Shown here: piece by piece, positions 1 to 58,183 of the stretch
Position numbering within the stretch: the stretch's first letter is position 1
Layout: every line of letters starts with the position of its first letter
Source: Gracilariopsis chorda
Taxonomy: Eukaryota > Rhodophyta > Florideophyceae > Gracilariales > Gracilariaceae
Assembly (NCBI GenBank): GCA_003194525.1
Contig: NBIV01000350.1
Location: 1 to 58,183 of the forward strand
Direction: 5' to 3'
DNA length: 58,183 bases
Notes under the pieces: model-generated
Databases searched by the model: none
Told to the model about the DNA's origin: nothing
What the model saw: only the letters and a program-made list of their open reading frames with translations
Program-made: the position numbers and the translations under genes

Positions 1-282
1 CCCCTTGCACGCCTACTTCAGTGCCTGAAATTTTCACGCCTCCCCGCCAATCAAAAATTCAGCAGCAGCAGCAGCAGCAAAGCTCAGAGCTCATTGGCTG
101 CTGCTGCATGTTGACTGCCGCAGCTGCCAAGTGGCTGGCACTGCAGCAGTGCCAGCCACACCGCTGCACAGTGGCTGGAACTGTAGTTATTTTGGCGGTG
201 CCAGCCAATTACAATATACTGTACTCTGAATACACTCTGCAGTGCTAGCCAATCACTAACGCGCAGGCACTCCAGTACAACT
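1..282. repeat. CAG/CTG-rich repeat, partial copy 0
   Basis: A short CAG run after TTCAG, followed by several TGGCTGGCACTGCAG-like words, matches the two better-preserved units at 11.9-12.85 kb. The reading frame through it encodes only a poly-Gln stretch and is not taken as a gene. The block ends in CAACT, the left target-site duplication of Ty3/gypsy element 1, so that element probably landed in this repeat. Confidence 0.6.
278..282. repeat. Target-site duplication of element 1, left (CAACT)
   Basis: CAACT directly precedes the TG that opens the left LTR. The same five bases follow the right LTR at 11731-11735. Five bases is the usual duplication size for Ty3/gypsy integrases. Confidence 0.9.
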
Positions 283-1056
283 TGTAGTACAATACCCCGA
301 GATGGGAGCAGACACACAAGGGTGTTCGACGTCCTCCTCTGGAGGGTAGCGCAGCGGAAAAACCACCTGTGGTGAGCACACGAAGCCGGGTGTAAGACCG
401 GGACTCACCGTCACGACTAGCGTACAGGTGTAGAAACCAAGACAGACCACGAAGTGGGAAAGCGGAAAATGCAGCGACACACGAGTGGTGGGCGACGCAC
501 AAAGAGCGGTGCAGTGTCCACACGAGTGGGGCGGTGGTAGCGGAGCAACGGTAATCACCGGTAGTCGCAGAAACAACGACACCTGTATACGGGACAAAAG
601 AACAATAACCGCTGCGAAAACCTTCACAGAAACAAACACAGTAGTGGTAAGAATGTGCTGAAGCTCCACGAGGTGGGTAACTAGGCCTTCACAGGATGGC
701 GTCTCTCCAGATGGAGGTGGACACTCACCAGGGGACCTGAGTTAGAGCCAGACACTCGCTTGTTTGCGTTTACTTTGACCCGGGCAGCCGGAGCTCACAC
801 ACATAAGTAGTGGTGGCCCGCGCCCTGACAGTACAGTAGTAATTAACTAATAATATCCCTAAGGGGGTCCGAACCTCTACACACGTGTGGCACAAGCCAG
901 CAATGCTGTGCACTACACTTGTCAACCAAATTGGGGCCCTTCAAACGGAAACAACATACCGGTGTAACACTCATACTCCATGGTAGAGAGGTTAGCATCG
1001 CCAACGCGGAATATGACGGCACCACGTGCTGATACCGCTATTAGCGTTGCACTTCA
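283..1056 (-). repeat. Left LTR of element 1 (its 3' LTR)
   Basis: It aligns along its whole length with 10959-11730, starting TGTAGTACAATACC and ending GTTGCACTTCA on the plus strand. It is followed at once by a pyrimidine tract, the complement of the polypurine tract. Scattered substitutions separate the two LTRs, so the insertion is not recent. Confidence 0.93.
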
Positions 1057-1074
1057 TCTCCCCCTCCTTAAGGA
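1057..1074 (-). other. Polypurine tract of element 1
   Basis: On the minus strand the sequence next to the 3' LTR is AAGGAGGGGGAGA. The same tract borders the LTR of element 2 at about 52253. It is the standard plus-strand DNA primer site of LTR retrotransposons. Confidence 0.8.
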
Positions 1075-1126
1075 GTAAGAACCACCTCTGAGGAGTGTTC
1101 GTGGTGACATCGCGTTGTGCGTAAAT

Positions 1127-2933
1127 ATGTCCGCGTCGAGCGATGGCACGTTATCCGACTCGGGGTTCTTCATCACGCAAGTGGACATACAACGAGAGCA
1201 ACTCGACAACTGTACTTCTCCGCCTACTCCACGACGACCTTCCTTGTCTTCCGCTCCTACTGCGATGAATCCGCACGACACCAAACCGCATGGCGGGAAC
1301 GATCTTCCGCTATCGGGTTTCTTCTCTGGCTTTCCGACTGCACCACTCCTGTATTCTGCAGGTCCTCCAACCAACGCCTCAGGCGGTTTACCTGCCACTC
1401 CGAGCATGTCGGTTCCATCGCCTGCGGCGAGCGCATTACCATCATATGATGAGCTCGTTTCCGTTGATCCGGCCAAACATCCGTCTCGCTACAGCGGTGC
1501 GCCCTGGTTTCACCCAACATTGGTGCAGCATGAAGACCTCATCGAACAGTACGCTGATGGTAGTGGGCTCCTGCCGGGTGATCTTCATGTTTGGATGACA
1601 CTCAGCTTCGACTGGCGTAACCGGGTTGCCGTGCCAACACACGTTCTGGTCCACCGTCGTGGTGAGAATGGGGCGCAAGCGCGTATTGCGATGATTCAAC
1701 TCGCGTATCAGCGGCTGTATCGGACTCCTTCGGAATTCCCGGTCCCGGAAGAATATCACTTTGATATCGCATTCTACCGCACCCAAAGCGAGATGGGGTA
1801 TGGCGACCGCTTAGCAGCGTTGGCTCCGTCCATCCCGGAACGGGGTCCGGCAGCAACAGTCCACCAGAACTATCTGTGTTGGGCGAGACCGATCCTTCGT
1901 CCTGAGTTCCGTTATCTTCGCCATCATCCGCGGTCTAACTTTCTCCAGATGATCCGTTTCCCTCGCGATCGCGCTTCGGGTATATGATACCGTATCAGAA
2001 CGTTGAAGCTGAGCGCATCCAACCGCAGTACATGCGAGGCCGTTACGTTCCCCTACTCAGGATGTGGGCTGCCTACGAGGCTTGCAAGGGTTGCTATATC
2101 GAGCTTCCGCCGTGCATCACCTACATCGGTAGTCGACTGTGCAGCAATCCGTTCTCCGGGTGGTGGTCCGTTGTACTCAATGAGTGGGTCGCCCACGCAG
2201 CGGCGTATCTTCTCTTCGAGGTCTACGACCAGTTCAGACTGTGGTATCTCCCTCCGCGAGTGCGTAGCGGCATCCATGAAGTGGATCACTCCCTCGTTCT
2301 CGGCGGTGCCGGCAACTATAATGAGGGGCTCTCCCTGTTGGACGCCATGGGCCAGGTTGACTGGAACAGTGTGCCCATTCAATGGAGTCGCGGTCATCAA
2401 GGTACCAACCCAGCCCACCGGTCTCCGGGGCGCCGTACTCCGTTAGCGGGTGATTACGTCTACTACGATCCTGTAGAGCGTCGTTTCATCTCCGAACCGG
2501 AAGCATTGGCATTCCGCGATCGCGAGCGAGTTGTTCCACCGGGTCATCCGACGGGCTACATCGTCACACTGACGGATACTTCCAACCCTACGAGGAGGCC
2601 GATCCAATGATGGACAATGATCCTCCCACGACTGGGGTTAGCGCGAGCGGTGGCGATGGCCTTTCCTCAGCTGAGGGCTCCGAGATTCCGGCGTATACCA
2701 TTTCGGGTCCGTCCGTGGCTCCTCCAGCTGGGCCGAGTCACGTTCCATCATGGAACATTCCCCACGTCGGTGGTGGTCCCTTCCACACCGCTCCGGTTGG
2801 AAGTAGCGCGCTATCGGCGGATTTGTACTGGTCAAGACCGTGCAGCCATCATTGCCCAATTCCTTGGCGAACTAGGAATGGATACCTCGGAGATCTTCCG
2901 GTGACATCTCGCAAATGCGGGTGGTCATGCTAG
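1127..2933 (+). pseudogene. Antisense accessory ORF of element 1, frameshifted (aORF-1)
   Basis: This reads opposite to gag-pol, between the chromodomain end of pol and the 3' LTR. The first ATG is at 1127 (MSASSDGTLS). Three overlapping pieces (1127-1987, 1984-2610, 2607-2933) each meet at ATGA. Comparison with the relative in element 2 (52428-54143) shows these are breaks in one ancestral frame of roughly 570 codons, not separate genes. Shared words include APWFHPT, RPILR.EFRYLR, PYQN.E.ER..P..MRGRY, YIGSRL, LWY.PP, SPGRR and PRGHP-like GHPTGY/GHPVGF. The N-terminus is rich in Ser, Pro and Thr; the middle is Trp- and Tyr-rich; the C-terminus is acidic and low-complexity. No signal peptide, convincing membrane segment, zinc knuckle or nuclease motif is visible. 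Function is unknown. An envelope or a second gag are conceivable, but nothing in the sequence supports either. Confidence 0.8.
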
Positions 2934-3278
2934 CGCGGCTGGCGCAGCCAGGCCATCCTCATCAGAGTGGTGGTCCATCCTCTTGAGGGAGCAAAGCGAT
3001 GTTCCCAACGGTTGGCGTCCACCGTCCCTGATAGTGGGGGTCGTGGTAGTAGTAAGCGGGGGGAATAAGTGTTAACGAATAAACGCTAAACTTCCCTCGT
3101 GGGGCTTGTGTCTTTTTCTTCTTTTTCTTCTTGCTTCTTCCTATCTAAGGTCTTCATCTTCTCTTCATGAGCCATCTTCATCTTCTCTTGATGAGGTTTC
3201 CAATCTTCTCGTCTTCTCGAGGCCTCCATCTTCACACTGGGAAACCGGGCTCGCGGTTCATCCGATCGATTCAGTGGC
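2934..3278. other. Spacer between convergent aORF-1 and pol
   Basis: Pyrimidine-rich sequence (repeated TTCTTC/CATCTTC words) between the tail of aORF-1 and the stop of pol. Element 2 has a comparable pyrimidine-rich spacer at 54144-54479. It probably serves as 3' ends for the two convergent transcripts. No gene is seen. Confidence 0.5.
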
Positions 3279-4811
3279 TTACTCAACGAGCGCACGGTCA
3301 ATCTTGCCGGGTATTCCCGTTCTGGTACGGTGGTGATACTGCACGATTTTCGATCGGGGCAAGTTCTCTACCGGTTCGTCCGTGTCATGGGACGGCGGGT
3401 ACCCATACCAGCGTACCTCGTACTGAACGTATCCCTCTGGGTTGTAACGGTGCCCGACGATACGGTCGATAATGAACTTCCTTCGAGTAAACATCACGCT
3501 CGCAGTTCCGGTTGCACTCCGCACGACGGTAGTTTCCGACGGCGGAGCCGGTGATGGCTCCGTCCAACGGTTCCTGGCGCTCGCTTGCGGCGTCGGCCAC
3601 GCGATTCCCTGATGAGGGTAAACTGAATCCCTCGTTGAGGTTGAGTTTACCCAATCGGGTTCGAGAGATCGTACCCCCAAAATGCGAAGGCTTCCTCGTC
3701 CCATTTGTGATGGTAGGCGACGGGGAGGCGGTCCATGGGCCACGGCGCGTGCCGGTTGGCGAGGCGTATCCATATGGTTGGCTGTCGTCATCCTGTACTG
3801 CAGAGCTGTGTCAACATGAGTGGGTGTGCGGTGCACATCTCGCAACACGTGGTGGTCAGGCTCTCCTGCATATGCAGTGTGGGCCACCCCTGCTGGGGTT
3901 GACGCAACCAGTCTTTCACCGCTGTGAGCTGAATCCAGATGATCTGAGCTGCTCGGTACGGTACCAGAGAGACTTCCTCTGATGAGAGACGATTGAAATT
4001 CAGATATCCCATCTGTGGGACTATGAGCATCCCTTTGCGAGGGTGTAGAAGCGTCCTGTACATCAGGGTTCCATAAGTCGGGATCTGCTGTGACTTCTTT
4101 AGTCTGCGCTGCAGCGGCGGGGCTTCTTACGACATCCTCGACGGTCGTCGGTGAGTGGGGAGCCAACGGAGCGTCCGGGTTCTGAGCCAGGCTTCCTGCG
4201 TCCATTCCTCCAATGGGAGATGATACAACAGCGTTCGTGTCCGGTTGCCTTGACAGCGTCTGGCGAGTGCGGTTGAAAGTTGGCTCCCTCGACGGAGGTG
4301 ACTTCGTAGCGTGCTCACGAGGCTGCCCATCGGCGGGGCCGGTCCTTCCAGTCTGCTGAGGTAGTTCCACGCGTGCGGCGGTAGCGTGCGATGTCCCTAC
4401 TTCAGGTTGCCGTGTCTCACGACAGTTCACCAGAGCTCGCTACGGCGGTGTAGACTTCGCTGAAAAGCGGGATTGACTAGTCTCCTCCCCCTCCTTAGCC
4501 GGGGCGGCGACAGGGCTTGAAACAACGTCTGACGGTGCTTCAACACGCGGCGTAACGCGTGAACGAACGTGTATCGGAGTTTCCGAAGATTGCTGCGACA
4601 GCATCGGTATGTCCGACAGTCCTCTCGACGGGCGCGCAACGCTAATTGCGCGGTGCAAGGATCCTGCTGCGGCAGTTGGCATCAATTGAGCGTCCGGGGT
4701 TCCGGGAGCAGAAACGACTTCCGAATGCGGGTAAGGGGCTCGTACGACACGATCACGGCTGAACCGTCCCTGAGAATCACCAACTTCCAGTACAACTGTG
4801 TCTCGGCTCAC
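3279..4811 (-). pseudogene. pol: Pol C-terminal tail of element 1: disordered linker and chromodomain
   Basis: One frame, interrupted by a single stop near 4440. The long Pro/Ser/Thr/Arg-rich linker is followed, just before the stop, by a chromodomain with words such as VQYEVRWYGYPP and ENLPRSK. Chromodomains on integrase C-termini define chromoviruses and bind modified histone tails to steer insertion. The Trp found in the relative's GTWEPIQ (element 2) is lost here (DTDEPVE), so the histone-binding cage may be damaged. The linker is several hundred residues long, far longer than in typical plant or fungal chromoviruses. Confidence 0.8.
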
Positions 4812-5172
4812 CGAAATGACTTTGTAGGGCCATCCGCAATGGGCGAGAGTTTGTGGTGTTTCTCCTTCTCAGGGTTGTAGTGTTCCTTCCTGACGAAGAC
4901 GAACTGTCCTGCTTCCAGCGAGGGAAGGGGCCGACGGAGTCGGGCATCAAAATTTCGTTGATACGCGCGTTGCGCTCGCTTCATTGAAGATTTTGCGACC
5001 GGGACCATCCGTGTTCGCCAATCCTTCCATTGGAGGTAATGATCAACCGTTGACGGGTACCTGTCCTGCGTTGACTACGAATCTATCGCCACAGGCGGCG
5101 GCGGACGCGAGAGCACCAGCTCGAAGGGTGATAAGCCGGTTACTCTGTGTACCTGCGTATTATACGCATATG
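4808..5172 (-). pseudogene. pol: Integrase C-terminal GPY/F module of element 1
   Basis: A displaced frame carrying the helical spacer (ARLRRPLPSLEAGQFVFVRK) and the GPY/F region (SPIADGP). The intact order is clear in element 2 (55264-56154, SPIVNGPYRVVSV). Frame changes near 5190 and 4830 disconnect this piece from the integrase core and from the chromodomain tail. Confidence 0.7.
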
Positions 5173-6270
5173 TCACGGTATCGGTGTACAAATCCCAAGT
5201 ACGGGGTGCTCAACCGTATATGCGCGCAGAGTGGACAACAACGTTCGGTTCAACCGTTCCACCTGCCCATTAGCCTGGCGATGGTATGTCGTTGTAAACA
5301 GATTCCTGATGTCAAGTATTCTACAAACGTCTTGGAAGAAACGCGCGGTGAACTGCGTTCCGTTGTCGGATAAAAGACTAACCGGTGGACCGTAGACGAG
5401 AACCCAGTGACGGACGAATGCTTCGGCCACTGAACGTGCGGTAATCTTCTTCAACGGTACAGTCCGGACGAGTTTGGAGAACCTATCCGTTATTACGAGT
5501 AGAAACTTGTTACCACGTGAGGTGTGAAGGAACTCACCGAGGATATCGATAGCGACAAGTTCTAACGGGGCCCGTGCCGGGAACAGGGTCACCTTCTCCG
5601 CATAGCGGTGCAGTTTCATTTGTTCACGAGCACAGTGAGTACAAGACCGAACAATCGCGTAGCAATTCAACGCTAGTGCGGGCCAGTACAAATGCCGACG
5701 TAACGTCGTGTAGAGCCTCCGTCCACCAGGGTGTGCAGCTAACTTCGAGAAATGCGAGAGATGCAATACTTTCGACTGAAGAAAATGGGGAACCACTATT
5801 TGTGACGAAGAAGACACAGTCCTTACCAAGTAACCTTGTGAGTCAACTCCAAAAGGAATGTGAGCGCCTCCATTGAGTTGGGTACGAATCTTCGTACAAA
5901 ACGGGTCTCCATACTGTTCGCGGATCATCTCTTCGGGAGTGATCGGTGCGAAGGATCCGGTATCCAGTTTGCCACCGTCAGCGACGAGCAGATCATCAAC
6001 AATGTCATCTGAAACCAGATCATAACTTGAATTCTCTTCAAGGAGGAAACAAGGGATATCATCGTCATCGACGGGAAAGGTTTCCGCTTCCGTTCCTAAA
6101 CGAGACAGAGCGCCAGCCTGGGTATTTAGGGAACCCTTTTTATAGAAGACTTCATAATCGAACTCAGCGAGGCGTATTCTCCAACGCATCAGGCGGCGCG
6201 AAGGTTCCGTGACGGACATTAACCAACGCAAAGCGGAGTGGTCCGTATTAACAGTGAAGTGTGCGCCCAT
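5173..6270 (-). pseudogene. pol: RNase H (C-part) and integrase core of element 1
   Basis: It begins with the tail of RNase H (NTDHSALRWL). The integrase zinc domain follows (HLSHFSKLAAHPG then CTHC), then the catalytic core with AIDILGEF, LSDNGTQF and QVERLNRT, giving the D,D,E triad. It reads on from the reverse-transcriptase frame across one TGA at 6298-6300 that replaces a Trp codon (element 2 has VVWALATLRPYLMG there). The frame breaks again at the end, near the WDL motif. Confidence 0.88.
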
Positions 6271-6297
6271 CAGATATGGTCTGAGTGTTTGCAGAGC

Positions 6298-7815
6298 TCA
6301 TACCATGGCGAGGCATTCCTTTTCACGGACTGAGTAGTTCCTTTCGTGGACGTTGAGCGTTCTGTACCAAAAACCGATTGGTTTTCGTTCCCCATCGGGA
6401 GTCGTTTGGAATAGCGCACAACCAATTTGGTAATCACTCGCATCCGTATCCGCGGTATAAGGTAACCCATCCTTAGGCAACGATAATATCGGTGCAGAGG
6501 TGACAGCCTCCTTCAGAGAGTTGAAAGCTTCCACCTGTGCAGGGTTAAAGGGGCCCAGTTTTGGCGGTTGTCCTTTTCGGAGAAGATCATTAAGGGGTCC
6601 CGAAATCTTTGCGAAGCTTGGAATGAACCGTCGATACACGTTACATAACCCTAGAAAGGAGCGGAGTTCTGTTTGGGTTCTCGGTTGCTTGGCCTCTTTG
6701 AGAGATTTGACTCGAGCTTCCTGTACCAGCAAGCGCCCAGGGCGAATGACATGGCCCAGGTACTTAACCGACTCGGTAAAGAATTCGCACTTCCTCAGCT
6801 TGAGGGTTACTCCAGCATCACGCAACGTGGTCATGATTTCACGAACGTGTTTTAAATGATCATCCAAGTTGTTGGAGAAGACTATGATATCGTCAAGATA
6901 GGCGAGGCACGATCGCCATTTGGAGCGGGCCAAAAGGATATCCAACGCACGCTGGAAAGTAGCGGGAGCGTTTGTTAATCCAAACGGCATACGCTTAAAG
7001 CGGTACCAACCTGAACGATAGACGAAAGCGGTCTTTTCACGGTCTTCCGGTCTTACTGGTACTTGCCAGTATCCCCAGTTCGCATCCAATGTGGAGAAGA
7101 CAGTCGCCTCACCGAGAGAGTCAATATACTCATCCATTCGCGGTATGGGGTACACGTCTTTCACGGTGGCGGCATTAAGGCGACGGTAGTAGATGCAAAA
7201 ACGCCAAGTCCCATCGGGTTTCGGAGCCAGTACTACTGAGGATGCCCACGGTGATTGAGCGGGCTCTATCACGCCTTCGCGGAGCATTTTATCCACATGA
7301 AACTGTTCCTCCTCCCTTGCCTTGGGGCCTGCCCTATAGGGGTGTTGAGAAATCGGCTTGGTGTCCGGTACTAGATCAATCCGGTGATCCATGGCCGAGA
7401 CCTCCCCGAGGGATCCATCCCACATTGAAGTGAACTCTCGCAACATATCTCGCAACTTCTCGCGGTGTGAATCCGGTACATGACCGAAATCCAGATCTTC
7501 TAGGTCCTTTACAGGGTCCAACTTATCGTAACTCGTAGGAACGGCCTTCTTCTCCGAATCTTTCGTGTTGAGCGACTCCACAGAAGAGTGGGAACCCTCC
7601 CCCTCCTTAGCATGAGGCGTATCATTTCGTTCTTGAACTAATCCGAGTACATCGGCTGCGCACACCTTTGTAAGGATTAAAGCCGTTGGATGCGGAAGTA
7701 CAGTACCAACTACTTGGTTCTTCGCCAGGTACTGCGGCTTCTTGCCAAAGTTGGCTATCAAGACCTGAAAGGGGTGTTCATTTGAGATCTGAACGACACC
7801 ATTAGCCAGGGCCAA
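6298..7815 (-). pseudogene. pol: Reverse transcriptase and start of RNase H of element 1
   Basis: Full set of Ty3/gypsy polymerase motifs: ASSVVLAPKPDGTWRFC, YPIPRMD, MPFGLTNAPATFQRA, and the catalytic YLDDIIVFS followed by YLGHVI. Then comes the RNase H start (DTDASDYQIGCALFQ). It would copy the element RNA into DNA. The frame does not join directly to protease upstream: a stop and a frame change lie at 7816-7880. It ends at a TGA replacing Trp. Confidence 0.93.
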
Positions 7816-7877
7816 TTGATACTTCTCTTACAGCGAGGTGAGCGGTTGAACCACACGCAATCCTCTTGGAGCGGCAG

Positions 7878-8596
7878 TTACTGAAACCACGCCTGTGATT
7901 CGGGCGGTATGGAGATTGGCCGTGCGACACGTAGCTTGGGCGACTCCTTTGGAGGTGACGAATCCTGCAAGGGCGCCGGAAGAGGAACCAACTTGGGTGA
8001 GGCACGCCGTAATGAACGACGAACTATCGGAGTGATGGAACCATCTTCTAGTTCAACTTCTCGCGCACGTGGACGAATCGACTCTACGAAGCGATCGCAG
8101 AAGTCACATCCCAAGTCAATGGGGGCCGCTAGCGTGTTACAGACGATGAACTCGAGCTGCATCGAACAGTTACCAATCCTGATCATCAGAAAAACCGTAC
8201 CAGCCATTTTCAACGGGTTGTTATTGGCATCAGCAACGTCCATGACGGGTCCTTGTCTAACACGAGAACGCACTTCAGGCGGTAAGAGAGATTCGACAAT
8301 GAAATTGGTGCTGGCACCTGTATCCAAAATAGACAGATGACGCACCATATACTGGGCGGAAAGGCCAAACTCAGCGAAAACTTTGTAGTTTCGCTTGGCC
8401 ATTACCATGACTCTATCCGGTGACCGGTGATTCTTACACCGTATCCACGGGCGACGTAACTCACCGAGGTGGGCCGAGTCCACGTCTTTGGTGGTCAATA
8501 ATTTCCTTGAAGGGATCTTGACCGGGGAGCGAGGCTTTGACGCCTCGGGCGCCGATGACCTCAAATCAGGGGCCTCTCTAAAAGAGACTCCCCCAC
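7878..8596 (-). pseudogene. pol: Aspartic protease of element 1 (start of pol)
   Basis: The retropepsin active-site word LDTGAS lies mid-domain, and hydrophobic strands follow. It has no ATG of its own: the open frame continues upstream past the gag stop and lies in the -1 frame relative to gag, so it was probably reached by ribosomal frameshifting. It ends at a TAA in a region where element 3 remains open, so this end is a lesion. Confidence 0.8.
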
Positions 8597-10264
8597 TCAG
8601 TTTTCCTGAGTGGCATCCGTTTTCACGGGAATGATATTTTGCGGCATTGACGCGGTTAGCGGAGCCGGCTGCCGAGAAATAGAACCATCCGCCGAAGCGG
8701 CTTGACTCGCAGAAGCGGTGGCCGGAAAAGAACCAGTGTTGGGTACCGCTTCAGATTGAACTGGTGTAAACTTATGAGGAAGCTCGGTCTTCGCACGCAA
8801 GTATGCGGTAACAGGAACTGATGCCTGTTCTTCCGGGGTCAGGGCTTCGTATTTAACAACCACTTTCGGCATCTGCCTCAGAGTCATGATACACTGCGGG
8901 GCCGTGTGTCCATGGTCGTAACAAAGGTAACAGATCAACGTCTGGTGTCTCCCGATGTTTCGGTTGTACTGAAACTTCACCGTCGACGAGCGCGTATCCA
9001 CCCAACCAAGTCTCTGGTAACGATTTACGTTAGCATACGGGACTTGTGGGCCGCAAACGCGGTGGCGATCTGCATACAGCAGTTGAATATCCGGTTCCAC
9101 CGAAGGTTCCGTTGTGGACGGGAGCTCCGTTGTGGGTATGGAAACCAGATCATGCTGAGTAAAATAAACACTGTCAACCTCACGTCGAGAGTACTCCTGG
9201 GGCAGCAGTGAAACTGACGACGGGGCGGCCTCCATGTGTAGGGCCTGCGATCTGACTCGGCTTCCGGAGCGGGCACGTAGAGCATCTCCTTCCGCCTTCG
9301 CGTACTGTACCAATTCTAAGTAGGTAACCTTTCTCCTGTCTTCCCGACGTTGGGCCACAAGAGTGCAGATAGCCGGATCCAATCCGTTGATAAACTTTGT
9401 ACAACGCTCGCTAGCGGAATAAACATTGCCACATCGGTGGAAGGCCTTGTCCAGTCTAACTGAGTACTCGGTCTCCGTTTCCTTCGGGCGTTGCTTAGTA
9501 TCGCGCAGGGCCAGGATAGCTTCCTGTATTGCGGTTCCTGTCGCATACGAGCGTAGCAAATACTGAACGGCTTCGGGCCAACAAGTGACCCCTCCTTCAG
9601 AGGCGCGAGACGAACCTCTTACAGAGTTGAATTGATCTTCAGCGATTCCACGTAAGAAATACGGTAGGGCGACGTAAGCCTGTCCTTCACTCATTCCGAG
9701 GATATCCGCCTCCGCTACAAAGCGTGAAAGAAAATCCAGAACGAGAATCGGATCCCTTCCAGCGAAATTCTGGTTACGGAACGACAAAGCCATCCGCTTG
9801 ATGCAGTCTTTTCCCTTCCCAGTTCCACGGGGTGTACGATCCAAAGAGGAATCTTCCAAACGGTAGTACCGGTATGATAAAAGCTTCCTGTACAAAAGGT
9901 TAGTAGGCTTCAGTTCCATCAAACCGGAGTGCTTTCTTCCCTTCTGTCGGGCTCTAATCTCACCATGGGTGGCTGCTGAACGACGCGAGTGCAATGAATG
10001 AACGCGACGGTCACCGTCAGCAGACGAGTCAGACGAAGCGGATTCCGCAGAGCGGTTAGAATTCACCGATGAACAGGACGAGTCCGAGTCATAGTCGTTG
10101 TCATTCCGTTTTCGGGGGCAGTTCTTCGTGCGAGCACGGTCACCATGTCGATGGGAAACCACAGCTGGTGGGTCTGCGACATTTTCCTCACCTCTGATGG
10201 TATTTTCCAACGTCTCCAGACGGGACAGAACCCGATGAAACTTCGAGTCAACATCCTTCACCAT
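8597..10264 (-). CDS. gag: Gag of element 1, main part with zinc knuckle
   Basis: Five hundred fifty-five codons. It contains a basic/Ser-rich N-terminal region and a capsid-like region (DPILVLDFLSRFV and later ETEYSVRLDKAFHRCGNVY). Near the C-terminus is a CCHC zinc knuckle, CYLCYDHGHTAPQC, the nucleic-acid-binding signature of nucleocapsid. Element 3 gag shares the capsid words (RCGNV; DPITVLRFLSSF). The ATG at 10264 overlaps the end of an upstream in-register gag piece, so this start probably results from a frameshift. Intact as it stands, but part of a dead element. Confidence 0.85.
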   Translation of the reverse strand: MVKDVDSKFHRVLSRLETLENTIRGEENVADPPAVVSHRHGDRARTKNCPRKRNDNDYDSDSSCSSVNSNRSAESASSDSSADGDRRVHSLHSRRSAATHGEIRARQKGRKHSGLMELKPTNLLYRKLLSYRYYRLEDSSLDRTPRGTGKGKDCIKRMALSFRNQNFAGRDPILVLDFLSRFVAEADILGMSEGQAYVALPYFLRGIAEDQFNSVRGSSRASEGGVTCWPEAVQYLLRSYATGTAIQEAILALRDTKQRPKETETEYSVRLDKAFHRCGNVYSASERCTKFINGLDPAICTLVAQRREDRRKVTYLELVQYAKAEGDALRARSGSRVRSQALHMEAAPSSVSLLPQEYSRREVDSVYFTQHDLVSIPTTELPSTTEPSVEPDIQLLYADRHRVCGPQVPYANVNRYQRLGWVDTRSSTVKFQYNRNIGRHQTLICYLCYDHGHTAPQCIMTLRQMPKVVVKYEALTPEEQASVPVTAYLRAKTELPHKFTPVQSEAVPNTGSFPATASASQAASADGSISRQPAPLTASMPQNIIPVKTDATQEN

Positions 10265-10689
10265 ATCTGGGTAACCCTCAAAACCTCCAAAAGGGAATTA
10301 ACATCAGTCCGTAAAGTACGTAGATCTTCAGATACACCTCCGACGAGATCGGCATCAATCCTCATACGGAGTACATCAACCTCATTGACCAGGGGGGCGT
10401 GAGAACTTTCAAGCACCGAGGTCTGGGCTTGAAGGTTCTGCACTTGAGCCTCCAACTCGACAAGGAATGCGTCGTTCACCGCAGTGGCGGGTACGGAATT
10501 CCTAAGCGGAGCATCCGATGAACCAGCAACTGGCAGTTGGGACGACTTAGTCGATGGCTTCTTGTTTCCAGATCTGCGGTTATCAACATCCGAACATTCA
10601 GGAACTGACCGCGGTCGCGGGGGTAAATCAGCGCCGACTTGTCGCGACCTAGACTGACCCGAACCACGGGATCCAATTCCAGAACCCAT
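10258..10689 (-). pseudogene. gag: Gag N-terminus of element 1, coiled-coil piece
   Basis: The most likely start is ATG at 10689 (MGSGIGSRGSGQ). A longer open frame exists upstream, but its extra hydrophobic stretch looks like leader RNA translated by chance. After a basic, Gly/Ser/Arg-rich start comes a heptad-like segment (LEAQVQNLQAQTSVLES). It overlaps the main gag frame by seven bases and was probably joined to it before a one-base change. Confidence 0.6.
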
Positions 10690-10936
10690 AATGGAGGACA
10701 CTGAAACTGATCGGAACAGAAAACAAACAACAAACAAACAACAAACGAACAAACCTCGAATGAGCGAACATCCACTCCTAAGAGGTACCACGCAACCACT
10801 TGTGGGAGAACACACACGAACAATCGGCACTCCTCAACAACACAGTTGGTCACAACGCAAAATAAACTTCAACGAGTATTTCGGCAACCAGGTAGCTAAT
10901 CCAGTAAACCGAGATCACAAAACACACTTTGCTTGT

Positions 10937-10955
10937 CTTCTAGGTCGGGAGACCA
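10937..10955 (-). other. Primer-binding site of element 1
   Basis: Three bases inside the 5' LTR the minus strand reads TGGTCTCCCGACCTAGAAG. It begins with the complement of a tRNA 3' CCA end. The identical 19 bases occur at the same place in element 3 (47528-47546). It is not the TGGTATCAGAGC of initiator-Met primers. The donor tRNA was not identified. Confidence 0.75.
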
Positions 10956-10958
10956 GTT

Positions 10959-11730
10959 TGTAGTGCAATACCCCGAGATGGGAGCAGACTCACAAGGGTG
11001 TTTGACGTCCTCCTATGTGAGGGTAGCGCAGCGGCAAAACCACCTATGGTGAGCACACGAAGCCGGGTGTAAGACCGGGACTCACCGTCACGACTAGCGT
11101 ACAGGTGAAGAAACCAAGACAGACCACGAAGTGGGAAAGCGGAAAATGCAGCGACACACGAGTGTTGGGCGACGCGCAAGAGCGGTGCCGTGTCCACACG
11201 AGTGGGGCGGTGATAGGGGTGCAACAGTAATCACCGGTAGTCGCAGAAACAACGACACCTGTATACGGGACAAAAGAACAATAACCGCTGTAAAAGCGTG
11301 CACAGAAACAAACACAGTAGTGGTAAGAATGTGCTGAAGCTCCACCAGGTGGGTAACTAGGCCTTCACATGATGGCGTCTCTCCAGATGGAGGTGGACAC
11401 TCACCAGGGAACCTGACGTAGAGCCAGGCACTCGCTTGTTGCGTTTAATCTGACCCGGGCAGCCAGAGCTCACACACATAAGTAGTGATGGCCCGCGCCC
11501 TGACAGTACAGTAGTAATTAACTAATAATATCCCTAAGGGGGTGCGGAACTCTACACACGTGTGGCACAAGCCAAAAATGCTGTGCACTACCCTTGTCAA
11601 CCAAATTGGGGCCCTTCAAATGGAAACAACATACCGGTGTAACACTCATACTCCATGTTAGAGAGGTTAGCATCGCCAACGCGGAATATGACTGCACCAC
11701 GTGCTGATACCGCTACAAAGTTGCACTTTA
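10959..11730 (-). repeat. Right LTR of element 1 (its 5' LTR)
   Basis: Direct repeat of 283-1056. On the minus strand it ends GTATTGCACTACA and starts TAAAGTGCAAC, where TG has changed to TA. The retrotransposon promoter should lie within it; no TATA box stands out. Confidence 0.93.
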
Positions 11731-11735
11731 CAACT
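11731..11735. repeat. Target-site duplication of element 1, right (CAACT)
   Basis: Matches 278-282 exactly. Confidence 0.9.
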
Positions 11736-11776
11736 CTCTTCCATATTCACTCTCAGCGCCACAGCCTTCATTAGTT

Positions 11777-11818
11777 TGCAGGCCGTTTTCGAGCGATAGC
11801 GAGCAGAAACGGCCTGCA
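11777..11818. repeat. Inverted repeat with 12-base arms
   Basis: TGCAGGCCGTTT (11777-11788) and its exact complement AAACGGCCTGCA (11807-11818) flank an 18-base loop containing a CGAGCGATAGCGAG palindrome. It lies in non-coding repeat DNA beside element 1. Confidence 0.8.
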
Positions 11819-11914
11819 GATCCCCCAAAGTCACCCCTATTCAGTGGTGCACAGCGCCGCCTGCGGCCGAACGGCGCTTCTATTTGTCTCAACACCCCAC
11901 TCTGAATGATTTGC

Positions 11915-12845
11915 TCATGTATGAGGGGGTTGTTCTTGATTGAATGGAGGCGGTGCGCTAATAAACCACCCTGTCCTGTATGCCCCTCTACGCGCATGCA
12001 AAAATGCCATTTGGCACAACGCCTCCCTACCATTTAAAACATTCAGCAGCAGCAGCAGAAGCAGCAGCAAAGCTTGCTTCATACTGGCTGGCACTCCCAT
12101 AATGATGGAAGTGCAAGCCAGTTACACAAAGCAATGTTTCTCGCGTTCTTATCATAGGCTGACACTGCAGTCAATTTAGGAACCTAAACACAAACCCCTA
12201 CGGATTTATCGACTCTAGGCGCCGCAGCAACCCGTGGTTCTACGAGCGCTATTGCAAGCGCAAGCGAGCAAAGTGCTTGAACAGCCTCCGAACGCTACTA
12301 AATACACAAAGCTACAAAAACAACGCGGCGCGCAGTGCCGCACATGGCTGAAGGCTATTTCCACTTTTCTCTCCACTAAAAGTATTTATACGTGTATGAG
12401 GGGGGTGTTCTTGATTGAATGGAGGCGTTGCACCACAAAAAGCGTATTGCATACCCCTGTCTGACCGTGTAAAATGCCCATTTGGCACAACGCCTCCCTA
12501 CCATTTAAAAAATTCAGCAGCAGCAATACCAGCAGCAAAACGTGATGCTTACTGGCTGGCACTCGCATAATGACTGCAGGTTCTACTAGGTATAGAAAGC
12601 AACGTGTCGCGCTTTCTCATCATTGGCTGGCACTGCAGTCAATTTAGTCACCTAAACACGAACCCCTACGGCTACACAAATTCTAGACGCCGCGGCGCCT
12701 CGTGTTTCAACGAGCGCTACTGCCAGCGCAAGCGAGCAAAGTGCTCAGAAAGCCTCCGAATGCTACTAAATACAAAAAGCTACAAAAACAACGCGGCGCG
12801 CAGCGCTGCCCACGGCCGAAGTCCGTTTCTACTTGTGAGATAGTA
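11915..12845. repeat. Two tandem ~475-base units with CAG core
   Basis: Unit 1 starts near 11915 and unit 2 near 12390. Both begin GTATGAGGGGG.TGTTCTTGATTGAATGGA, pass through CCATTTAAAA..TTCAGCAGCAGCA and ACTGGCTGGCACT, and end in CTACAAAAACAACGCGGCGCGCAG. Unit 2 is cut by, or abuts, the retropepsin fragment. Copy 0 at the window start is the third, diverged member. No coding capacity is visible. Confidence 0.8.
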
Positions 12846-13198
12846 AACTTCTTACCATTGGCTAGAGTAGTAGTAAGTTTGTTGTTTTTCCAATCAATCG
12901 ATGTGTTTTGCGTTTGTAGCCACGTTCTACCCACAATCAACCCTGGAGTCTCCTTTTTTTCACTCATGTTGATAAGGTAAACTTTCTCGTTGTAAATGTG
13001 TCCGCTTAGGTTCAGTACACCTGTTACTTCTCCTTGGAAAGCGGTTGTTGAACTGTATCCAAGTTCGACCTTTAATGTTTTAACCATTACGATCGTTAGT
13101 CCTGATTTCTTGGCATCTTCATAAGCCATGAATTTGTGAAAAGCAAAGGCATCAATAACCACGTCTACAGTACGAAAGTTTAGTAAAGCATCATACAT
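12842..13198 (-). pseudogene. Retropepsin-like fragment of another retroelement
   Basis: About 120 residues resemble the protease domain of Ty3-type polyproteins: a FMAYEDAKKSGL helix after the active-site strand and the C-terminal LIVGRTWLQTQNTSIDW motif. The active-site triplet (normally DSG or DTG) is replaced by DAF, so it cannot be catalytic as read. The open frame runs on into the tandem repeat, which is chance. There is no neighbouring polymerase, so it is an isolated relic. Confidence 0.65.
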
Positions 13199-13304
13199 TC
13201 ATACGTGTTCTATTGCAATGCATGCAAGTACAAAGGTACAGAAAGTTTAACGAGGCAAACGCAGCAGAGCAGCTCCAGCGCACAATCTAATATGTCCAGA
13301 CTCA

Positions 13305-13357
13305 TGATTTATCATAGAAACCACTCTGGACTCCAGAGTGGTTTCTATGATAAATCA
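13305..13357. repeat. Perfect 26-base inverted repeat, one-base loop
   Basis: The left arm 13305-13330 begins TGATTTATCATAGAAACC. The right arm 13332-13357 is its exact reverse complement, with a single C between. The surrounding 13205-13578 has no supported gene. Such a hairpin could be a very short foldback element or a small-RNA source. Confidence 0.95.
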
Positions 13358-13578
13358 TCGAAAGAAGATACGCTGCTTTACCTTGTCGTCTACGATTTTA
13401 ACAATCCTCACGTTGATCAAGTTAAACGTCTCCTTTTGCTCAAAAATCTCAAGACCGCCCATCACTCGCAGTTTTGCTGCCCTTGGGCGAACCCTTTTTA
13501 AGTTATATACCAAGCATCCTGGCGTAAGGTCTCGCACTGAACGGAAATAGGTTTCGTATGCCAAGATTCATCAAAATT

Positions 13579-15138
13579 TCAAAGCGGAGAGCGAAAAGAT
13601 GTTCCAGCATACTTAGCTTTGCTTCCCAGTTGTTCCGCAATTCTTAGCAATTGGTTGTATTTCGAAAGCCGTTCAGATCTACAGGGAGCACCCGTTTTTA
13701 TCTGACCTGTTTGCAGACCCACAACAAGATCTGAATACATCGCATAGCAGAAAGTAAAAAACCTCAGAAGGACGTAGATGCAGTTAGTACTACAGACCAA
13801 AAAGCAATGTCGAATACAGCGCCAGAGCGTACCTGCAATGAAGGAATCTTCTGTTTCTCCAGAGCGATGTGAAACCATGACGCCCCATCCCGCTGCTTGT
13901 GCCTTATTACAAGCGGCAATAGATTCAGTAATAGAGCCGATCTGATTAACCTTTAGCAGCAAGCCATTGACAGATTTCTCTTCGATTCCCCTGGCGATTT
14001 TTTTGACGTTGGTAACGGTGAGATCATCGCCCACAATCTGAGTGTTTGACCCGACGTCAGCAGTGAAGGTCGAATACGCAGCCCAGTCATCCTCGTTGAA
14101 AGGATCTTCAATGGTGACCATTGGATAATCTTGAATGAAGCTCTTGTATAAATCGCCAAGTTCTGTAGATGATAGTTTCGATGTAGAATGGGGGTTTTTG
14201 AAGTCGAGGTCGTAATAATCGCCGTCTTTCTTGTAGAATTCAGAGGCTGCCACGTCCATTCCAAGGGTGATCTTACCCGAATAACCAGCCTTATCAATGG
14301 CGGCCATAAGGAGTTCTAAACCTTCTCTATTGTCTTGGATGTTGGGAGCAAATCCACCTTCATCACCGACCGAAGTAGCGTCTAGTCCGTAGGACTTCTT
14401 AATGACGCCCTTCAAAGCGGCATATACTTCGGATCCCATTTGCATGGCCTCCTGGAAGGAAGAAGCACCTGTGGGTAGGATCATAAACTCTTGCATAGCC
14501 AGCTTGTTTCCGGCGTGACTACCGCCGTTAATGACATTCATAACCGGAACAGGCATCATGGTCGGCTGGGAGCCCTTGCCCGCAATCTCAGAAATATGTG
14601 CATATAGAGGCACACCGTTCGCAGCAGCCCCAGCCATACAAGCGGCCATAGAAACGCCCAGAATAGCATTAGCGCCAAGTTTGGCCTTATTATCCGTACC
14701 ATCCAGTTCAAGCATGATAGAATCAAAGCTGGTCTGGTCGGTAACATCCGCGCCCTGAACAGCGGGTGCAATGATAGAATTAATGTTATCAACAGCCTTT
14801 AACACGCCTTTTCCGTTGTAGCGTTGCTTATCTCCGTCGCGAAGTTCAAGCGCTTCATACGCTCCGGTGGATGCTCCGGATGGTACGGCGGCGCGGAAGG
14901 TGCCGTCATTGGTGGTCAGCTCTACTTCGACTGTGGGGTTGCCACGCGAATCTAGGATCTCGCGGGCGCGGACGTCTGTTGTGAGGGCGGAGGATAACGA
15001 TGAAGCTACGGCGAGCCCGGGAGCGAGACACATGCCGGCTACGGCATTGTTGGAGCGCTTTGCTCGGGGTGAGAGCGCGTGGGGCGGGGTGAAAGCGCTC
15101 TTATGCAGCGTTGCAGGGGGAAATGAAAAGGCAAACAT
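13579..15138 (-). CDS. ENO: Enolase with N-terminal leader and one intron
   Basis: Converts 2-phosphoglycerate to phosphoenolpyruvate. Exons are 15138-13833 and 13730-13579, giving 485 residues; the open frame also runs through the intron. Family words: [71 protein letters not shown] (catalytic Lys) and SHRSGETED. About 50 residues precede the normal start and open MFAFSFPP, with the early Phe and hydroxylated/basic content of red-algal plastid transit peptides; a second Met (MCLAPG) lies within it. Plastid targeting is therefore likely but not proven. The end reads [11 protein letters not shown], close to the family C-terminus. Confidence 0.96.
13731..13832 (-). other. 102-base spliceosomal intron in enolase
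   Basis: The donor is G|GTACGC at 13832 and the acceptor TTCAG|AT at 13731. Splicing joins SFIA to [20 protein letters not shown], restoring the enolase sequence. The length is a multiple of three with no stop, so unspliced RNA would encode 34 extra residues that enolases lack. Confidence 0.92.
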
Positions 15139-15582
15139 CGGTAGGGAGGGGTTGGTCGTTTGAAGGGGTGATTGGCAGGGGTGGTTTGAAGATGCGGGCG
15201 GGGGTGAGGTGTGGCGGCGATGGAGATGGTGGTTGTGCGTTGCGACGTGGATCGGGCGTGGACAATGAATTGTGCGGCCTTTTGTGCGAGAGGAGGTCAG
15301 AAGGGCGATCGGCGCGTTTTGATTGGCTGCGACGTGTCAGACGTACGCCTTCAACAGGCGTGTTGAGCAAAGCCGCTGGTTGTCAACTGAAAGATGAAAA
15401 AGGCGGAAGGTCGCATAGCACGTGTGTTTTAGGCGGGTTGTTGGAAACTAAGCTATTCAACAAATGGAAGTAAGACAAAATGAGGTGAGATGCAAGTGGG
15501 ACGGATGCTACGACGATGATGGTATTGGAGCACGTGGTTATATCTATAGACCATTTGTACAAAACGGCGTTGGAAAACGTGT
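15139..15582. other. Enolase upstream region
   Basis: G-rich sequence between the enolase ATG and the CHMP2 stop. It presumably holds the enolase promoter and the CHMP2 3' end. No conserved motif could be named. Confidence 0.4.
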
Positions 15583-16296
15583 CTAGTTGCCAAGCCGTTC
15601 AATACGAGCCATGAGTTGATCATCAGCCGGTTGCATGGTAGTAGGTTGAGCCACCGGTTGCGGTCTGATAACAGGCGTTCCACCCATCTTACTACTAACC
15701 TCCAGACCGATTTCATCCAAAACACTGTTCAAGACATCATCACTTTCGGCTCCAATCTCGTCTCCACCCAACACAGAGTCCAAAATCTCATCGGCCATTT
15801 CCTGATTTAACTTCTGCTTCTCTGAGTGCATATCATACTGCTGCAGCATATTCATATGTTTAGCCGGGTCGTTCAATCCGTTGGCATTCTTCATAACGGC
15901 TGCAGTATTTCCAATGACCTCCATCATCTTGGCGTCGGTAGCGGCCATACGTGCTTGGGTGGCTATAGCGCCCGCGTGCACGCTCGCTTGGAAGGTTCTT
16001 GCTTTTGCGTTTCGTACTTGAACAAGGTTCTTTGCGAGGATTCTTGCCTCTGCCATTCTGCCTTGTCTGCCGAGCTTTTTGATCTCCGCCTCGATTTGGC
16101 GCTCCCTTTGTTCGAGTTGAATGCGTTCTCTTTGCATGTCTCTTTGCGCGCGGTTAATGGTGCGATCGCTCTGTCTGGCCATGTCTCTGGCGGTCTGTGA
16201 AGATGTTCGCACGTTTGATGTCGGGATGGTTGCTGACGGTGGTGGTGGAGGTGGCGGGGCAGCTTGTGCCTGCTTTTTGCGTCCGAATAATACCAT
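15583..16296 (-). CDS. VPS2: ESCRT-III subunit CHMP2/Vps2
   Basis: A 237-residue Snf7-family protein that polymerises on membranes with Vps24 during endosomal sorting, cytokinesis and membrane repair. The start at 16296 (MVLFGRKKQ) gives the basic CHMP2 N-terminus; an upstream in-frame extension is not family-like. The helical core includes RERIQLEQRERQIEAEIKKL and GRMAEARILAKNLVQVR. The C-terminal acidic helix has LDEIGLEV, and the last residues (DDQLMARIERLGN) form a MIM1 motif for Vps4 binding. Odd feature: a Pro-rich insert at residues 13-22, between the membrane-inserting N-terminus and helix 1, absent from animal CHMP2A. Divergent from uL13m. Confidence 0.92.
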   Translation of the reverse strand: MVLFGRKKQAQAAPPPPPPPSATIPTSNVRTSSQTARDMARQSDRTINRAQRDMQRERIQLEQRERQIEAEIKKLGRQGRMAEARILAKNLVQVRNAKARTFQASVHAGAIATQARMAATDAKMMEVIGNTAAVMKNANGLNDPAKHMNMLQQYDMHSEKQKLNQEMADEILDSVLGGDEIGAESDDVLNSVLDEIGLEVSSKMGGTPVIRPQPVAQPTTMQPADDQLMARIERLGN

Positions 16297-16925
16297 GGTT
16301 ATAAGTGCCACAACAGATAGCTTGAGCTTGAAAGGGGAGAGAAAACGGGGGGGGGGGGGGGTCTGTCTGGGGTTGTTGACTGGGAGGGCGGACGATGATG
16401 TAGCGGCGCTTATGAAAGCGAGCGACGCCTGTTGGAAAGGAAGGAAAGCGGCAGTGCGCGTCGTGCGTGGAGCCGGCACAACAATTAACAGCTGTGGCGA
16501 ACCGAAAAGCCCCAAGAAATCAGGACTTACACGCTGCGCGCGCTCATGCGATTGGTCGGCGGCGTGCACAATACAGCTCACAAGTTCGCATACGTGCTGC
16601 AAATGCTGCATGCGCCACTGACAGCGCTCCACACAGCAATGCAACCGTTCTGCCTCCGCCCCCTCGCCGCTGTACAGCAGCGTACTATGTCCTTACATGG
16701 CTGGCGCTTCGCAATCCTTTTGGTGCTGCTCCTTTTCGCCGCGGCTTCGCTCTCATTGGCCACCACGTGCCCTTGTACACGCGTTACGCGTGTACATGCT
16801 GTCACTGCTGTAGAGCTACCCTGCCTTCCTTGCATGTGGCATCGCCCGTTTCATCTGCCGTCAATTCGGTTCAGGTTTCAAACGAACGACCCGGCGATCA
16901 CTGAACGGCGGAACAGGCTCCCATC
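16297..16925. promoter_or_regulatory. Divergent promoter region, CHMP2 and uL13m
   Basis: 629 bases separate the two start codons. It contains the G tract near CHMP2, and an ATTGG (CCAAT complement) within CTCATTGGCCACCACG about 170 bases upstream of uL13m. No TATA box is evident. Confidence 0.35.
16347..16361. repeat. Homopolymer tract of 15 G
   Basis: An uninterrupted G run about 50 bases upstream of the CHMP2 start, inside the shared CHMP2/uL13m promoter region. Length is likely unstable and could be a sequencing error. Confidence 0.9.
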
Positions 16926-17666
16926 ATGGGCGACAAGCTTCTCACCACCCAGCGAGGCGCCACAGCATGGCTTCGACACCTCATCGTGAGAGATCGCATC
17001 TGGCGTCTCGTCGACGCGAGGGACCAGGTACTAGGCCGTGTTGCCGGCCAGATAGCCCTGCTTCTCCAAGGAAAGCACAAGCCCACCTACCTGTCCAACA
17101 TGAACAGCGGCGATCCAGTAGTCGTCATCAACGCCCGTCATGTGGTCTTAACCGGACGCAAGTCTTATAACAAGCTCTACATCCATCACTCAGGCTATCC
17201 AGGCGGAATCAAAAAAGTGCCCATTCAAGACGTCATGCGCAAGCGTCCGGAGGACGTCATTCGATCCGCCGTGAAAAACATGCTGCCGAAGAACAAACTT
17301 CGACAGCTTTGGATGGATAATCTCAGAGTTTACATGGATGAACAACATGATCATCACGCCCAGAAACCCGTCTTGGTGCCGCCTGCTCATTGCGGAAGTC
17401 GAATTGGGTATGGTGGCCCTCCTACAGTGCATGAACTCGACACTTGGTGGAATGATAACATCATCCGTCAGTCTGATCAAACCATGCATAAACTGATTCA
17501 AGAGGAAGCTCAACTTAAAAAAGCTTCCCCGCCCGGTCTAGCTCAAGCTTTGCAGTTCGCTTCTGATGCCGATGTTTCTCAACTTGAGCTCGACGCTCGT
17601 CGCCGCTATATTGCAGCCGCTGAACAAAGTCTTCAGCACAGCCCGGTCATCGTGCCCGAGCTTTGA
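16926..17666 (+). CDS. MRPL13: Mitochondrial large-subunit ribosomal protein uL13m
   Basis: A structural protein of the large ribosomal subunit. The bacterial-type L13 core spans residues 25-148: IWRLVDARDQVLGRVA, LLLQGKHKPTY, GDPVVVINARHVVLTGRK, HHSGYPGGIKKV, RPEDVIRSAVKNMLPKN and HAQKP. Red-algal plastids normally encode their own rpl13, so a nuclear copy with a short leader is best assigned to mitochondria; this is inference. A C-terminal extension of about 98 residues, predicted helical and charged, is absent from bacterial L13. Convergent with the glycosidase-like gene, whose stop is only 46 bases away. Confidence 0.93.
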   Translation: MGDKLLTTQRGATAWLRHLIVRDRIWRLVDARDQVLGRVAGQIALLLQGKHKPTYLSNMNSGDPVVVINARHVVLTGRKSYNKLYIHHSGYPGGIKKVPIQDVMRKRPEDVIRSAVKNMLPKNKLRQLWMDNLRVYMDEQHDHHAQKPVLVPPAHCGSRIGYGGPPTVHELDTWWNDNIIRQSDQTMHKLIQEEAQLKKASPPGLAQALQFASDADVSQLELDARRRYIAAAEQSLQHSPVIVPEL

Positions 17667-17712
17667 AATTCGCCCGCCCCGATCGCGCATCCCATAGCTT
17701 TTACTCCGTCGT

Positions 17713-20037
17713 TTACATTCTGTTCAATACCATCCTGCCATTCTTTTCATCATGCTGCATACAGAGCATTTGCTCACCGCCTGTAGGAATCGTCACCGAT
17801 TCGCTGCACATTCCTCCGCGTTCATCCCAATAACACACGTCTACCACTTCGCCAGCGCATCCTATCACAGTCAATTGCAAACCTTCACCAAGCTGTTCAC
17901 ATTCGGTCCAGCTCATATCGCCGCTCGTCACAACTGTCTCGCTTTGTACTGCGCAAATGTCTAGGGCTTCATCCTTTTTGTAAGCAGACAGTGTCCGATC
18001 TATCGTGAATCTCTTGTCTCCCATCGTCGCGAATTTGGACACATCCCCTATCACAGAACATCGAACTTCATCCTTTCCTTCTCCTCCTTTCCAGACTGGG
18101 CACATCACCCACAGCTTCCATTCATGAAGCCGAAGCGATGCCGTTAATTCACTGCGAACGCAAGCACTCTTCTGTCGCCAATCGTAAACCAATCTGTGCT
18201 CACCTTTCTGCATCTTTAGCACTTCTGTCCTGCAAACGTCGTTGTTCGGGTCATTTTCGCTTTTGATACCCGTTCGCACTGCCAGTATGTACTGCCATCC
18301 ACCGATGTGCGTCTCACCCCAGAGCAAGCCCTTGTCATTGCGCATCGAATACTCGAGTGCCGTCATGGGATAGTCGGGCTTTATTATCATACCATCTGCT
18401 CGACAGCATTTCCAAACAATGTCGGCATCCGTTCGACCCAATCTGTCGCCGATGCCCACAGGTCCTGCAGACATCACTGCGAGGCAAGCTTCCAACTCAG
18501 CGTTCGGATCGCCATCGATATCCACCATGCCAGACTCGTTTTTGTGAGTCATAAAAACGTCCTTAAATGGACAGAATCCCAGCGTACCAATGATGTGGCT
18601 AGTAGTAAGATGCCATCTCCACAAGATGGATGCGTCTTGTGCGTAGCGATAATCGTCGCATGACCGAACTGAAATGATTTGTTCCAATGTGCTCGCCGTC
18701 ATCATATCAGCTGGCGTTGACATGCACCAAATCAAGTGCAAACCTTCTGCCTTGGCGGCATCGTCTAACTGTTTCTGCCACTTTCGTATGCGCCCTGCTT
18801 CTGCACGTAAATCTCGCACTCCCAACCAAACTTCCACCATCCAGTCCTGCTCGTACGTGCTTGCGCCCCAGCTTTTTGCGTCGCTCATCCACTTTCGGAA
18901 GAGGCCATCTCCCTGAGGGTGAGCACGGTCACCAGTTATCCACCATCGCTCATTCTTCCACTCCTCGACGTAGGAAGACTTGCTGGAGATATGTCTGCTA
19001 TGAAAGATGAGCGGTTTGTTCTGAAGACGTAGGCGCAGCGCTTGTAGTTGTCCTTCATCCAGAACGTCACGCCTCGGTTCCCAACGTAGCATTCCTGTTG
19101 GAGGAACTATATGTAAGTAGCCTATCTCACTAACATCTCGGCTTTTTTCGTGAGGATAGAACCAGCTGTCGATCTCGACGGCGCCCACAGGTATATTCGC
19201 CCTTTCGATGCCACTTATAGTCTTGACCAGGCTGTCAGATATGGACAGTCCTTTTTCTCTTCTATACCAGTACGCTGCTCCGTTGTCTGTCCAGTATGTC
19301 AGGTAGGAGAGAACTGCTCCTTTATATCGTTGTAGAGAAGAGCGCAGACACCCGCGCTGGCGGAGAAGACACCCCCATTTAGCTAGGGCAGCTCGAGTCG
19401 TATTGCTCACAATTACAGCTAATGTGGAGCTAAAAGAAGGTGGTAAAGCCTCTAAGTCCCCGTTCCAGCCCCATTTCAGGTGACCTTTATCAGCAAGCAG
19501 TACCTGTTCGTGGAAGCTGTCAAGTGGAGCAAGCAAACAACATGTGCTTTTTGAATAGATAAACAACGGTGAGAAGGTGTGTGGGCGAACGAATCCTGGA
19601 CGTGAGAAATACGTGAAGTTCAAACTGGTATCGTAAGCACGTATTGGAAGCGCGAATTCGGCCGTTTGAAAGCCTAAGAATGACAGCTCACTATGTTTTG
19701 CACTATGAAATGGACTAAAAGAAGTATAAGTGCGCAACTTGTCGTACTGACCAGAGTGAAGCTTGTCTCCTGCCACTTGTGCATCAGCTCTGAGGGTTAG
19801 GAGCGCCAAAGTATCCGAGATCTCACTCGCTTCCAACTCCACTCCTTGTGGCAAGTTCTTCACAGCCGATCCAAGAAAGCCAAGGACGTGAGGAGGCAAA
19901 TTCACTTCCATTTTGGGTGGTCTTCTACAAGCTTTTCCTATCGTCGTTCTAAATACCAGCAAGCCAATTAGCTTCCCACAGAGATGCTCACCGCAGAGCA
20001 GAGGGAATCGCGTTTTTTGGCGATTGTACCTGTTCAT
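17713..20037 (-). CDS. Clan-D glycoside hydrolase-like protein (GH36/raffinose-synthase type)
   Basis: 774 residues from ATG 20037; an alternative ATG at 19911 gives 732. A TIM-barrel of the alpha-galactosidase clan is suggested by TYWTDNGAAYWYR (247-259), VGAVEIDSWFYP (284-295), STYEQDWM (393-400), IISVRSCDDYRYAQ (454-467) and GIGDRLGRTD (528-537). By analogy, Asp398 would be the nucleophile and the RSCDDY pair (458-463) the acid/base site. These are assignments by motif position only. The N-terminal 200 residues look like a beta-sandwich, and the C-terminus is also beta-rich. The first 40 residues contain a moderate hydrophobic run (LIGLLVF), not a clean signal peptide. Possible substrates are galactosides or floridoside-type sugars; the sequence does not decide. 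Confidence 0.62.
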   Translation of the reverse strand: MNRYNRQKTRFPLLCGEHLCGKLIGLLVFRTTIGKACRRPPKMEVNLPPHVLGFLGSAVKNLPQGVELEASEISDTLALLTLRADAQVAGDKLHSGQYDKLRTYTSFSPFHSAKHSELSFLGFQTAEFALPIRAYDTSLNFTYFSRPGFVRPHTFSPLFIYSKSTCCLLAPLDSFHEQVLLADKGHLKWGWNGDLEALPPSFSSTLAVIVSNTTRAALAKWGCLLRQRGCLRSSLQRYKGAVLSYLTYWTDNGAAYWYRREKGLSISDSLVKTISGIERANIPVGAVEIDSWFYPHEKSRDVSEIGYLHIVPPTGMLRWEPRRDVLDEGQLQALRLRLQNKPLIFHSRHISSKSSYVEEWKNERWWITGDRAHPQGDGLFRKWMSDAKSWGASTYEQDWMVEVWLGVRDLRAEAGRIRKWQKQLDDAAKAEGLHLIWCMSTPADMMTASTLEQIISVRSCDDYRYAQDASILWRWHLTTSHIIGTLGFCPFKDVFMTHKNESGMVDIDGDPNAELEACLAVMSAGPVGIGDRLGRTDADIVWKCCRADGMIIKPDYPMTALEYSMRNDKGLLWGETHIGGWQYILAVRTGIKSENDPNNDVCRTEVLKMQKGEHRLVYDWRQKSACVRSELTASLRLHEWKLWVMCPVWKGGEGKDEVRCSVIGDVSKFATMGDKRFTIDRTLSAYKKDEALDICAVQSETVVTSGDMSWTECEQLGEGLQLTVIGCAGEVVDVCYWDERGGMCSESVTIPTGGEQMLCMQHDEKNGRMVLNRM

Positions 20038-20902
20038 ATGATCTTGATAGCAGCAATGGGTTAGAGTTTTTCTTCAGATAGTTTGAAATCTATCGATATG
20101 TAAGGTTTCGTTCCTGTTCAAGACGTGGGTGAGTTTCATACTGTTCGGTCTGGATTCAATGATCTGAAGATCTTCTGCAGATCTCGAGAGTTCGAAACTC
20201 CAAATTAGTTTCATTTTGCTGCGATCAGCTGTCATCTTTTGCGCCACGTTCTTAGAACGAGGTTAGGAGAAGACTACGTCCAGGTGTCATTGCAGGACAA
20301 CGTAGAGCACCATTTCCTGCACTGTTCGAAACGGAGTCTAGGATATTAGAGTTTTCGCCTTCTCCAGAAAGAAGAGGAATGAAGCTGATATCATCAGCCA
20401 GTGCACGAAAAAGTCGTCAGCGTTCTTCAGAACAGAAAAGTTCTTCCTGCAAGAATTGTACGGATGTCGTATTCAGACACTTCGTGTCCACAAAGTTAGG
20501 AGGAGAAGTTCCAGCATGAAATCGCGAAAGAAAGTCGAGCTAACCCTTATCATTACTTGCTCAGTACTGATATGTAGCCTTCCAATTCTGCATGCGTTGA
20601 CTGCACCGCGTTGTGTGACTGTGTTAGATATCAACACAACTTTGACCGTGGGGTAGATTGCTACTTAGAAAGTGCTAGGTAGATATTGCGTGTGAGGAGT
20701 ATGTCAGATGCAACACACAGATGCATTCACAACCCGGTCTCAATTTCGATTAGAGCATCGAGTGTACAAGTTGTCCTGAAAGATCGCCCCTCGTCCTTGC
20801 CACGATACATTTCAATTCATCACTTAATCATGGTTGCATCATATCACCCCTCACGCCTCGTCCACTCAACTCCAAAACCCGCATTCCTCTTCATCATAAA
20901 AC
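20038..20902. other. Upstream region of the glycosidase-like gene, no gene
   Basis: No frame with family likeness. Around 20768-20815 the text CTCGTCCTTGCCACG recurs upstream of gamma (32188-32210), so the duplicated unit that carries alpha includes 5' flank. Confidence 0.45.
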
Positions 20903-21766
20903 TTGCCTTCCACTGCATCACACTTCATTGACAATCATTTCAACCCAACACTTCTCCGAAGATATCGAGCGCCAAGAAATGTGCAGAAGTGTCTTCCAGC
21001 TCTCACGTCTGCATGGCCTTTCTTCAAGAGAAGATATCGACCCGGCAGCCGCGAGAAATCGCGGTTCGCAACAACGGAAGGCAGCCTGTCCTCGACACTA
21101 CTGCTGTCAAGTGTGTCAGGCAGAAATTCTCCAGCATCTGCACCCCTGTTTCAAACCGAAGGCAAGAAGCAGGTCCGGAACTCGGATCAAAAATCGAAGG
21201 CCGTCTCAAGCCTTGAGCTCTCATCACCAAAGTCTCCACAATTCATGAGGATCTGAGGCAGGTAATTGAGGCATTACCAAACATAAAAAGCCCTCTACAG
21301 AGCCTTGAGACAGTCAAACCCGCACCGCAGGAGCAACGTCAAAGCCCTCCTACCAACTCGTCCTTAGATTTCCTGGTTAGCGTTGAGCCGGGCTCCAACG
21401 AAGGCTGGTGTTCATCGGGTTCCTCCGGTGCGTTTTTGGAGGTCATGGATCTTCCACCACCGGTCCAGGCTCACGGATGAGGACAAGAATTTCTTTCTGT
21501 CCACATTGGAAGTGGGCCTCTCCGGCGGCCCATACGCTCCAGCGCTATCCGGGGCCAAGCCGGTTGAGGAAGAGGCGGCGCGCAACGTGAATGCCAGGAT
21601 GGACGCCATCCGTTTGTGCGCGTTTCAGGGAGCGCAGGTATCCGCAATAGCCGCAATTGATCCTGACGGTGATGCATGGACGCCAGCGCTCGAAGAAGCG
21701 CGAAGGGGGGCTGCGGAGAACAGAAAGGGGGTGACCGAACCACCGTCGCCAGAAGATGGAGTATGA
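20903..21766 (+). pseudogene. Copy alpha of an unknown multicopy gene
   Basis: Nucleotide likeness to the intact gamma copy (32607-33449) runs from about 20975 to 21766. Shared words include LTDEDKNFFLSTL, GGPYAPAL.GAKPVEEE and RMDAIRLCAFQGAQVSAIAAIDP. The long 3' frame (21383-21766) keeps the conserved C-terminal domain, but frame changes near 21220 and 21470 disconnect it from the N-terminal half, and no clear start remains. Function unknown. Confidence 0.75.
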
Positions 21767-22444
21767 CGTGCATGGTGAACATTTTGCGGCCAACTTGGAA
21801 TGCTTGTAACCTTTTTATCTGGAGTAGCCTTCCCTTGGTTTGCATTCTTTCTGTCACTGTGCATTCACTTCAATTACGTTGTGTCTCCATTAGAGAAGTC
21901 TAATCCTGCAAGCTGTCACCCCTTGAAGTGCAGCATTTAGGCCTCTGATATTGATGCAAGAGAAGCTCTTGTGTTTCGTTGTCGTTGATTGTTCGTGGGC
22001 GGACGAAGCCTAATTCCGACAACGACGTACTAACTCTAAAATAAGCCAGTCTCTGCCCCGATGGCCGTCCTCGAGGCAGACCCAGTCGCGGATCCATCTT
22101 TCTTCCTCCTGATTCGCATCACCAGGAAGGTCGGTACACCGCGGTGGTGATTAATGCATTGTGCCCAGAGCGGGCTACCGGCGGGTCCGATCCCTCAGCG
22201 CAGTAGTAATTCAGCAAAGCGACTTGGCACCACAGCTCTTGAGATAAGCTACGACAGCTTCAACTTCAAAACCTTTCGCCTGGACGAGCTTCACCACATC
22301 ACGGAGCTTCTCCACCCATCTATCCATACGGAAGATCTAGACAGAATTCTCACACCTCTCTCACCCAACTCCACCTATTCCGAGATCTACTCAGAGAAAC
22401 TGAACGCTTAGGAATGCATAATATACTTTTTTCTGATTCTCATC
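21767..22444. other. Inter-copy region, no supported gene
   Basis: An 85-codon frame at 22154-22411 (LDELHHITELLHPS) has no recognised relative and no second copy to support it. Otherwise nothing is seen. Confidence 0.35.
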
Positions 22445-22613
22445 ATGAGTGGACATGATGTCCACTGGTGCAGGCTTTATCTGCATGGTCCTTTTTCAAG
22501 AGAAGAAGTCCTCCCAAGGATTGCGGGAAAACACAGGTTCCTGAGGACAAAAGGCAGGCGGCGCAGACCAGTATGGAATATGGGCAACACGAGTCTTCTC
22601 ACCCACGGCCATG

Positions 22614-22726
22614 CGGAGAGAGGAATTCTTCAACAAGAGTTCCTACTACGCTTTCGGAATTAGTGGCGTGCGCCCGTAAACATACATAATTACATACAGA
22701 CATACATACAAACATACACACATACT
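22614..22726 (+). mobile_element. Short retroposon with (CATA)n tail in copy beta
   Basis: 113 bases flanked by CACGGCCATG at 22604-22613 and 22727-22736. The body contains CTTTCGGAATTAGTGGCGTGCG and the 3' end is an ACATACAT-rich tail. Related bodies occur at 23871-23905 and 35680-35735 (also with a CATA tail). It is a 5'-truncated LINE or a SINE; parent unknown. Confidence 0.8.
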
Positions 22727-22930
22727 CACGGCCATGAGTCCAGCCCACAGAGTGCATTCGTTCTCCTTTTTCAGATGAAGGGCAAAAAGAGGTGCCGAAA
22801 CTCGGATCCAAAACCGAAGGCCATCTCAGAGGCCATCGCGAAACTCTCCACGATTCCTGAAGAGTTTGTACAAAGGAGGCAACGTGCGGCATTCAAGGGA
22901 TCTTCCGAAAGGCAATACAACCTGGCACTC

Positions 22931-23219
22931 TTTCTTCTTCTTTATTGTGGACAACAGCTTTCTATTACCAAGCTGAAGGAGAGCTTTTAGTAAAAGCTTT
23001 CTGTTTTCAGGAAGGCCAAGAACTTCTGTGGCTCATGTCGGATTAACTGCTGTATACTTTCCTTGCATTTCCTTGGGAGACCAGCTAACAACTCTCTACG
23101 GGCTGCATTCGTCTGAGGGCATCGATAAGCGACATGCTCAACGTCTTTCTTCACGTTCGTTCCACAGTCACATCTGATTTTGAACCTTTCGTTCCACAGT
23201 CACATCCAATTTTGAACAG
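22931..23219 (-). mobile_element. 5'-truncated LINE (A) in copy beta
   Basis: 289 bases flanked by CCTGGCACTC at 22921-22930 and 23220-23229. On the minus strand it encodes the C-terminus of a non-LTR reverse transcriptase (stop at 22987-22989) with the terminal zinc motif RCDCG...DVEHVAYRC, then a short 3' UTR ending in an (AAG)n tail. Near its 5' end a ~31-base block (TTCCACAGTCACATC..ATTTTGAAC) is repeated in tandem at about 23156-23217. Confidence 0.87.
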
Positions 23220-23296
23220 CCTGGCACTCCTCTCATCGACACATACTAGGAGTGTCAGGTTGGCGGTAAGCTGGACTCTGGCGAGGACTGGTGCTC

Positions 23297-23407
23297 TTCT
23301 TCTTCTTCTTTACTGTGTGCCCTTAATGTACAACATAAGGGTAAAACATATCTGGTTAAAGATACTTTTCTATCCGCAGGAAAATGAGGATTTTCCGCGG
23401 CCACTGT
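23297..23407 (-). mobile_element. 5'-truncated LINE (B) in copy beta
   Basis: 111 bases flanked by GACTGGTGCTC at 23286-23296 and 23408-23418. The minus strand encodes only the last residues of the same LINE protein (PRKILIFLRIEKYL) and the 3' UTR with an (AAG)n tail. The CAACATAAGGGTAAAA word is shared with LINE E. Confidence 0.87.
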
Positions 23408-23625
23408 GACTGGTGCTCATCAGGCTCATCTGAACCGCTCATCGAGGTTGTAGAGCGTCTACCGCTTGTCAATTGGACAAGGATTTCTTTTTGTGCACTA
23501 GTGGGTCTACAGGGTTGATAGGCTAAGAAATGCTTGCCCCTATCAATGAGGTTGACCGAGGATTCCACTCTGTCGCTAACGGAAACTACCCTACATTAAG
23601 TGCAGACAAGCTCTTCGTGTAGCTC

Positions 23626-23831
23626 TTCTTCTTTCTTCTTCTTTAATGTGGCCTGATGCAATCAGTTTTGTTAACGCCAGGAAAGCAGTCCTACAGATAG
23701 TTCTCCCTCCTGAGGAAGGCCAAAAACGGCCATCTTCTAGTCGACTCTAACAATGATTGACCCTTTCTTTCTCGCGCTGTAGATAACTCATCTCGTCGAG
23801 AGGCATTTGGCCAACGGGCATCGAAATAAGA
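23626..23831 (-). mobile_element. 5'-truncated LINE (C)
   Basis: Same family: the minus strand has NASRRDELSTARERKGQSLL and ends PFLAFLRRENYL, followed by an (AAG)n tail. Likely target duplication GTGTAGCTC/GTGTAGTTC at 23617-23625 and 23832-23840, with one mismatch. Confidence 0.72.
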
Positions 23832-23840
23832 GTGTAGTTC

Positions 23841-24812
23841 TTCGAAGAAGAACCATTCAAAGCCTACCACCCTTTCGGAATTAGTAATATGGCGTGCACC
23901 CAAGAGCTGACTGACCCCTTTCAAATGTTAACGGTCGCCGTTCATCATGAATAATCCGCTTTTTCGTTTGTTGAAGGTTAACCCTTCTTTGAACCATACT
24001 GCTGGTCTGGGTGCGGCTCAGGGAGAAGGTTTGGGTTGCATTCTTCATGAATGATGATCATCATCATTTATGTTCTTCCTCATGATGATGTTTCATTTTG
24101 AAAGTTTTGCTGGCATGCGGGATGCCTACAGAACATTTTGCTCTCCAGCGATAGTTTTATCTGAGCCTAAAGTTAGAAAAGTGTTGCCCCTTTCCATTCA
24201 TGACAGCAGTGCTCAAAATTACACTCCGCACGGACTTCCTGGCATATACGATGGGCAATATTCATTGCATTAGAGGAACTGGCCAATGACACCGACGAGC
24301 AAAGACCCTATTACCCTTGTATAATATCTTGTACTCTTGGTGAGGGTTAATTCTTATCCCTGCCAACATGAAAGAAGATGCTTTTCTGGAAGCAATTTTG
24401 CCCTTTCTTGAAATCGCGATTGCGTCATCAAGGTCAAGGGATGTCATTCTAACTCACCTTCTGCATCATGCCGCCATACAGTATAAGCAAGATGATTTTG
24501 CGTATGATAAACAACATGTAGTTGTACTTAGGGTTTGATGCAATAGGCTGTGGTCCATCTCAAAAGAATTTGCACTCTGCCCCGGTATAAAAGACGAATC
24601 TTGTCAAAGGAAGAGGAAGGCTGCGTTTGGGACAAAGGTACACACTTCCCGTTATCTCAGGTTTCATCAATTTCGGTATCGTTGCAGAATTCATTTAGAA
24701 GTAATCAGAAAAGTTCAGCTTGTAACCCTTCACCTGCTTTTGCGTGTGCTTTTTCTTTGAGCAAAGGTGAGGATTGCTGCGGTTTCACTTTTGACATGCC
24801 AAAGAGTGAGCA
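23841..24812. other. Retroposon debris and GH99-like gene upstream region
   Basis: 23871-23905 carries the CTTTCGGAATTAGT repeat body. The rest, including a GATGAT-rich patch at 24052-24095, shows no gene. The 3' part should hold the promoter of the gene at 24813. Confidence 0.4.
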
Positions 24813-26894
24813 ATGAATTCAACGAAACTAGTTTTAGTGATTGTCTGCTTCCTGTCCGGACTAGTGGGACTCCGATTTCACGCAAACGCCAAAGAAGTTT
24901 TTGTTCATTACCTCCCGTGGTATGATTCAAAGGGTTTACGCTATCCGCTGCGCACGGGATGGTGCTATCCGGACGGCGGGACCTATGATTGTTCTGATAT
25001 ATCCGTCATTCATTACTCAAACGAACCTTTGATAGGAGAGTATTCGCAGTTTGATGATGAAGTATTGGAGTATCACCTTCTTACAATATATGTCGCTGGC
25101 ATCGATGGTATTATCATAAATGTTAACCCGGCCAATTCTTTACAAAAGGAAGTGTCAGTACGGGTAATGGACAAACTTGTTCGAATGAAGAACGACTTTG
25201 CCGCATTCAACCTTAAGGTAATCATATCCTACGATGATAATGGTCAATCGAATCAAGCTCTGATAACCAGTTATCTTCAATGGGTATACGATACTTTCTA
25301 CAGTGCTTCCAGTTATGCTTCACTCCTGGTCAAATATCTGAATCAACCAATCATAATAACATGGTCCGAGTCTGATCCACAGCACTATTGGAGTACGCTC
25401 CAGAGCTTGTTCCAGGGGAATGTGTTTGTCTTAGTTAGAAATGCAGTTAACTTCCAATACTCAGATGGCAATTTTGAATGGGTGAACAATCTGAATCTAG
25501 GCACACCAATAAGCAACACGCAGAATTGGGGACAGAGTTATTTCGCAGACTTCAACTGGATTTCCGCTAGACAGTCTGAGAAAGGGGTTGCTCCTCAGGA
25601 TGTGAACCTTGCAAAAATGGGAGGCGTATATCCTGGATTTGATGATGGAAACGTTCCAGCATTTTGGAACGGCGGAACAAACCGGTACATCCTCAGAGAC
25701 GTCGATGACGGGGAAACGATGACATTAACATGGGAGAAACAAATATCTTACACACCAAGCCAGGGGTCCGGACTCGATTCCGTTGAAAACCTATGGGTTC
25801 AGATAGCTACTTGGAATGACTGGCCTGAAGGAACTTCAATCGAACCTGCTTCTGCAGCCACATATGGGTACAGGGCTTTAGAAACATGCAGGGAAAAGGC
25901 GGCACAGTTTAAGAATACTGCGGCGCCGTATGGCAGCGCATGCCTAAGGGTTCCATATCATATTTATGAAATGAGGAGAGCGGGAAGTACAAGTGCCGCC
26001 AACAACGCCATAGTGCAACTACTCTCTGGTGATTGCACCATATCAACTCAGAATTCTCCTAGTGGAAGTCCTTCTTCTAGCACAAGATTTGTTTCTTCAC
26101 CAAGTTCTTCTGGCAGTCCCTCAGCAAGTCGTTCAGTATCCCAAGAACCGTCCGTAAGTTATTCTTCAAGTCCAGAACCTTCTGCCAGTACTTCGCCTCT
26201 CACACTCGCTGCTTCTTCTGTGGTTCCTTCCGTTTCATATCCGTCTCTTCAAGCATCTATCAGTCCCTCCCCGTCTAGAATAATATCTGCCAATTCATCT
26301 CCATCTCCTGAGCCGTCAAATAGCGTTATCCCTATTCCATTAGTTTCAAATGCAAAATCACAAACTCCATCTTCATCTCCATCTCCTGGGCCTGTACATA
26401 GCGTTATCTCTATTCTGTCAGTTTCAAGTGCGCAATCAAGTACTCCATCTTTATCTGCTGAGGTACCGCATGGCTTCAGTCCGGCTCCATCAAATTCTAA
26501 CTTAGCATCAGATACTCCCTCATCCTCTCCATCGGTTTCATCATCTTTCTCTTCAGAGCCGAGTTTGAGCAGTTCACCTACAGCTAGCGTGTCATTCTCG
26601 GCATCAAACTCTCCTACTCCATCCAGCTCTGCGTCTCCATCACCCGCTTTGCAGTGCCCTTGTGAGTGCAGTAACCTGTTGGAATCACTTGACGTGGGTG
26701 AATTTGCTCGGAATTGCCGTATTCGGATGCTTTTCCGATCCAACGCATTCCCACTAATCGAGCTTGGTGACGCACAAGTACTTGGCCTGTGTCAAAGACA
26801 GATAGCCGAGTGCACCGAAAAGGTGAAGAGCCCGGTGGTGGACGGATTCCCACACAATCCGCTTCTTGACTTCGACCTGAGCTTCGGTAACTGA
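24813..26894 (+). CDS. Secreted GH99/GH71-like protein with Ser/Pro-rich stalk
   Basis: 693 residues. Residues 1-26 form a signal peptide (VLVIVCFLSGLVGLRF, likely cleavage after HANA). Residues 27-395 resemble the endo-alpha-mannosidase (GH99) and GH71 type barrel: VHYLPWYDS near the start, GIDGIIINVNP, LKVIISYDD and WNDWPEGTSIEP (334-345), a signature of that group. Residues 410-615 are a long Ser/Pro/Thr stalk of imperfect repeats (SPSPEPS, SSSPSP), probably O-glycosylated. A Cys-rich tail follows (CPCECSNLL...CQRQIAEC). The protein would act at the cell surface or wall on mannan-like or matrix glycans; the substrate is a guess. WbsX-type proteins share the WN.W.EG.EP word, so the exact family is not certain. 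Confidence 0.7.
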   Translation: MNSTKLVLVIVCFLSGLVGLRFHANAKEVFVHYLPWYDSKGLRYPLRTGWCYPDGGTYDCSDISVIHYSNEPLIGEYSQFDDEVLEYHLLTIYVAGIDGIIINVNPANSLQKEVSVRVMDKLVRMKNDFAAFNLKVIISYDDNGQSNQALITSYLQWVYDTFYSASSYASLLVKYLNQPIIITWSESDPQHYWSTLQSLFQGNVFVLVRNAVNFQYSDGNFEWVNNLNLGTPISNTQNWGQSYFADFNWISARQSEKGVAPQDVNLAKMGGVYPGFDDGNVPAFWNGGTNRYILRDVDDGETMTLTWEKQISYTPSQGSGLDSVENLWVQIATWNDWPEGTSIEPASAATYGYRALETCREKAAQFKNTAAPYGSACLRVPYHIYEMRRAGSTSAANNAIVQLLSGDCTISTQNSPSGSPSSSTRFVSSPSSSGSPSASRSVSQEPSVSYSSSPEPSASTSPLTLAASSVVPSVSYPSLQASISPSPSRIISANSSPSPEPSNSVIPIPLVSNAKSQTPSSSPSPGPVHSVISILSVSSAQSSTPSLSAEVPHGFSPAPSNSNLASDTPSSSPSVSSSFSSEPSLSSSPTASVSFSASNSPTPSSSASPSPALQCPCECSNLLESLDVGEFARNCRIRMLFRSNAFPLIELGDAQVLGLCQRQIAECTEKVKSPVVDGFPHNPLLDFDLSFGN

Positions 26895-27165
26895 GCATCA
26901 TTTGAAACTCCGGCCTTTATTCACTACGTCCGACACAGTACATGCGCCGTGTCAAGCCACCCAATCAAATCCATCCACATGTCCGTTTCTAAGCACTTGA
27001 AGCGGCCGTCATATCACGAATTGTTGACCAGTTGCTTAGTCTGCTAGGTCGCCGTCCTTCAGCTTGTCGAGCTTGATATCCCTCGAAACCGGAGCCGTCA
27101 CTTCAGAAACCTGAGCGCAGCTACGCCCTGACACGACAATACCATCAGCCGTGTCCATTATCAAA

Positions 27166-27441
27166 ATGCATGCGGAATCCGTTGTAACAGGCATAGTAGC
27201 CTTTTCGTTGTTCAAGAAGGTTACAGCGTACGGACTGGCACGGTACTACGGCTTTCCGCGCATCTATCGCAGGCTTATCATGGTCAACCGTGCGCTTAAC
27301 AGCAACCCCGCTCAGCAAGTAAGGATGAATGAGATTGTGAAGCAAATGTTCAGATTGCCAAACAAGGCCGCTGGAGCTGTCTCTCGCGCACGCCTTTCTT
27401 TTCTGGGACAGAGAGCGAAGGCTACGAAGACAACGCTCTAG
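27166..27441 (+). CDS. Small unknown protein, possible membrane anchor
   Basis: 91 residues from the first ATG (27166); the longer frame would need GTG. The start MHAESVVTGIVAFSLFKKVT has a short hydrophobic stretch, followed by a basic, Tyr/Arg-rich segment AYGLARYYGFPRIYRRL and a basic C-terminus (SFLGQRAKATKTTL). The codons read like a real gene and it sits in a gap between two genes on the same strand. No family is recognised. It could be a small mitochondrial or plastid membrane protein, or not a gene at all. Confidence 0.45.
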   Translation: MHAESVVTGIVAFSLFKKVTAYGLARYYGFPRIYRRLIMVNRALNSNPAQQVRMNEIVKQMFRLPNKAAGAVSRARLSFLGQRAKATKTTL

Positions 27442-28436
27442 CGTCTGCCACTTCCGCCACCCGGCACTTATGCGTGCTGTCGGCCACGCTGTCGCACTTC
27501 AAGTTGGCCTTCGAATCGCACGCTTCTGAGTTTTTGGTTGTATATTATGTTGCGGAGCTCAGTATTCATTATACGATGCTACGGCGAATGAACTTCGTAG
27601 CTACTAATGTTTGTTCGGCTCGGTTAGCAACTCCGTACCGTGTTCATAACATGCCATGAACGGCCTTGTTGCAAACCCATTTTTGTCTTGGAGAACTTAT
27701 GGAGGTGGTCTTGAGAGAGCGATTCCTAACCGTAAGCGATGTGGGCAAGAGAGAAATCGAAAATAATCAGCAGCAACTAGTAGATAGCTCGTCAGCCTCA
27801 AGTTTTGACAAATACCTGTAAACGGTAACAAAGGCACAAAGTCATCAAAGGTACACGTACTGTTTTATTGTTCTTGGTACTTCTACTGCCGGTTTTGAAG
27901 TGCACGGCAATCGCGTAGAAGAGAGTTTGTAAGATTGGCAGCACGGTGTGTAATGCCGCCAGCGCTCTTTGCATTGCCCATTGCGATCAGATCTTTGCGA
28001 GTGCATTGCGCTTAAGCTCGGCGGCTGCCTTGCGGATATCTGTGAATGTATAGTCTGCCATCGGAGACAGTCGCGACCTGCGATTGAGACACCGTGACGT
28101 CTGTTGCAACGCCAACCTGGAGTTTTTGTCACCAAAAATCACATTGTCGTGCCTCCAATAAGAGTTTTTGTGATTGCCCGAGATCGTTGCAACTCCTTCG
28201 CGAACGCCACACCCCAGACCCTTCGACATTTTCGCCACGCCTTCTGTCTGCGGTCAGCACTCGAGTTGATACAAGTTGTCCCTCGACATTACATAACTTG
28301 TCTGGTAATTCACTTGCCGGTCTCCAGCCAGAACAGCACGTTGATATCCGTAAGAACCCTCTCAAAGATTTTGAATCCTGTTTCGCCATCAAAGCCTACC
28401 AACCCCTTGTTCTCGCTTGCACTTCCGCATCTAGCA
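27442..28436. other. Intergenic region upstream of IGPS
   Basis: Nothing firm. A 24-codon minus-strand frame at 28063 (MADYTFTDIRKAAAELKRNA) looks protein-like but is too short to support. The IGPS frame is open without an ATG back to 28104, but that extension is not family-like. Confidence 0.35.
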
Positions 28437-29498
28437 ATGGCATTCGTCTCGCCGCTGTCCACATCACCTTTCCGCAGGACTTCTTCACTTCCTCTTACCT
28501 GCGCAGCACCCAGAACGATCTACATGTGTGCGGCTCCGCAAGTCCCAGATGTTCTCGCAAAGATTCTTGACCGAAAGAAGGATGAGGTAGAAGCACTCAA
28601 ATCGCAGGTCTCAGCGGATTCTGCACATCCTATTGCAAAGGCTTTGGAAACTGAAGTAGCTCGAAAGAAAGCGTTCTATAACTCGCTCAACCTCCCGAAG
28701 GGCTCCCTTACCGTTATTGCCGAAATCAAACGTAAGAGCCCTAGCAGAGGCGTTATTGGAACCATTAAGGACCCAGCAGTTCTTTCTCGTGTTTACAATG
28801 AAGGCGGTGCCGGGGCCATATCAGTGCTCACTGATTTTGAAGGTTTTGGAGGTACTATGGAAGACTTGATCAAAGTTGTCAAGACGCAACAACGATTCAA
28901 AGGCAACTATCCGGGTCCATGCCCAGTACTTAGAAAGGACTTTATTATTGATGAGATTCAAATCGCGGAGGCAGCCGTTGGTGGTGCTAGTGCAGTATTA
29001 CTTATTGTGGCTGCACTCGGCAAGGACCGTACAAAGCAGTTGCTGGACGCTACGCATGCCATGGGCCTTGATGCTTTAGTCGAAGTGCACGATGAAGACG
29101 AGCTTCAAATAGCGCTAGATGTTGGTGCCGATATTGTCGGTGTTAATAACCGCGATTTGCGAACCTTCAATGTTTCCCTAGACACCAGTTTCAGATTAGC
29201 TCCACTCATCCCGGAAGATGTTATCAAAATCGCAGAAAGCGGTATTACAGACTGCCTTGATGCTTGGAAGTTACGTGATGCCGGCTTCAATGCCATTCTA
29301 GTCGGTGAAACTCTTGTCACAGCATACGAAGGAAGTGCTATGGATTCAACAAGTTATTCGATTGGTTACAATCAAGCAAAAGGAATCATCAAAGCTTTCA
29401 AGGCCAAAGGTAGTGTCGAGTTCGGAAACAGTAGTATGGCTGCTTTCTTCGGGAAGGGAGAGGGCGCGAAAGAGACTCTTGGTGAGCTCTCCATTTAA
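28437..29498 (+). CDS. trpC: Indole-3-glycerol phosphate synthase, plastid
   Basis: 353 residues. It closes the indole ring in tryptophan synthesis (CdRP to indole-3-glycerol phosphate). The ATG at 28437 gives MAFVSPLSTSPFRRTSS, a red-algal transit-peptide style leader of about 33 residues, so the enzyme should act in the plastid. The barrel is complete: VIAEIKRKSPSRG (93-105), PVLRKDFIID (163-172, catalytic Lys), LVEVHDEDEL (214-223), GVNNRDLRTF (235-244), IAESGI (265-270) and ILVGETLV (287-294). Monofunctional, not fused to TrpF or TrpG. Tail to tail with the DUF99 gene, 96 bases apart. Confidence 0.96.
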   Translation: MAFVSPLSTSPFRRTSSLPLTCAAPRTIYMCAAPQVPDVLAKILDRKKDEVEALKSQVSADSAHPIAKALETEVARKKAFYNSLNLPKGSLTVIAEIKRKSPSRGVIGTIKDPAVLSRVYNEGGAGAISVLTDFEGFGGTMEDLIKVVKTQQRFKGNYPGPCPVLRKDFIIDEIQIAEAAVGGASAVLLIVAALGKDRTKQLLDATHAMGLDALVEVHDEDELQIALDVGADIVGVNNRDLRTFNVSLDTSFRLAPLIPEDVIKIAESGITDCLDAWKLRDAGFNAILVGETLVTAYEGSAMDSTSYSIGYNQAKGIIKAFKAKGSVEFGNSSMAAFFGKGEGAKETLGELSI

Positions 29499-29594
29499 CT
29501 GGCCGGCGGTCCTACTTGAGTGTTAGTCTCAAAATGCGAGCAAAGGAGATGAGAGGGGGTCACTTTCACTCGGGAAGTTAGAAACATCTCTGTC

Positions 29595-30224
29595 TCAAGC
29601 GGCAGACGAGCTTTGTCCACATTTGATTGCCGCCCCAATCAGGTGCGCGATTCGCAGACACTCGGGTATTTTCTGCGTTCCTTCTGGCGTGCATCGATCA
29701 AGTAAAGTTGCAACATCCTGAGCTGTGGGGTTTTCTACCTCCCCATCTCTCGGGCATCTGTATTGGAAAATCCAATTGCCTATCTGATGAATAGGCCCTG
29801 CAGCGCTGAGCTTCATTCTTCTCTCTTCTGCCAAAGGTAATTTTCCTATAGCGTTGAGCATCTTTTCAATGTTTGGTTGAGATCGCATGACCGCGATTAC
29901 CGGCCTTTGTAAGGCATCTGCTAAGTTTTGTATGTCGATTACGTTCAAACCTCCCATTGTGACTCCGTCAAGGAATATGGCGTGAATTTGATCATGAAAC
30001 TTGCTTTTGCAAACTGCATCTGCCAACCGTTCCCCGGCGTTCAAACCATCTTGAAGGATTTCGCCGCAATAGAGCATACCTTCAAAGCGGTCCAGACTTG
30101 TCACGACGCCAACTGCGTGCACTTCTGAGCCTGGTACTCGAGGCCGTGATTGAAACGGTGCATCGTCAAAGCCAAGGATGCGAGGAGATAGATTTCTACG
30201 AACGATTTCTGAAAGCGACTTCAT
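29595..30224 (-). CDS. DUF99/UPF0215 (endonuclease dU-like) family protein
   Basis: 209 residues from ATG 30224; the open frame reaches 30245 only through a TTG. Family marks: RILGFDDAPF (15-24), HAVGVVTSLDRFEGMLYCG (36-54), AIFLDGVTMGGLNVIDI (82-98) and RPVIAVMRSQPN (107-118). DUF99 proteins are known mainly from archaea and some bacteria and are thought to share the endonuclease V fold. The Asp pair in GFDD and the Asp in FLDG would be the metal ligands by analogy. No targeting sequence is evident, so a nuclear or cytosolic site is likely. Activity in eukaryotes is unknown to me. Confidence 0.85.
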   Translation of the reverse strand: MKSLSEIVRRNLSPRILGFDDAPFQSRPRVPGSEVHAVGVVTSLDRFEGMLYCGEILQDGLNAGERLADAVCKSKFHDQIHAIFLDGVTMGGLNVIDIQNLADALQRPVIAVMRSQPNIEKMLNAIGKLPLAEERRMKLSAAGPIHQIGNWIFQYRCPRDGEVENPTAQDVATLLDRCTPEGTQKIPECLRIAHLIGAAIKCGQSSSAA

Positions 30225-32606
30225 CAATGAAAGGCAAACTTGCAAGCGAGCTTCGTTTAAGCAGTAAGCACATAAGAGAGAGAGAGAGAGAACTGCCGTC
30301 CATAGCCAGGAGACGTCAGCTCGAGCCGGACTACCGTATCTATCATATCTGAAGTACGTCTGAACACTTCAACGCTTTGCATGCTTTTCGTATTTTTGTG
30401 CCATGCACCTATTAAATGACCCTACCCTTGGTGAGAGTCGAACATCCAGCTTTTGTGGAAATTCTGAGGTTCTCTAGTTTGTTTGCAGGTTCTTTATTGA
30501 CGACGCACGTTGCCTTATGCCGACTTCTCAGTAACCGATACCTAGAATCCAGGCCTGTTCTTTGTTGTTTGTTCATGTGGGCGGTGCCCCTAATTTCGAG
30601 ACAATGGAATTAACTTCTACAATGTAGAAGGCTAAATTCCCCTTGTAGACCCGACTGCATCTCCATTAGGCTCTCTCGTCCGACGTAGCTTCAAACTCTT
30701 TTGCAGCCTTTTCGGAAGGTTGGCACACCTCGACAGGTGGGACTGCATGTGCCATGAGCGGGACTCGCCGGGAAATCCAACTCTACGGGGATGCATTCTC
30801 TCGCCAAACCGCCCGGAGGACTATCCTTCAAAGACGAACTACCTCTCACATGCCAGCCGACATCATGTCGTGCCCGATAAAGATTTTCTCTGTCCCGTAA
30901 CGATAATCTTGGTCTCTGTCACTTGAACGTACAGTAGCCGGTGGCAACCGTTTGCTCCCGCTTCGCTGCCTTACACGCTCACTAGCTATATCCCAGGATG
31001 TAGTAGGTCAGCATGTTTCGGCCGGGAGACCTGACTGCCCTTCCATTTCGCTCTGGCGCGTCTCGCCATTTTCATGCTTCTCTCCGCTCTTCGTCTTCCT
31101 TCAACCGTGAACGCGAGCTAAAAGGTACAACACACAAGGCGGATAGTGTGTACCACATTTGTTCGGGCTTCATGAAGAGAAGAAATAGCATCTCCGGAAT
31201 ACTAACTGGTATTGTGGGATCAACACTACAATTAATTCACATACGAACAGATTTCGTGTACCGTGGGAACATAGGTAGTGTTGTTCGTATCTCTGTTGCC
31301 GCTAAAAAGAAAGCCTTGAGCGTGGTCTGAGCTTCAATATGGGCTCGCGTAAAGATAAAGAAGAGCTCGGGTGAAGATAAAGAAAGCAGTGAATCGAGTT
31401 AAGAGCTGCCTCCTTTTCGGGAAAGGCAAGGTTTTGACTTTCAATCAATAGTTAGAACATGGCCAGATAAGTTGCTGGTCTATTGTTGTGTTTCTGATAA
31501 CGCTATTCCCCCTGGCAGCTTTGAAACTGCTTCATATCAGCGGGTGAAAGCGACAGCATCACGTAAAAGCCCCTGCGGCCATGTGCTAATTCTTTTGCAG
31601 CCATCGTGACAAAAACAGCAACAGCAGTCTGTGCTTCAAGACGTGAAGACTTGCGACTAAAGAGCGGTTATAACAAAACCCTCTCAAGGTAGACCAGCAT
31701 TGAGAAGTGACCTGAAGTTGAACCTTCTCCCTTCTCTATCCAGTACTAGTCGCTCCAGCTTTAAATAAACTCGATCATTCTCATGGCTTCTTCGCCGCAG
31801 TCACCCCTCACCGACCCGAAATGAAAAGTTGTTGGTCTCCGTGAGAGATCGCCACTCCATTTCGCTCCCGAGGGAAGACGGCCAAACCTCGAGAAGGTGG
31901 ATCGGCTTCTGCCCATCAGCCACCCAAAAGCATAGGAGCTTTTTGTTCTACGACCACTGCGTTGCGATTTCAGGCACCAATTCGAGCACGGGTTGCCTAT
32001 CCTACAAAGGCATATTGGTATATTAGGTGACACTGTCAAATTCCAAACCCCCTTCGACCGTAAACTACGAACAACGTACAAGGTTTTGGGTGTGACACAA
32101 TGTCAGATTCTAACTCACAGATATACGCACATCCTTGTACTAATTGCAATTCGAGGGTCGACTATGCAGATGGCCCTGAATGATGGCCTCTCGTCCTTGC
32201 CACGGGACATCGTAAGCTCTCATCGCTCATTGATAATTACCTTCCCTATTGCTTTTCTATCACCTCAGGGAACAATTTCAGTGCGGGTGACGTAGTTTCT
32301 CACATACCTGAGTGACATTTGCTTGCGTTGGTCCGATACGTTTTCAGCACCCACGTTTCGTCGGTCTCTAGGTTGTGGACAATTGACAGTGAGCGTGATA
32401 CAAGTGACATGTCTGCATGCCCGTAGTGCAATTGAAACCGATGCGTAGTCCGCACACATGAGTTCGCTCTGCTTATCTATGAGCATTTGAACTGACATAG
32501 GCCCCCTTCTGCACGTTCACCCCCGACAAAAACGCTCCCCATAACCCCCCGCCCCACGAACTCTTCTTTTCGCCCCCACAACTCCGTTCCCCATCATTAC
32601 TGAGAG
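30225..32606. other. 2.4 kb without supported genes
   Basis: A short (GA)n tract lies at 30275-30291. 30600-30730 matches the LINE 5' part at 35080-35240 (minus strand). A direct repeat GCTCGnGTnAAGATAAAGAA lies near 31345-31390. 32160-32210 is the upstream segment shared with copy alpha. Open frames of about 100 codons at 31013-31330 and 31761-32081 have no family features. Confidence 0.5.
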
Positions 32607-33449
32607 ATGCCGAAGCATAACAACTACGCAAAGGTCATTCCTGTTCTCATATCCGCCGCCGCTGCTGTTCTCTGCACGGCATTCTTTGGAAAGAGGAAAT
32701 CAGGACATGGCCAAACCGAAAACGCTACCGAGGACCCTCCCGAAGATGGGAGGCAACTTGCCCTCGGCACTGCTGCTGTCGAGAATGTCAAGCAGAAATC
32801 CTCGAGCATCTGCCCCCAAGTTTCAAACAGAGTCCAAGAACCAGGTCCGAAGCTTGGATCAAAAATCGAAGGCCGTCTCAAGGCTCTCATCACCAAAGTC
32901 TCCACAATTCGCGAGGATCTGAGGAAGACAAATGAGGCATTATCGAACACAAAAAGCCCTCTACAGAGCCTTGAGACGGCCACACCCGCGCCGCAGGAGC
33001 ACCCTGATGCCCCTCTTACCAACTCGCTTTCGGATTTCCTGGCTGGCGTTGAGCCGGACTCCAGCGAGGACTGGTGTACGTCGGGTTCCTCCGGTTCATT
33101 TTTGGAGGTCATGGACCTTCCACCACCGGCCACGCTCACGGATGAAGACAAGAATTTCTTTCTGTCCACATTGGCGGCCGGCGCATCCGACGGCCCATAC
33201 GCTCCAGCGCTACCCGGGGCCAAGCCGGTGGAGGAAGAGGAGGCGCGCAACGTGCAGGCCAGGATGGACGCCATCCGTCTGTGCGCGTTTCAGGGGGCGC
33301 AGGTATCCGCCATAGCCGCAATTGATCCTAACGGTGATGCATGGACGCCAGCGCTGGGAGAGGCTCGAAGGGGGTCTGCGGAGAGCAGAGAGGATAGGCA
33401 ACTGAAGCACCGTCGCCAGCAGGTGGTATATGATTTGGATGAAATATGA
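32607..33449 (+). CDS. Copy gamma, intact unknown protein with N-terminal anchor
   Basis: 280 residues. A hydrophobic segment at 9-27 (KVIPVLISAAAAVLCTAFFG) with a basic flank (KRKSGHG) suggests a membrane anchor. An acidic, Ser-rich segment follows, then a helical/coiled segment (about 85-122, KALITKVSTIREDLRKTNEA), a Pro/Ser linker, and a C-terminal domain (about 170-255) with LTDEDKNFFLSTL, YAPALPGAKPVEEEEAR and RLCAFQGAQVSAIAAIDPNGD. The two relatives nearby, alpha and beta, are pseudogenes, and this C-terminal domain is the part alpha keeps best. I recognise no family. It may be a lineage-specific multigene family. Confidence 0.72.
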   Translation: MPKHNNYAKVIPVLISAAAAVLCTAFFGKRKSGHGQTENATEDPPEDGRQLALGTAAVENVKQKSSSICPQVSNRVQEPGPKLGSKIEGRLKALITKVSTIREDLRKTNEALSNTKSPLQSLETATPAPQEHPDAPLTNSLSDFLAGVEPDSSEDWCTSGSSGSFLEVMDLPPPATLTDEDKNFFLSTLAAGASDGPYAPALPGAKPVEEEEARNVQARMDAIRLCAFQGAQVSAIAAIDPNGDAWTPALGEARRGSAESREDRQLKHRRQQVVYDLDEI

Positions 33450-34479
33450 TGGTGACCGTTCTGAGCTCATACCTTCATAGAGGTTTCTGGCTAACGTCTA
33501 TGTTCAGTCTTACCCCTGTCATGATTTTTATTTGGAGCACAAGATAATAACTTTCTGTTCTATGAGCTTTATTGACTTAAAAAGTTCTAGCGTTGTTTTT
33601 CTCTCTCTCTCTCTTTACAGGTGCCTATGTCTAATTCCTACATGACCCGGGAGGTCGTTAAACTCGTCCAGGCGGTCGGCGGACTGATCGCCTCCACGGA
33701 CCCGGGATGTCCGTAAAATCGCCCCGGCAGTCGGCGCACCGACAGCCCGAAGACCTGGGCGGTAGCGTCGGAAAAAGACCCCCGCTTATCTGTGCGAAAC
33801 AGAAGGGACGAGGCACGTGCAACACTGCGGATCTTACCAACCTTTCCCTAACTTTTCCCAGAAGGATCATGGAGGTTCCCACGGAAACTCTGGCGGGATC
33901 GCAATGGGTCTCCAACGGAGACCAGGGATTTTAGGAAGCGACAACACCGCCTGTACAAGGATCTGAATGGTTTTACAGGGGGTTTCTGGACTTACGCTGA
34001 GATCTACAGCACACACGGGCCCCAACCCGATCTTACCGCCCTTTATCGCCAAGGGAAAAGAGAAAAGGGAGAGCAAGATGTCACCAGATCTTCTGGGTGG
34101 CGCGAACGTGGTACATGGAATCCGCCTTGTCGTGGTGTACCCCTTACCTGGCGTTCTCTCGAGTTGAGGAAGGATTAGCAGAGCAAAGTCTGGAAGAGGC
34201 GAAACGCGCCAGAACGAAATGGATTATACATTCGGGTCTCCCCGCAGAAGTTTTGTACCATTCTACTACGTCTTGGAATACTAGTTGGTGAGCGTAACAC
34301 GGCTGCAGCAGGGTGGGAGCAAGCAACAGCCATCAACAATATTTTGAGTCGGGAGTTAAAGGCTGGTGTAACGGGGTAGAGAGAACTTGTCATTCACGAG
34401 GAGTAGCTAGCGGTTAACCTTAGTTGTTGAGAGATTGAGAAGGAATTATGATAAGCACTACCACAGCGTCGCAATTAGA
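33450..34479. other. Downstream of gamma: possible exon, no assigned gene
   Basis: 33601-33618 is a (CT)n tract ending TTTACAG, a good splice-acceptor shape, but the frame after it closes at a TAA about 95 bases later. Reading continues only by changing frame (for example 33707-33934), which suggests decayed coding DNA. A short plus-strand LINE-type tail (TAAAGAAGAAGAAG) ends at about 34515. Confidence 0.35.
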
Positions 34480-34515
34480 CAATGTGCGCCCATAAAGAAG
34501 AAGAAGAAGAAAGAA

Positions 34516-34705
34516 TTCCTACATCGAGCAGATCGTTTTTTTTCAAAGAAGCGTTCTCTCACCAGGTAGACAAACACGTTTTCAGGCCATTTCCTAATAA
34601 GTTCGTCAACTGATAAACCACAACGTTCGCGATGGGGAGGTAGGCGTATTCTTCTGGTCGAGTTTCTCAAAGGGGCTCGCAGTACAAAGTGTTCAATGTC
34701 GTTCA
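34516..34705 (-). mobile_element. LINE protein C-terminal fragment (D)
   Basis: The minus strand reads LNDIEHFVLRAPLRNSTRRI and SVDELIRKWPENVFVYLVRERFF. This parallels the end of LINEs A and E, although the second half of the zinc motif has lost Cys. Boundaries uncertain. Confidence 0.55.
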
Positions 34706-34742
34706 GCACCCCTGTCCATCAAGTACAGACTAGTCTGTGTTG

Positions 34743-35235
34743 TTTCTTCTTCTTTAGTGTGGGTCCTTGATGCCTAACTACAACATAAGGCTAAAATATA
34801 TTTGGTTAAGGATATATCTCTCCGCAGGAAACTAAGGAATTTCTGCGGCCACTGTCTAATATATCCTCGACTGACTTTCCCTTTCGCTCGCGCAAACTTG
34901 ATAAGTGTTCTCTCCTGGCATGTTTAGTCAACTGGCACCGGAGCACGTAGTGATCACCATCCTTCTTTGCCCTGCACGGACAGTCGCACAAACGTTTTTT
35001 CTCGAGGAAGGTTGCTACCGGATGTAGTTTTGACACATGCCCCGTTTGTTCATAAGAACAGCGCCCCCAAATCCGAGGCAGCGATATCAACTTCAACAAT
35101 GCAGAAGGCTAGCCATCTACGTGACGTGACGGTACAAGTTCCCCCCGTAGACGCGATCACATCCCCATTAGGCCTCATTCTCCGGTGTAGTTTCATAGCT
35201 TCTTGTAGCCTTTGCAGAAAGTCGGCGGCACGCTT
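34743..35235 (-). mobile_element. 5'-truncated LINE (E), longest copy here
   Basis: The tail CTTCTTCTTT on the left is the (AAG)n 3' end. The minus strand encodes CDCPCRAKKDGDHYVLRC, the CCHC-type C-terminal knuckle of non-LTR reverse transcriptases, then the shared ending. Likeness to 30600-30730 extends it to about 35230. Target duplication is not clear. Confidence 0.72.
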
Positions 35236-36138
35236 GTTCGTGTGTTGCCTCCCTATTCTTTATGGCACACAAACCATAAATTACTCCAGTGTCAAACTCA
35301 ACCGTGCACACATTATCGTTTTGTGGCTTTAGTTGCGTGAGAGAAACGAAGTGTGTCTTTTGGAACTGTCAGCAATGCGCAACGGTTTGAAAGACAGGGC
35401 GAAGGTACTTTTCATCTTAGAAACAAGTGTCTTCGTAGTTTTAGGTGCACTTTGTGAAGCCTCAATGATAACTAGCTGCGTCACCGGAGCTAGTGACTCC
35501 AATTTAGTTGAAGCACTACGAACAAAAAGCGCTGTGGCGTTGACGAAAAAGGTACTCTGCTCATAGAGTAAACACCGCTTCTAGGAGTTCGTGATAAACT
35601 AATGAGCATCTCTGGCAATGGTATTGGAGTACTTAAGGAAAGAAAAGTTCTTGGATACGAACTCCTAGCCACGAGCCACCCTTTCGGAGTCGGTAGCGTT
35701 CGTCCATCAACATACAGACATACATACGTACGATCAGCATCTGTAGTGATTCAAAGCAACAGAAAATGGTAGGACGTTTTATCTGAATGTGCAGACGAAC
35801 ACAAAAAGGCTGAAGAACGGGAGATGGCTTATGATTGTACTTCTGATGGAACGAAAGCTCGTGGGGGCCATAAGCAAACAGAGTACTCTGTACGCAGATA
35901 ATGCCACTGGTGGCGGGCAGTTGGAACTTTGTATGCCATCAAGAGGTTTATGACTTGTTGGAAAGGACTTTTAATTTGTGAGCAAATGCATTGCTTCGGA
36001 TGACTATCCGAAGAAGTATGAGACTATTAATCGCGGTGGTTCTCTCCGATGCATAATCACGGTTAACGCTCACCAAAAGATTCGGACTCCGGTAAGAGGG
36101 TGAATGCGAGTGAGAAAGGGTTGTGTAAATGTGGAGAC
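35236..36138. other. Retroposon debris, no gene
   Basis: 12-base inverted arms CTAGGAGTTCGT (35581-35592) and ACGAACTCCTAG (35657-35668) lie just before the third copy of the CTTTCGGA repeat and its CATA tail (35680-35735). Otherwise nothing is seen. Confidence 0.5.
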
Positions 36139-36936
36139 CTACAGCGGTTCTTCATCAACAGCGTTTGGGTTTGATGGCTCAATCAGACCATAACCGCCGT
36201 GATTTCTCTTGTAAACAAGCGAGATTTCGCCCGTGGCAGCATTTCTGAACAAGTACCAAGGGTGGTCCACGTACTCACAGCATAAAACTGCTTCCTCAAC
36301 AGTCTGTAAAGGCATTGGGAAAACCTTTCTCCTAACAACTTCGTTGACAGCTGGTACTGGAGGGTCAACACTGTCGTAAACATCAGCATATTGATCTTCT
36401 TCAGTTTCGTCTTCCTCTTCGTCGATTTCGGGCGTGACGATTGCTTGCTTTCCGATTTGAGGATCCTTCTTGTTAACCTTGTTCTTACTTTCCTTTCTTT
36501 CCTTATACTTACGGATGATTCGGCCGATCCGCTCCTCGACCTCGTCAATGGAGTTGTACATGTCCGGGGAACGAACTTCGGTTCTCAAAATGGTTTTGCC
36601 TGCAAAGGCTACTACTTCAGCCTTGTGACGATTGGGTACAGATGGGTTGTGCTCAACAGTGAGATGGACGTCCATTTTGGCGACGAGAGTTCCGAAGCGA
36701 CGAATCACTTTTTGCAACTTGTCCTGAACGTAGGTCTGTAGACTCTCCGTGAGGTGAATATTATTGCCGGTGATACGAATGGCCTTTGCGGTATCGCGAT
36801 CAAAGAGCACCATCTTAAGTGGCGCATGGTTGACAGGGGCGTTGGTTCGGGCGGGCGCGGCGTGGCGCCGTGCGCAGACGGACTTGGAGTGCGACCCACG
36901 CGTGGGTAGCGGGGTGCTAGAGACGAAGAAAAACAT
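36139..36936 (-). CDS. hpf: Long ribosome hibernation promoting factor, plastid
   Basis: 265 residues. Residues 1-45 are a basic, Ser/Ala/Pro-rich leader opening MFFFVSSTP, suited to plastid import. Residues 52-150 are the S30AE domain that sits in the decoding channel of the small subunit: IRITGNNIHLTESLQTYVQDKL, HLTVEHNPSVPNRHKAEVV and EVEERIGRIIRKYKERK. After an acidic linker (DEEEDETEEDQYADVYD), residues 200-255 form the C-terminal domain that dimerises 70S ribosomes: VVRRKVFPMPLQTVEEAV and NAATGEISLVYKRNHGGYG. It is the relative of plastid PSRP1/LrtA, which stores ribosomes in the dark or under stress. Confidence 0.94.
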   Translation of the reverse strand: MFFFVSSTPLPTRGSHSKSVCARRHAAPARTNAPVNHAPLKMVLFDRDTAKAIRITGNNIHLTESLQTYVQDKLQKVIRRFGTLVAKMDVHLTVEHNPSVPNRHKAEVVAFAGKTILRTEVRSPDMYNSIDEVEERIGRIIRKYKERKESKNKVNKKDPQIGKQAIVTPEIDEEEDETEEDQYADVYDSVDPPVPAVNEVVRRKVFPMPLQTVEEAVLCCEYVDHPWYLFRNAATGEISLVYKRNHGGYGLIEPSNPNAVDEEPL

Positions 36937-37714
36937 GGTTAGGCACTTTGGAGAGGGCTGGGTCGGACGGAGAAGGAGGATTGGAATGCTGGAGTTGAGC
37001 TACGGAAGAGGAACTACCTCGTGGGGGGATATCGCTTGCGTTCGGGAGCTGCCAGCGTGCGCCCTCAACGTCTATTGTCAAGCTGCATCGAGGCTCCAAC
37101 GTGTCTTTATTGTGGCGGCGCTGATTGGCGCACGCTGAGATTTTGTGCATTGTGATTGGCGCCTGTGCAATTGAGCTTCGGGATTTCGATCTGCGTTCAC
37201 GCGCCCTGCGAAGTTCGAGAGCGCAGCTCGCAGCTTCTTCTGCATGCTGATGATGATCCCCCTGCTGAGTGCTGTACGCAGTTGTCAAAGCGAGGACAAA
37301 AAGTTGGGCCCCTTGACGTTTGACTCTTGGGAAGCTCACGTCGCGGATGCAACTGCTTACACCTTCAGCTTAGAGCAGTGACTTATTCACTCGACTGGCG
37401 TACGAAGTGCTTGTCCCAATGGCATCCAGAATGTTGGACAGTTGCTTTCAATGCGTCCGCAACAACGCAGAGTCTTTCCAGCAAACAGATATGCACGCAA
37501 TCAACGAGTCTAGGCGGACAGTTTTTATGAAAAAGGTTGAACAGTTATCCTCAAGACACACCGTAGTCAGCTTCAGGAAGTTAATAAACTGTGTGGGAAA
37601 ATACCTCACACCCAATTCAGATCCTTGACAACCCTCGAACGAAGTACAATACACACGTCACAAGTTCCGCATGGCCGTGTCGTTGTCAACAAACTACAAC
37701 AACAGAGAGTTCCC
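36937..37714. other. Upstream of HPF and downstream of FkbM, no gene
   Basis: Short frames only. GC-rich near the HPF start, and likely contains its promoter. Confidence 0.4.
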
Positions 37715-38704
37715 TCACTGCGGCTTTCCAAACTCCACAGATTCGTGAAGGAATATAGCATCCTCAATCAGTAAACCAGTTCGAACAGCACGTTCGTCCA
37801 CATCAGGCATGTATCTCTTGTAGCCCTTGGGGGTCAGGAACTCCTCAATCTGCTTCAGAGTCTTGCCAGAAACCTCAATAGACATAACGTTGATAACAAC
37901 CTGATCCCAATCTACGCCCTTCAACACCTCAAACTCATGACCCTCCACGTCCAAGCTAAGATAGTCCACATGCCGGATTCCATTTCTCTCCAACACGTTC
38001 TTCATCATCGTACAGCGTTCACGAATGGTTGGCACTTCCACACCTAGTTCTGCAAACTTGTCTGTGTGCTTGAACGACGCGCCCACGATTCCGCCGGCAC
38101 CTCCCTTCAGCCCGAATTGAACGCTTTGTCCTTCCCGGCTACCTACGCATGTGGGCACAAGCTGGCAAGACCTCATACGATAGATCTTCTCATGGTAACC
38201 AGGATTGCCCTCCACGCAAACACCCTTCCAGCCAAGACAGCGGTCCATGAAGAATGAGTTAGAGATCGACACTGGATCATTCGTAGCAATGTCGAGGTAC
38301 ACACCCGGACGCTTCAAATGCTTGAAGTGACGCGTATAGAAGAAATAGTCCTGATGAAACTGGGAAAACATCTGGTACTCGCCGGACATGGTTTCATTCG
38401 TGCATTGAAATGTATTGGCATCTCTTTTGCAATGCTTGTCATACGGCTTTGGATTGGCAATGAGCTTCTTGCAGAAGTTAGGAAGGTCGTTTCCATAGCC
38501 CCAGTCCGCGCGACTTCCGGTTCGAACGCTTGAGAAATGCTCATCGTCCTGCTTCGGTTTGGGGAAGCTACGCGCTTCCGCTACGTACAAAGCGGCGACA
38601 ACAATGCTGAAGAGAGCTAGAACACGAAGCCATGCGTTCACGGAGATGCTTTTACGAGCCAAAGTTGCTGGGAAGTGCTTACTCATTTTGAAGCTGAATA
38701 ACAT
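37715..38704 (-). CDS. Membrane-anchored FkbM-family methyltransferase
   Basis: 329 residues. A single membrane segment (26-43, LRVLALFSIVVAALYVAEA) after a basic N-terminus predicts a type II Golgi/ER protein with a luminal enzyme. The SAM-binding part has GVYLDIATNDP (134-144) and GVCVEGNPGYHEKI (161-174). The FkbM hallmark YLSLDVEGHEFEVLKGVDW spans 248-266. Such enzymes methylate hydroxyls, and in red algae luminal forms could methylate galactan sugars; that role is inference. An internal ATG (MSKHFP) would also serve as a start. Confidence 0.9.
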   Translation of the reverse strand: MLFSFKMSKHFPATLARKSISVNAWLRVLALFSIVVAALYVAEARSFPKPKQDDEHFSSVRTGSRADWGYGNDLPNFCKKLIANPKPYDKHCKRDANTFQCTNETMSGEYQMFSQFHQDYFFYTRHFKHLKRPGVYLDIATNDPVSISNSFFMDRCLGWKGVCVEGNPGYHEKIYRMRSCQLVPTCVGSREGQSVQFGLKGGAGGIVGASFKHTDKFAELGVEVPTIRERCTMMKNVLERNGIRHVDYLSLDVEGHEFEVLKGVDWDQVVINVMSIEVSGKTLKQIEEFLTPKGYKRYMPDVDERAVRTGLLIEDAIFLHESVEFGKPQ

Positions 38705-39700
38705 GTGGGGGCTCTAGACCAAGATGGAACAAGCTGTAGAACAAGCCGAGTAAGGCAGAAACAAGAAAAGTGCTGCATCAACGATAACGAGTGCGCGCCT
38801 TTCATTTTATATGAACGGTGAAGGGAACTGCGGCGTCGGTAGTCGTTTAAACGGGTTGTTGGTGTGGGGCTGCGGCTGTAATGGGTCACATTGCGCCGTG
38901 GAAGGAGGTGTGCGTTGTTTGGTTGCGGCGCGTTCGAATTAAGAGATGGGTAGGGTTCGTACTGACAAACGGTGGTGGCTTGCGCCTTCTTTGCCAGCGC
39001 CGTGTGTCGTGCTGCTGCAAGTGGAGCGAGCGGCTCGCGTGATTTTGTCAGCGGAGCTTAGCGCGGAACTCACCACAAGCCTGGCAGTAAAATTGAACAG
39101 CCCTTGTTGTGCACAGGTGGTTTTAGGGGGCTCACGGCGCTCGGGAGTTGTTCTCCTTTTCATAGGAGAAAGCGGCTAGAACCGAAAAACACGACGCAAG
39201 TGTGTCTCTAGCTCCAGGCAATCAAACGTCTAGGGCTCAACAAGGTACCCACTTCTTCTGACCATAAATAGCGATTTCCCAACCGCCAATCCCAGCGCCG
39301 AATTGTCGCTCCCCGCCTATCGCTGAGTCAGGCCAAACACATTCACCGCTTGAACCCAATTCCATGGAGCCAAGTCACCGCACATGTTGGTCGTTATGGC
39401 GTTTGATGAAAGCGTGTATTCTCCCGAGTTGTACGCCGCTGCGCGCCAAAATTGAAACAAAACACAACGATACGCCATTCTAAACTTCATAGTCTACACC
39501 TCTTTCCTTTGGCGTCTCATTGTCTCTTGATCTCAACTGAATTGCTTATCATATCTCTGATTGATCATTTTTCTTGTTGCAAAGACCCACTGTTTCAAAA
39601 GCTATGAGTGACAAACAAGGTACGTCTATCATCAAGATCATGGTGATCCATGTTTTTATTCTTCTGACATAAATCGAAAGAAAATGTTTTCTCAGATCTT
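38705..39700. other. FkbM upstream region and target flank of the Harbinger pair
   Basis: TTCATTTTATATGAACGG about 100 bases upstream of FkbM offers an AT-rich promoter candidate. There is no supported gene to 39700. Confidence 0.35.
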
Positions 39701-39910
39701 ACTGGGTCGAACCTGAAATTCAATTTGAGTGCAACGCATAAATGCCAAAAATGTAAACACCCAAATTTGATAGCAGTGTTTCTGCCACTGAAAAGCCGCA
39801 CCTTTTTCCACACGAGTATGAGGCCAGCAAACCTTGTCGAGGCCAGTACGACATCAGGCAAAATTCTGCCTCCTCTTCTGCTTCTCAACAGCTCGCAGTA
39901 CTTCCGCGCG

Positions 39911-40939
39911 ATGGAATCCTTGTCTACTATGTTACAGGTTCTTCTCCTCGACCGTCGGCGTCGAAGGCTTGCAATTACGTTTCGCGATCGACTTTCAATT
40001 CGTGGGCTCCACCGTCGCTCACGACGAATATCTCGTGTTGCCCTTCTCGATCCATCATCTTTTCCATTCGTTCAACTTTTCAACTTTGCATGTGACCAGT
40101 CTCTGAGAACATTGACCGGTTTCGATCATCTCACCTTTGCGTATCTACTTGAACGATTTGCTTCACTGTACGAACGATACACACCCTACTCAAAGGAGGG
40201 CTGCATCTGCATGCTACGAGTGAGGAACCGCAAAAGAGGTCGGCCACAATTGCTTACCGCACGGAACGCATTGGAACTTATCCTCTCCTGGCATCGCACG
40301 CGTGATTCTACTATGACTTTGTGCATTTTTTTTGGTATCACGGCTTCTGTGTGTTAGTTGTTTCTACGTTTCTCAAGGCGAATTCTTCTTCGCGTTTTCA
40401 CCTATGAATGTCAAGCACAAGTTCGGATGCCAACGGAACAGGAAGCTCCTCAGGTCATGCTAGCGTTTTCTGCAAAGTACTTCACGCTAAAAGATTTTTA
40501 TGCAGTTTCCGATGGACTCAAACTCTGTCTAGAACAATCGGGAGACTGCTTTATTCAAAACCGTTTTTATAATGGTTGGAAACACGATCATTACGTCACA
40601 AACGTGTTGGTGTTTGCTCCCAGTGGAGTCATCATCGCATGCGCCTTGAATGCACCCGGCAGTATGCATGATTCTCTCGTATCTGAATGGGGAGGCGTGT
40701 AGGAGAAACTCGAGGCCGCCTTCGATGCTTTTGGTGGCCGCTGTGTGGTGGATTCTGCATTCGCACGGGGGCAATACCCGTTCCTCATCATATCGGCGCA
40801 GGAAGAAACGAGCGCCAATTCGTCGGCCGAAATCATATTGCTGCGCCAAGCAACTTCTGCGCGGCAGGCGGCAGAATGGGGCATGAGAGCGTTCCAAGGG
40901 TCATTCCCACGCATGAAGGACCGGTTTTTATACGAATAA
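39911..40939 (+). pseudogene. Harbinger-type DDE transposase, two TAG stops
   Basis: One frame, interrupted only by TAG at 40355-40357 and 40700-40702. The start is probably ATG 39911 (MESLSTMLQ) or 39818. DDE_4-like core: YAVSDGLKLCLEQ (first Asp), a FYNGWKHDHYVTNVLVFAPSG strand, ACALNAPGSMHDS, CVVDSAFA (second Asp) and QAAEWGMRAFQGSFPR (Glu). The first part has RKRGRPQLLTARNALELIL, consistent with the DNA-binding/helical region. It would cut the element ends; as read it is dead unless TAG is read through. Confidence 0.78.
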
Positions 40940-41089
40940 AACGGAGAGCGAAGACTCGTTTTACTATGTGCTGTATACTTGTTCAACGTGAGAGCGAGAC
41001 TTGTTGGCATTAATCAACTGTTGTCGTCATACATGCCACAGATGAGTGTTGAAGCCAACTATCACATTAGACACATGAGGCTCTGACTT

Positions 41090-42385
41090 TTATCTTGACG
41101 ACGCAGGATTGCTATTATCATTCACACATTTCGTCACCATGACTAGCATCATCTCCATAAATTGTTTGTGCCTTTCAGAGTCTTCGCGTCTCCGGTCTTC
41201 TTCTTTCCGCCTCTCCTTCTCCCGTCTTAAGCGATCCTCCTTCCTCTCCTCCTCTCTCAGGCATGCTTCTTCTTTGCGACGATGCTGGTCCTGCATCGTC
41301 ATCATTTTGACGACGGACGTCAAGTCTTCATCATCCCTGACCATTCGGGGGGGTCGTCTGTTTATAATTGGCCGCAGCGTTGGGGTAGTGCCGCGTGACG
41401 GAGCAGCGGACAAACTGTCCCTTCCGGTAGATTGAGCATCCTGCTCGTCGCCGGATGCGAGCGACGCAGAATTCTCTTCAACACCTGGCAGAAATTGATC
41501 AACAACCTCACGTGGCTGCTCACCGTCACCAATTTCCGCCAGCTCCGTGAGCTGATACCTCAAATTTTTGGCTCTTCTGACGTCTTCGGTCATGCGGGGA
41601 TCCCCAGTCGGTATCTTCTTGCGATACAAGGTCGCGAATTTTTTCTTGCGACTGTCTGACGTTCGTTGCTTTTCCGGGTGACGCTTTCCATGTTCCTGCG
41701 CAAGCAAGTCCCACTCATCCCTGCACAGCGGCTGCATTTTTTCGATAAGGTCAAGCATCGTGTCCGTCTCGACAGACAAAAAGCCACTGCCGCGCGTTGG
41801 CGCTTTTCCGCTTTTGCTGTTCTTTTTCTTTGCGATTCGACCACTCGCAGGGTCTGGGGGGCGAGTCAGTCGCAACGACGAGTGTCCACGGACATATGAA
41901 CCCCCATATCCGGGGCTGCCACGCGTACCAGCGGCAGCGAGATCGATGGCTGGCTTTTCCATGTTCGATGCAGAGGCCGGAGGCCAGGCCACATCGTCTC
42001 TTGCGCTGTTGCATGCGGCGGCGTTCGTCATTCGGTTGGGTGGAGTAGCAGAAGGCACGGGAGGAGTAATGTGGTGGCGCGGATGAGCGGGTGCTGGCAG
42101 CCGATACCCTGATCTATTCGCAGTCGGGGCTGTCGGAGCTGAGGGACCATCCACGGGAAGGCTGAAGCTTTCCCTACAGAAGATAGGCGGGGTCTCCGGG
42201 GAAACAGAAGCGGAGCTGTCAGGAAAGGCAAAATCTGAGCGCGCTTGACACGGTGATGTCGATTCCTGCCTTTTGCTGGGTGTATCTGAACATCGGTGCG
42301 TGGCTCGTTGGCGATCGAGCATCGGGTGCTCTGTGTCTTCGGTCGCGTTGCAGATGGAGTTCTGTCCATCTAATACTTCGGGCAT
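41090..42385 (-). CDS. Myb/SANT-like second protein of Harbinger 1
   Basis: 431 residues, intact. The Pro/Ser/Thr-rich N-terminal half is likely disordered. A trihelix/SANT-like domain follows, about residues 190-285: RGSGFLSVETDTMLDLIEKM, CRDEWDLLAQEHGKRH and RTSDSRKKKFATLYRKK. The C-terminus is a very basic and acidic coiled coil (EEERKEDRLRREKERRKEED). Harbinger elements need such a partner to bring the transposase to the nucleus and to the DNA ends. Its stop is 150 bases from the transposase stop. Confidence 0.72.
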   Translation of the reverse strand: MPEVLDGQNSICNATEDTEHPMLDRQRATHRCSDTPSKRQESTSPCQARSDFAFPDSSASVSPETPPIFCRESFSLPVDGPSAPTAPTANRSGYRLPAPAHPRHHITPPVPSATPPNRMTNAAACNSARDDVAWPPASASNMEKPAIDLAAAGTRGSPGYGGSYVRGHSSLRLTRPPDPASGRIAKKKNSKSGKAPTRGSGFLSVETDTMLDLIEKMQPLCRDEWDLLAQEHGKRHPEKQRTSDSRKKKFATLYRKKIPTGDPRMTEDVRRAKNLRYQLTELAEIGDGEQPREVVDQFLPGVEENSASLASGDEQDAQSTGRDSLSAAPSRGTTPTLRPIINRRPPRMVRDDEDLTSVVKMMTMQDQHRRKEEACLREEERKEDRLRREKERRKEEDRRREDSERHKQFMEMMLVMVTKCVNDNSNPASSR

Positions 42386-42904
42386 TGTGTGTGGGAACTG
42401 GGAACGTCCGACTGCAAACGAGTTTGCGGCAGGATGAGAGCGGTCGGTGATGACGCTGTTGCCGAAGAGCGTCCCGCCATTGCAGTTGAGGCCGCCGCGC
42501 GCTCATGTTGTGCCTGTATCCGTTGCGCGCGTTTGGCGGCAGAAAAAGGCCCTACCCTCTCGAATTTGGCGCGGAATTTTGTTTTTGGGAGGCCCCTTTT
42601 TCCGTCTGCGACGGGGTGAGGACGTCAGAGGGTTTCGGGTGTTCGGGTGTACCCAAAAGGGTATGATAACCTGTTTTTGGCTACACCCAAAATGGTAAAA
42701 GGGTTTTCAGGTTCGACCCACTAAGAGCATCTTCACCGGCGAGAAGAAAATGGCATCAAATGAGCAACACGTGTGCACGTGCCATCCATTCATTGGCTGA
42801 CAATTTTTTGCTCGCAACCCTGGCATCTCCAACGAAAGGCAGATCTGAGCTTCTCCACTGCCCAAAGCCGCCTGAGATATTATTCTTCTTCATAAAAGCC
42901 GAAC

Positions 42905-44014
42905 ATGATGAAGCATTGGATTAGCTCTTCCAAGACATACTCAGCAGCTCTGATTCGGACAGTCAAGAAAATACACATGGAGAGTCTGCCATTGGAAGAT
43001 AACCAAGAATTTCAACAGCTATACGCCGATTATCTAGCAAAAAACCCTATATATTACAAAGGCCACTTTCGTCGCCGGTTTCGCATCTCGCGCAATGTGT
43101 TCATAACTATCTGTGACAAGGTGCGTCATAACTACAACTACTTTGTGAAGAAAGCAGACTGTAGAGGGTTAAAAGGTTTTACCGCTGAGCAAAAGGTTAC
43201 TGCCGCTCTTCGATTTCTAGCGTATGGCTGTGCAGCAGACAGTGTAGATGAATAAGTCCGTATAAGAGAATTGACAGCAGCCAAGTCAATGAAGCAGTTC
43301 TGTAGAGGTGTTATTGCCGGGTTTGGTACAGAATATGTAACGGTTTCCAGTGCCGCCGACCTTCAAACCGTACTAAGAAGAAGCCGTCATCATGGATTCA
43401 CAGGTCTAATTGGGAGTATTGATTGCTCAAAATGGGTTTGGAAAAACTGTCCAGTGGCGTGAAGAGGTCAGTATCAAGGTATGGAACGGAAACCAGCGGT
43501 GATTTTGGAGGCAATAGCTGAAGATAAGCTATGGATTTGGCACGCTTTCTTTGGCACGCCTGGAAGCGAGAATAATATAAACGTACTTGAAGCATCTCCG
43601 CTACGAAACAAAGTAGCGAGCGGGTCCTTCCCCTGGAAAGTTTCTTACACTCTGAATGGAAAGGAAAAGCATGTACCATAATTTTTGTGCGATGGCGTGT
43701 ACTCAAAGTATATCTTATTTGTTCATACGATTCATGAACCAGTGACCGAGAAGGAAAGGAACCTCGCAATATGGCAAGAGGGGAGACGAAAGGATGCATG
43801 ACGTGCCTTCGGTGTGCCGCAAGGAAGATGGCATATTCTCCGTCGTCCTTCATGGTTTTGGACAATCAAATCAATGAGGAATGTTATATACTGTTGCATA
43901 ATACTGCAAAACATGATGGTGGAAGAAAGAGTGACTGAGGAAGAGATGATGGTCAGATTCACATCAGTTCCTCCACCAAGAGGTAGTTCATGTTGGAATT
44001 CCAGTATGGGCTGA
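42905..44014 (+). pseudogene. Harbinger 2 transposase (plant-transposon type), four stops
   Basis: A single uninterrupted register from ATG 42905, with stops at 43253 (TAA), 43460 (TGA), 43679 (TAA) and 43799 (TGA). Family words: FRRRFRISRNVFITI, ALRFLAYGCAADSVDE, GLIGSIDCSKWVWKNCPVA (first Asp), ILEAIAEDKLWIWHAFFG, GSENNINVL, LCDGVYSKY (second Asp) and AFGVPQGRW (Glu site next to a stop). The stops replace residues such as Trp and Tyr, and no frameshift has occurred. Confidence 0.85.
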
Positions 44015-44576
44015 TAGAAATGGCCATGGGATTGAACGCTCGAAAGCAGGAATATGTCAGGGAGAGCAGTTTCTCAAAAATGAGGCCAGGCAGAGGACTC
44101 TACAGCACGATATAATTGAACATTTATGGGGACTGAAGGGAAATTCATGAATTGAATGGTCTCAACAGGGAAATGTAATCTGAAGTCTAGATGCGGGGCG
44201 ACCGCAGCCTGAGAAATGCTGTGCTCGCACGAGGGCGTGAGATTTCCGCTTCCTGCACTCTCAGTCCAAACATATTATCATAAACGTTCTAATCTCCCGA
44301 GTTCATCTCTTTCTCTGCAAGAATGGGTGCAATTGTCCCAGAGGGGTTGGAAGACGTGACAAATTCATTACAAATTCTTTTTACTGCTCACTCCTGTTTC
44401 CTCTCTTCTTCCTTGAGGTTTTCGAGCACGCGCTTTGGTGAAATGCGAAAGAATTCCACCACTTCTGGGCTAGTATCAGCCGAAGCAGTGAGCAGTGCGA
44501 TGTCATTATGCCTTTGAATTTCTGTAGCGCGTTTCTGTTGCAAAGCTAGCGCCTCTTTGGCCAATCTGAGCTTCTC

Positions 44577-45191
44577 CTAATTGTACTTTTGCTTCATGAA
44601 CTCGACTTTTGCTGCCTTTCTGCCCTTTGGACGTTCGTTTGCGGCAGGAATAAGTGGCAAATCAGCATGCTTGTGGCCGTTACAGTCCTCTGGGTCCTCT
44701 GCCAAGTCGTATCTGCGCTCTTTGGAGCTTTTCTGCGAGAGAGCCTGTTCGCTATGCATGTCAGTTGACAATTTTGGGTGGGCACGTAAAACCTCCCATG
44801 CTCTGGTGAACTTAAAGGGCTCCCCGGCATCATCTGTACGAGAGGTCATTTTGATCCCATTGAAAAGAGCCATAGCCATCCTAATCTTGTCTGCTTCGTT
44901 GTGTCCTGATGTAACAAGTCGCATTACGCGCGCGTAGCATCCAGAGAAGAGTGTATACTTGGTGATAAGAAGCTTAACGCGATTTCGAATGGACTCGTTG
45001 GATCGGTTGATGCGGTTTGCGGGCTTAAAGATATCGTTGTAAAGCTTCGCTATGCTGTCAAAGAGGATCTTTTTCTTGCGATCTGTTCCCAAGATAGAAT
45101 CCTCGGAGGTTTTGATGTAGGCTTTCGCCACTGCCGTGTCTTCTTGCGGAGAATAGCTTGGAACTCTAGTAGAAGGTTTCTTTGTTTCCAT
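44577..45191 (-). CDS. Myb-like/NAM-associated second protein of Harbinger 2
   Basis: 204 residues from ATG 45191 (METKKPSTRVPSYSPQED); the longer frame needs a TTG. A trihelix Myb-like domain comes first (SYSPQEDTAVAKAYIKTSED, RNRVKLLITKYTLFSGCYARV). The segment ending RAWEVLRAHPKLSTDM follows, then a basic tail (RPKGRKAAKVEFMKQKYN). This layout is typical of the accessory protein of plant-type Harbingers, which binds the element ends with the transposase. Intact, unlike its partner. Confidence 0.8.
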   Translation of the reverse strand: METKKPSTRVPSYSPQEDTAVAKAYIKTSEDSILGTDRKKKILFDSIAKLYNDIFKPANRINRSNESIRNRVKLLITKYTLFSGCYARVMRLVTSGHNEADKIRMAMALFNGIKMTSRTDDAGEPFKFTRAWEVLRAHPKLSTDMHSEQALSQKSSKERRYDLAEDPEDCNGHKHADLPLIPAANERPKGRKAAKVEFMKQKYN

Positions 45192-45518
45192 CTTGTCACT
45201 TTTTGTCTTGTAACTGGTTCGTAGTGTGGTTGGAGGCGTCTGTTTGTGCAAAGTTCCAAGAGATCTGAGACCAGGAAGCAGGGTGTTTCGGTTTGTTGGC
45301 GCGAAGATGAATTCGTCTTGGCCAGTGAAGTCTTTGCACGTGGATATTTATTTTCTTCAGATCTTTTGAACAGGTTCGGATTTCACAAGCAAATGGCAAG
45401 CATTTGGTACGGAAATCTGAACCTGTTCAAAAATTTTCTCTCTTTTACGTCCCGTTGGAGATGAACTTTGGAGCAAAATCCTTTTTTACTGTGTTGCTCC
45501 GTCCCGGTGGAGATGCTC

Positions 45519-46315
45519 TAAGGGCCGTTCTGTGAGTATTTAAATGAAACGAAACGAAACTGGAAAACCATTCTCGAGCAATTAGGTGTTTACACGTTGT
45601 CTCCCAACCTTTCAAGGTCTCTTTTAATGCAATGAGCACGATTTTTACTTCCTAAATTAAACGAATGTTGAACGTAAGAAGAATACACTTCAAAACTACA
45701 ATCAGTACAAAATTACCTTCCACGCCACTACACAAAATGACAAATCCTGCAGATTTCGGCCTTAAGTGACTTAGCTGGACGTTGAAATGGTGCAAAGGTG
45801 GGCAAGAGAATACCGAATTGTCTCTGGGAGGGTATGGGGCGGGTGGTAAAAAGAACTAATAGAACAAAGCCTTGAGTGAAAGCTTGAAGTTAACTGCGTA
45901 ACAAGTTTACATCCTCTAAAATTTAGAAACTCATAGAGCGGCCCTAAGCTACTAACAAGATACACTGACTCTGAAGTCTCTAGTATATGTAAAAAGTCTC
46001 CCTAAAACCTTGAGGAACAGGGAAAATTAAATTTGAGTGAAAACAAAGCACCATACAATGTTGTAAACGAAAATGTTTACAGTATTGCAGACGCTGAAGG
46101 AAAACAGCGTTTACCCATTTCATTTGTTCAAAGTTTTGTATCAAGTTCACAGTTTTGTGCAGATTTGATAATCGCAGCTTTTATGGAGATGGAACTCTAT
46201 GAGCGTGTCTGTATATGCCCTTGCGATACTGGAGCCGCTAAGAACGGATAAGTCAGGCAGTTGAAATCATCTACAGACAAAAAACCAGCTCTGGTTTTTT
46301 CTATATAATCTCAAG
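45519..46315. other. AT-rich spacer, decayed coding DNA at its end
   Basis: 46033-46251 is an open frame (SENKAPYNVVNENVYSIADA) in a different register from the peptidase relic that follows. It may be that gene's upstream part. The rest shows nothing. Confidence 0.35.
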
Positions 46316-46933
46316 ATGTCTTCCAAACTTAATGCGACAAGAATTGAACACGACATACACATGGCCTTGATGCAAATCAATATTGGAAATGCTCATTGAG
46401 GAGCACTGATAGGGAAAAGTTTCATTGGTCCTCCCAATGCAACGAAAGAATATCCAACAGTTTTCTATGCAGATAGTTTGAACTACAGCTATCCAAAGAG
46501 CGTAATGATGGTATTTAAGGATGAATTTGAGTACAGTATACTCGATGGAAAGAGAGCTACGATACTGAAGAATAATTACATGCTTGATCAACGGGGATAT
46601 GTCTGAAAGCCGCATAGTTACAGGTGCGGCTGTTATGTCATTGCAATCGCCACAGAGGTTGCCAAGGAAATTAGGTTTGATCCAAAGAAGACGTACCGTA
46701 CTGGGTGTACCTCCCAGTTGTCTGAGCTCTATCTTTGGATGGCCACAAGAAGTCGTGTCTTACAGATCTTACTGGCGTCCGATTATTACAAAGCAGAATA
46801 TATATCAGAGACAATGGTTGCTACTTGTGGAGCAACGCCCTTTTGGGGACTTAGCGAAGAATGCTCGTCATATGTTACTGATCCCCCTCAAGGTGGCGCA
46901 ACTAATTATATGAGTCTCCCTAGGAAGGGGTGA
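46316..46933 (+). pseudogene. Ulp1/SENP-like (C48) cysteine peptidase relic
   Basis: One register with two internal TGA codons. The order His, Asp, Gln, Cys fits C48 peptidases: INIGNAH followed by a stop where HW is expected, VFYADSLNYSYP (Asp), MLDQRGY (Gln), and YRCGCYVIAIATEVA (Cys). Such SUMO-protease-like domains are often carried by DNA transposons. The 3' end runs to the first LTR of element 3, which may have cut it. The assignment rests on motif order only. Confidence 0.45.
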
Positions 46934-46956
46934 ATTGGCATGGCACCTGCACAGGG

Positions 46957-47524
46957 TGAAGTGCCCGATGGGTTGGTGATGCAAGCCCCTGTACGGGTGT
47001 GTAGGATAATGGCCATTGGGCAGAAGCAGTGGTGAAATAACCATGGGGCTGGGCTGGCAGAGGTCAGAACATTGCTGGCCGAAATATTCCACGTGGCCAA
47101 GCTGGGTGCCTATGCAGGAGATACGAGGGGACAGTGCGAGTGCCAAGGCACTGTAGCCATAGGTTTTATTATGTAGCTAATTCTATTTAATTTGTTAGGA
47201 TAGTGTCTGGAGGTCAGAGCGCCTCGCCAGCCATATAGGATGGCTAGAGTGCCACCGATCTGTGAAGTGTAAAGGCAAGCACCCTCACCTTCTTCTTGCC
47301 GCCATATGCAGCCAGTAGGACTGCAAAGTCCTGCAAGCGATCGCTACCATTCTCCCGACCTGTAGAGAATTGACATAGCGCCCGCCCATTGCGCCTCGCT
47401 GCCAGTTGGTGCCCGCGTCACTAATAGACCCAGTGAACTCTCACCCCAGTGGTTGGCTCTCTGCCGCTAGTAACCCCTAGTAGACTACTACCCCAGCTGG
47501 CCAAAGGAGGTAGTATTCTACTAA
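46957..47524 (+). repeat. 5' LTR of element 3 (single copy visible)
   Basis: The end is set by the primer-binding site and by likeness to element 1 (GTATTCTACTAA against GTATTGCACTACA). The start TGAAGTGC matches the minus-strand start of element 1's LTR (TGAAGTGCAAC). The partner LTR is outside the window, so the limits are not proven. Confidence 0.6.
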
Positions 47525-47527
47525 AAC

Positions 47528-47546
47528 TGGTCTCCCGACCTAGAAG
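47528..47546 (+). other. Primer-binding site of element 3
   Basis: TGGTCTCCCGACCTAGAAG, identical to that of element 1 and at the same three-base spacing from the LTR. Confidence 0.8.
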
Positions 47547-47651
47547 CCTACAGTAACAGCCGTTTGGACCTTAAGGAAAGACGTTTACGCATAGGACTTC
47601 TACCATTGGACTATTAGTCGACGCAAATGGCTCGAAAGCAACACCGACCGT

Positions 47652-49765
47652 ATGGATAACCAACAACCTAACCCAAGGAACGAACATCAACAAGGAACCC
47701 CGGGTGCAGCCGCACCTCCCGCAGTCGCCGTAACCCCATTAGTTGCCCAAGCAGACAATAATAGTGACCGTAGGAGTACCCGCAGCTGCTCCGGTGGACG
47801 TTTTATAAACCATGTGGACAATCCTGAAAGGATAACCAGAGATTCGCCATTGGTCGCTCGCCTCCGCGAGAGGATGGATCAGCTCAATCTTCCGCAAGGC
47901 CCAAGGAATGATGCAGAACAGCCTCAGGACTTAGCTGCTACCGTAACCCCCCCCGTATGGTGGACGATGTCGCCGCTGTCCTATGGCCGCAACTTCGCTC
48001 TTGGTGCAAAAATTATGTGGAGCAGTTCCTTAGGGATCAACTGGATAGAGTTTTACGGGAACGCCTCTTCTCTTTGGCAGACGAACTGGTTCCTCAGGTT
48101 GTGCAATCAGATGTCCTCGTGGAGTCCATTGCCACGACCACCCAAGGGGAAATAACTCGCCAGGCAGGCACATTTGACAGCCCTCGGGCTGTTTCTCAAA
48201 GTTTACCATTGGATGTCTATCGGTCAACACACACCGAACCTCAGGGAGCAGCTATAGAAGTAGCCCTTCGCCTTGGTACAGCACAGGAAGGCCCATTTGG
48301 TTATATAACGCCTGGAGAAGAGAGACTCCAGAGGCAAAGAGGTCGTGCGGGAGATAAGACCAATGGACACCACGGCGTTCGGTACGCCAACGAGTACCTC
48401 GAGGAAGATGAAGAGCTCCGCCAAAAGGACCTCGTAGATACCGAGACCCATAGGAAAAAGAGACGCAGCCGAAGGCGTAAGTCGAGGACGAACCATTGGA
48501 AGAGGCACCACTTGGACTCGAGCGATGACCATTCGGACTGGTCGGACTCTTCCGATACCAATACGGATGAGGCGGATGTTCGGCGCCTCAAACCATTGGT
48601 CACGACTAATGAGCTTTTCCAGAAGATCTTAGACGTGAACAAGTACCGTTTGATGGATCGGTCCACGCGGTACCCCTCTTCGGTCGCCAAGAATATTGCT
48701 AGGTGGGCGAAGAGATTGCAAATGACCGTCCCAGACAGGTTTTCTGGGACGGATCCCATTACAGTCCTTAGGTTCTTGAGCTCGTTCCAGGTGGCCTGTG
48801 ACCCTGAAGGAGCGGCGCTTTATTGCTTCCAGTGTTTCCTAAGTGGACAAGCAAAGTACCAAGTGGTTGCCAAGATCTCCGGCTCGGCCAACCCCATTGA
48901 TGCCCGAGATCGGGAGCTCCTAAGGACCTATCCAGAGGTTGTTCATTACCTGTTGGAAACGTATGCGACTGATTAGCACATAATGGACGCCTATCAGGAC
49001 GTAATTGGATACCACCAGAGTTCCAGCATGTCCGAAACGGACTACGCTGACCAAATTTTGACTAGAGCCCGCAGGTGCGGGAATGTGTTCTCCGAGGGTT
49101 GGCTGAAGCGACATGGTATCGCGGGATTGCTCCCTGCGATACGGACTCATGTCCAAAACCACCACACTGCCCATCCGGACTTGACGTTGCGTCAACTGAT
49201 CACGCATGCCGAAGGATACGGCAAGACCTATAGGAATTCCCGTCGAACGGGTGACGCGGATACTAGGGGTCGCACAAGACCCCTGACCAGAGGAATGAAG
49301 GCCCACATGGTAGAGTCCCCGTCGCAGTCAGACTCGGTCTTTGGACATTCAGACACCGCAGATGCTCTTGCGGTGAGCTTCTCCTCAGCTCCGTCAGGAG
49401 CACCATCGACCTTTTCGTCAGGAGCGACCACCCCATCGGCCCCGGCGACACCCCATTATTCTCCGATTGCCCCCAGGAAGGACGTCATTACGAAGTGCAA
49501 TCAGAATCAGGCCTGTTATATTTGTTTTTCCCCGGCCCGGCCGTTTGACTGCATAAATTATATGCATGAGGACATCCGCAAGGGAGTTATGGCGCGAAGG
49601 GAGGAGAACTATCAGTTGCGCCAAGCCGAGGGTTACTTCCGTAGGACCTTCCCTCTGAGGACCACTGGAGCGCAAGGGAGCTCAAAGTATGTGACTCCCC
49701 TGACCACACCGGTGAAGCAACCTGAGTTAAACATGGTTGAAGACCCAAGGGATAGCGTCAAATAA
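47652..49765 (+). pseudogene. gag: Gag of element 3
   Basis: The start is ATG 47652 (MDNQQPNPRNEHQQ). A run of eight C near 47949 shifts the frame, and the rest reads from about 47957 with one TAG at 48974-48976. The capsid region (RFSGTDPITVLRFLSSFQ, then RARRCGNVFSEGWLKRHGIAGL) aligns with element 1 gag. A very basic stretch (RKKRRSRRRKSRTN) lies upstream. The zinc knuckle is degenerate (CYICFSPARPFDC, His missing). Confidence 0.82.
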
Positions 49766-50985
49766 CTGGACCGACAAGGCGATCTTGCGGTGCTTACGCC
49801 GCACGAAAACGACCAGAGGGACGCATAGAGGCGTGTCGTCCCTCTTACAACTGCCGCCTCAAACCATCGGACTTGCAGACCACAGGAGCTGAGAAGGAAA
49901 AGAAACCAGAGGACGAAATGACAGGGGTCTCGAGTCGGGTGTATTCTGTGGACCAATGGGAAGACCTGGAGGACGCTGTTTGTGTCCTGAGGAAGGATAC
50001 CTACAAGGTACAGGGAACCTTGGGACTACAGGCCAATACCACAAGGACGTTTACGGCCGAATTGGATACTGGAGCAGGGCCCAATCTGGTACATCCGAAG
50101 GTCTTATTATTAGGCTGGGAAAGTATGATACAGGAAAAGAAGTCACTGAAAGTAACGGACCTATGACGTCGGCCAATGGACATTCGCGGAAAACTTCCGC
50201 TTTACGTCCAATTGAGTCACCTGAAGGTTAAGACTTGGTTTCTTGTATGTCCGAACCTGGGGGCAGAAGGGATCTTAGGGACGAGCTTTATTGATAGATA
50301 TGTAAAGGCAATCTATCCAGGCCAAAAGAGGGTCGCTCTCTATCGAGGACCACCGTTGGCGATTGTCGGCTCGCGCCCTGGACCTGAGGCTACCCCAGCT
50401 AAGGTCACCTTTCCCACGAAGTCCGTGTGAAACAAGGTCAGATTGGCAAAAGCGATAGTCATACCGCCTATGACCCAGGTAGCTGCTGCAGGGGTATGCG
50501 AGTCCTCAGGTCTGGTTTTGTTGCAAAACCATCCCAAGTCAGTAACGAAACACCTTGTCCTCATGGCCAATGAAGTAATGAATGTGGTACCCAACCGGCC
50601 CTTTGCGGTCACCATGAGCAACTTCCGTGACAAGCCTACAAGGCTACCCAAGGGTGCAGTGGTGGGGGTATCTATGCCTGCTCCAGTGGCCATTATGGAG
50701 ATATTTGCGGAGAAGTTGTTTCCTGGGGGTGAACCACCGGCCAATTGTGAAAACGACGTCAAACTTGGCGATGAGTTTGAATCATATAGGAAAGAAGTCA
50801 TTGATCTCCTCAAGAACTTTGCTAGCATGTGGAGTGGAAAGCTGGGCGAGATCGATGCCACAACGCATCAAATTGACCTTAAGGACGGAGCCACACCCCG
50901 ATATCAGCATCCATATCGGACTGGCCTAAAAGGACGAGAGGTGGTAGCCAAGGAGGTTAAGAGAATGAAGTCTGCTGGGTCATTG
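49762..50985 (+). pseudogene. pol: Protease and start of reverse transcriptase of element 3
   Basis: Lies in the -1 frame relative to gag and overlaps its stop. Retropepsin words FTAELDTGAGPNLVHP and ILGTSFIDRYV; the latter, near the C-terminus of the fold, holds the conserved ILG. TGA codons lie at 50164-50166 and 50428-50430 in the same register. It then runs into the polymerase start (HQIDLKDGATPRYQHPYRTG). A one-base change near 50980 moves the next part to another frame. Confidence 0.8.
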
Positions 50986-51339
50986 AGCGTGCACCATCCA
51001 CTGAGGCCGAATGGGCTGGCCCTTTTGTCCTAGTGGCCAAGAAGGACGGGACCGTACGGTTTTGTATTGATTACCGCAAACTAAATGCGGTGACCAAGCG
51101 GGATACTTACCCCATCCCCCGTATGGACGACTGCTTAGATTCCCTTGGGGAAGCGCAAATTCCCACCACGTTGGATGCCAATTGTGGGTATTGGCAGGTT
51201 CCCATGGACGACAAGGCGAGGACACTGACTACCCTCACGACCCACGAGGGATTATTTCGATTTACACGGATGCCCTTTGGTCTTATGAATGCGCCAGCTA
51301 CTTTCCAGCGGGCCATGGACATCATTTTGTCCAGGGTCA
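50986..51339 (+). pseudogene. pol: Reverse transcriptase of element 3, cut by insertion
   Basis: Open from about 51033: VAKKDGTVRFCIDYRKLNAV, YPIPRMDDCLDSLGE, DANCGYWQVPMDD and MPFGLMNAPATFQRAMDII, ending RVM. The next expected motif, YxDD, is missing because element 2 inserts here. Residues read after 51339 come from the LTR. Confidence 0.92.
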
Positions 51340-52252
51340 TGTGGTGCAATCCCGGTGTGGGAAAGGCACCCAAGGCAGCTCGAAGCCTTGCTCTCTTGGA
51401 GAGGTAGGCTCAGCTGGGTAGAGCCCTCCGTGTCCCGTATGACGGGTGTAACTCCGTCGGGAGCCTGGATGTACCTCGGAGGTTTAGGGGTTAGAACGGG
51501 TCGGAACCACGGCTGGTCCAGAAGTAGCCTGCGAACAGTGGAACAAAAGAGGGAAAGGGACCACCCGACGGGGGCGTGCGGAAAGCGGGAACAGACCCCG
51601 GAGGGGGGTGCCGATACACACACACGAACACGCACCGCGCGGCGGTTAGGGGATATGAGGGGAAGGGATGGTCTCACGGTCTCACGACACACGTCGGTAA
51701 TATCAATACCCAAAACTGGGGCGGAGATAGGGCCTGTACGGGCGGTCACACGACAACAACGAATACCACGAGTGGTCACAACCCACTGGGTACGACGAGC
51801 ACGGTCTCCTCGGTGGTGCGAGTCGGGTGAAACTATCGGGCAAGCGGTGTACCTCCGCGAGGAGTTAGACACTTCGCATGGCGAATAGAGTCAGAGCCGA
51901 ACTCTTGTTACTTTTCTTGGTGAGCTCGCCGCCGTGCGGCCGACGCTCAAGTACTAGCTCAGTGCAGTACAGTAGGTAGTGCACTAGCCTAAGTAAAATT
52001 AACCCCTAAACTATACTAAAATAAGTAGCCGTTTTGGGCCTCCTGGCCGGGGCTGTAGCCACGTGTCCACCACCCTTGCCAGGCAAGTACCACAAAATAT
52101 GAATGTTCCCATAACCACCCTGGGCAACCCGACCGCTAATTAGCCCGGTAAACGGGGGCTAAAATTCATGCATCCCGCTTCATCGCTCGCACCGAGTACA
52201 CCTCAGATATGAGTTTCACCATCGCCCGTACGCGGGAATGTATTGCACTACA
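51340..52252 (-). repeat. 3' LTR of element 2
   Basis: Starts TGTGGTGCAATC and ends GTATTGCACTACA on plus, so its ends are long inverted repeats. It aligns loosely with element 1's LTR at both ends but little inside, and is about 140 bases longer. It is followed by the polypurine tract complement CCCCCTCCTTAAGG. Confidence 0.85.
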
Positions 52253-52270
52253 CATCCCCCTCCTTAAGGG
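52253..52270 (-). other. Polypurine tract of element 2
   Basis: Minus strand CTTAAGGAGGGGGATG next to the LTR, matching element 1. Confidence 0.75.
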
Positions 52271-52316
52271 CCGAAAACGAACGTGAGTATAGGCGTGAGG
52301 AGATGAGGCGCGAGGG

Positions 52317-52324
52317 TATAAATA
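52317..52324 (+). promoter_or_regulatory. TATA box upstream of aORF-2
   Basis: TATAAATA on the plus strand, about 104 bases before the antisense ORF's ATG and outside the LTR. It is well placed to drive the antisense gene independently of the element's own promoter. No such box is seen at the same place in element 1. Confidence 0.55.
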
Positions 52325-52427
52325 GTCCCGACAAGGGAATCGCCGAGATACCGGTCCCCCGTACCAACACGGTTACAACTGATCAACCCTCAGTACCTTC
52401 TTCAACAGACTCTGCGCCCTCTGTACT

Positions 52428-54143
52428 ATGACCAACACTCCGTTTTCGAACAACCCGCCTGCGGGCGCCCCGCAGGGGGCTTCCGCGAGCGGACAACCTT
52501 CCTTCGCGACGCCGGGGTCGTGGGTTCGTCACCCAACCTCTGGTTTCCTCTCCTTGCCTCTGCCTGGAGGATCGTCTCATGTTCCAACCTTGGATGCCTC
52601 GGATGCCGCGAGTATCGCCGCCTGGAATTCCGCTCAAGCGATACCGATCACTGCGACCGCCGCCGGCTGGGTGTCACCATCGACACTTTGGGCCCGCAAT
52701 CCCCGGGAAGACGCTCTCCTCTTTTCGCGTGCGCCCTGGTTCCACCCCACATGATTTTCCGACTAGGACCTCATCGACTCCTATGTGGAGGAGGGCGAGC
52801 TCCCAGGGGGACTAGGCCGGGATATGGTCGACTCCTTCGACTGGAGGACGCGTATCGCGGTAGAGCCACAGTTCCTCGCACGGAAGCGCACCAGATATGG
52901 TTTCGAGACGCTGAATGAAGCCCGTGCCGGGATGGCCAAGGTCGCCTACGACCGTCTCGCCCGCGCGAGTTATCCGGATGAGCTGGTACCAACGGAATAC
53001 AGCTTTGACCTCTCGCGGTACCGTACCTACGGTGAAGTCTCATACTGCGAGAACCTTGCTGCCTACCAGCCATCTACACCGTTCCGGTCCACTCCAATAG
53101 AAGCCGGGATGCTCCTCTGGAGGCGCCCAATTCTGCGTGCAGAGTTCCGATATCTTCGTCGTCCGAATCATCGCGGATCCTTCTTCGACCGACTCCGGTT
53201 TGAGCGAAAGGCGCGCTCCCGCTTCGGGTTCCTGGTACCATACCAAAATCTCGAGGTCGAGAGGCTCCGTCCATCCGCGATGCGCGGCCGGTATGCACCT
53301 CTTCCCCATTGGTGGAGCAGGTTCGAAGTCCCGAGGGGATGCTTTGCGGAGATGCCTCCGTGCCTCAGCTACATCGGTTCACGATTAATCAACAATCCGG
53401 ATTCCGGTTACTGGACTCTCTTCCTCGCCGAATGGGCTGCTCGCGTTGCCGCATTTCTCCTCTGGGAGGTGTACGACAAGAACCGTCTGTGGTACATTCC
53501 TCCTCACCTACGCCAGGTTATCCGCCGATTGGATCTCTATATCCCTCTGGGATCCGAAGCCAATGTGGATGAGCTTCAGTGCCTTCTGAACACCATCGAT
53601 ATGGTTAACTGGGATACATTCCCAGTCTCCAACGTCCCTGACGGTGAGCCTTCCAGGCATGATCGCTCTCCAGGCCGGAGAAATCCAAACGCTGGCAACT
53701 TCGTCTTCTATGACCCTTGGGAGGTATCCGTGACTTCACGGGCTCACGCGCTAGCGTTACGCGATGTACCACGCTCCGTTCCGCGAGGCCACCCGGTTGG
53801 GTTCATGTTTTCCGATGACTGGCACGGTTCCTACGAGGATGATCCAATGGTGGATGACGACCCCGATGAGGTGGAGGAGGCCGTAGCCCCGGTAACGGCG
53901 ATGGTCGACGATCTCGACGGATCCGGCCAGCATGTGTCTGCTCCAGATGGCTGGAATATGGCCGCCAGTGCGGCTGCTTCTCCGTCTACCGCATCTCCGG
54001 TCCCCGTGGACCCTCAGGCCGTTGCCCTCAGGGCTCACCTCCAGTCCATTGGAGTGGTTGCGCCTTCCAACCTCACCAGCGTGAGCGAGTTATTGGCTTT
54101 CGCGTCTGCGAACTACCAACCGCCAACGAGCGGCTCATCCTAA
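52428..54143 (+). pseudogene. Antisense accessory ORF of element 2 (aORF-2), two stops
   Basis: One register of 571 codons from ATG 52428 (MTNTPFSNNPPAG), interrupted only by TGA at 52752-52754 and TAG at 52764-52766, immediately after APWFHPT. The frame from 52785 to 54143 is open for 452 codons. It is homologous to aORF-1 throughout: FDWR.R.AV, Y..L.R..Y..E, YSFDLSRYRTYGE, LLWRRPILRAEFRYLR, VPYQNLEVERL, MRGRYAPL, PPCLSYIGSRL, LLWEVYDKNRLWYIPP and RGHPVGF. It has a Ser/Pro/Ala-rich N-terminus, a Trp/Tyr/Arg-rich core and an acidic tail (VDDDPDEVEEA) ending in a helical segment. The function is not recognised. Confidence 0.85.
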
Positions 54144-54479
54144 GTCAGGATCCTGGACCGTGGCACGCACACCTGATATAGGTTAGCGCTTAACGCTCCA
54201 TAGCTTGTGGTAAACGACTTCCTTCTTCTATATCCGTATGTCCGGACTCTTCTTTTTCTTCTTCATAGCATCTTCATGCTGGACCGCTAGGCGGTATTCT
54301 TCATTAAACCGTTACTTCGGTCGGACCGCTAGGCGGTGTGACGTCCAATGACCATTGGTTTCCCTATCCAGTCCATTACTTCGTGTAACCTTCTGTAGCC
54401 AGATCTCTTCCTGTGTCCTCTTCCCTTCGGAGACTTCTCTTCCGTCTTCGGAATCTTCTGCATAGTGCAGTGTATCGTC
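54144..54479. other. Spacer between convergent aORF-2 and pol
   Basis: Pyrimidine-rich, with GGACCGCTAGGCGGT occurring twice (about 54280 and 54325). No gene is seen. Confidence 0.5.
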
Positions 54480-55205
54480 CTACCCAACCTGGGCCATGTC
54501 CAAAGTGGATGGGAGTGGGAACCGCGTCCGGCGGTGGTAGGTTATCACCTTGGAACGAGGAAGGTGCTGAATGGGCTCCCATGTGCCCTCTTCCGGGGGG
54601 TATCCGTACCATCGGATTTGGTAAAACCACACTCCTTTGGAGTCCAGAACATGATCCACGATGTGGTCAACGACAAACTCCTGGTCGTACGTAGCCGGCT
54701 CCTGACCCGTCATGGCAGGGCTTAAGGGGAGAACCCTGTGAGGGGACTTGCCTGAAATTGGCGCGACCCTGCGGGCAAAGTCAGCTTTCCTCGACGCTGC
54801 GAGTGCTGGGACTTGATACCGCATTGCGGTCTTTCCGCTTCCTAATCCTCTCCTTTGGGGGGGGGCCTTCCGTTCTAACCGGATTCCCCTATTGACTCGC
54901 AGCTCGCGAGCTCTTCTCCCACGCAACCCGTGCAACTCTGGTGAGTTTGACCGTTCACGGTGAGGGAGGCGGTTCACTACGGTTCCGACGCCAGGAGGCG
55001 GATTGCCATGCATCACACACTGTGATTGGCTGGCCGCTGGCGGCAAGTGTCGCGCGCGGTCTTTCCACGACGCGGGTCTTGACTGTACTCCTGACGCCGG
55101 CCGGCGGTATGTACGTGTACACCTTTCCACGGTTTGGAACTTCGTGCTTCGTCCGCGTGACAGTGGCGTCACAGTGTCCATTTGTGGGGCTCTGCGGTAA
55201 CGCAC
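54480..55205 (-). pseudogene. pol: Chromodomain tail of element 2 pol
   Basis: C-terminal chromodomain EFVVDHIVDHV, WFYQIRWYGYPPEEGTWEP and HLPRSKVITYHRRTRF, with its aromatic residues intact. It is in a different frame from the integrase C-terminal piece, so a frame change lies between 55205 and 55264. Confidence 0.85.
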
Positions 55206-55263
55206 GCAGTGTCAACCACACTATCCGTGTCCGCGGTTGCTTTTCAGCTCACCACGAAACTGG

Positions 55264-56247
55264 TTATGACCGAGGTTGTATGTGCTCCGTGCTCGGAGAT
55301 ATCATTCGCCACATTAGTGACCACACCGAGTCCGGTTCACTACTTCCTCCTTCGCTACCCAGCGACTCGCTCGACAGGAGTGCATCCGGGTCCGCGGAGA
55401 CGGCCTTCTCGCTTCGCGATGCGTTCAACTCCTCCCTGCTCCGGGGGTGCTCATCCGACGATGCCGTATGAAACGGGACACCGTCCGACGCCGGAGCTTC
55501 CTTCCGCGATGGCGCGATCGATTCCCGTCCCTCCCCCTCCTTAGGTGAGAGGGCGGTGGGTTCAGGCTGAAGGACCTCCGCGGGCGGAGTAACGGTTAGG
55601 CGTTTGGGGTCAAGCGTGCGTTTCACGATACGCGCGGCGTGCTCAACCGGTTGATCGGCAATCGGAAGATCCGAGAGTCCCCGTTCCGGGTGCGGTAAGA
55701 CGGGTGGGCGGGACGGAAGCAGATTATCCGTTGGCGGAGTTACGAAGTCATCCTCCGGGATTGTCACGAGCGGTGATGAGCCCTCAGGGGGCGCAGGCGC
55801 GTGGGCTACGCGGTCGCGTGAGACGCGTTCGAACTGGTTATCGATGTCCAGTACGACTGTGTCGTCGGCGACGGAAACCACCCGATAGGGTCCATTCACT
55901 ATCGGTGACAACTTGTGGCGCTTCTCCTTTTCGAGATTATAATATTCCTTTCGCAGGAATACAGAATCCCCTTCCGAGACCTGGGGTATCGGGGTACGAA
56001 TCTTCGCGTCGAAGTTCTGTTTGTATGCCTCCTGGGCTTTTCCCATAGCCTTTCGGGCGGTAGAGACCATGTTCTTCAACCATTCCTTCCAGGAATCTCG
56101 ATATAACCTTGGTGAAGGGTACCCCGAGACGTTCGGTTGCGCTTCAATAGCCATGGGTGGCGGAATCCGAGACAGGACCAGCTCAAATGGAGCGAGGGTC
56201 GTGACCCGGTGTACCTGGGTGTTATACGCGTACGTAATAGCGTCCGT
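55264..56247 (-). pseudogene. pol: Integrase C-terminus (GPY/F) and linker of element 2
   Basis: In frame with the integrase core across one TAA at 56248-56250. YAYNTQVHR and the FELVLSR-type helix come first, then AGDSVF-like SEGDSVFLRKEYYN and SPIVNGPYRVVSV (the GPY/F module). A Pro/Ser/Glu-rich linker of roughly 180 residues follows, as in element 1. Confidence 0.85.
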
Positions 56248-56883
56248 TTACAAGTCCCATTCCATGGGGTGATCCGCGACATACGCGCGCAGTGCGTTGA
56301 GCATAGTACGATTGAATCGTTCCACTTGTCCGTTACACTGCGGGTGGTAGGTGGTAGTAAACATATTCTTGATTCCCAAGATTCTACATACGTCCTGAAA
56401 GAACTTTGAGGTAAATTGAGATCCGTTGTCGGAGAGTAGATGTACCGGCGGGCCGTAAGTAAAGACCCAGTGGGTTACGAACGCACGCGCAACCACGTCC
56501 GCGGTAATCCGTTTAAGCGGTACTGTTCTCACCAACTTTGAGAAGCGGTCAGTAATGACGAGAAGATACTTGTAACCACGTTTGGTTTTGACAAGCTCGC
56601 CCAAGATATCAATAGCGACATATTCGAGTGGCGCCCGTGCCGGGAATAGTGTTAACTTCTTCGAGTACTTCCGAAGTTTTACATTATTCTTCGCACATTC
56701 CACGCACGAGCGGCGAACTGCATAGCAGTCAAATGCCATAGCAGGCCAATAGAAGTCCCTGCGAAGGGTCAGGTATAGTTTCCTCCCGCCGGGATGTGCA
56801 CCCAACTTCGCGTAATGCGATAGATGCAAGACGCGCTGCTGCAGCGTGTGAGGTACAAAGATCTGTGGGGCCCGTGTCAGCAA
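56248..56883 (-). pseudogene. pol: Integrase core of element 2
   Basis: Zinc domain HLSHYAKLGAHPG and CVECAKN. Core AIDILGEL, LLSDNGSQFTSKF and GQVERFNRT (D,D,E). It is joined in frame to RNase H across a TGA at 56899-56901 and to the GPY/F module across a TAA. The Tyr in element 1's DLYTD is the codon that became TAA. Confidence 0.92.
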
Positions 56884-56898
56884 CCTGACTAGGTAGCC

Positions 56899-58183
56899 TC
56901 AATCGTTCACCGCAAAGGGTATCTGTGCGCCCCCGTTAAGACGGGCACGAATCTGGGCACAGAAAGGATCCTGCTGTTGTTCACGGATCATTTCCTCAGA
57001 GGATATGGGAACAACCTGGTCATCCGGAGGATCCGTAGGGTTTGCAGCCAGAATATCGTCACAGATGTCATCCCCATTCACGTCTGGGTCGTCTTCTTCC
57101 GTTCCCTCCGGGGATTGTGCCATGAAACATGGTATTTCCAGATCGTCGACCGGTTCGGTTTCCGCTGATGTTCCTAAGCGCGATAGGGCGTCAGCCTGAG
57201 TATTCAGGGATCCCTTCTTGTAGAGGACATCAAATGTAAATTCCGAGAGTCGGAGACGCCAACGCATGAGGCGGCCCGACGGTTCTCGAATTTCGAGTAG
57301 CCAACGGAGAGCCGAGTGATCGGTGTGAACCTTGAAATGGTTACCCATAAGGTATGGGCGAAGCGTTGCCAACGCCCAAACAACAGCAAGACACTCCTTC
57401 TCGGACACCGAGTAGTTGCGCTCGTGAACGTTCAACGAACGTGACCAATATCCGATCGGATGTCTTTCTCCTTCTTCCGTGACTTGAAACAACGCACAAC
57501 CCACCTGGTGGGCACTTGAGTCAGTATCCACTTCGAAGGGTAAGTCCGGGTGCGGTAAGGCCAGAACTGGCGGGGACGTTACAGCGTCGACAAGAGACGA
57601 GAATGCTGACGACTCAGCCTCGTCAAAGACGTCCAGTTCGGTGGGTTGTCCTTTCCGGAGGAGTGCGTTAAGCGGTGCTGACAAGTCGGCGAAGTTCGGG
57701 ACGAATCGGCGATATACATTGCAAAGTCCTAGGAAGGATCGAAGCTCCGTTTGATTCGTCGGATGTTTCGCCTCTCGAAGTGATTTCACTCTTGCTTCAT
57801 CGATTGAAAGCTGTCCGGGGCGGATGATGTGCCCCAGATATTTTACCGAATCGGCGCAGAACTCACACTTTCCCAGCTTCAGGGTGATGCCCGCGTTGCG
57901 GAGCACTGTCAAGACTTCCCGGACATGGGACAGGTGATCGTCCAAGTTATTGGAGAACACTATAATGTCGTCCAAGTATACCAGACAGCTGGTCCATTTG
58001 AACCTCGGCCAAGAGGATATCGATTGCCCGTTGGAATGTAGCTGGGGCATTCGTTAGTCCAAACGGCATTCCGCTTAAAGCGATATAGTCCTTGATGGCA
58101 CACAAACGCGGTCTTTATCACGATCTTCTTTCCTAATAGGGACCATGCCAGTATCGCGAATTGGCATCGAGGGTAGTGAACAC
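56899..58183 (-). pseudogene. pol: Reverse transcriptase and RNase H of element 2, partial
   Basis: Runs off the window. The catalytic LVYLDDIIVFS is at the visible N-terminal side. SVKYLGHIIRPG and LRSFLGLCNVYRRFVP follow, then RNase H (VDTDSSAHQVGCALFQ, NVHERNYSVSEKECLAVVWAL, VHTDHSALRWL). The sequence read at 58050-58010 is out of register with the preceding MPFG motif, so a frame change lies near 58010. Confidence 0.92.

Follow-up and report, generated by a model that had tools for sequence, protein, structure and literature searches.

Chromodomain elements and their antisense gene

Positions 1 to 58,183 of contig NBIV01000350.1 of the red alga Gracilariopsis chorda (assembly GCA_003194525.1), referred to below as the window, carry a Ty3/gypsy element (element 1) with a plus-strand reading frame between pol and the 3′ LTR, and a second element (element 2) with a frame at the same place. 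This locus raises the question of whether such a frame is a protein gene, whether it belongs to the elements or to the host, and what its product may do.

Element 1 lies on the minus strand and comprises a gag ORF, a reverse transcriptase (RT)-RNase H region, an integrase and a Chromo-bearing pol tail (Table 1); its LTR pair shows 51 differences over 787 aligned columns, ragged ends counted. In both window elements the Chromo domain was found on the minus strand at the C-terminus of pol. An earlier note, made from the sequence alone, had described a plus-strand ORF beginning at an ATG at 1127, between pol and the 3′ LTR and convergent with pol; its start proved exact, and the minus-strand Chromo domain agrees with the convergent arrangement. 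Besides this first ATG there is a second one in frame at 1265, which agrees better with the starts called in some database relatives and is the probable start; the gene begins 76–214 bases away from the 3′ LTR. The end given in that note (2933) had to be revised, as this position is the end of one frame piece only, and the alignable protein continues to the homologous stop, TGA 2984–2986.

The element 1 gene is frameshifted; the intact relative P0002 aligns to it (tblastn) in pieces in changing frames: 968–1996, 1963–2889 and 2894–2965 in frames 2, 1 and 2. The element 2 gene contains two in-frame nonsense codons at 52752–52766 and is open from 52767 to 54143, so that the two different kinds of lesion reported earlier for the two copies were both recovered. 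Their proteins share 48.8% identity over 203 amino acids (E 1.3e-68), whereas blastn of the DNA returned matches of 24, 14 and 11 bases only, as expected from the earlier claim that the protein is alignable despite well diverged DNA. Element 1 therefore carries the broken remains of an antisense gene, and element 2 carries a relative of it.

Table 1. Features of the two elements in the window (strand relative to the contig).
Feature	Position	Strand	Remarks
3′ LTR, element 1	282..1051	-	approximate ends
Polypurine tract adjoining 3′ LTR (pyrimidines on +)	1052..1073	-	probable, inferred from sequence
Antisense gene, element 1	1127..2986	+	frameshift-broken; alternative start 1265; based on open relatives
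AATAAA 3′ of antisense gene	3078..3083	+	94–95 nt past stop in open relatives, lineages A and B
pol end with chromodomain, element 1, convergent with antisense gene	3279..4439	-	PF00385, E 2.5e-10
pol: RNase H end, integrase zinc domain and core, element 1	5173..6297	-	ORFs and Pfam
pol: reverse transcriptase and RNase H, element 1	6298..7827	-	PF00078, E 6.6e-36
gag ORF, element 1	8597..10297	-	CCHC-like motif by eye; no Pfam match
5′ LTR, element 1	10958..11727	-	approximate ends
Antisense gene, element 2	52428..54143	+	two nonsense codons, first quarter
pol chromodomain end, element 2	54480..55211	-	ORF and Pfam
Reverse transcriptase end and RNase H, element 2, near contig end	56899..58053	-	ORF and Pfam

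Several other features of the window were recorded. A piece of a third element, on the plus strand and with gag- and RT-like ORFs recognised by eye, is located upstream of element 2 (47595–51407), and a tandem duplication near the 5′ LTR of element 1 (11977–12814) has two units, each of about 470 bases, that match at 81%. Beside element 1 there is an enolase-like host ORF (13579–15336), in which a stretch near the C-terminus looked foreign by eye and is perhaps an in-frame intron. Finally, a segment among the host genes is duplicated (20712–21728 and 32112–33393), with pieces 72–90% identical and 11.4–11.7 kb apart.

Copies and lineages in Gracilariopsis chorda

Searches of the G. chorda genome revealed many further copies, the counts being lower bounds since scoring covered the best candidates (e.g., the best 67 of 1678 for P0001). 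The DNA of the element 1 gene matched at least 40 rows, of which at least 23 (query included) covered the full query at 80–100% and at least five more spanned 1216–1575 bases. With the protein P0001, at least 15 rows covered 663–664 of its 664 residues, eight of these 15 being free of stops (19 of 67 overall). The element 2 protein gave at least 93 rows, 80 of the 93 stop-free; at least 75 were near-full (449 or more of 458 residues, query included), and 73 of these showed 95% identity or more. Absence of any other open red-algal copy had been named in advance as an argument against a gene, and many were found, e.g., 65 of the 75 near-full element 2 rows, the open copies consisting of a single stop-free frame of about 590–690 codons.

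At least seven lineages of elements were distinguished: A/B (element 1), C (L067), D (element 2), E (P0005), F (L073), G (L074) and H (P0021), the last known as an annotated protein only. P0005 matched its own family at 97–99% (C355 at 99%, from residue 88 onward), other families at 51–59% and those already known at 42–46%, and P0007 revealed additional families at 34–40%, with frames open up to 660 codons. Flanks were read in lineages A/B, C, D, F and G, and at every one the gene was antisense to pol. At eight of nine loci (L067, L073–L075 and L077–L080) a chromodomain-like pol end was recognised by eye on the reverse strand, facing the gene; the exception, L076, has a pol ORF without such an end.

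A similar association was found when starting from the element 1 RT: among the matches listed, 21 RT rows reach at least 90% identity, and 18 of them have an antisense gene 3–4 kb beyond, on the opposite strand. In C199 the gene lies about 14 kb from the RT, in C89 it abuts the RT, and for the C47 row no antisense gene was present among the matches listed. Five contigs with an RT 72% identical to that of element 1 (C57, C619, C620, C666 and C676) likewise had no antisense-gene row among the matches listed; these are possibly elements without the gene or with a more distant version of it.

Four G. chorda gene models annotated as host "hypothetical proteins" (BWQ96_10156, 03215, 08668 and 05903) are members of this element gene family. 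BWQ96_10156, the model of which omits a short stretch within the open frame, is shown to be an element gene, and the three others probably are element genes as well.

Relatives outside the genome and co-divergence with reverse transcriptase

A search of 5.8 billion proteins, in which the best 8000 candidates were scored for each query, gave at least 2, at least 6 and at least 30 matches for successive queries, including proteins of G. chorda, of Agarophyton chilense (both Gracilariaceae) and of further assemblies, and no homologue was found in IMG/VR. In a tree of 27 rows many deep lineages were present, 11 of the 24 inner branches were well supported, and five A. chilense rows fell together with lineages F and G of G. 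chorda.

The order of divergence is equal for RT and antisense protein. The element 1 family and lineage C share about 76% identity in RT and about 50% in the antisense protein; for element 2 the values are 75% and 69% against C264, and 72% and about 45% against the C355 family.

Selection on the antisense protein

The earlier note had argued that the frame was selected as a protein in the ancestors of the two elements, and had proposed dN/dS as a check, with values near 1 speaking against it. Between lineages the ratios were 0.13–0.27. With the IQ-TREE codon model an omega of 0.130 was obtained for eight representatives over 409 codons (lnL -9545.1, compared to -9997.1 at omega 1) and of 0.208 for 19 open copies, the input consisting of open frames only and being thereby biased towards selected copies. 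Fixing omega at 1 worsened the fit by 452 and 399 log units, respectively (kappa 2.0 in the omega-fixed runs, 1.64–1.68 when fitted). Pairwise estimates (Nei-Gojobori) gave a dN/dS of 0.228 (CI 0.17–0.29) for subfamilies A and B, which differ at 60, 41 and 133 first, second and third codon positions, of 0.164 (CI 0.095–0.219; dS 2.0) for F and G, and of 0.142 (CI 0.094–0.187; dS 1.5) for element 2 and C264. Wider pairs ranged from 0.15 to 0.27 with saturated dS, three of them having no finite value.

Young pairs showed ratios of 0.26–1.2, one reaching 1.97 on seven changes and that of element 2 and C79 being 0.749 (CI 0.585–1.016); the pairs with L009 and L023 take in stretches past frameshifts, which raises their values. 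These ratios towards 1 are evidence of drift after insertion, recent single copies being little constrained.

For the neighbouring pol tail the A–B ratio was 0.575 (six of ten pol pairs were computable), which indicates that this tail is less well preserved than the antisense gene. The control for reading frame, made with the pair L004 and L017, found frame +0 free of stops and 11–33 stops per copy in each of the other five frames, among which minus frame 1 had a dN/dS of 0.335 and the rest 1.2–2.3. A chance ORF is excluded because of the many open copies elsewhere and the omega of 0.13, and the existence of a selected protein gene is practically certain.

Composition and predicted structure of the protein

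The earlier note had recognised no domain in the protein, and this holds both at curated Pfam cut-offs, above which no domain was found among the members scanned, and in comparisons with PDB and BFVD. In five proteins a single Pfam match had an E-value below 1 (TPR_10, 0.053, in P0002); in 22 members five families matched, all weakly, most often E3_binding, in five members (best E 0.029), with Ish1 in one, and none of the families matched indicates a regulator. A sequence search of PDB gave no match for P0001 and a best E of 0.36 for the profile. Profile and structure searches had been suggested as a check: homologues were detected in A. chilense, and no fold matched in PDB or BFVD.

The AlphaFold2 model of the element 2 gene product (23 sequences; pLDDT 77.9, pTM 0.72) predicts a mostly helical core that ends near residue 287 and in which most block means are 85–96, low confidence at 350–411, and a helix-loop-helix at 416–449. 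Foldseek retrieved no known fold with this model (best E 5.6 in PDB and 1.6 in BFVD). When the C-terminal tail was searched alone, Ish1 was matched in four of 18 members (best E 0.002), one of these matches scoring 14.5 bits against a curated cut-off of 26.6. Ish1 is grouped with the SAP/HeH-like nuclear domains, and as a lead the tail may point in that direction. An Env-like protein, i.e., one encoded in sense orientation and with a transmembrane segment, was rejected: the gene is antisense, and no 19-residue window with a mean hydropathy above 1.5 was found in five of six proteins, P0014 being borderline with 1.86.

Possible transcription signals

An AATAAA hexamer follows the stop at 94–95 nt in lineages A and B, 87 nt in C and 78 nt in G, i.e., in three of five lineages. 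It is absent within 450 nt of the stop in lineage F, and by eye in the 400 nt following the element 2 gene, where an ATTAAA lies farther away. Given its rate in the window (0.0002 per base and strand), the chance of an AATAAA within 100 nt is about 2% per lineage. At the other end, the frame of L004 and L017 (lineages A and B) is already open from inside the LTR, which, together with the closeness of the gene to the LTR, suggests that the antisense promoter is probably located in U3.

Comparison with known antisense genes

The spliced message of HBZ, the antisense gene of HTLV-1, encodes a bZIP protein, which acts as a nuclear regulator. The gene described here similarly begins on the 3′ LTR side, and differs in that its frame is open without splicing and no bZIP occurs among the families matched by the 22 members, so that an HBZ-like bZIP protein was rejected. 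The antisense promoter of HTLV is in the 3′ LTR (PMC7264820).

In plants, the aORF-3R of Ty3/gypsy elements (Grande gene23, RIRE2, Retand ORF4, PvRetro13) is antisense, sits between pol and the 3′ LTR, is present in most copies and conserved, and has no known function (PMC7264820). The G. chorda gene is alike in being a long antisense ORF at this place, in accompanying most of the close RT rows listed and in encoding a conserved protein. It is unlike the plant genes in its red-algal host, its chromodomain carrier and the lack of TRP28; no link in sequence to them was detected, the plant sequences entering this comparison indirectly. TRP28 (PF04195) was found in none of the 22 members, nor in the G. 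chorda genome, a search in which the control genomes gave one weak match, in E. coli, and hence no positive control. Of the likeness to Grande, RIRE2 and Retand proposed earlier, place and orientation stand, but descent is not supported. Retand, moreover, is assigned to a non-chromovirus lineage (PMC11963269), whereas both window elements have a Chromo domain. The carriers share with chromoviruses RT, RNase H, integrase and a C-terminal chromodomain, a class assignment based on these domains.

The earlier note had mentioned antisense ORFs in some plant Tat-lineage elements; Boty elements of fungi are a further reported case (PMC7264820). The brtn gene of Boty-like elements of Botrytis cinerea (PMC8365987) was set beside our family by description only. 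In line with the earlier statement that none was known, no antisense gene of red-algal chromoviruses was found among the titles and abstract openings listed in searches of the open-licence literature. On the best reading, this is a new protein family within a known kind of gene, the antisense aORFs, with no detectable relationship to the plant TRP28 type.

Possible function and alternative explanations

The proposed explanation is that of an accessory protein gene of Gracilariaceae chromodomain Ty3/gypsy elements, expressed from its own antisense transcript and encoding a nuclear regulator. The gene would be driven by a promoter within the 3′ LTR or next to it, and the message would stop at a poly(A) signal of its own, short of the pol end and separate from the sense message, so that the protein could be made apart from Gag-Pol. 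The product, with a low-complexity N-terminus, a conserved helical core, a linker without predicted order and a C-terminal helix-loop-helix, would be nuclear and may regulate the element, e.g., LTR transcription, chromatin or integration. A nuclear regulator is favoured because of the place of the gene and the analogy with plant antisense aORFs, for which a regulatory role has been proposed and of which the Grande protein was reported to be nuclear (PMC7264820). We consider the chances of the whole reading evenly balanced, and those of the nuclear regulatory role, taken by itself, somewhat under even.

Two alternatives agree that the gene encodes an element protein and assign it another task. 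As an antagonist of host defence, it would block silencing or another defence, with scarcity of lysine as a means of avoiding ubiquitylation; lysine deserts can shield proteins in this way (PMC10169902). Lysine is nearly absent from the antisense protein, with one in the 664 residues of P0001, and arginine makes up 8%; in lineages A, B, C and H a core of 330 residues has no lysine against 37–38 arginines, compared to 34 lysines and 35 arginines in the element 1 RT. However, the adjacent pol tail is also lysine-poor (5 Lys, 37 Arg), codon composition alone already lowers the expected lysine content to about 2%, and other members have 2–11 core lysines (for D and F the windows had been cut too short for a core count), which leaves this explanation unlikely. 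A cofactor of the particle or of integration, i.e., an additional structural or pre-integration protein needed in amounts unlike those of Gag-Pol and hence given its own message, is consistent with a gene that accompanies pol in the lineages read and with the aromatic-rich core; yet profile comparison revealed no similarity to element 1 gag or integrase, and the low hydropathy noted above does not favour it either, making such a role quite improbable.

The remaining alternatives are a functional antisense RNA and a captured host gene. In other elements the antisense RNA may work via dsRNA (PMC7264820), and the functional product could be the RNA rather than the protein; as the sole function this is contradicted by the omega of 0.13 and by an absence of stops specific to one frame, and it is extremely improbable. 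Recent capture of a host gene by one element would account for the annotation of four members as proteins of the host, but P0005, the one checked, sits in a multicopy family, the tree has many deep lineages, and among relatives with readable flanks none was seen outside elements; we regard it as highly improbable. The reading as an accessory gene with a nuclear regulatory product is retained in the form given above. A wider version, on balance doubtful and offered tentatively, would see a family with a new fold, confined to antisense genes of red-algal chromoviruses, which arrived independently at the place and role of HBZ and of the plant aORFs and which, because the elements do not persist without the protein, was maintained while the Gracilariaceae diverged.

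Significance

Most antisense genes described in LTR retrotransposons are from plants, Boty being a case from fungi, and what they do is not known (PMC7264820). The present family shows no detectable kinship with the TRP28 type of plants; its host is distant, many of its copies are open and selection on it is strong. At 91 Mb, the G. chorda genome is of a size that suits strand-specific RNA work. For the annotation of this seaweed, it means that BWQ96_10156, and probably three more genes, belong to elements. If antisense genes arose more than once at this position, that would suggest that the stretch from pol to the 3′ LTR favours them, and would permit a comparative test of what antisense genes do.
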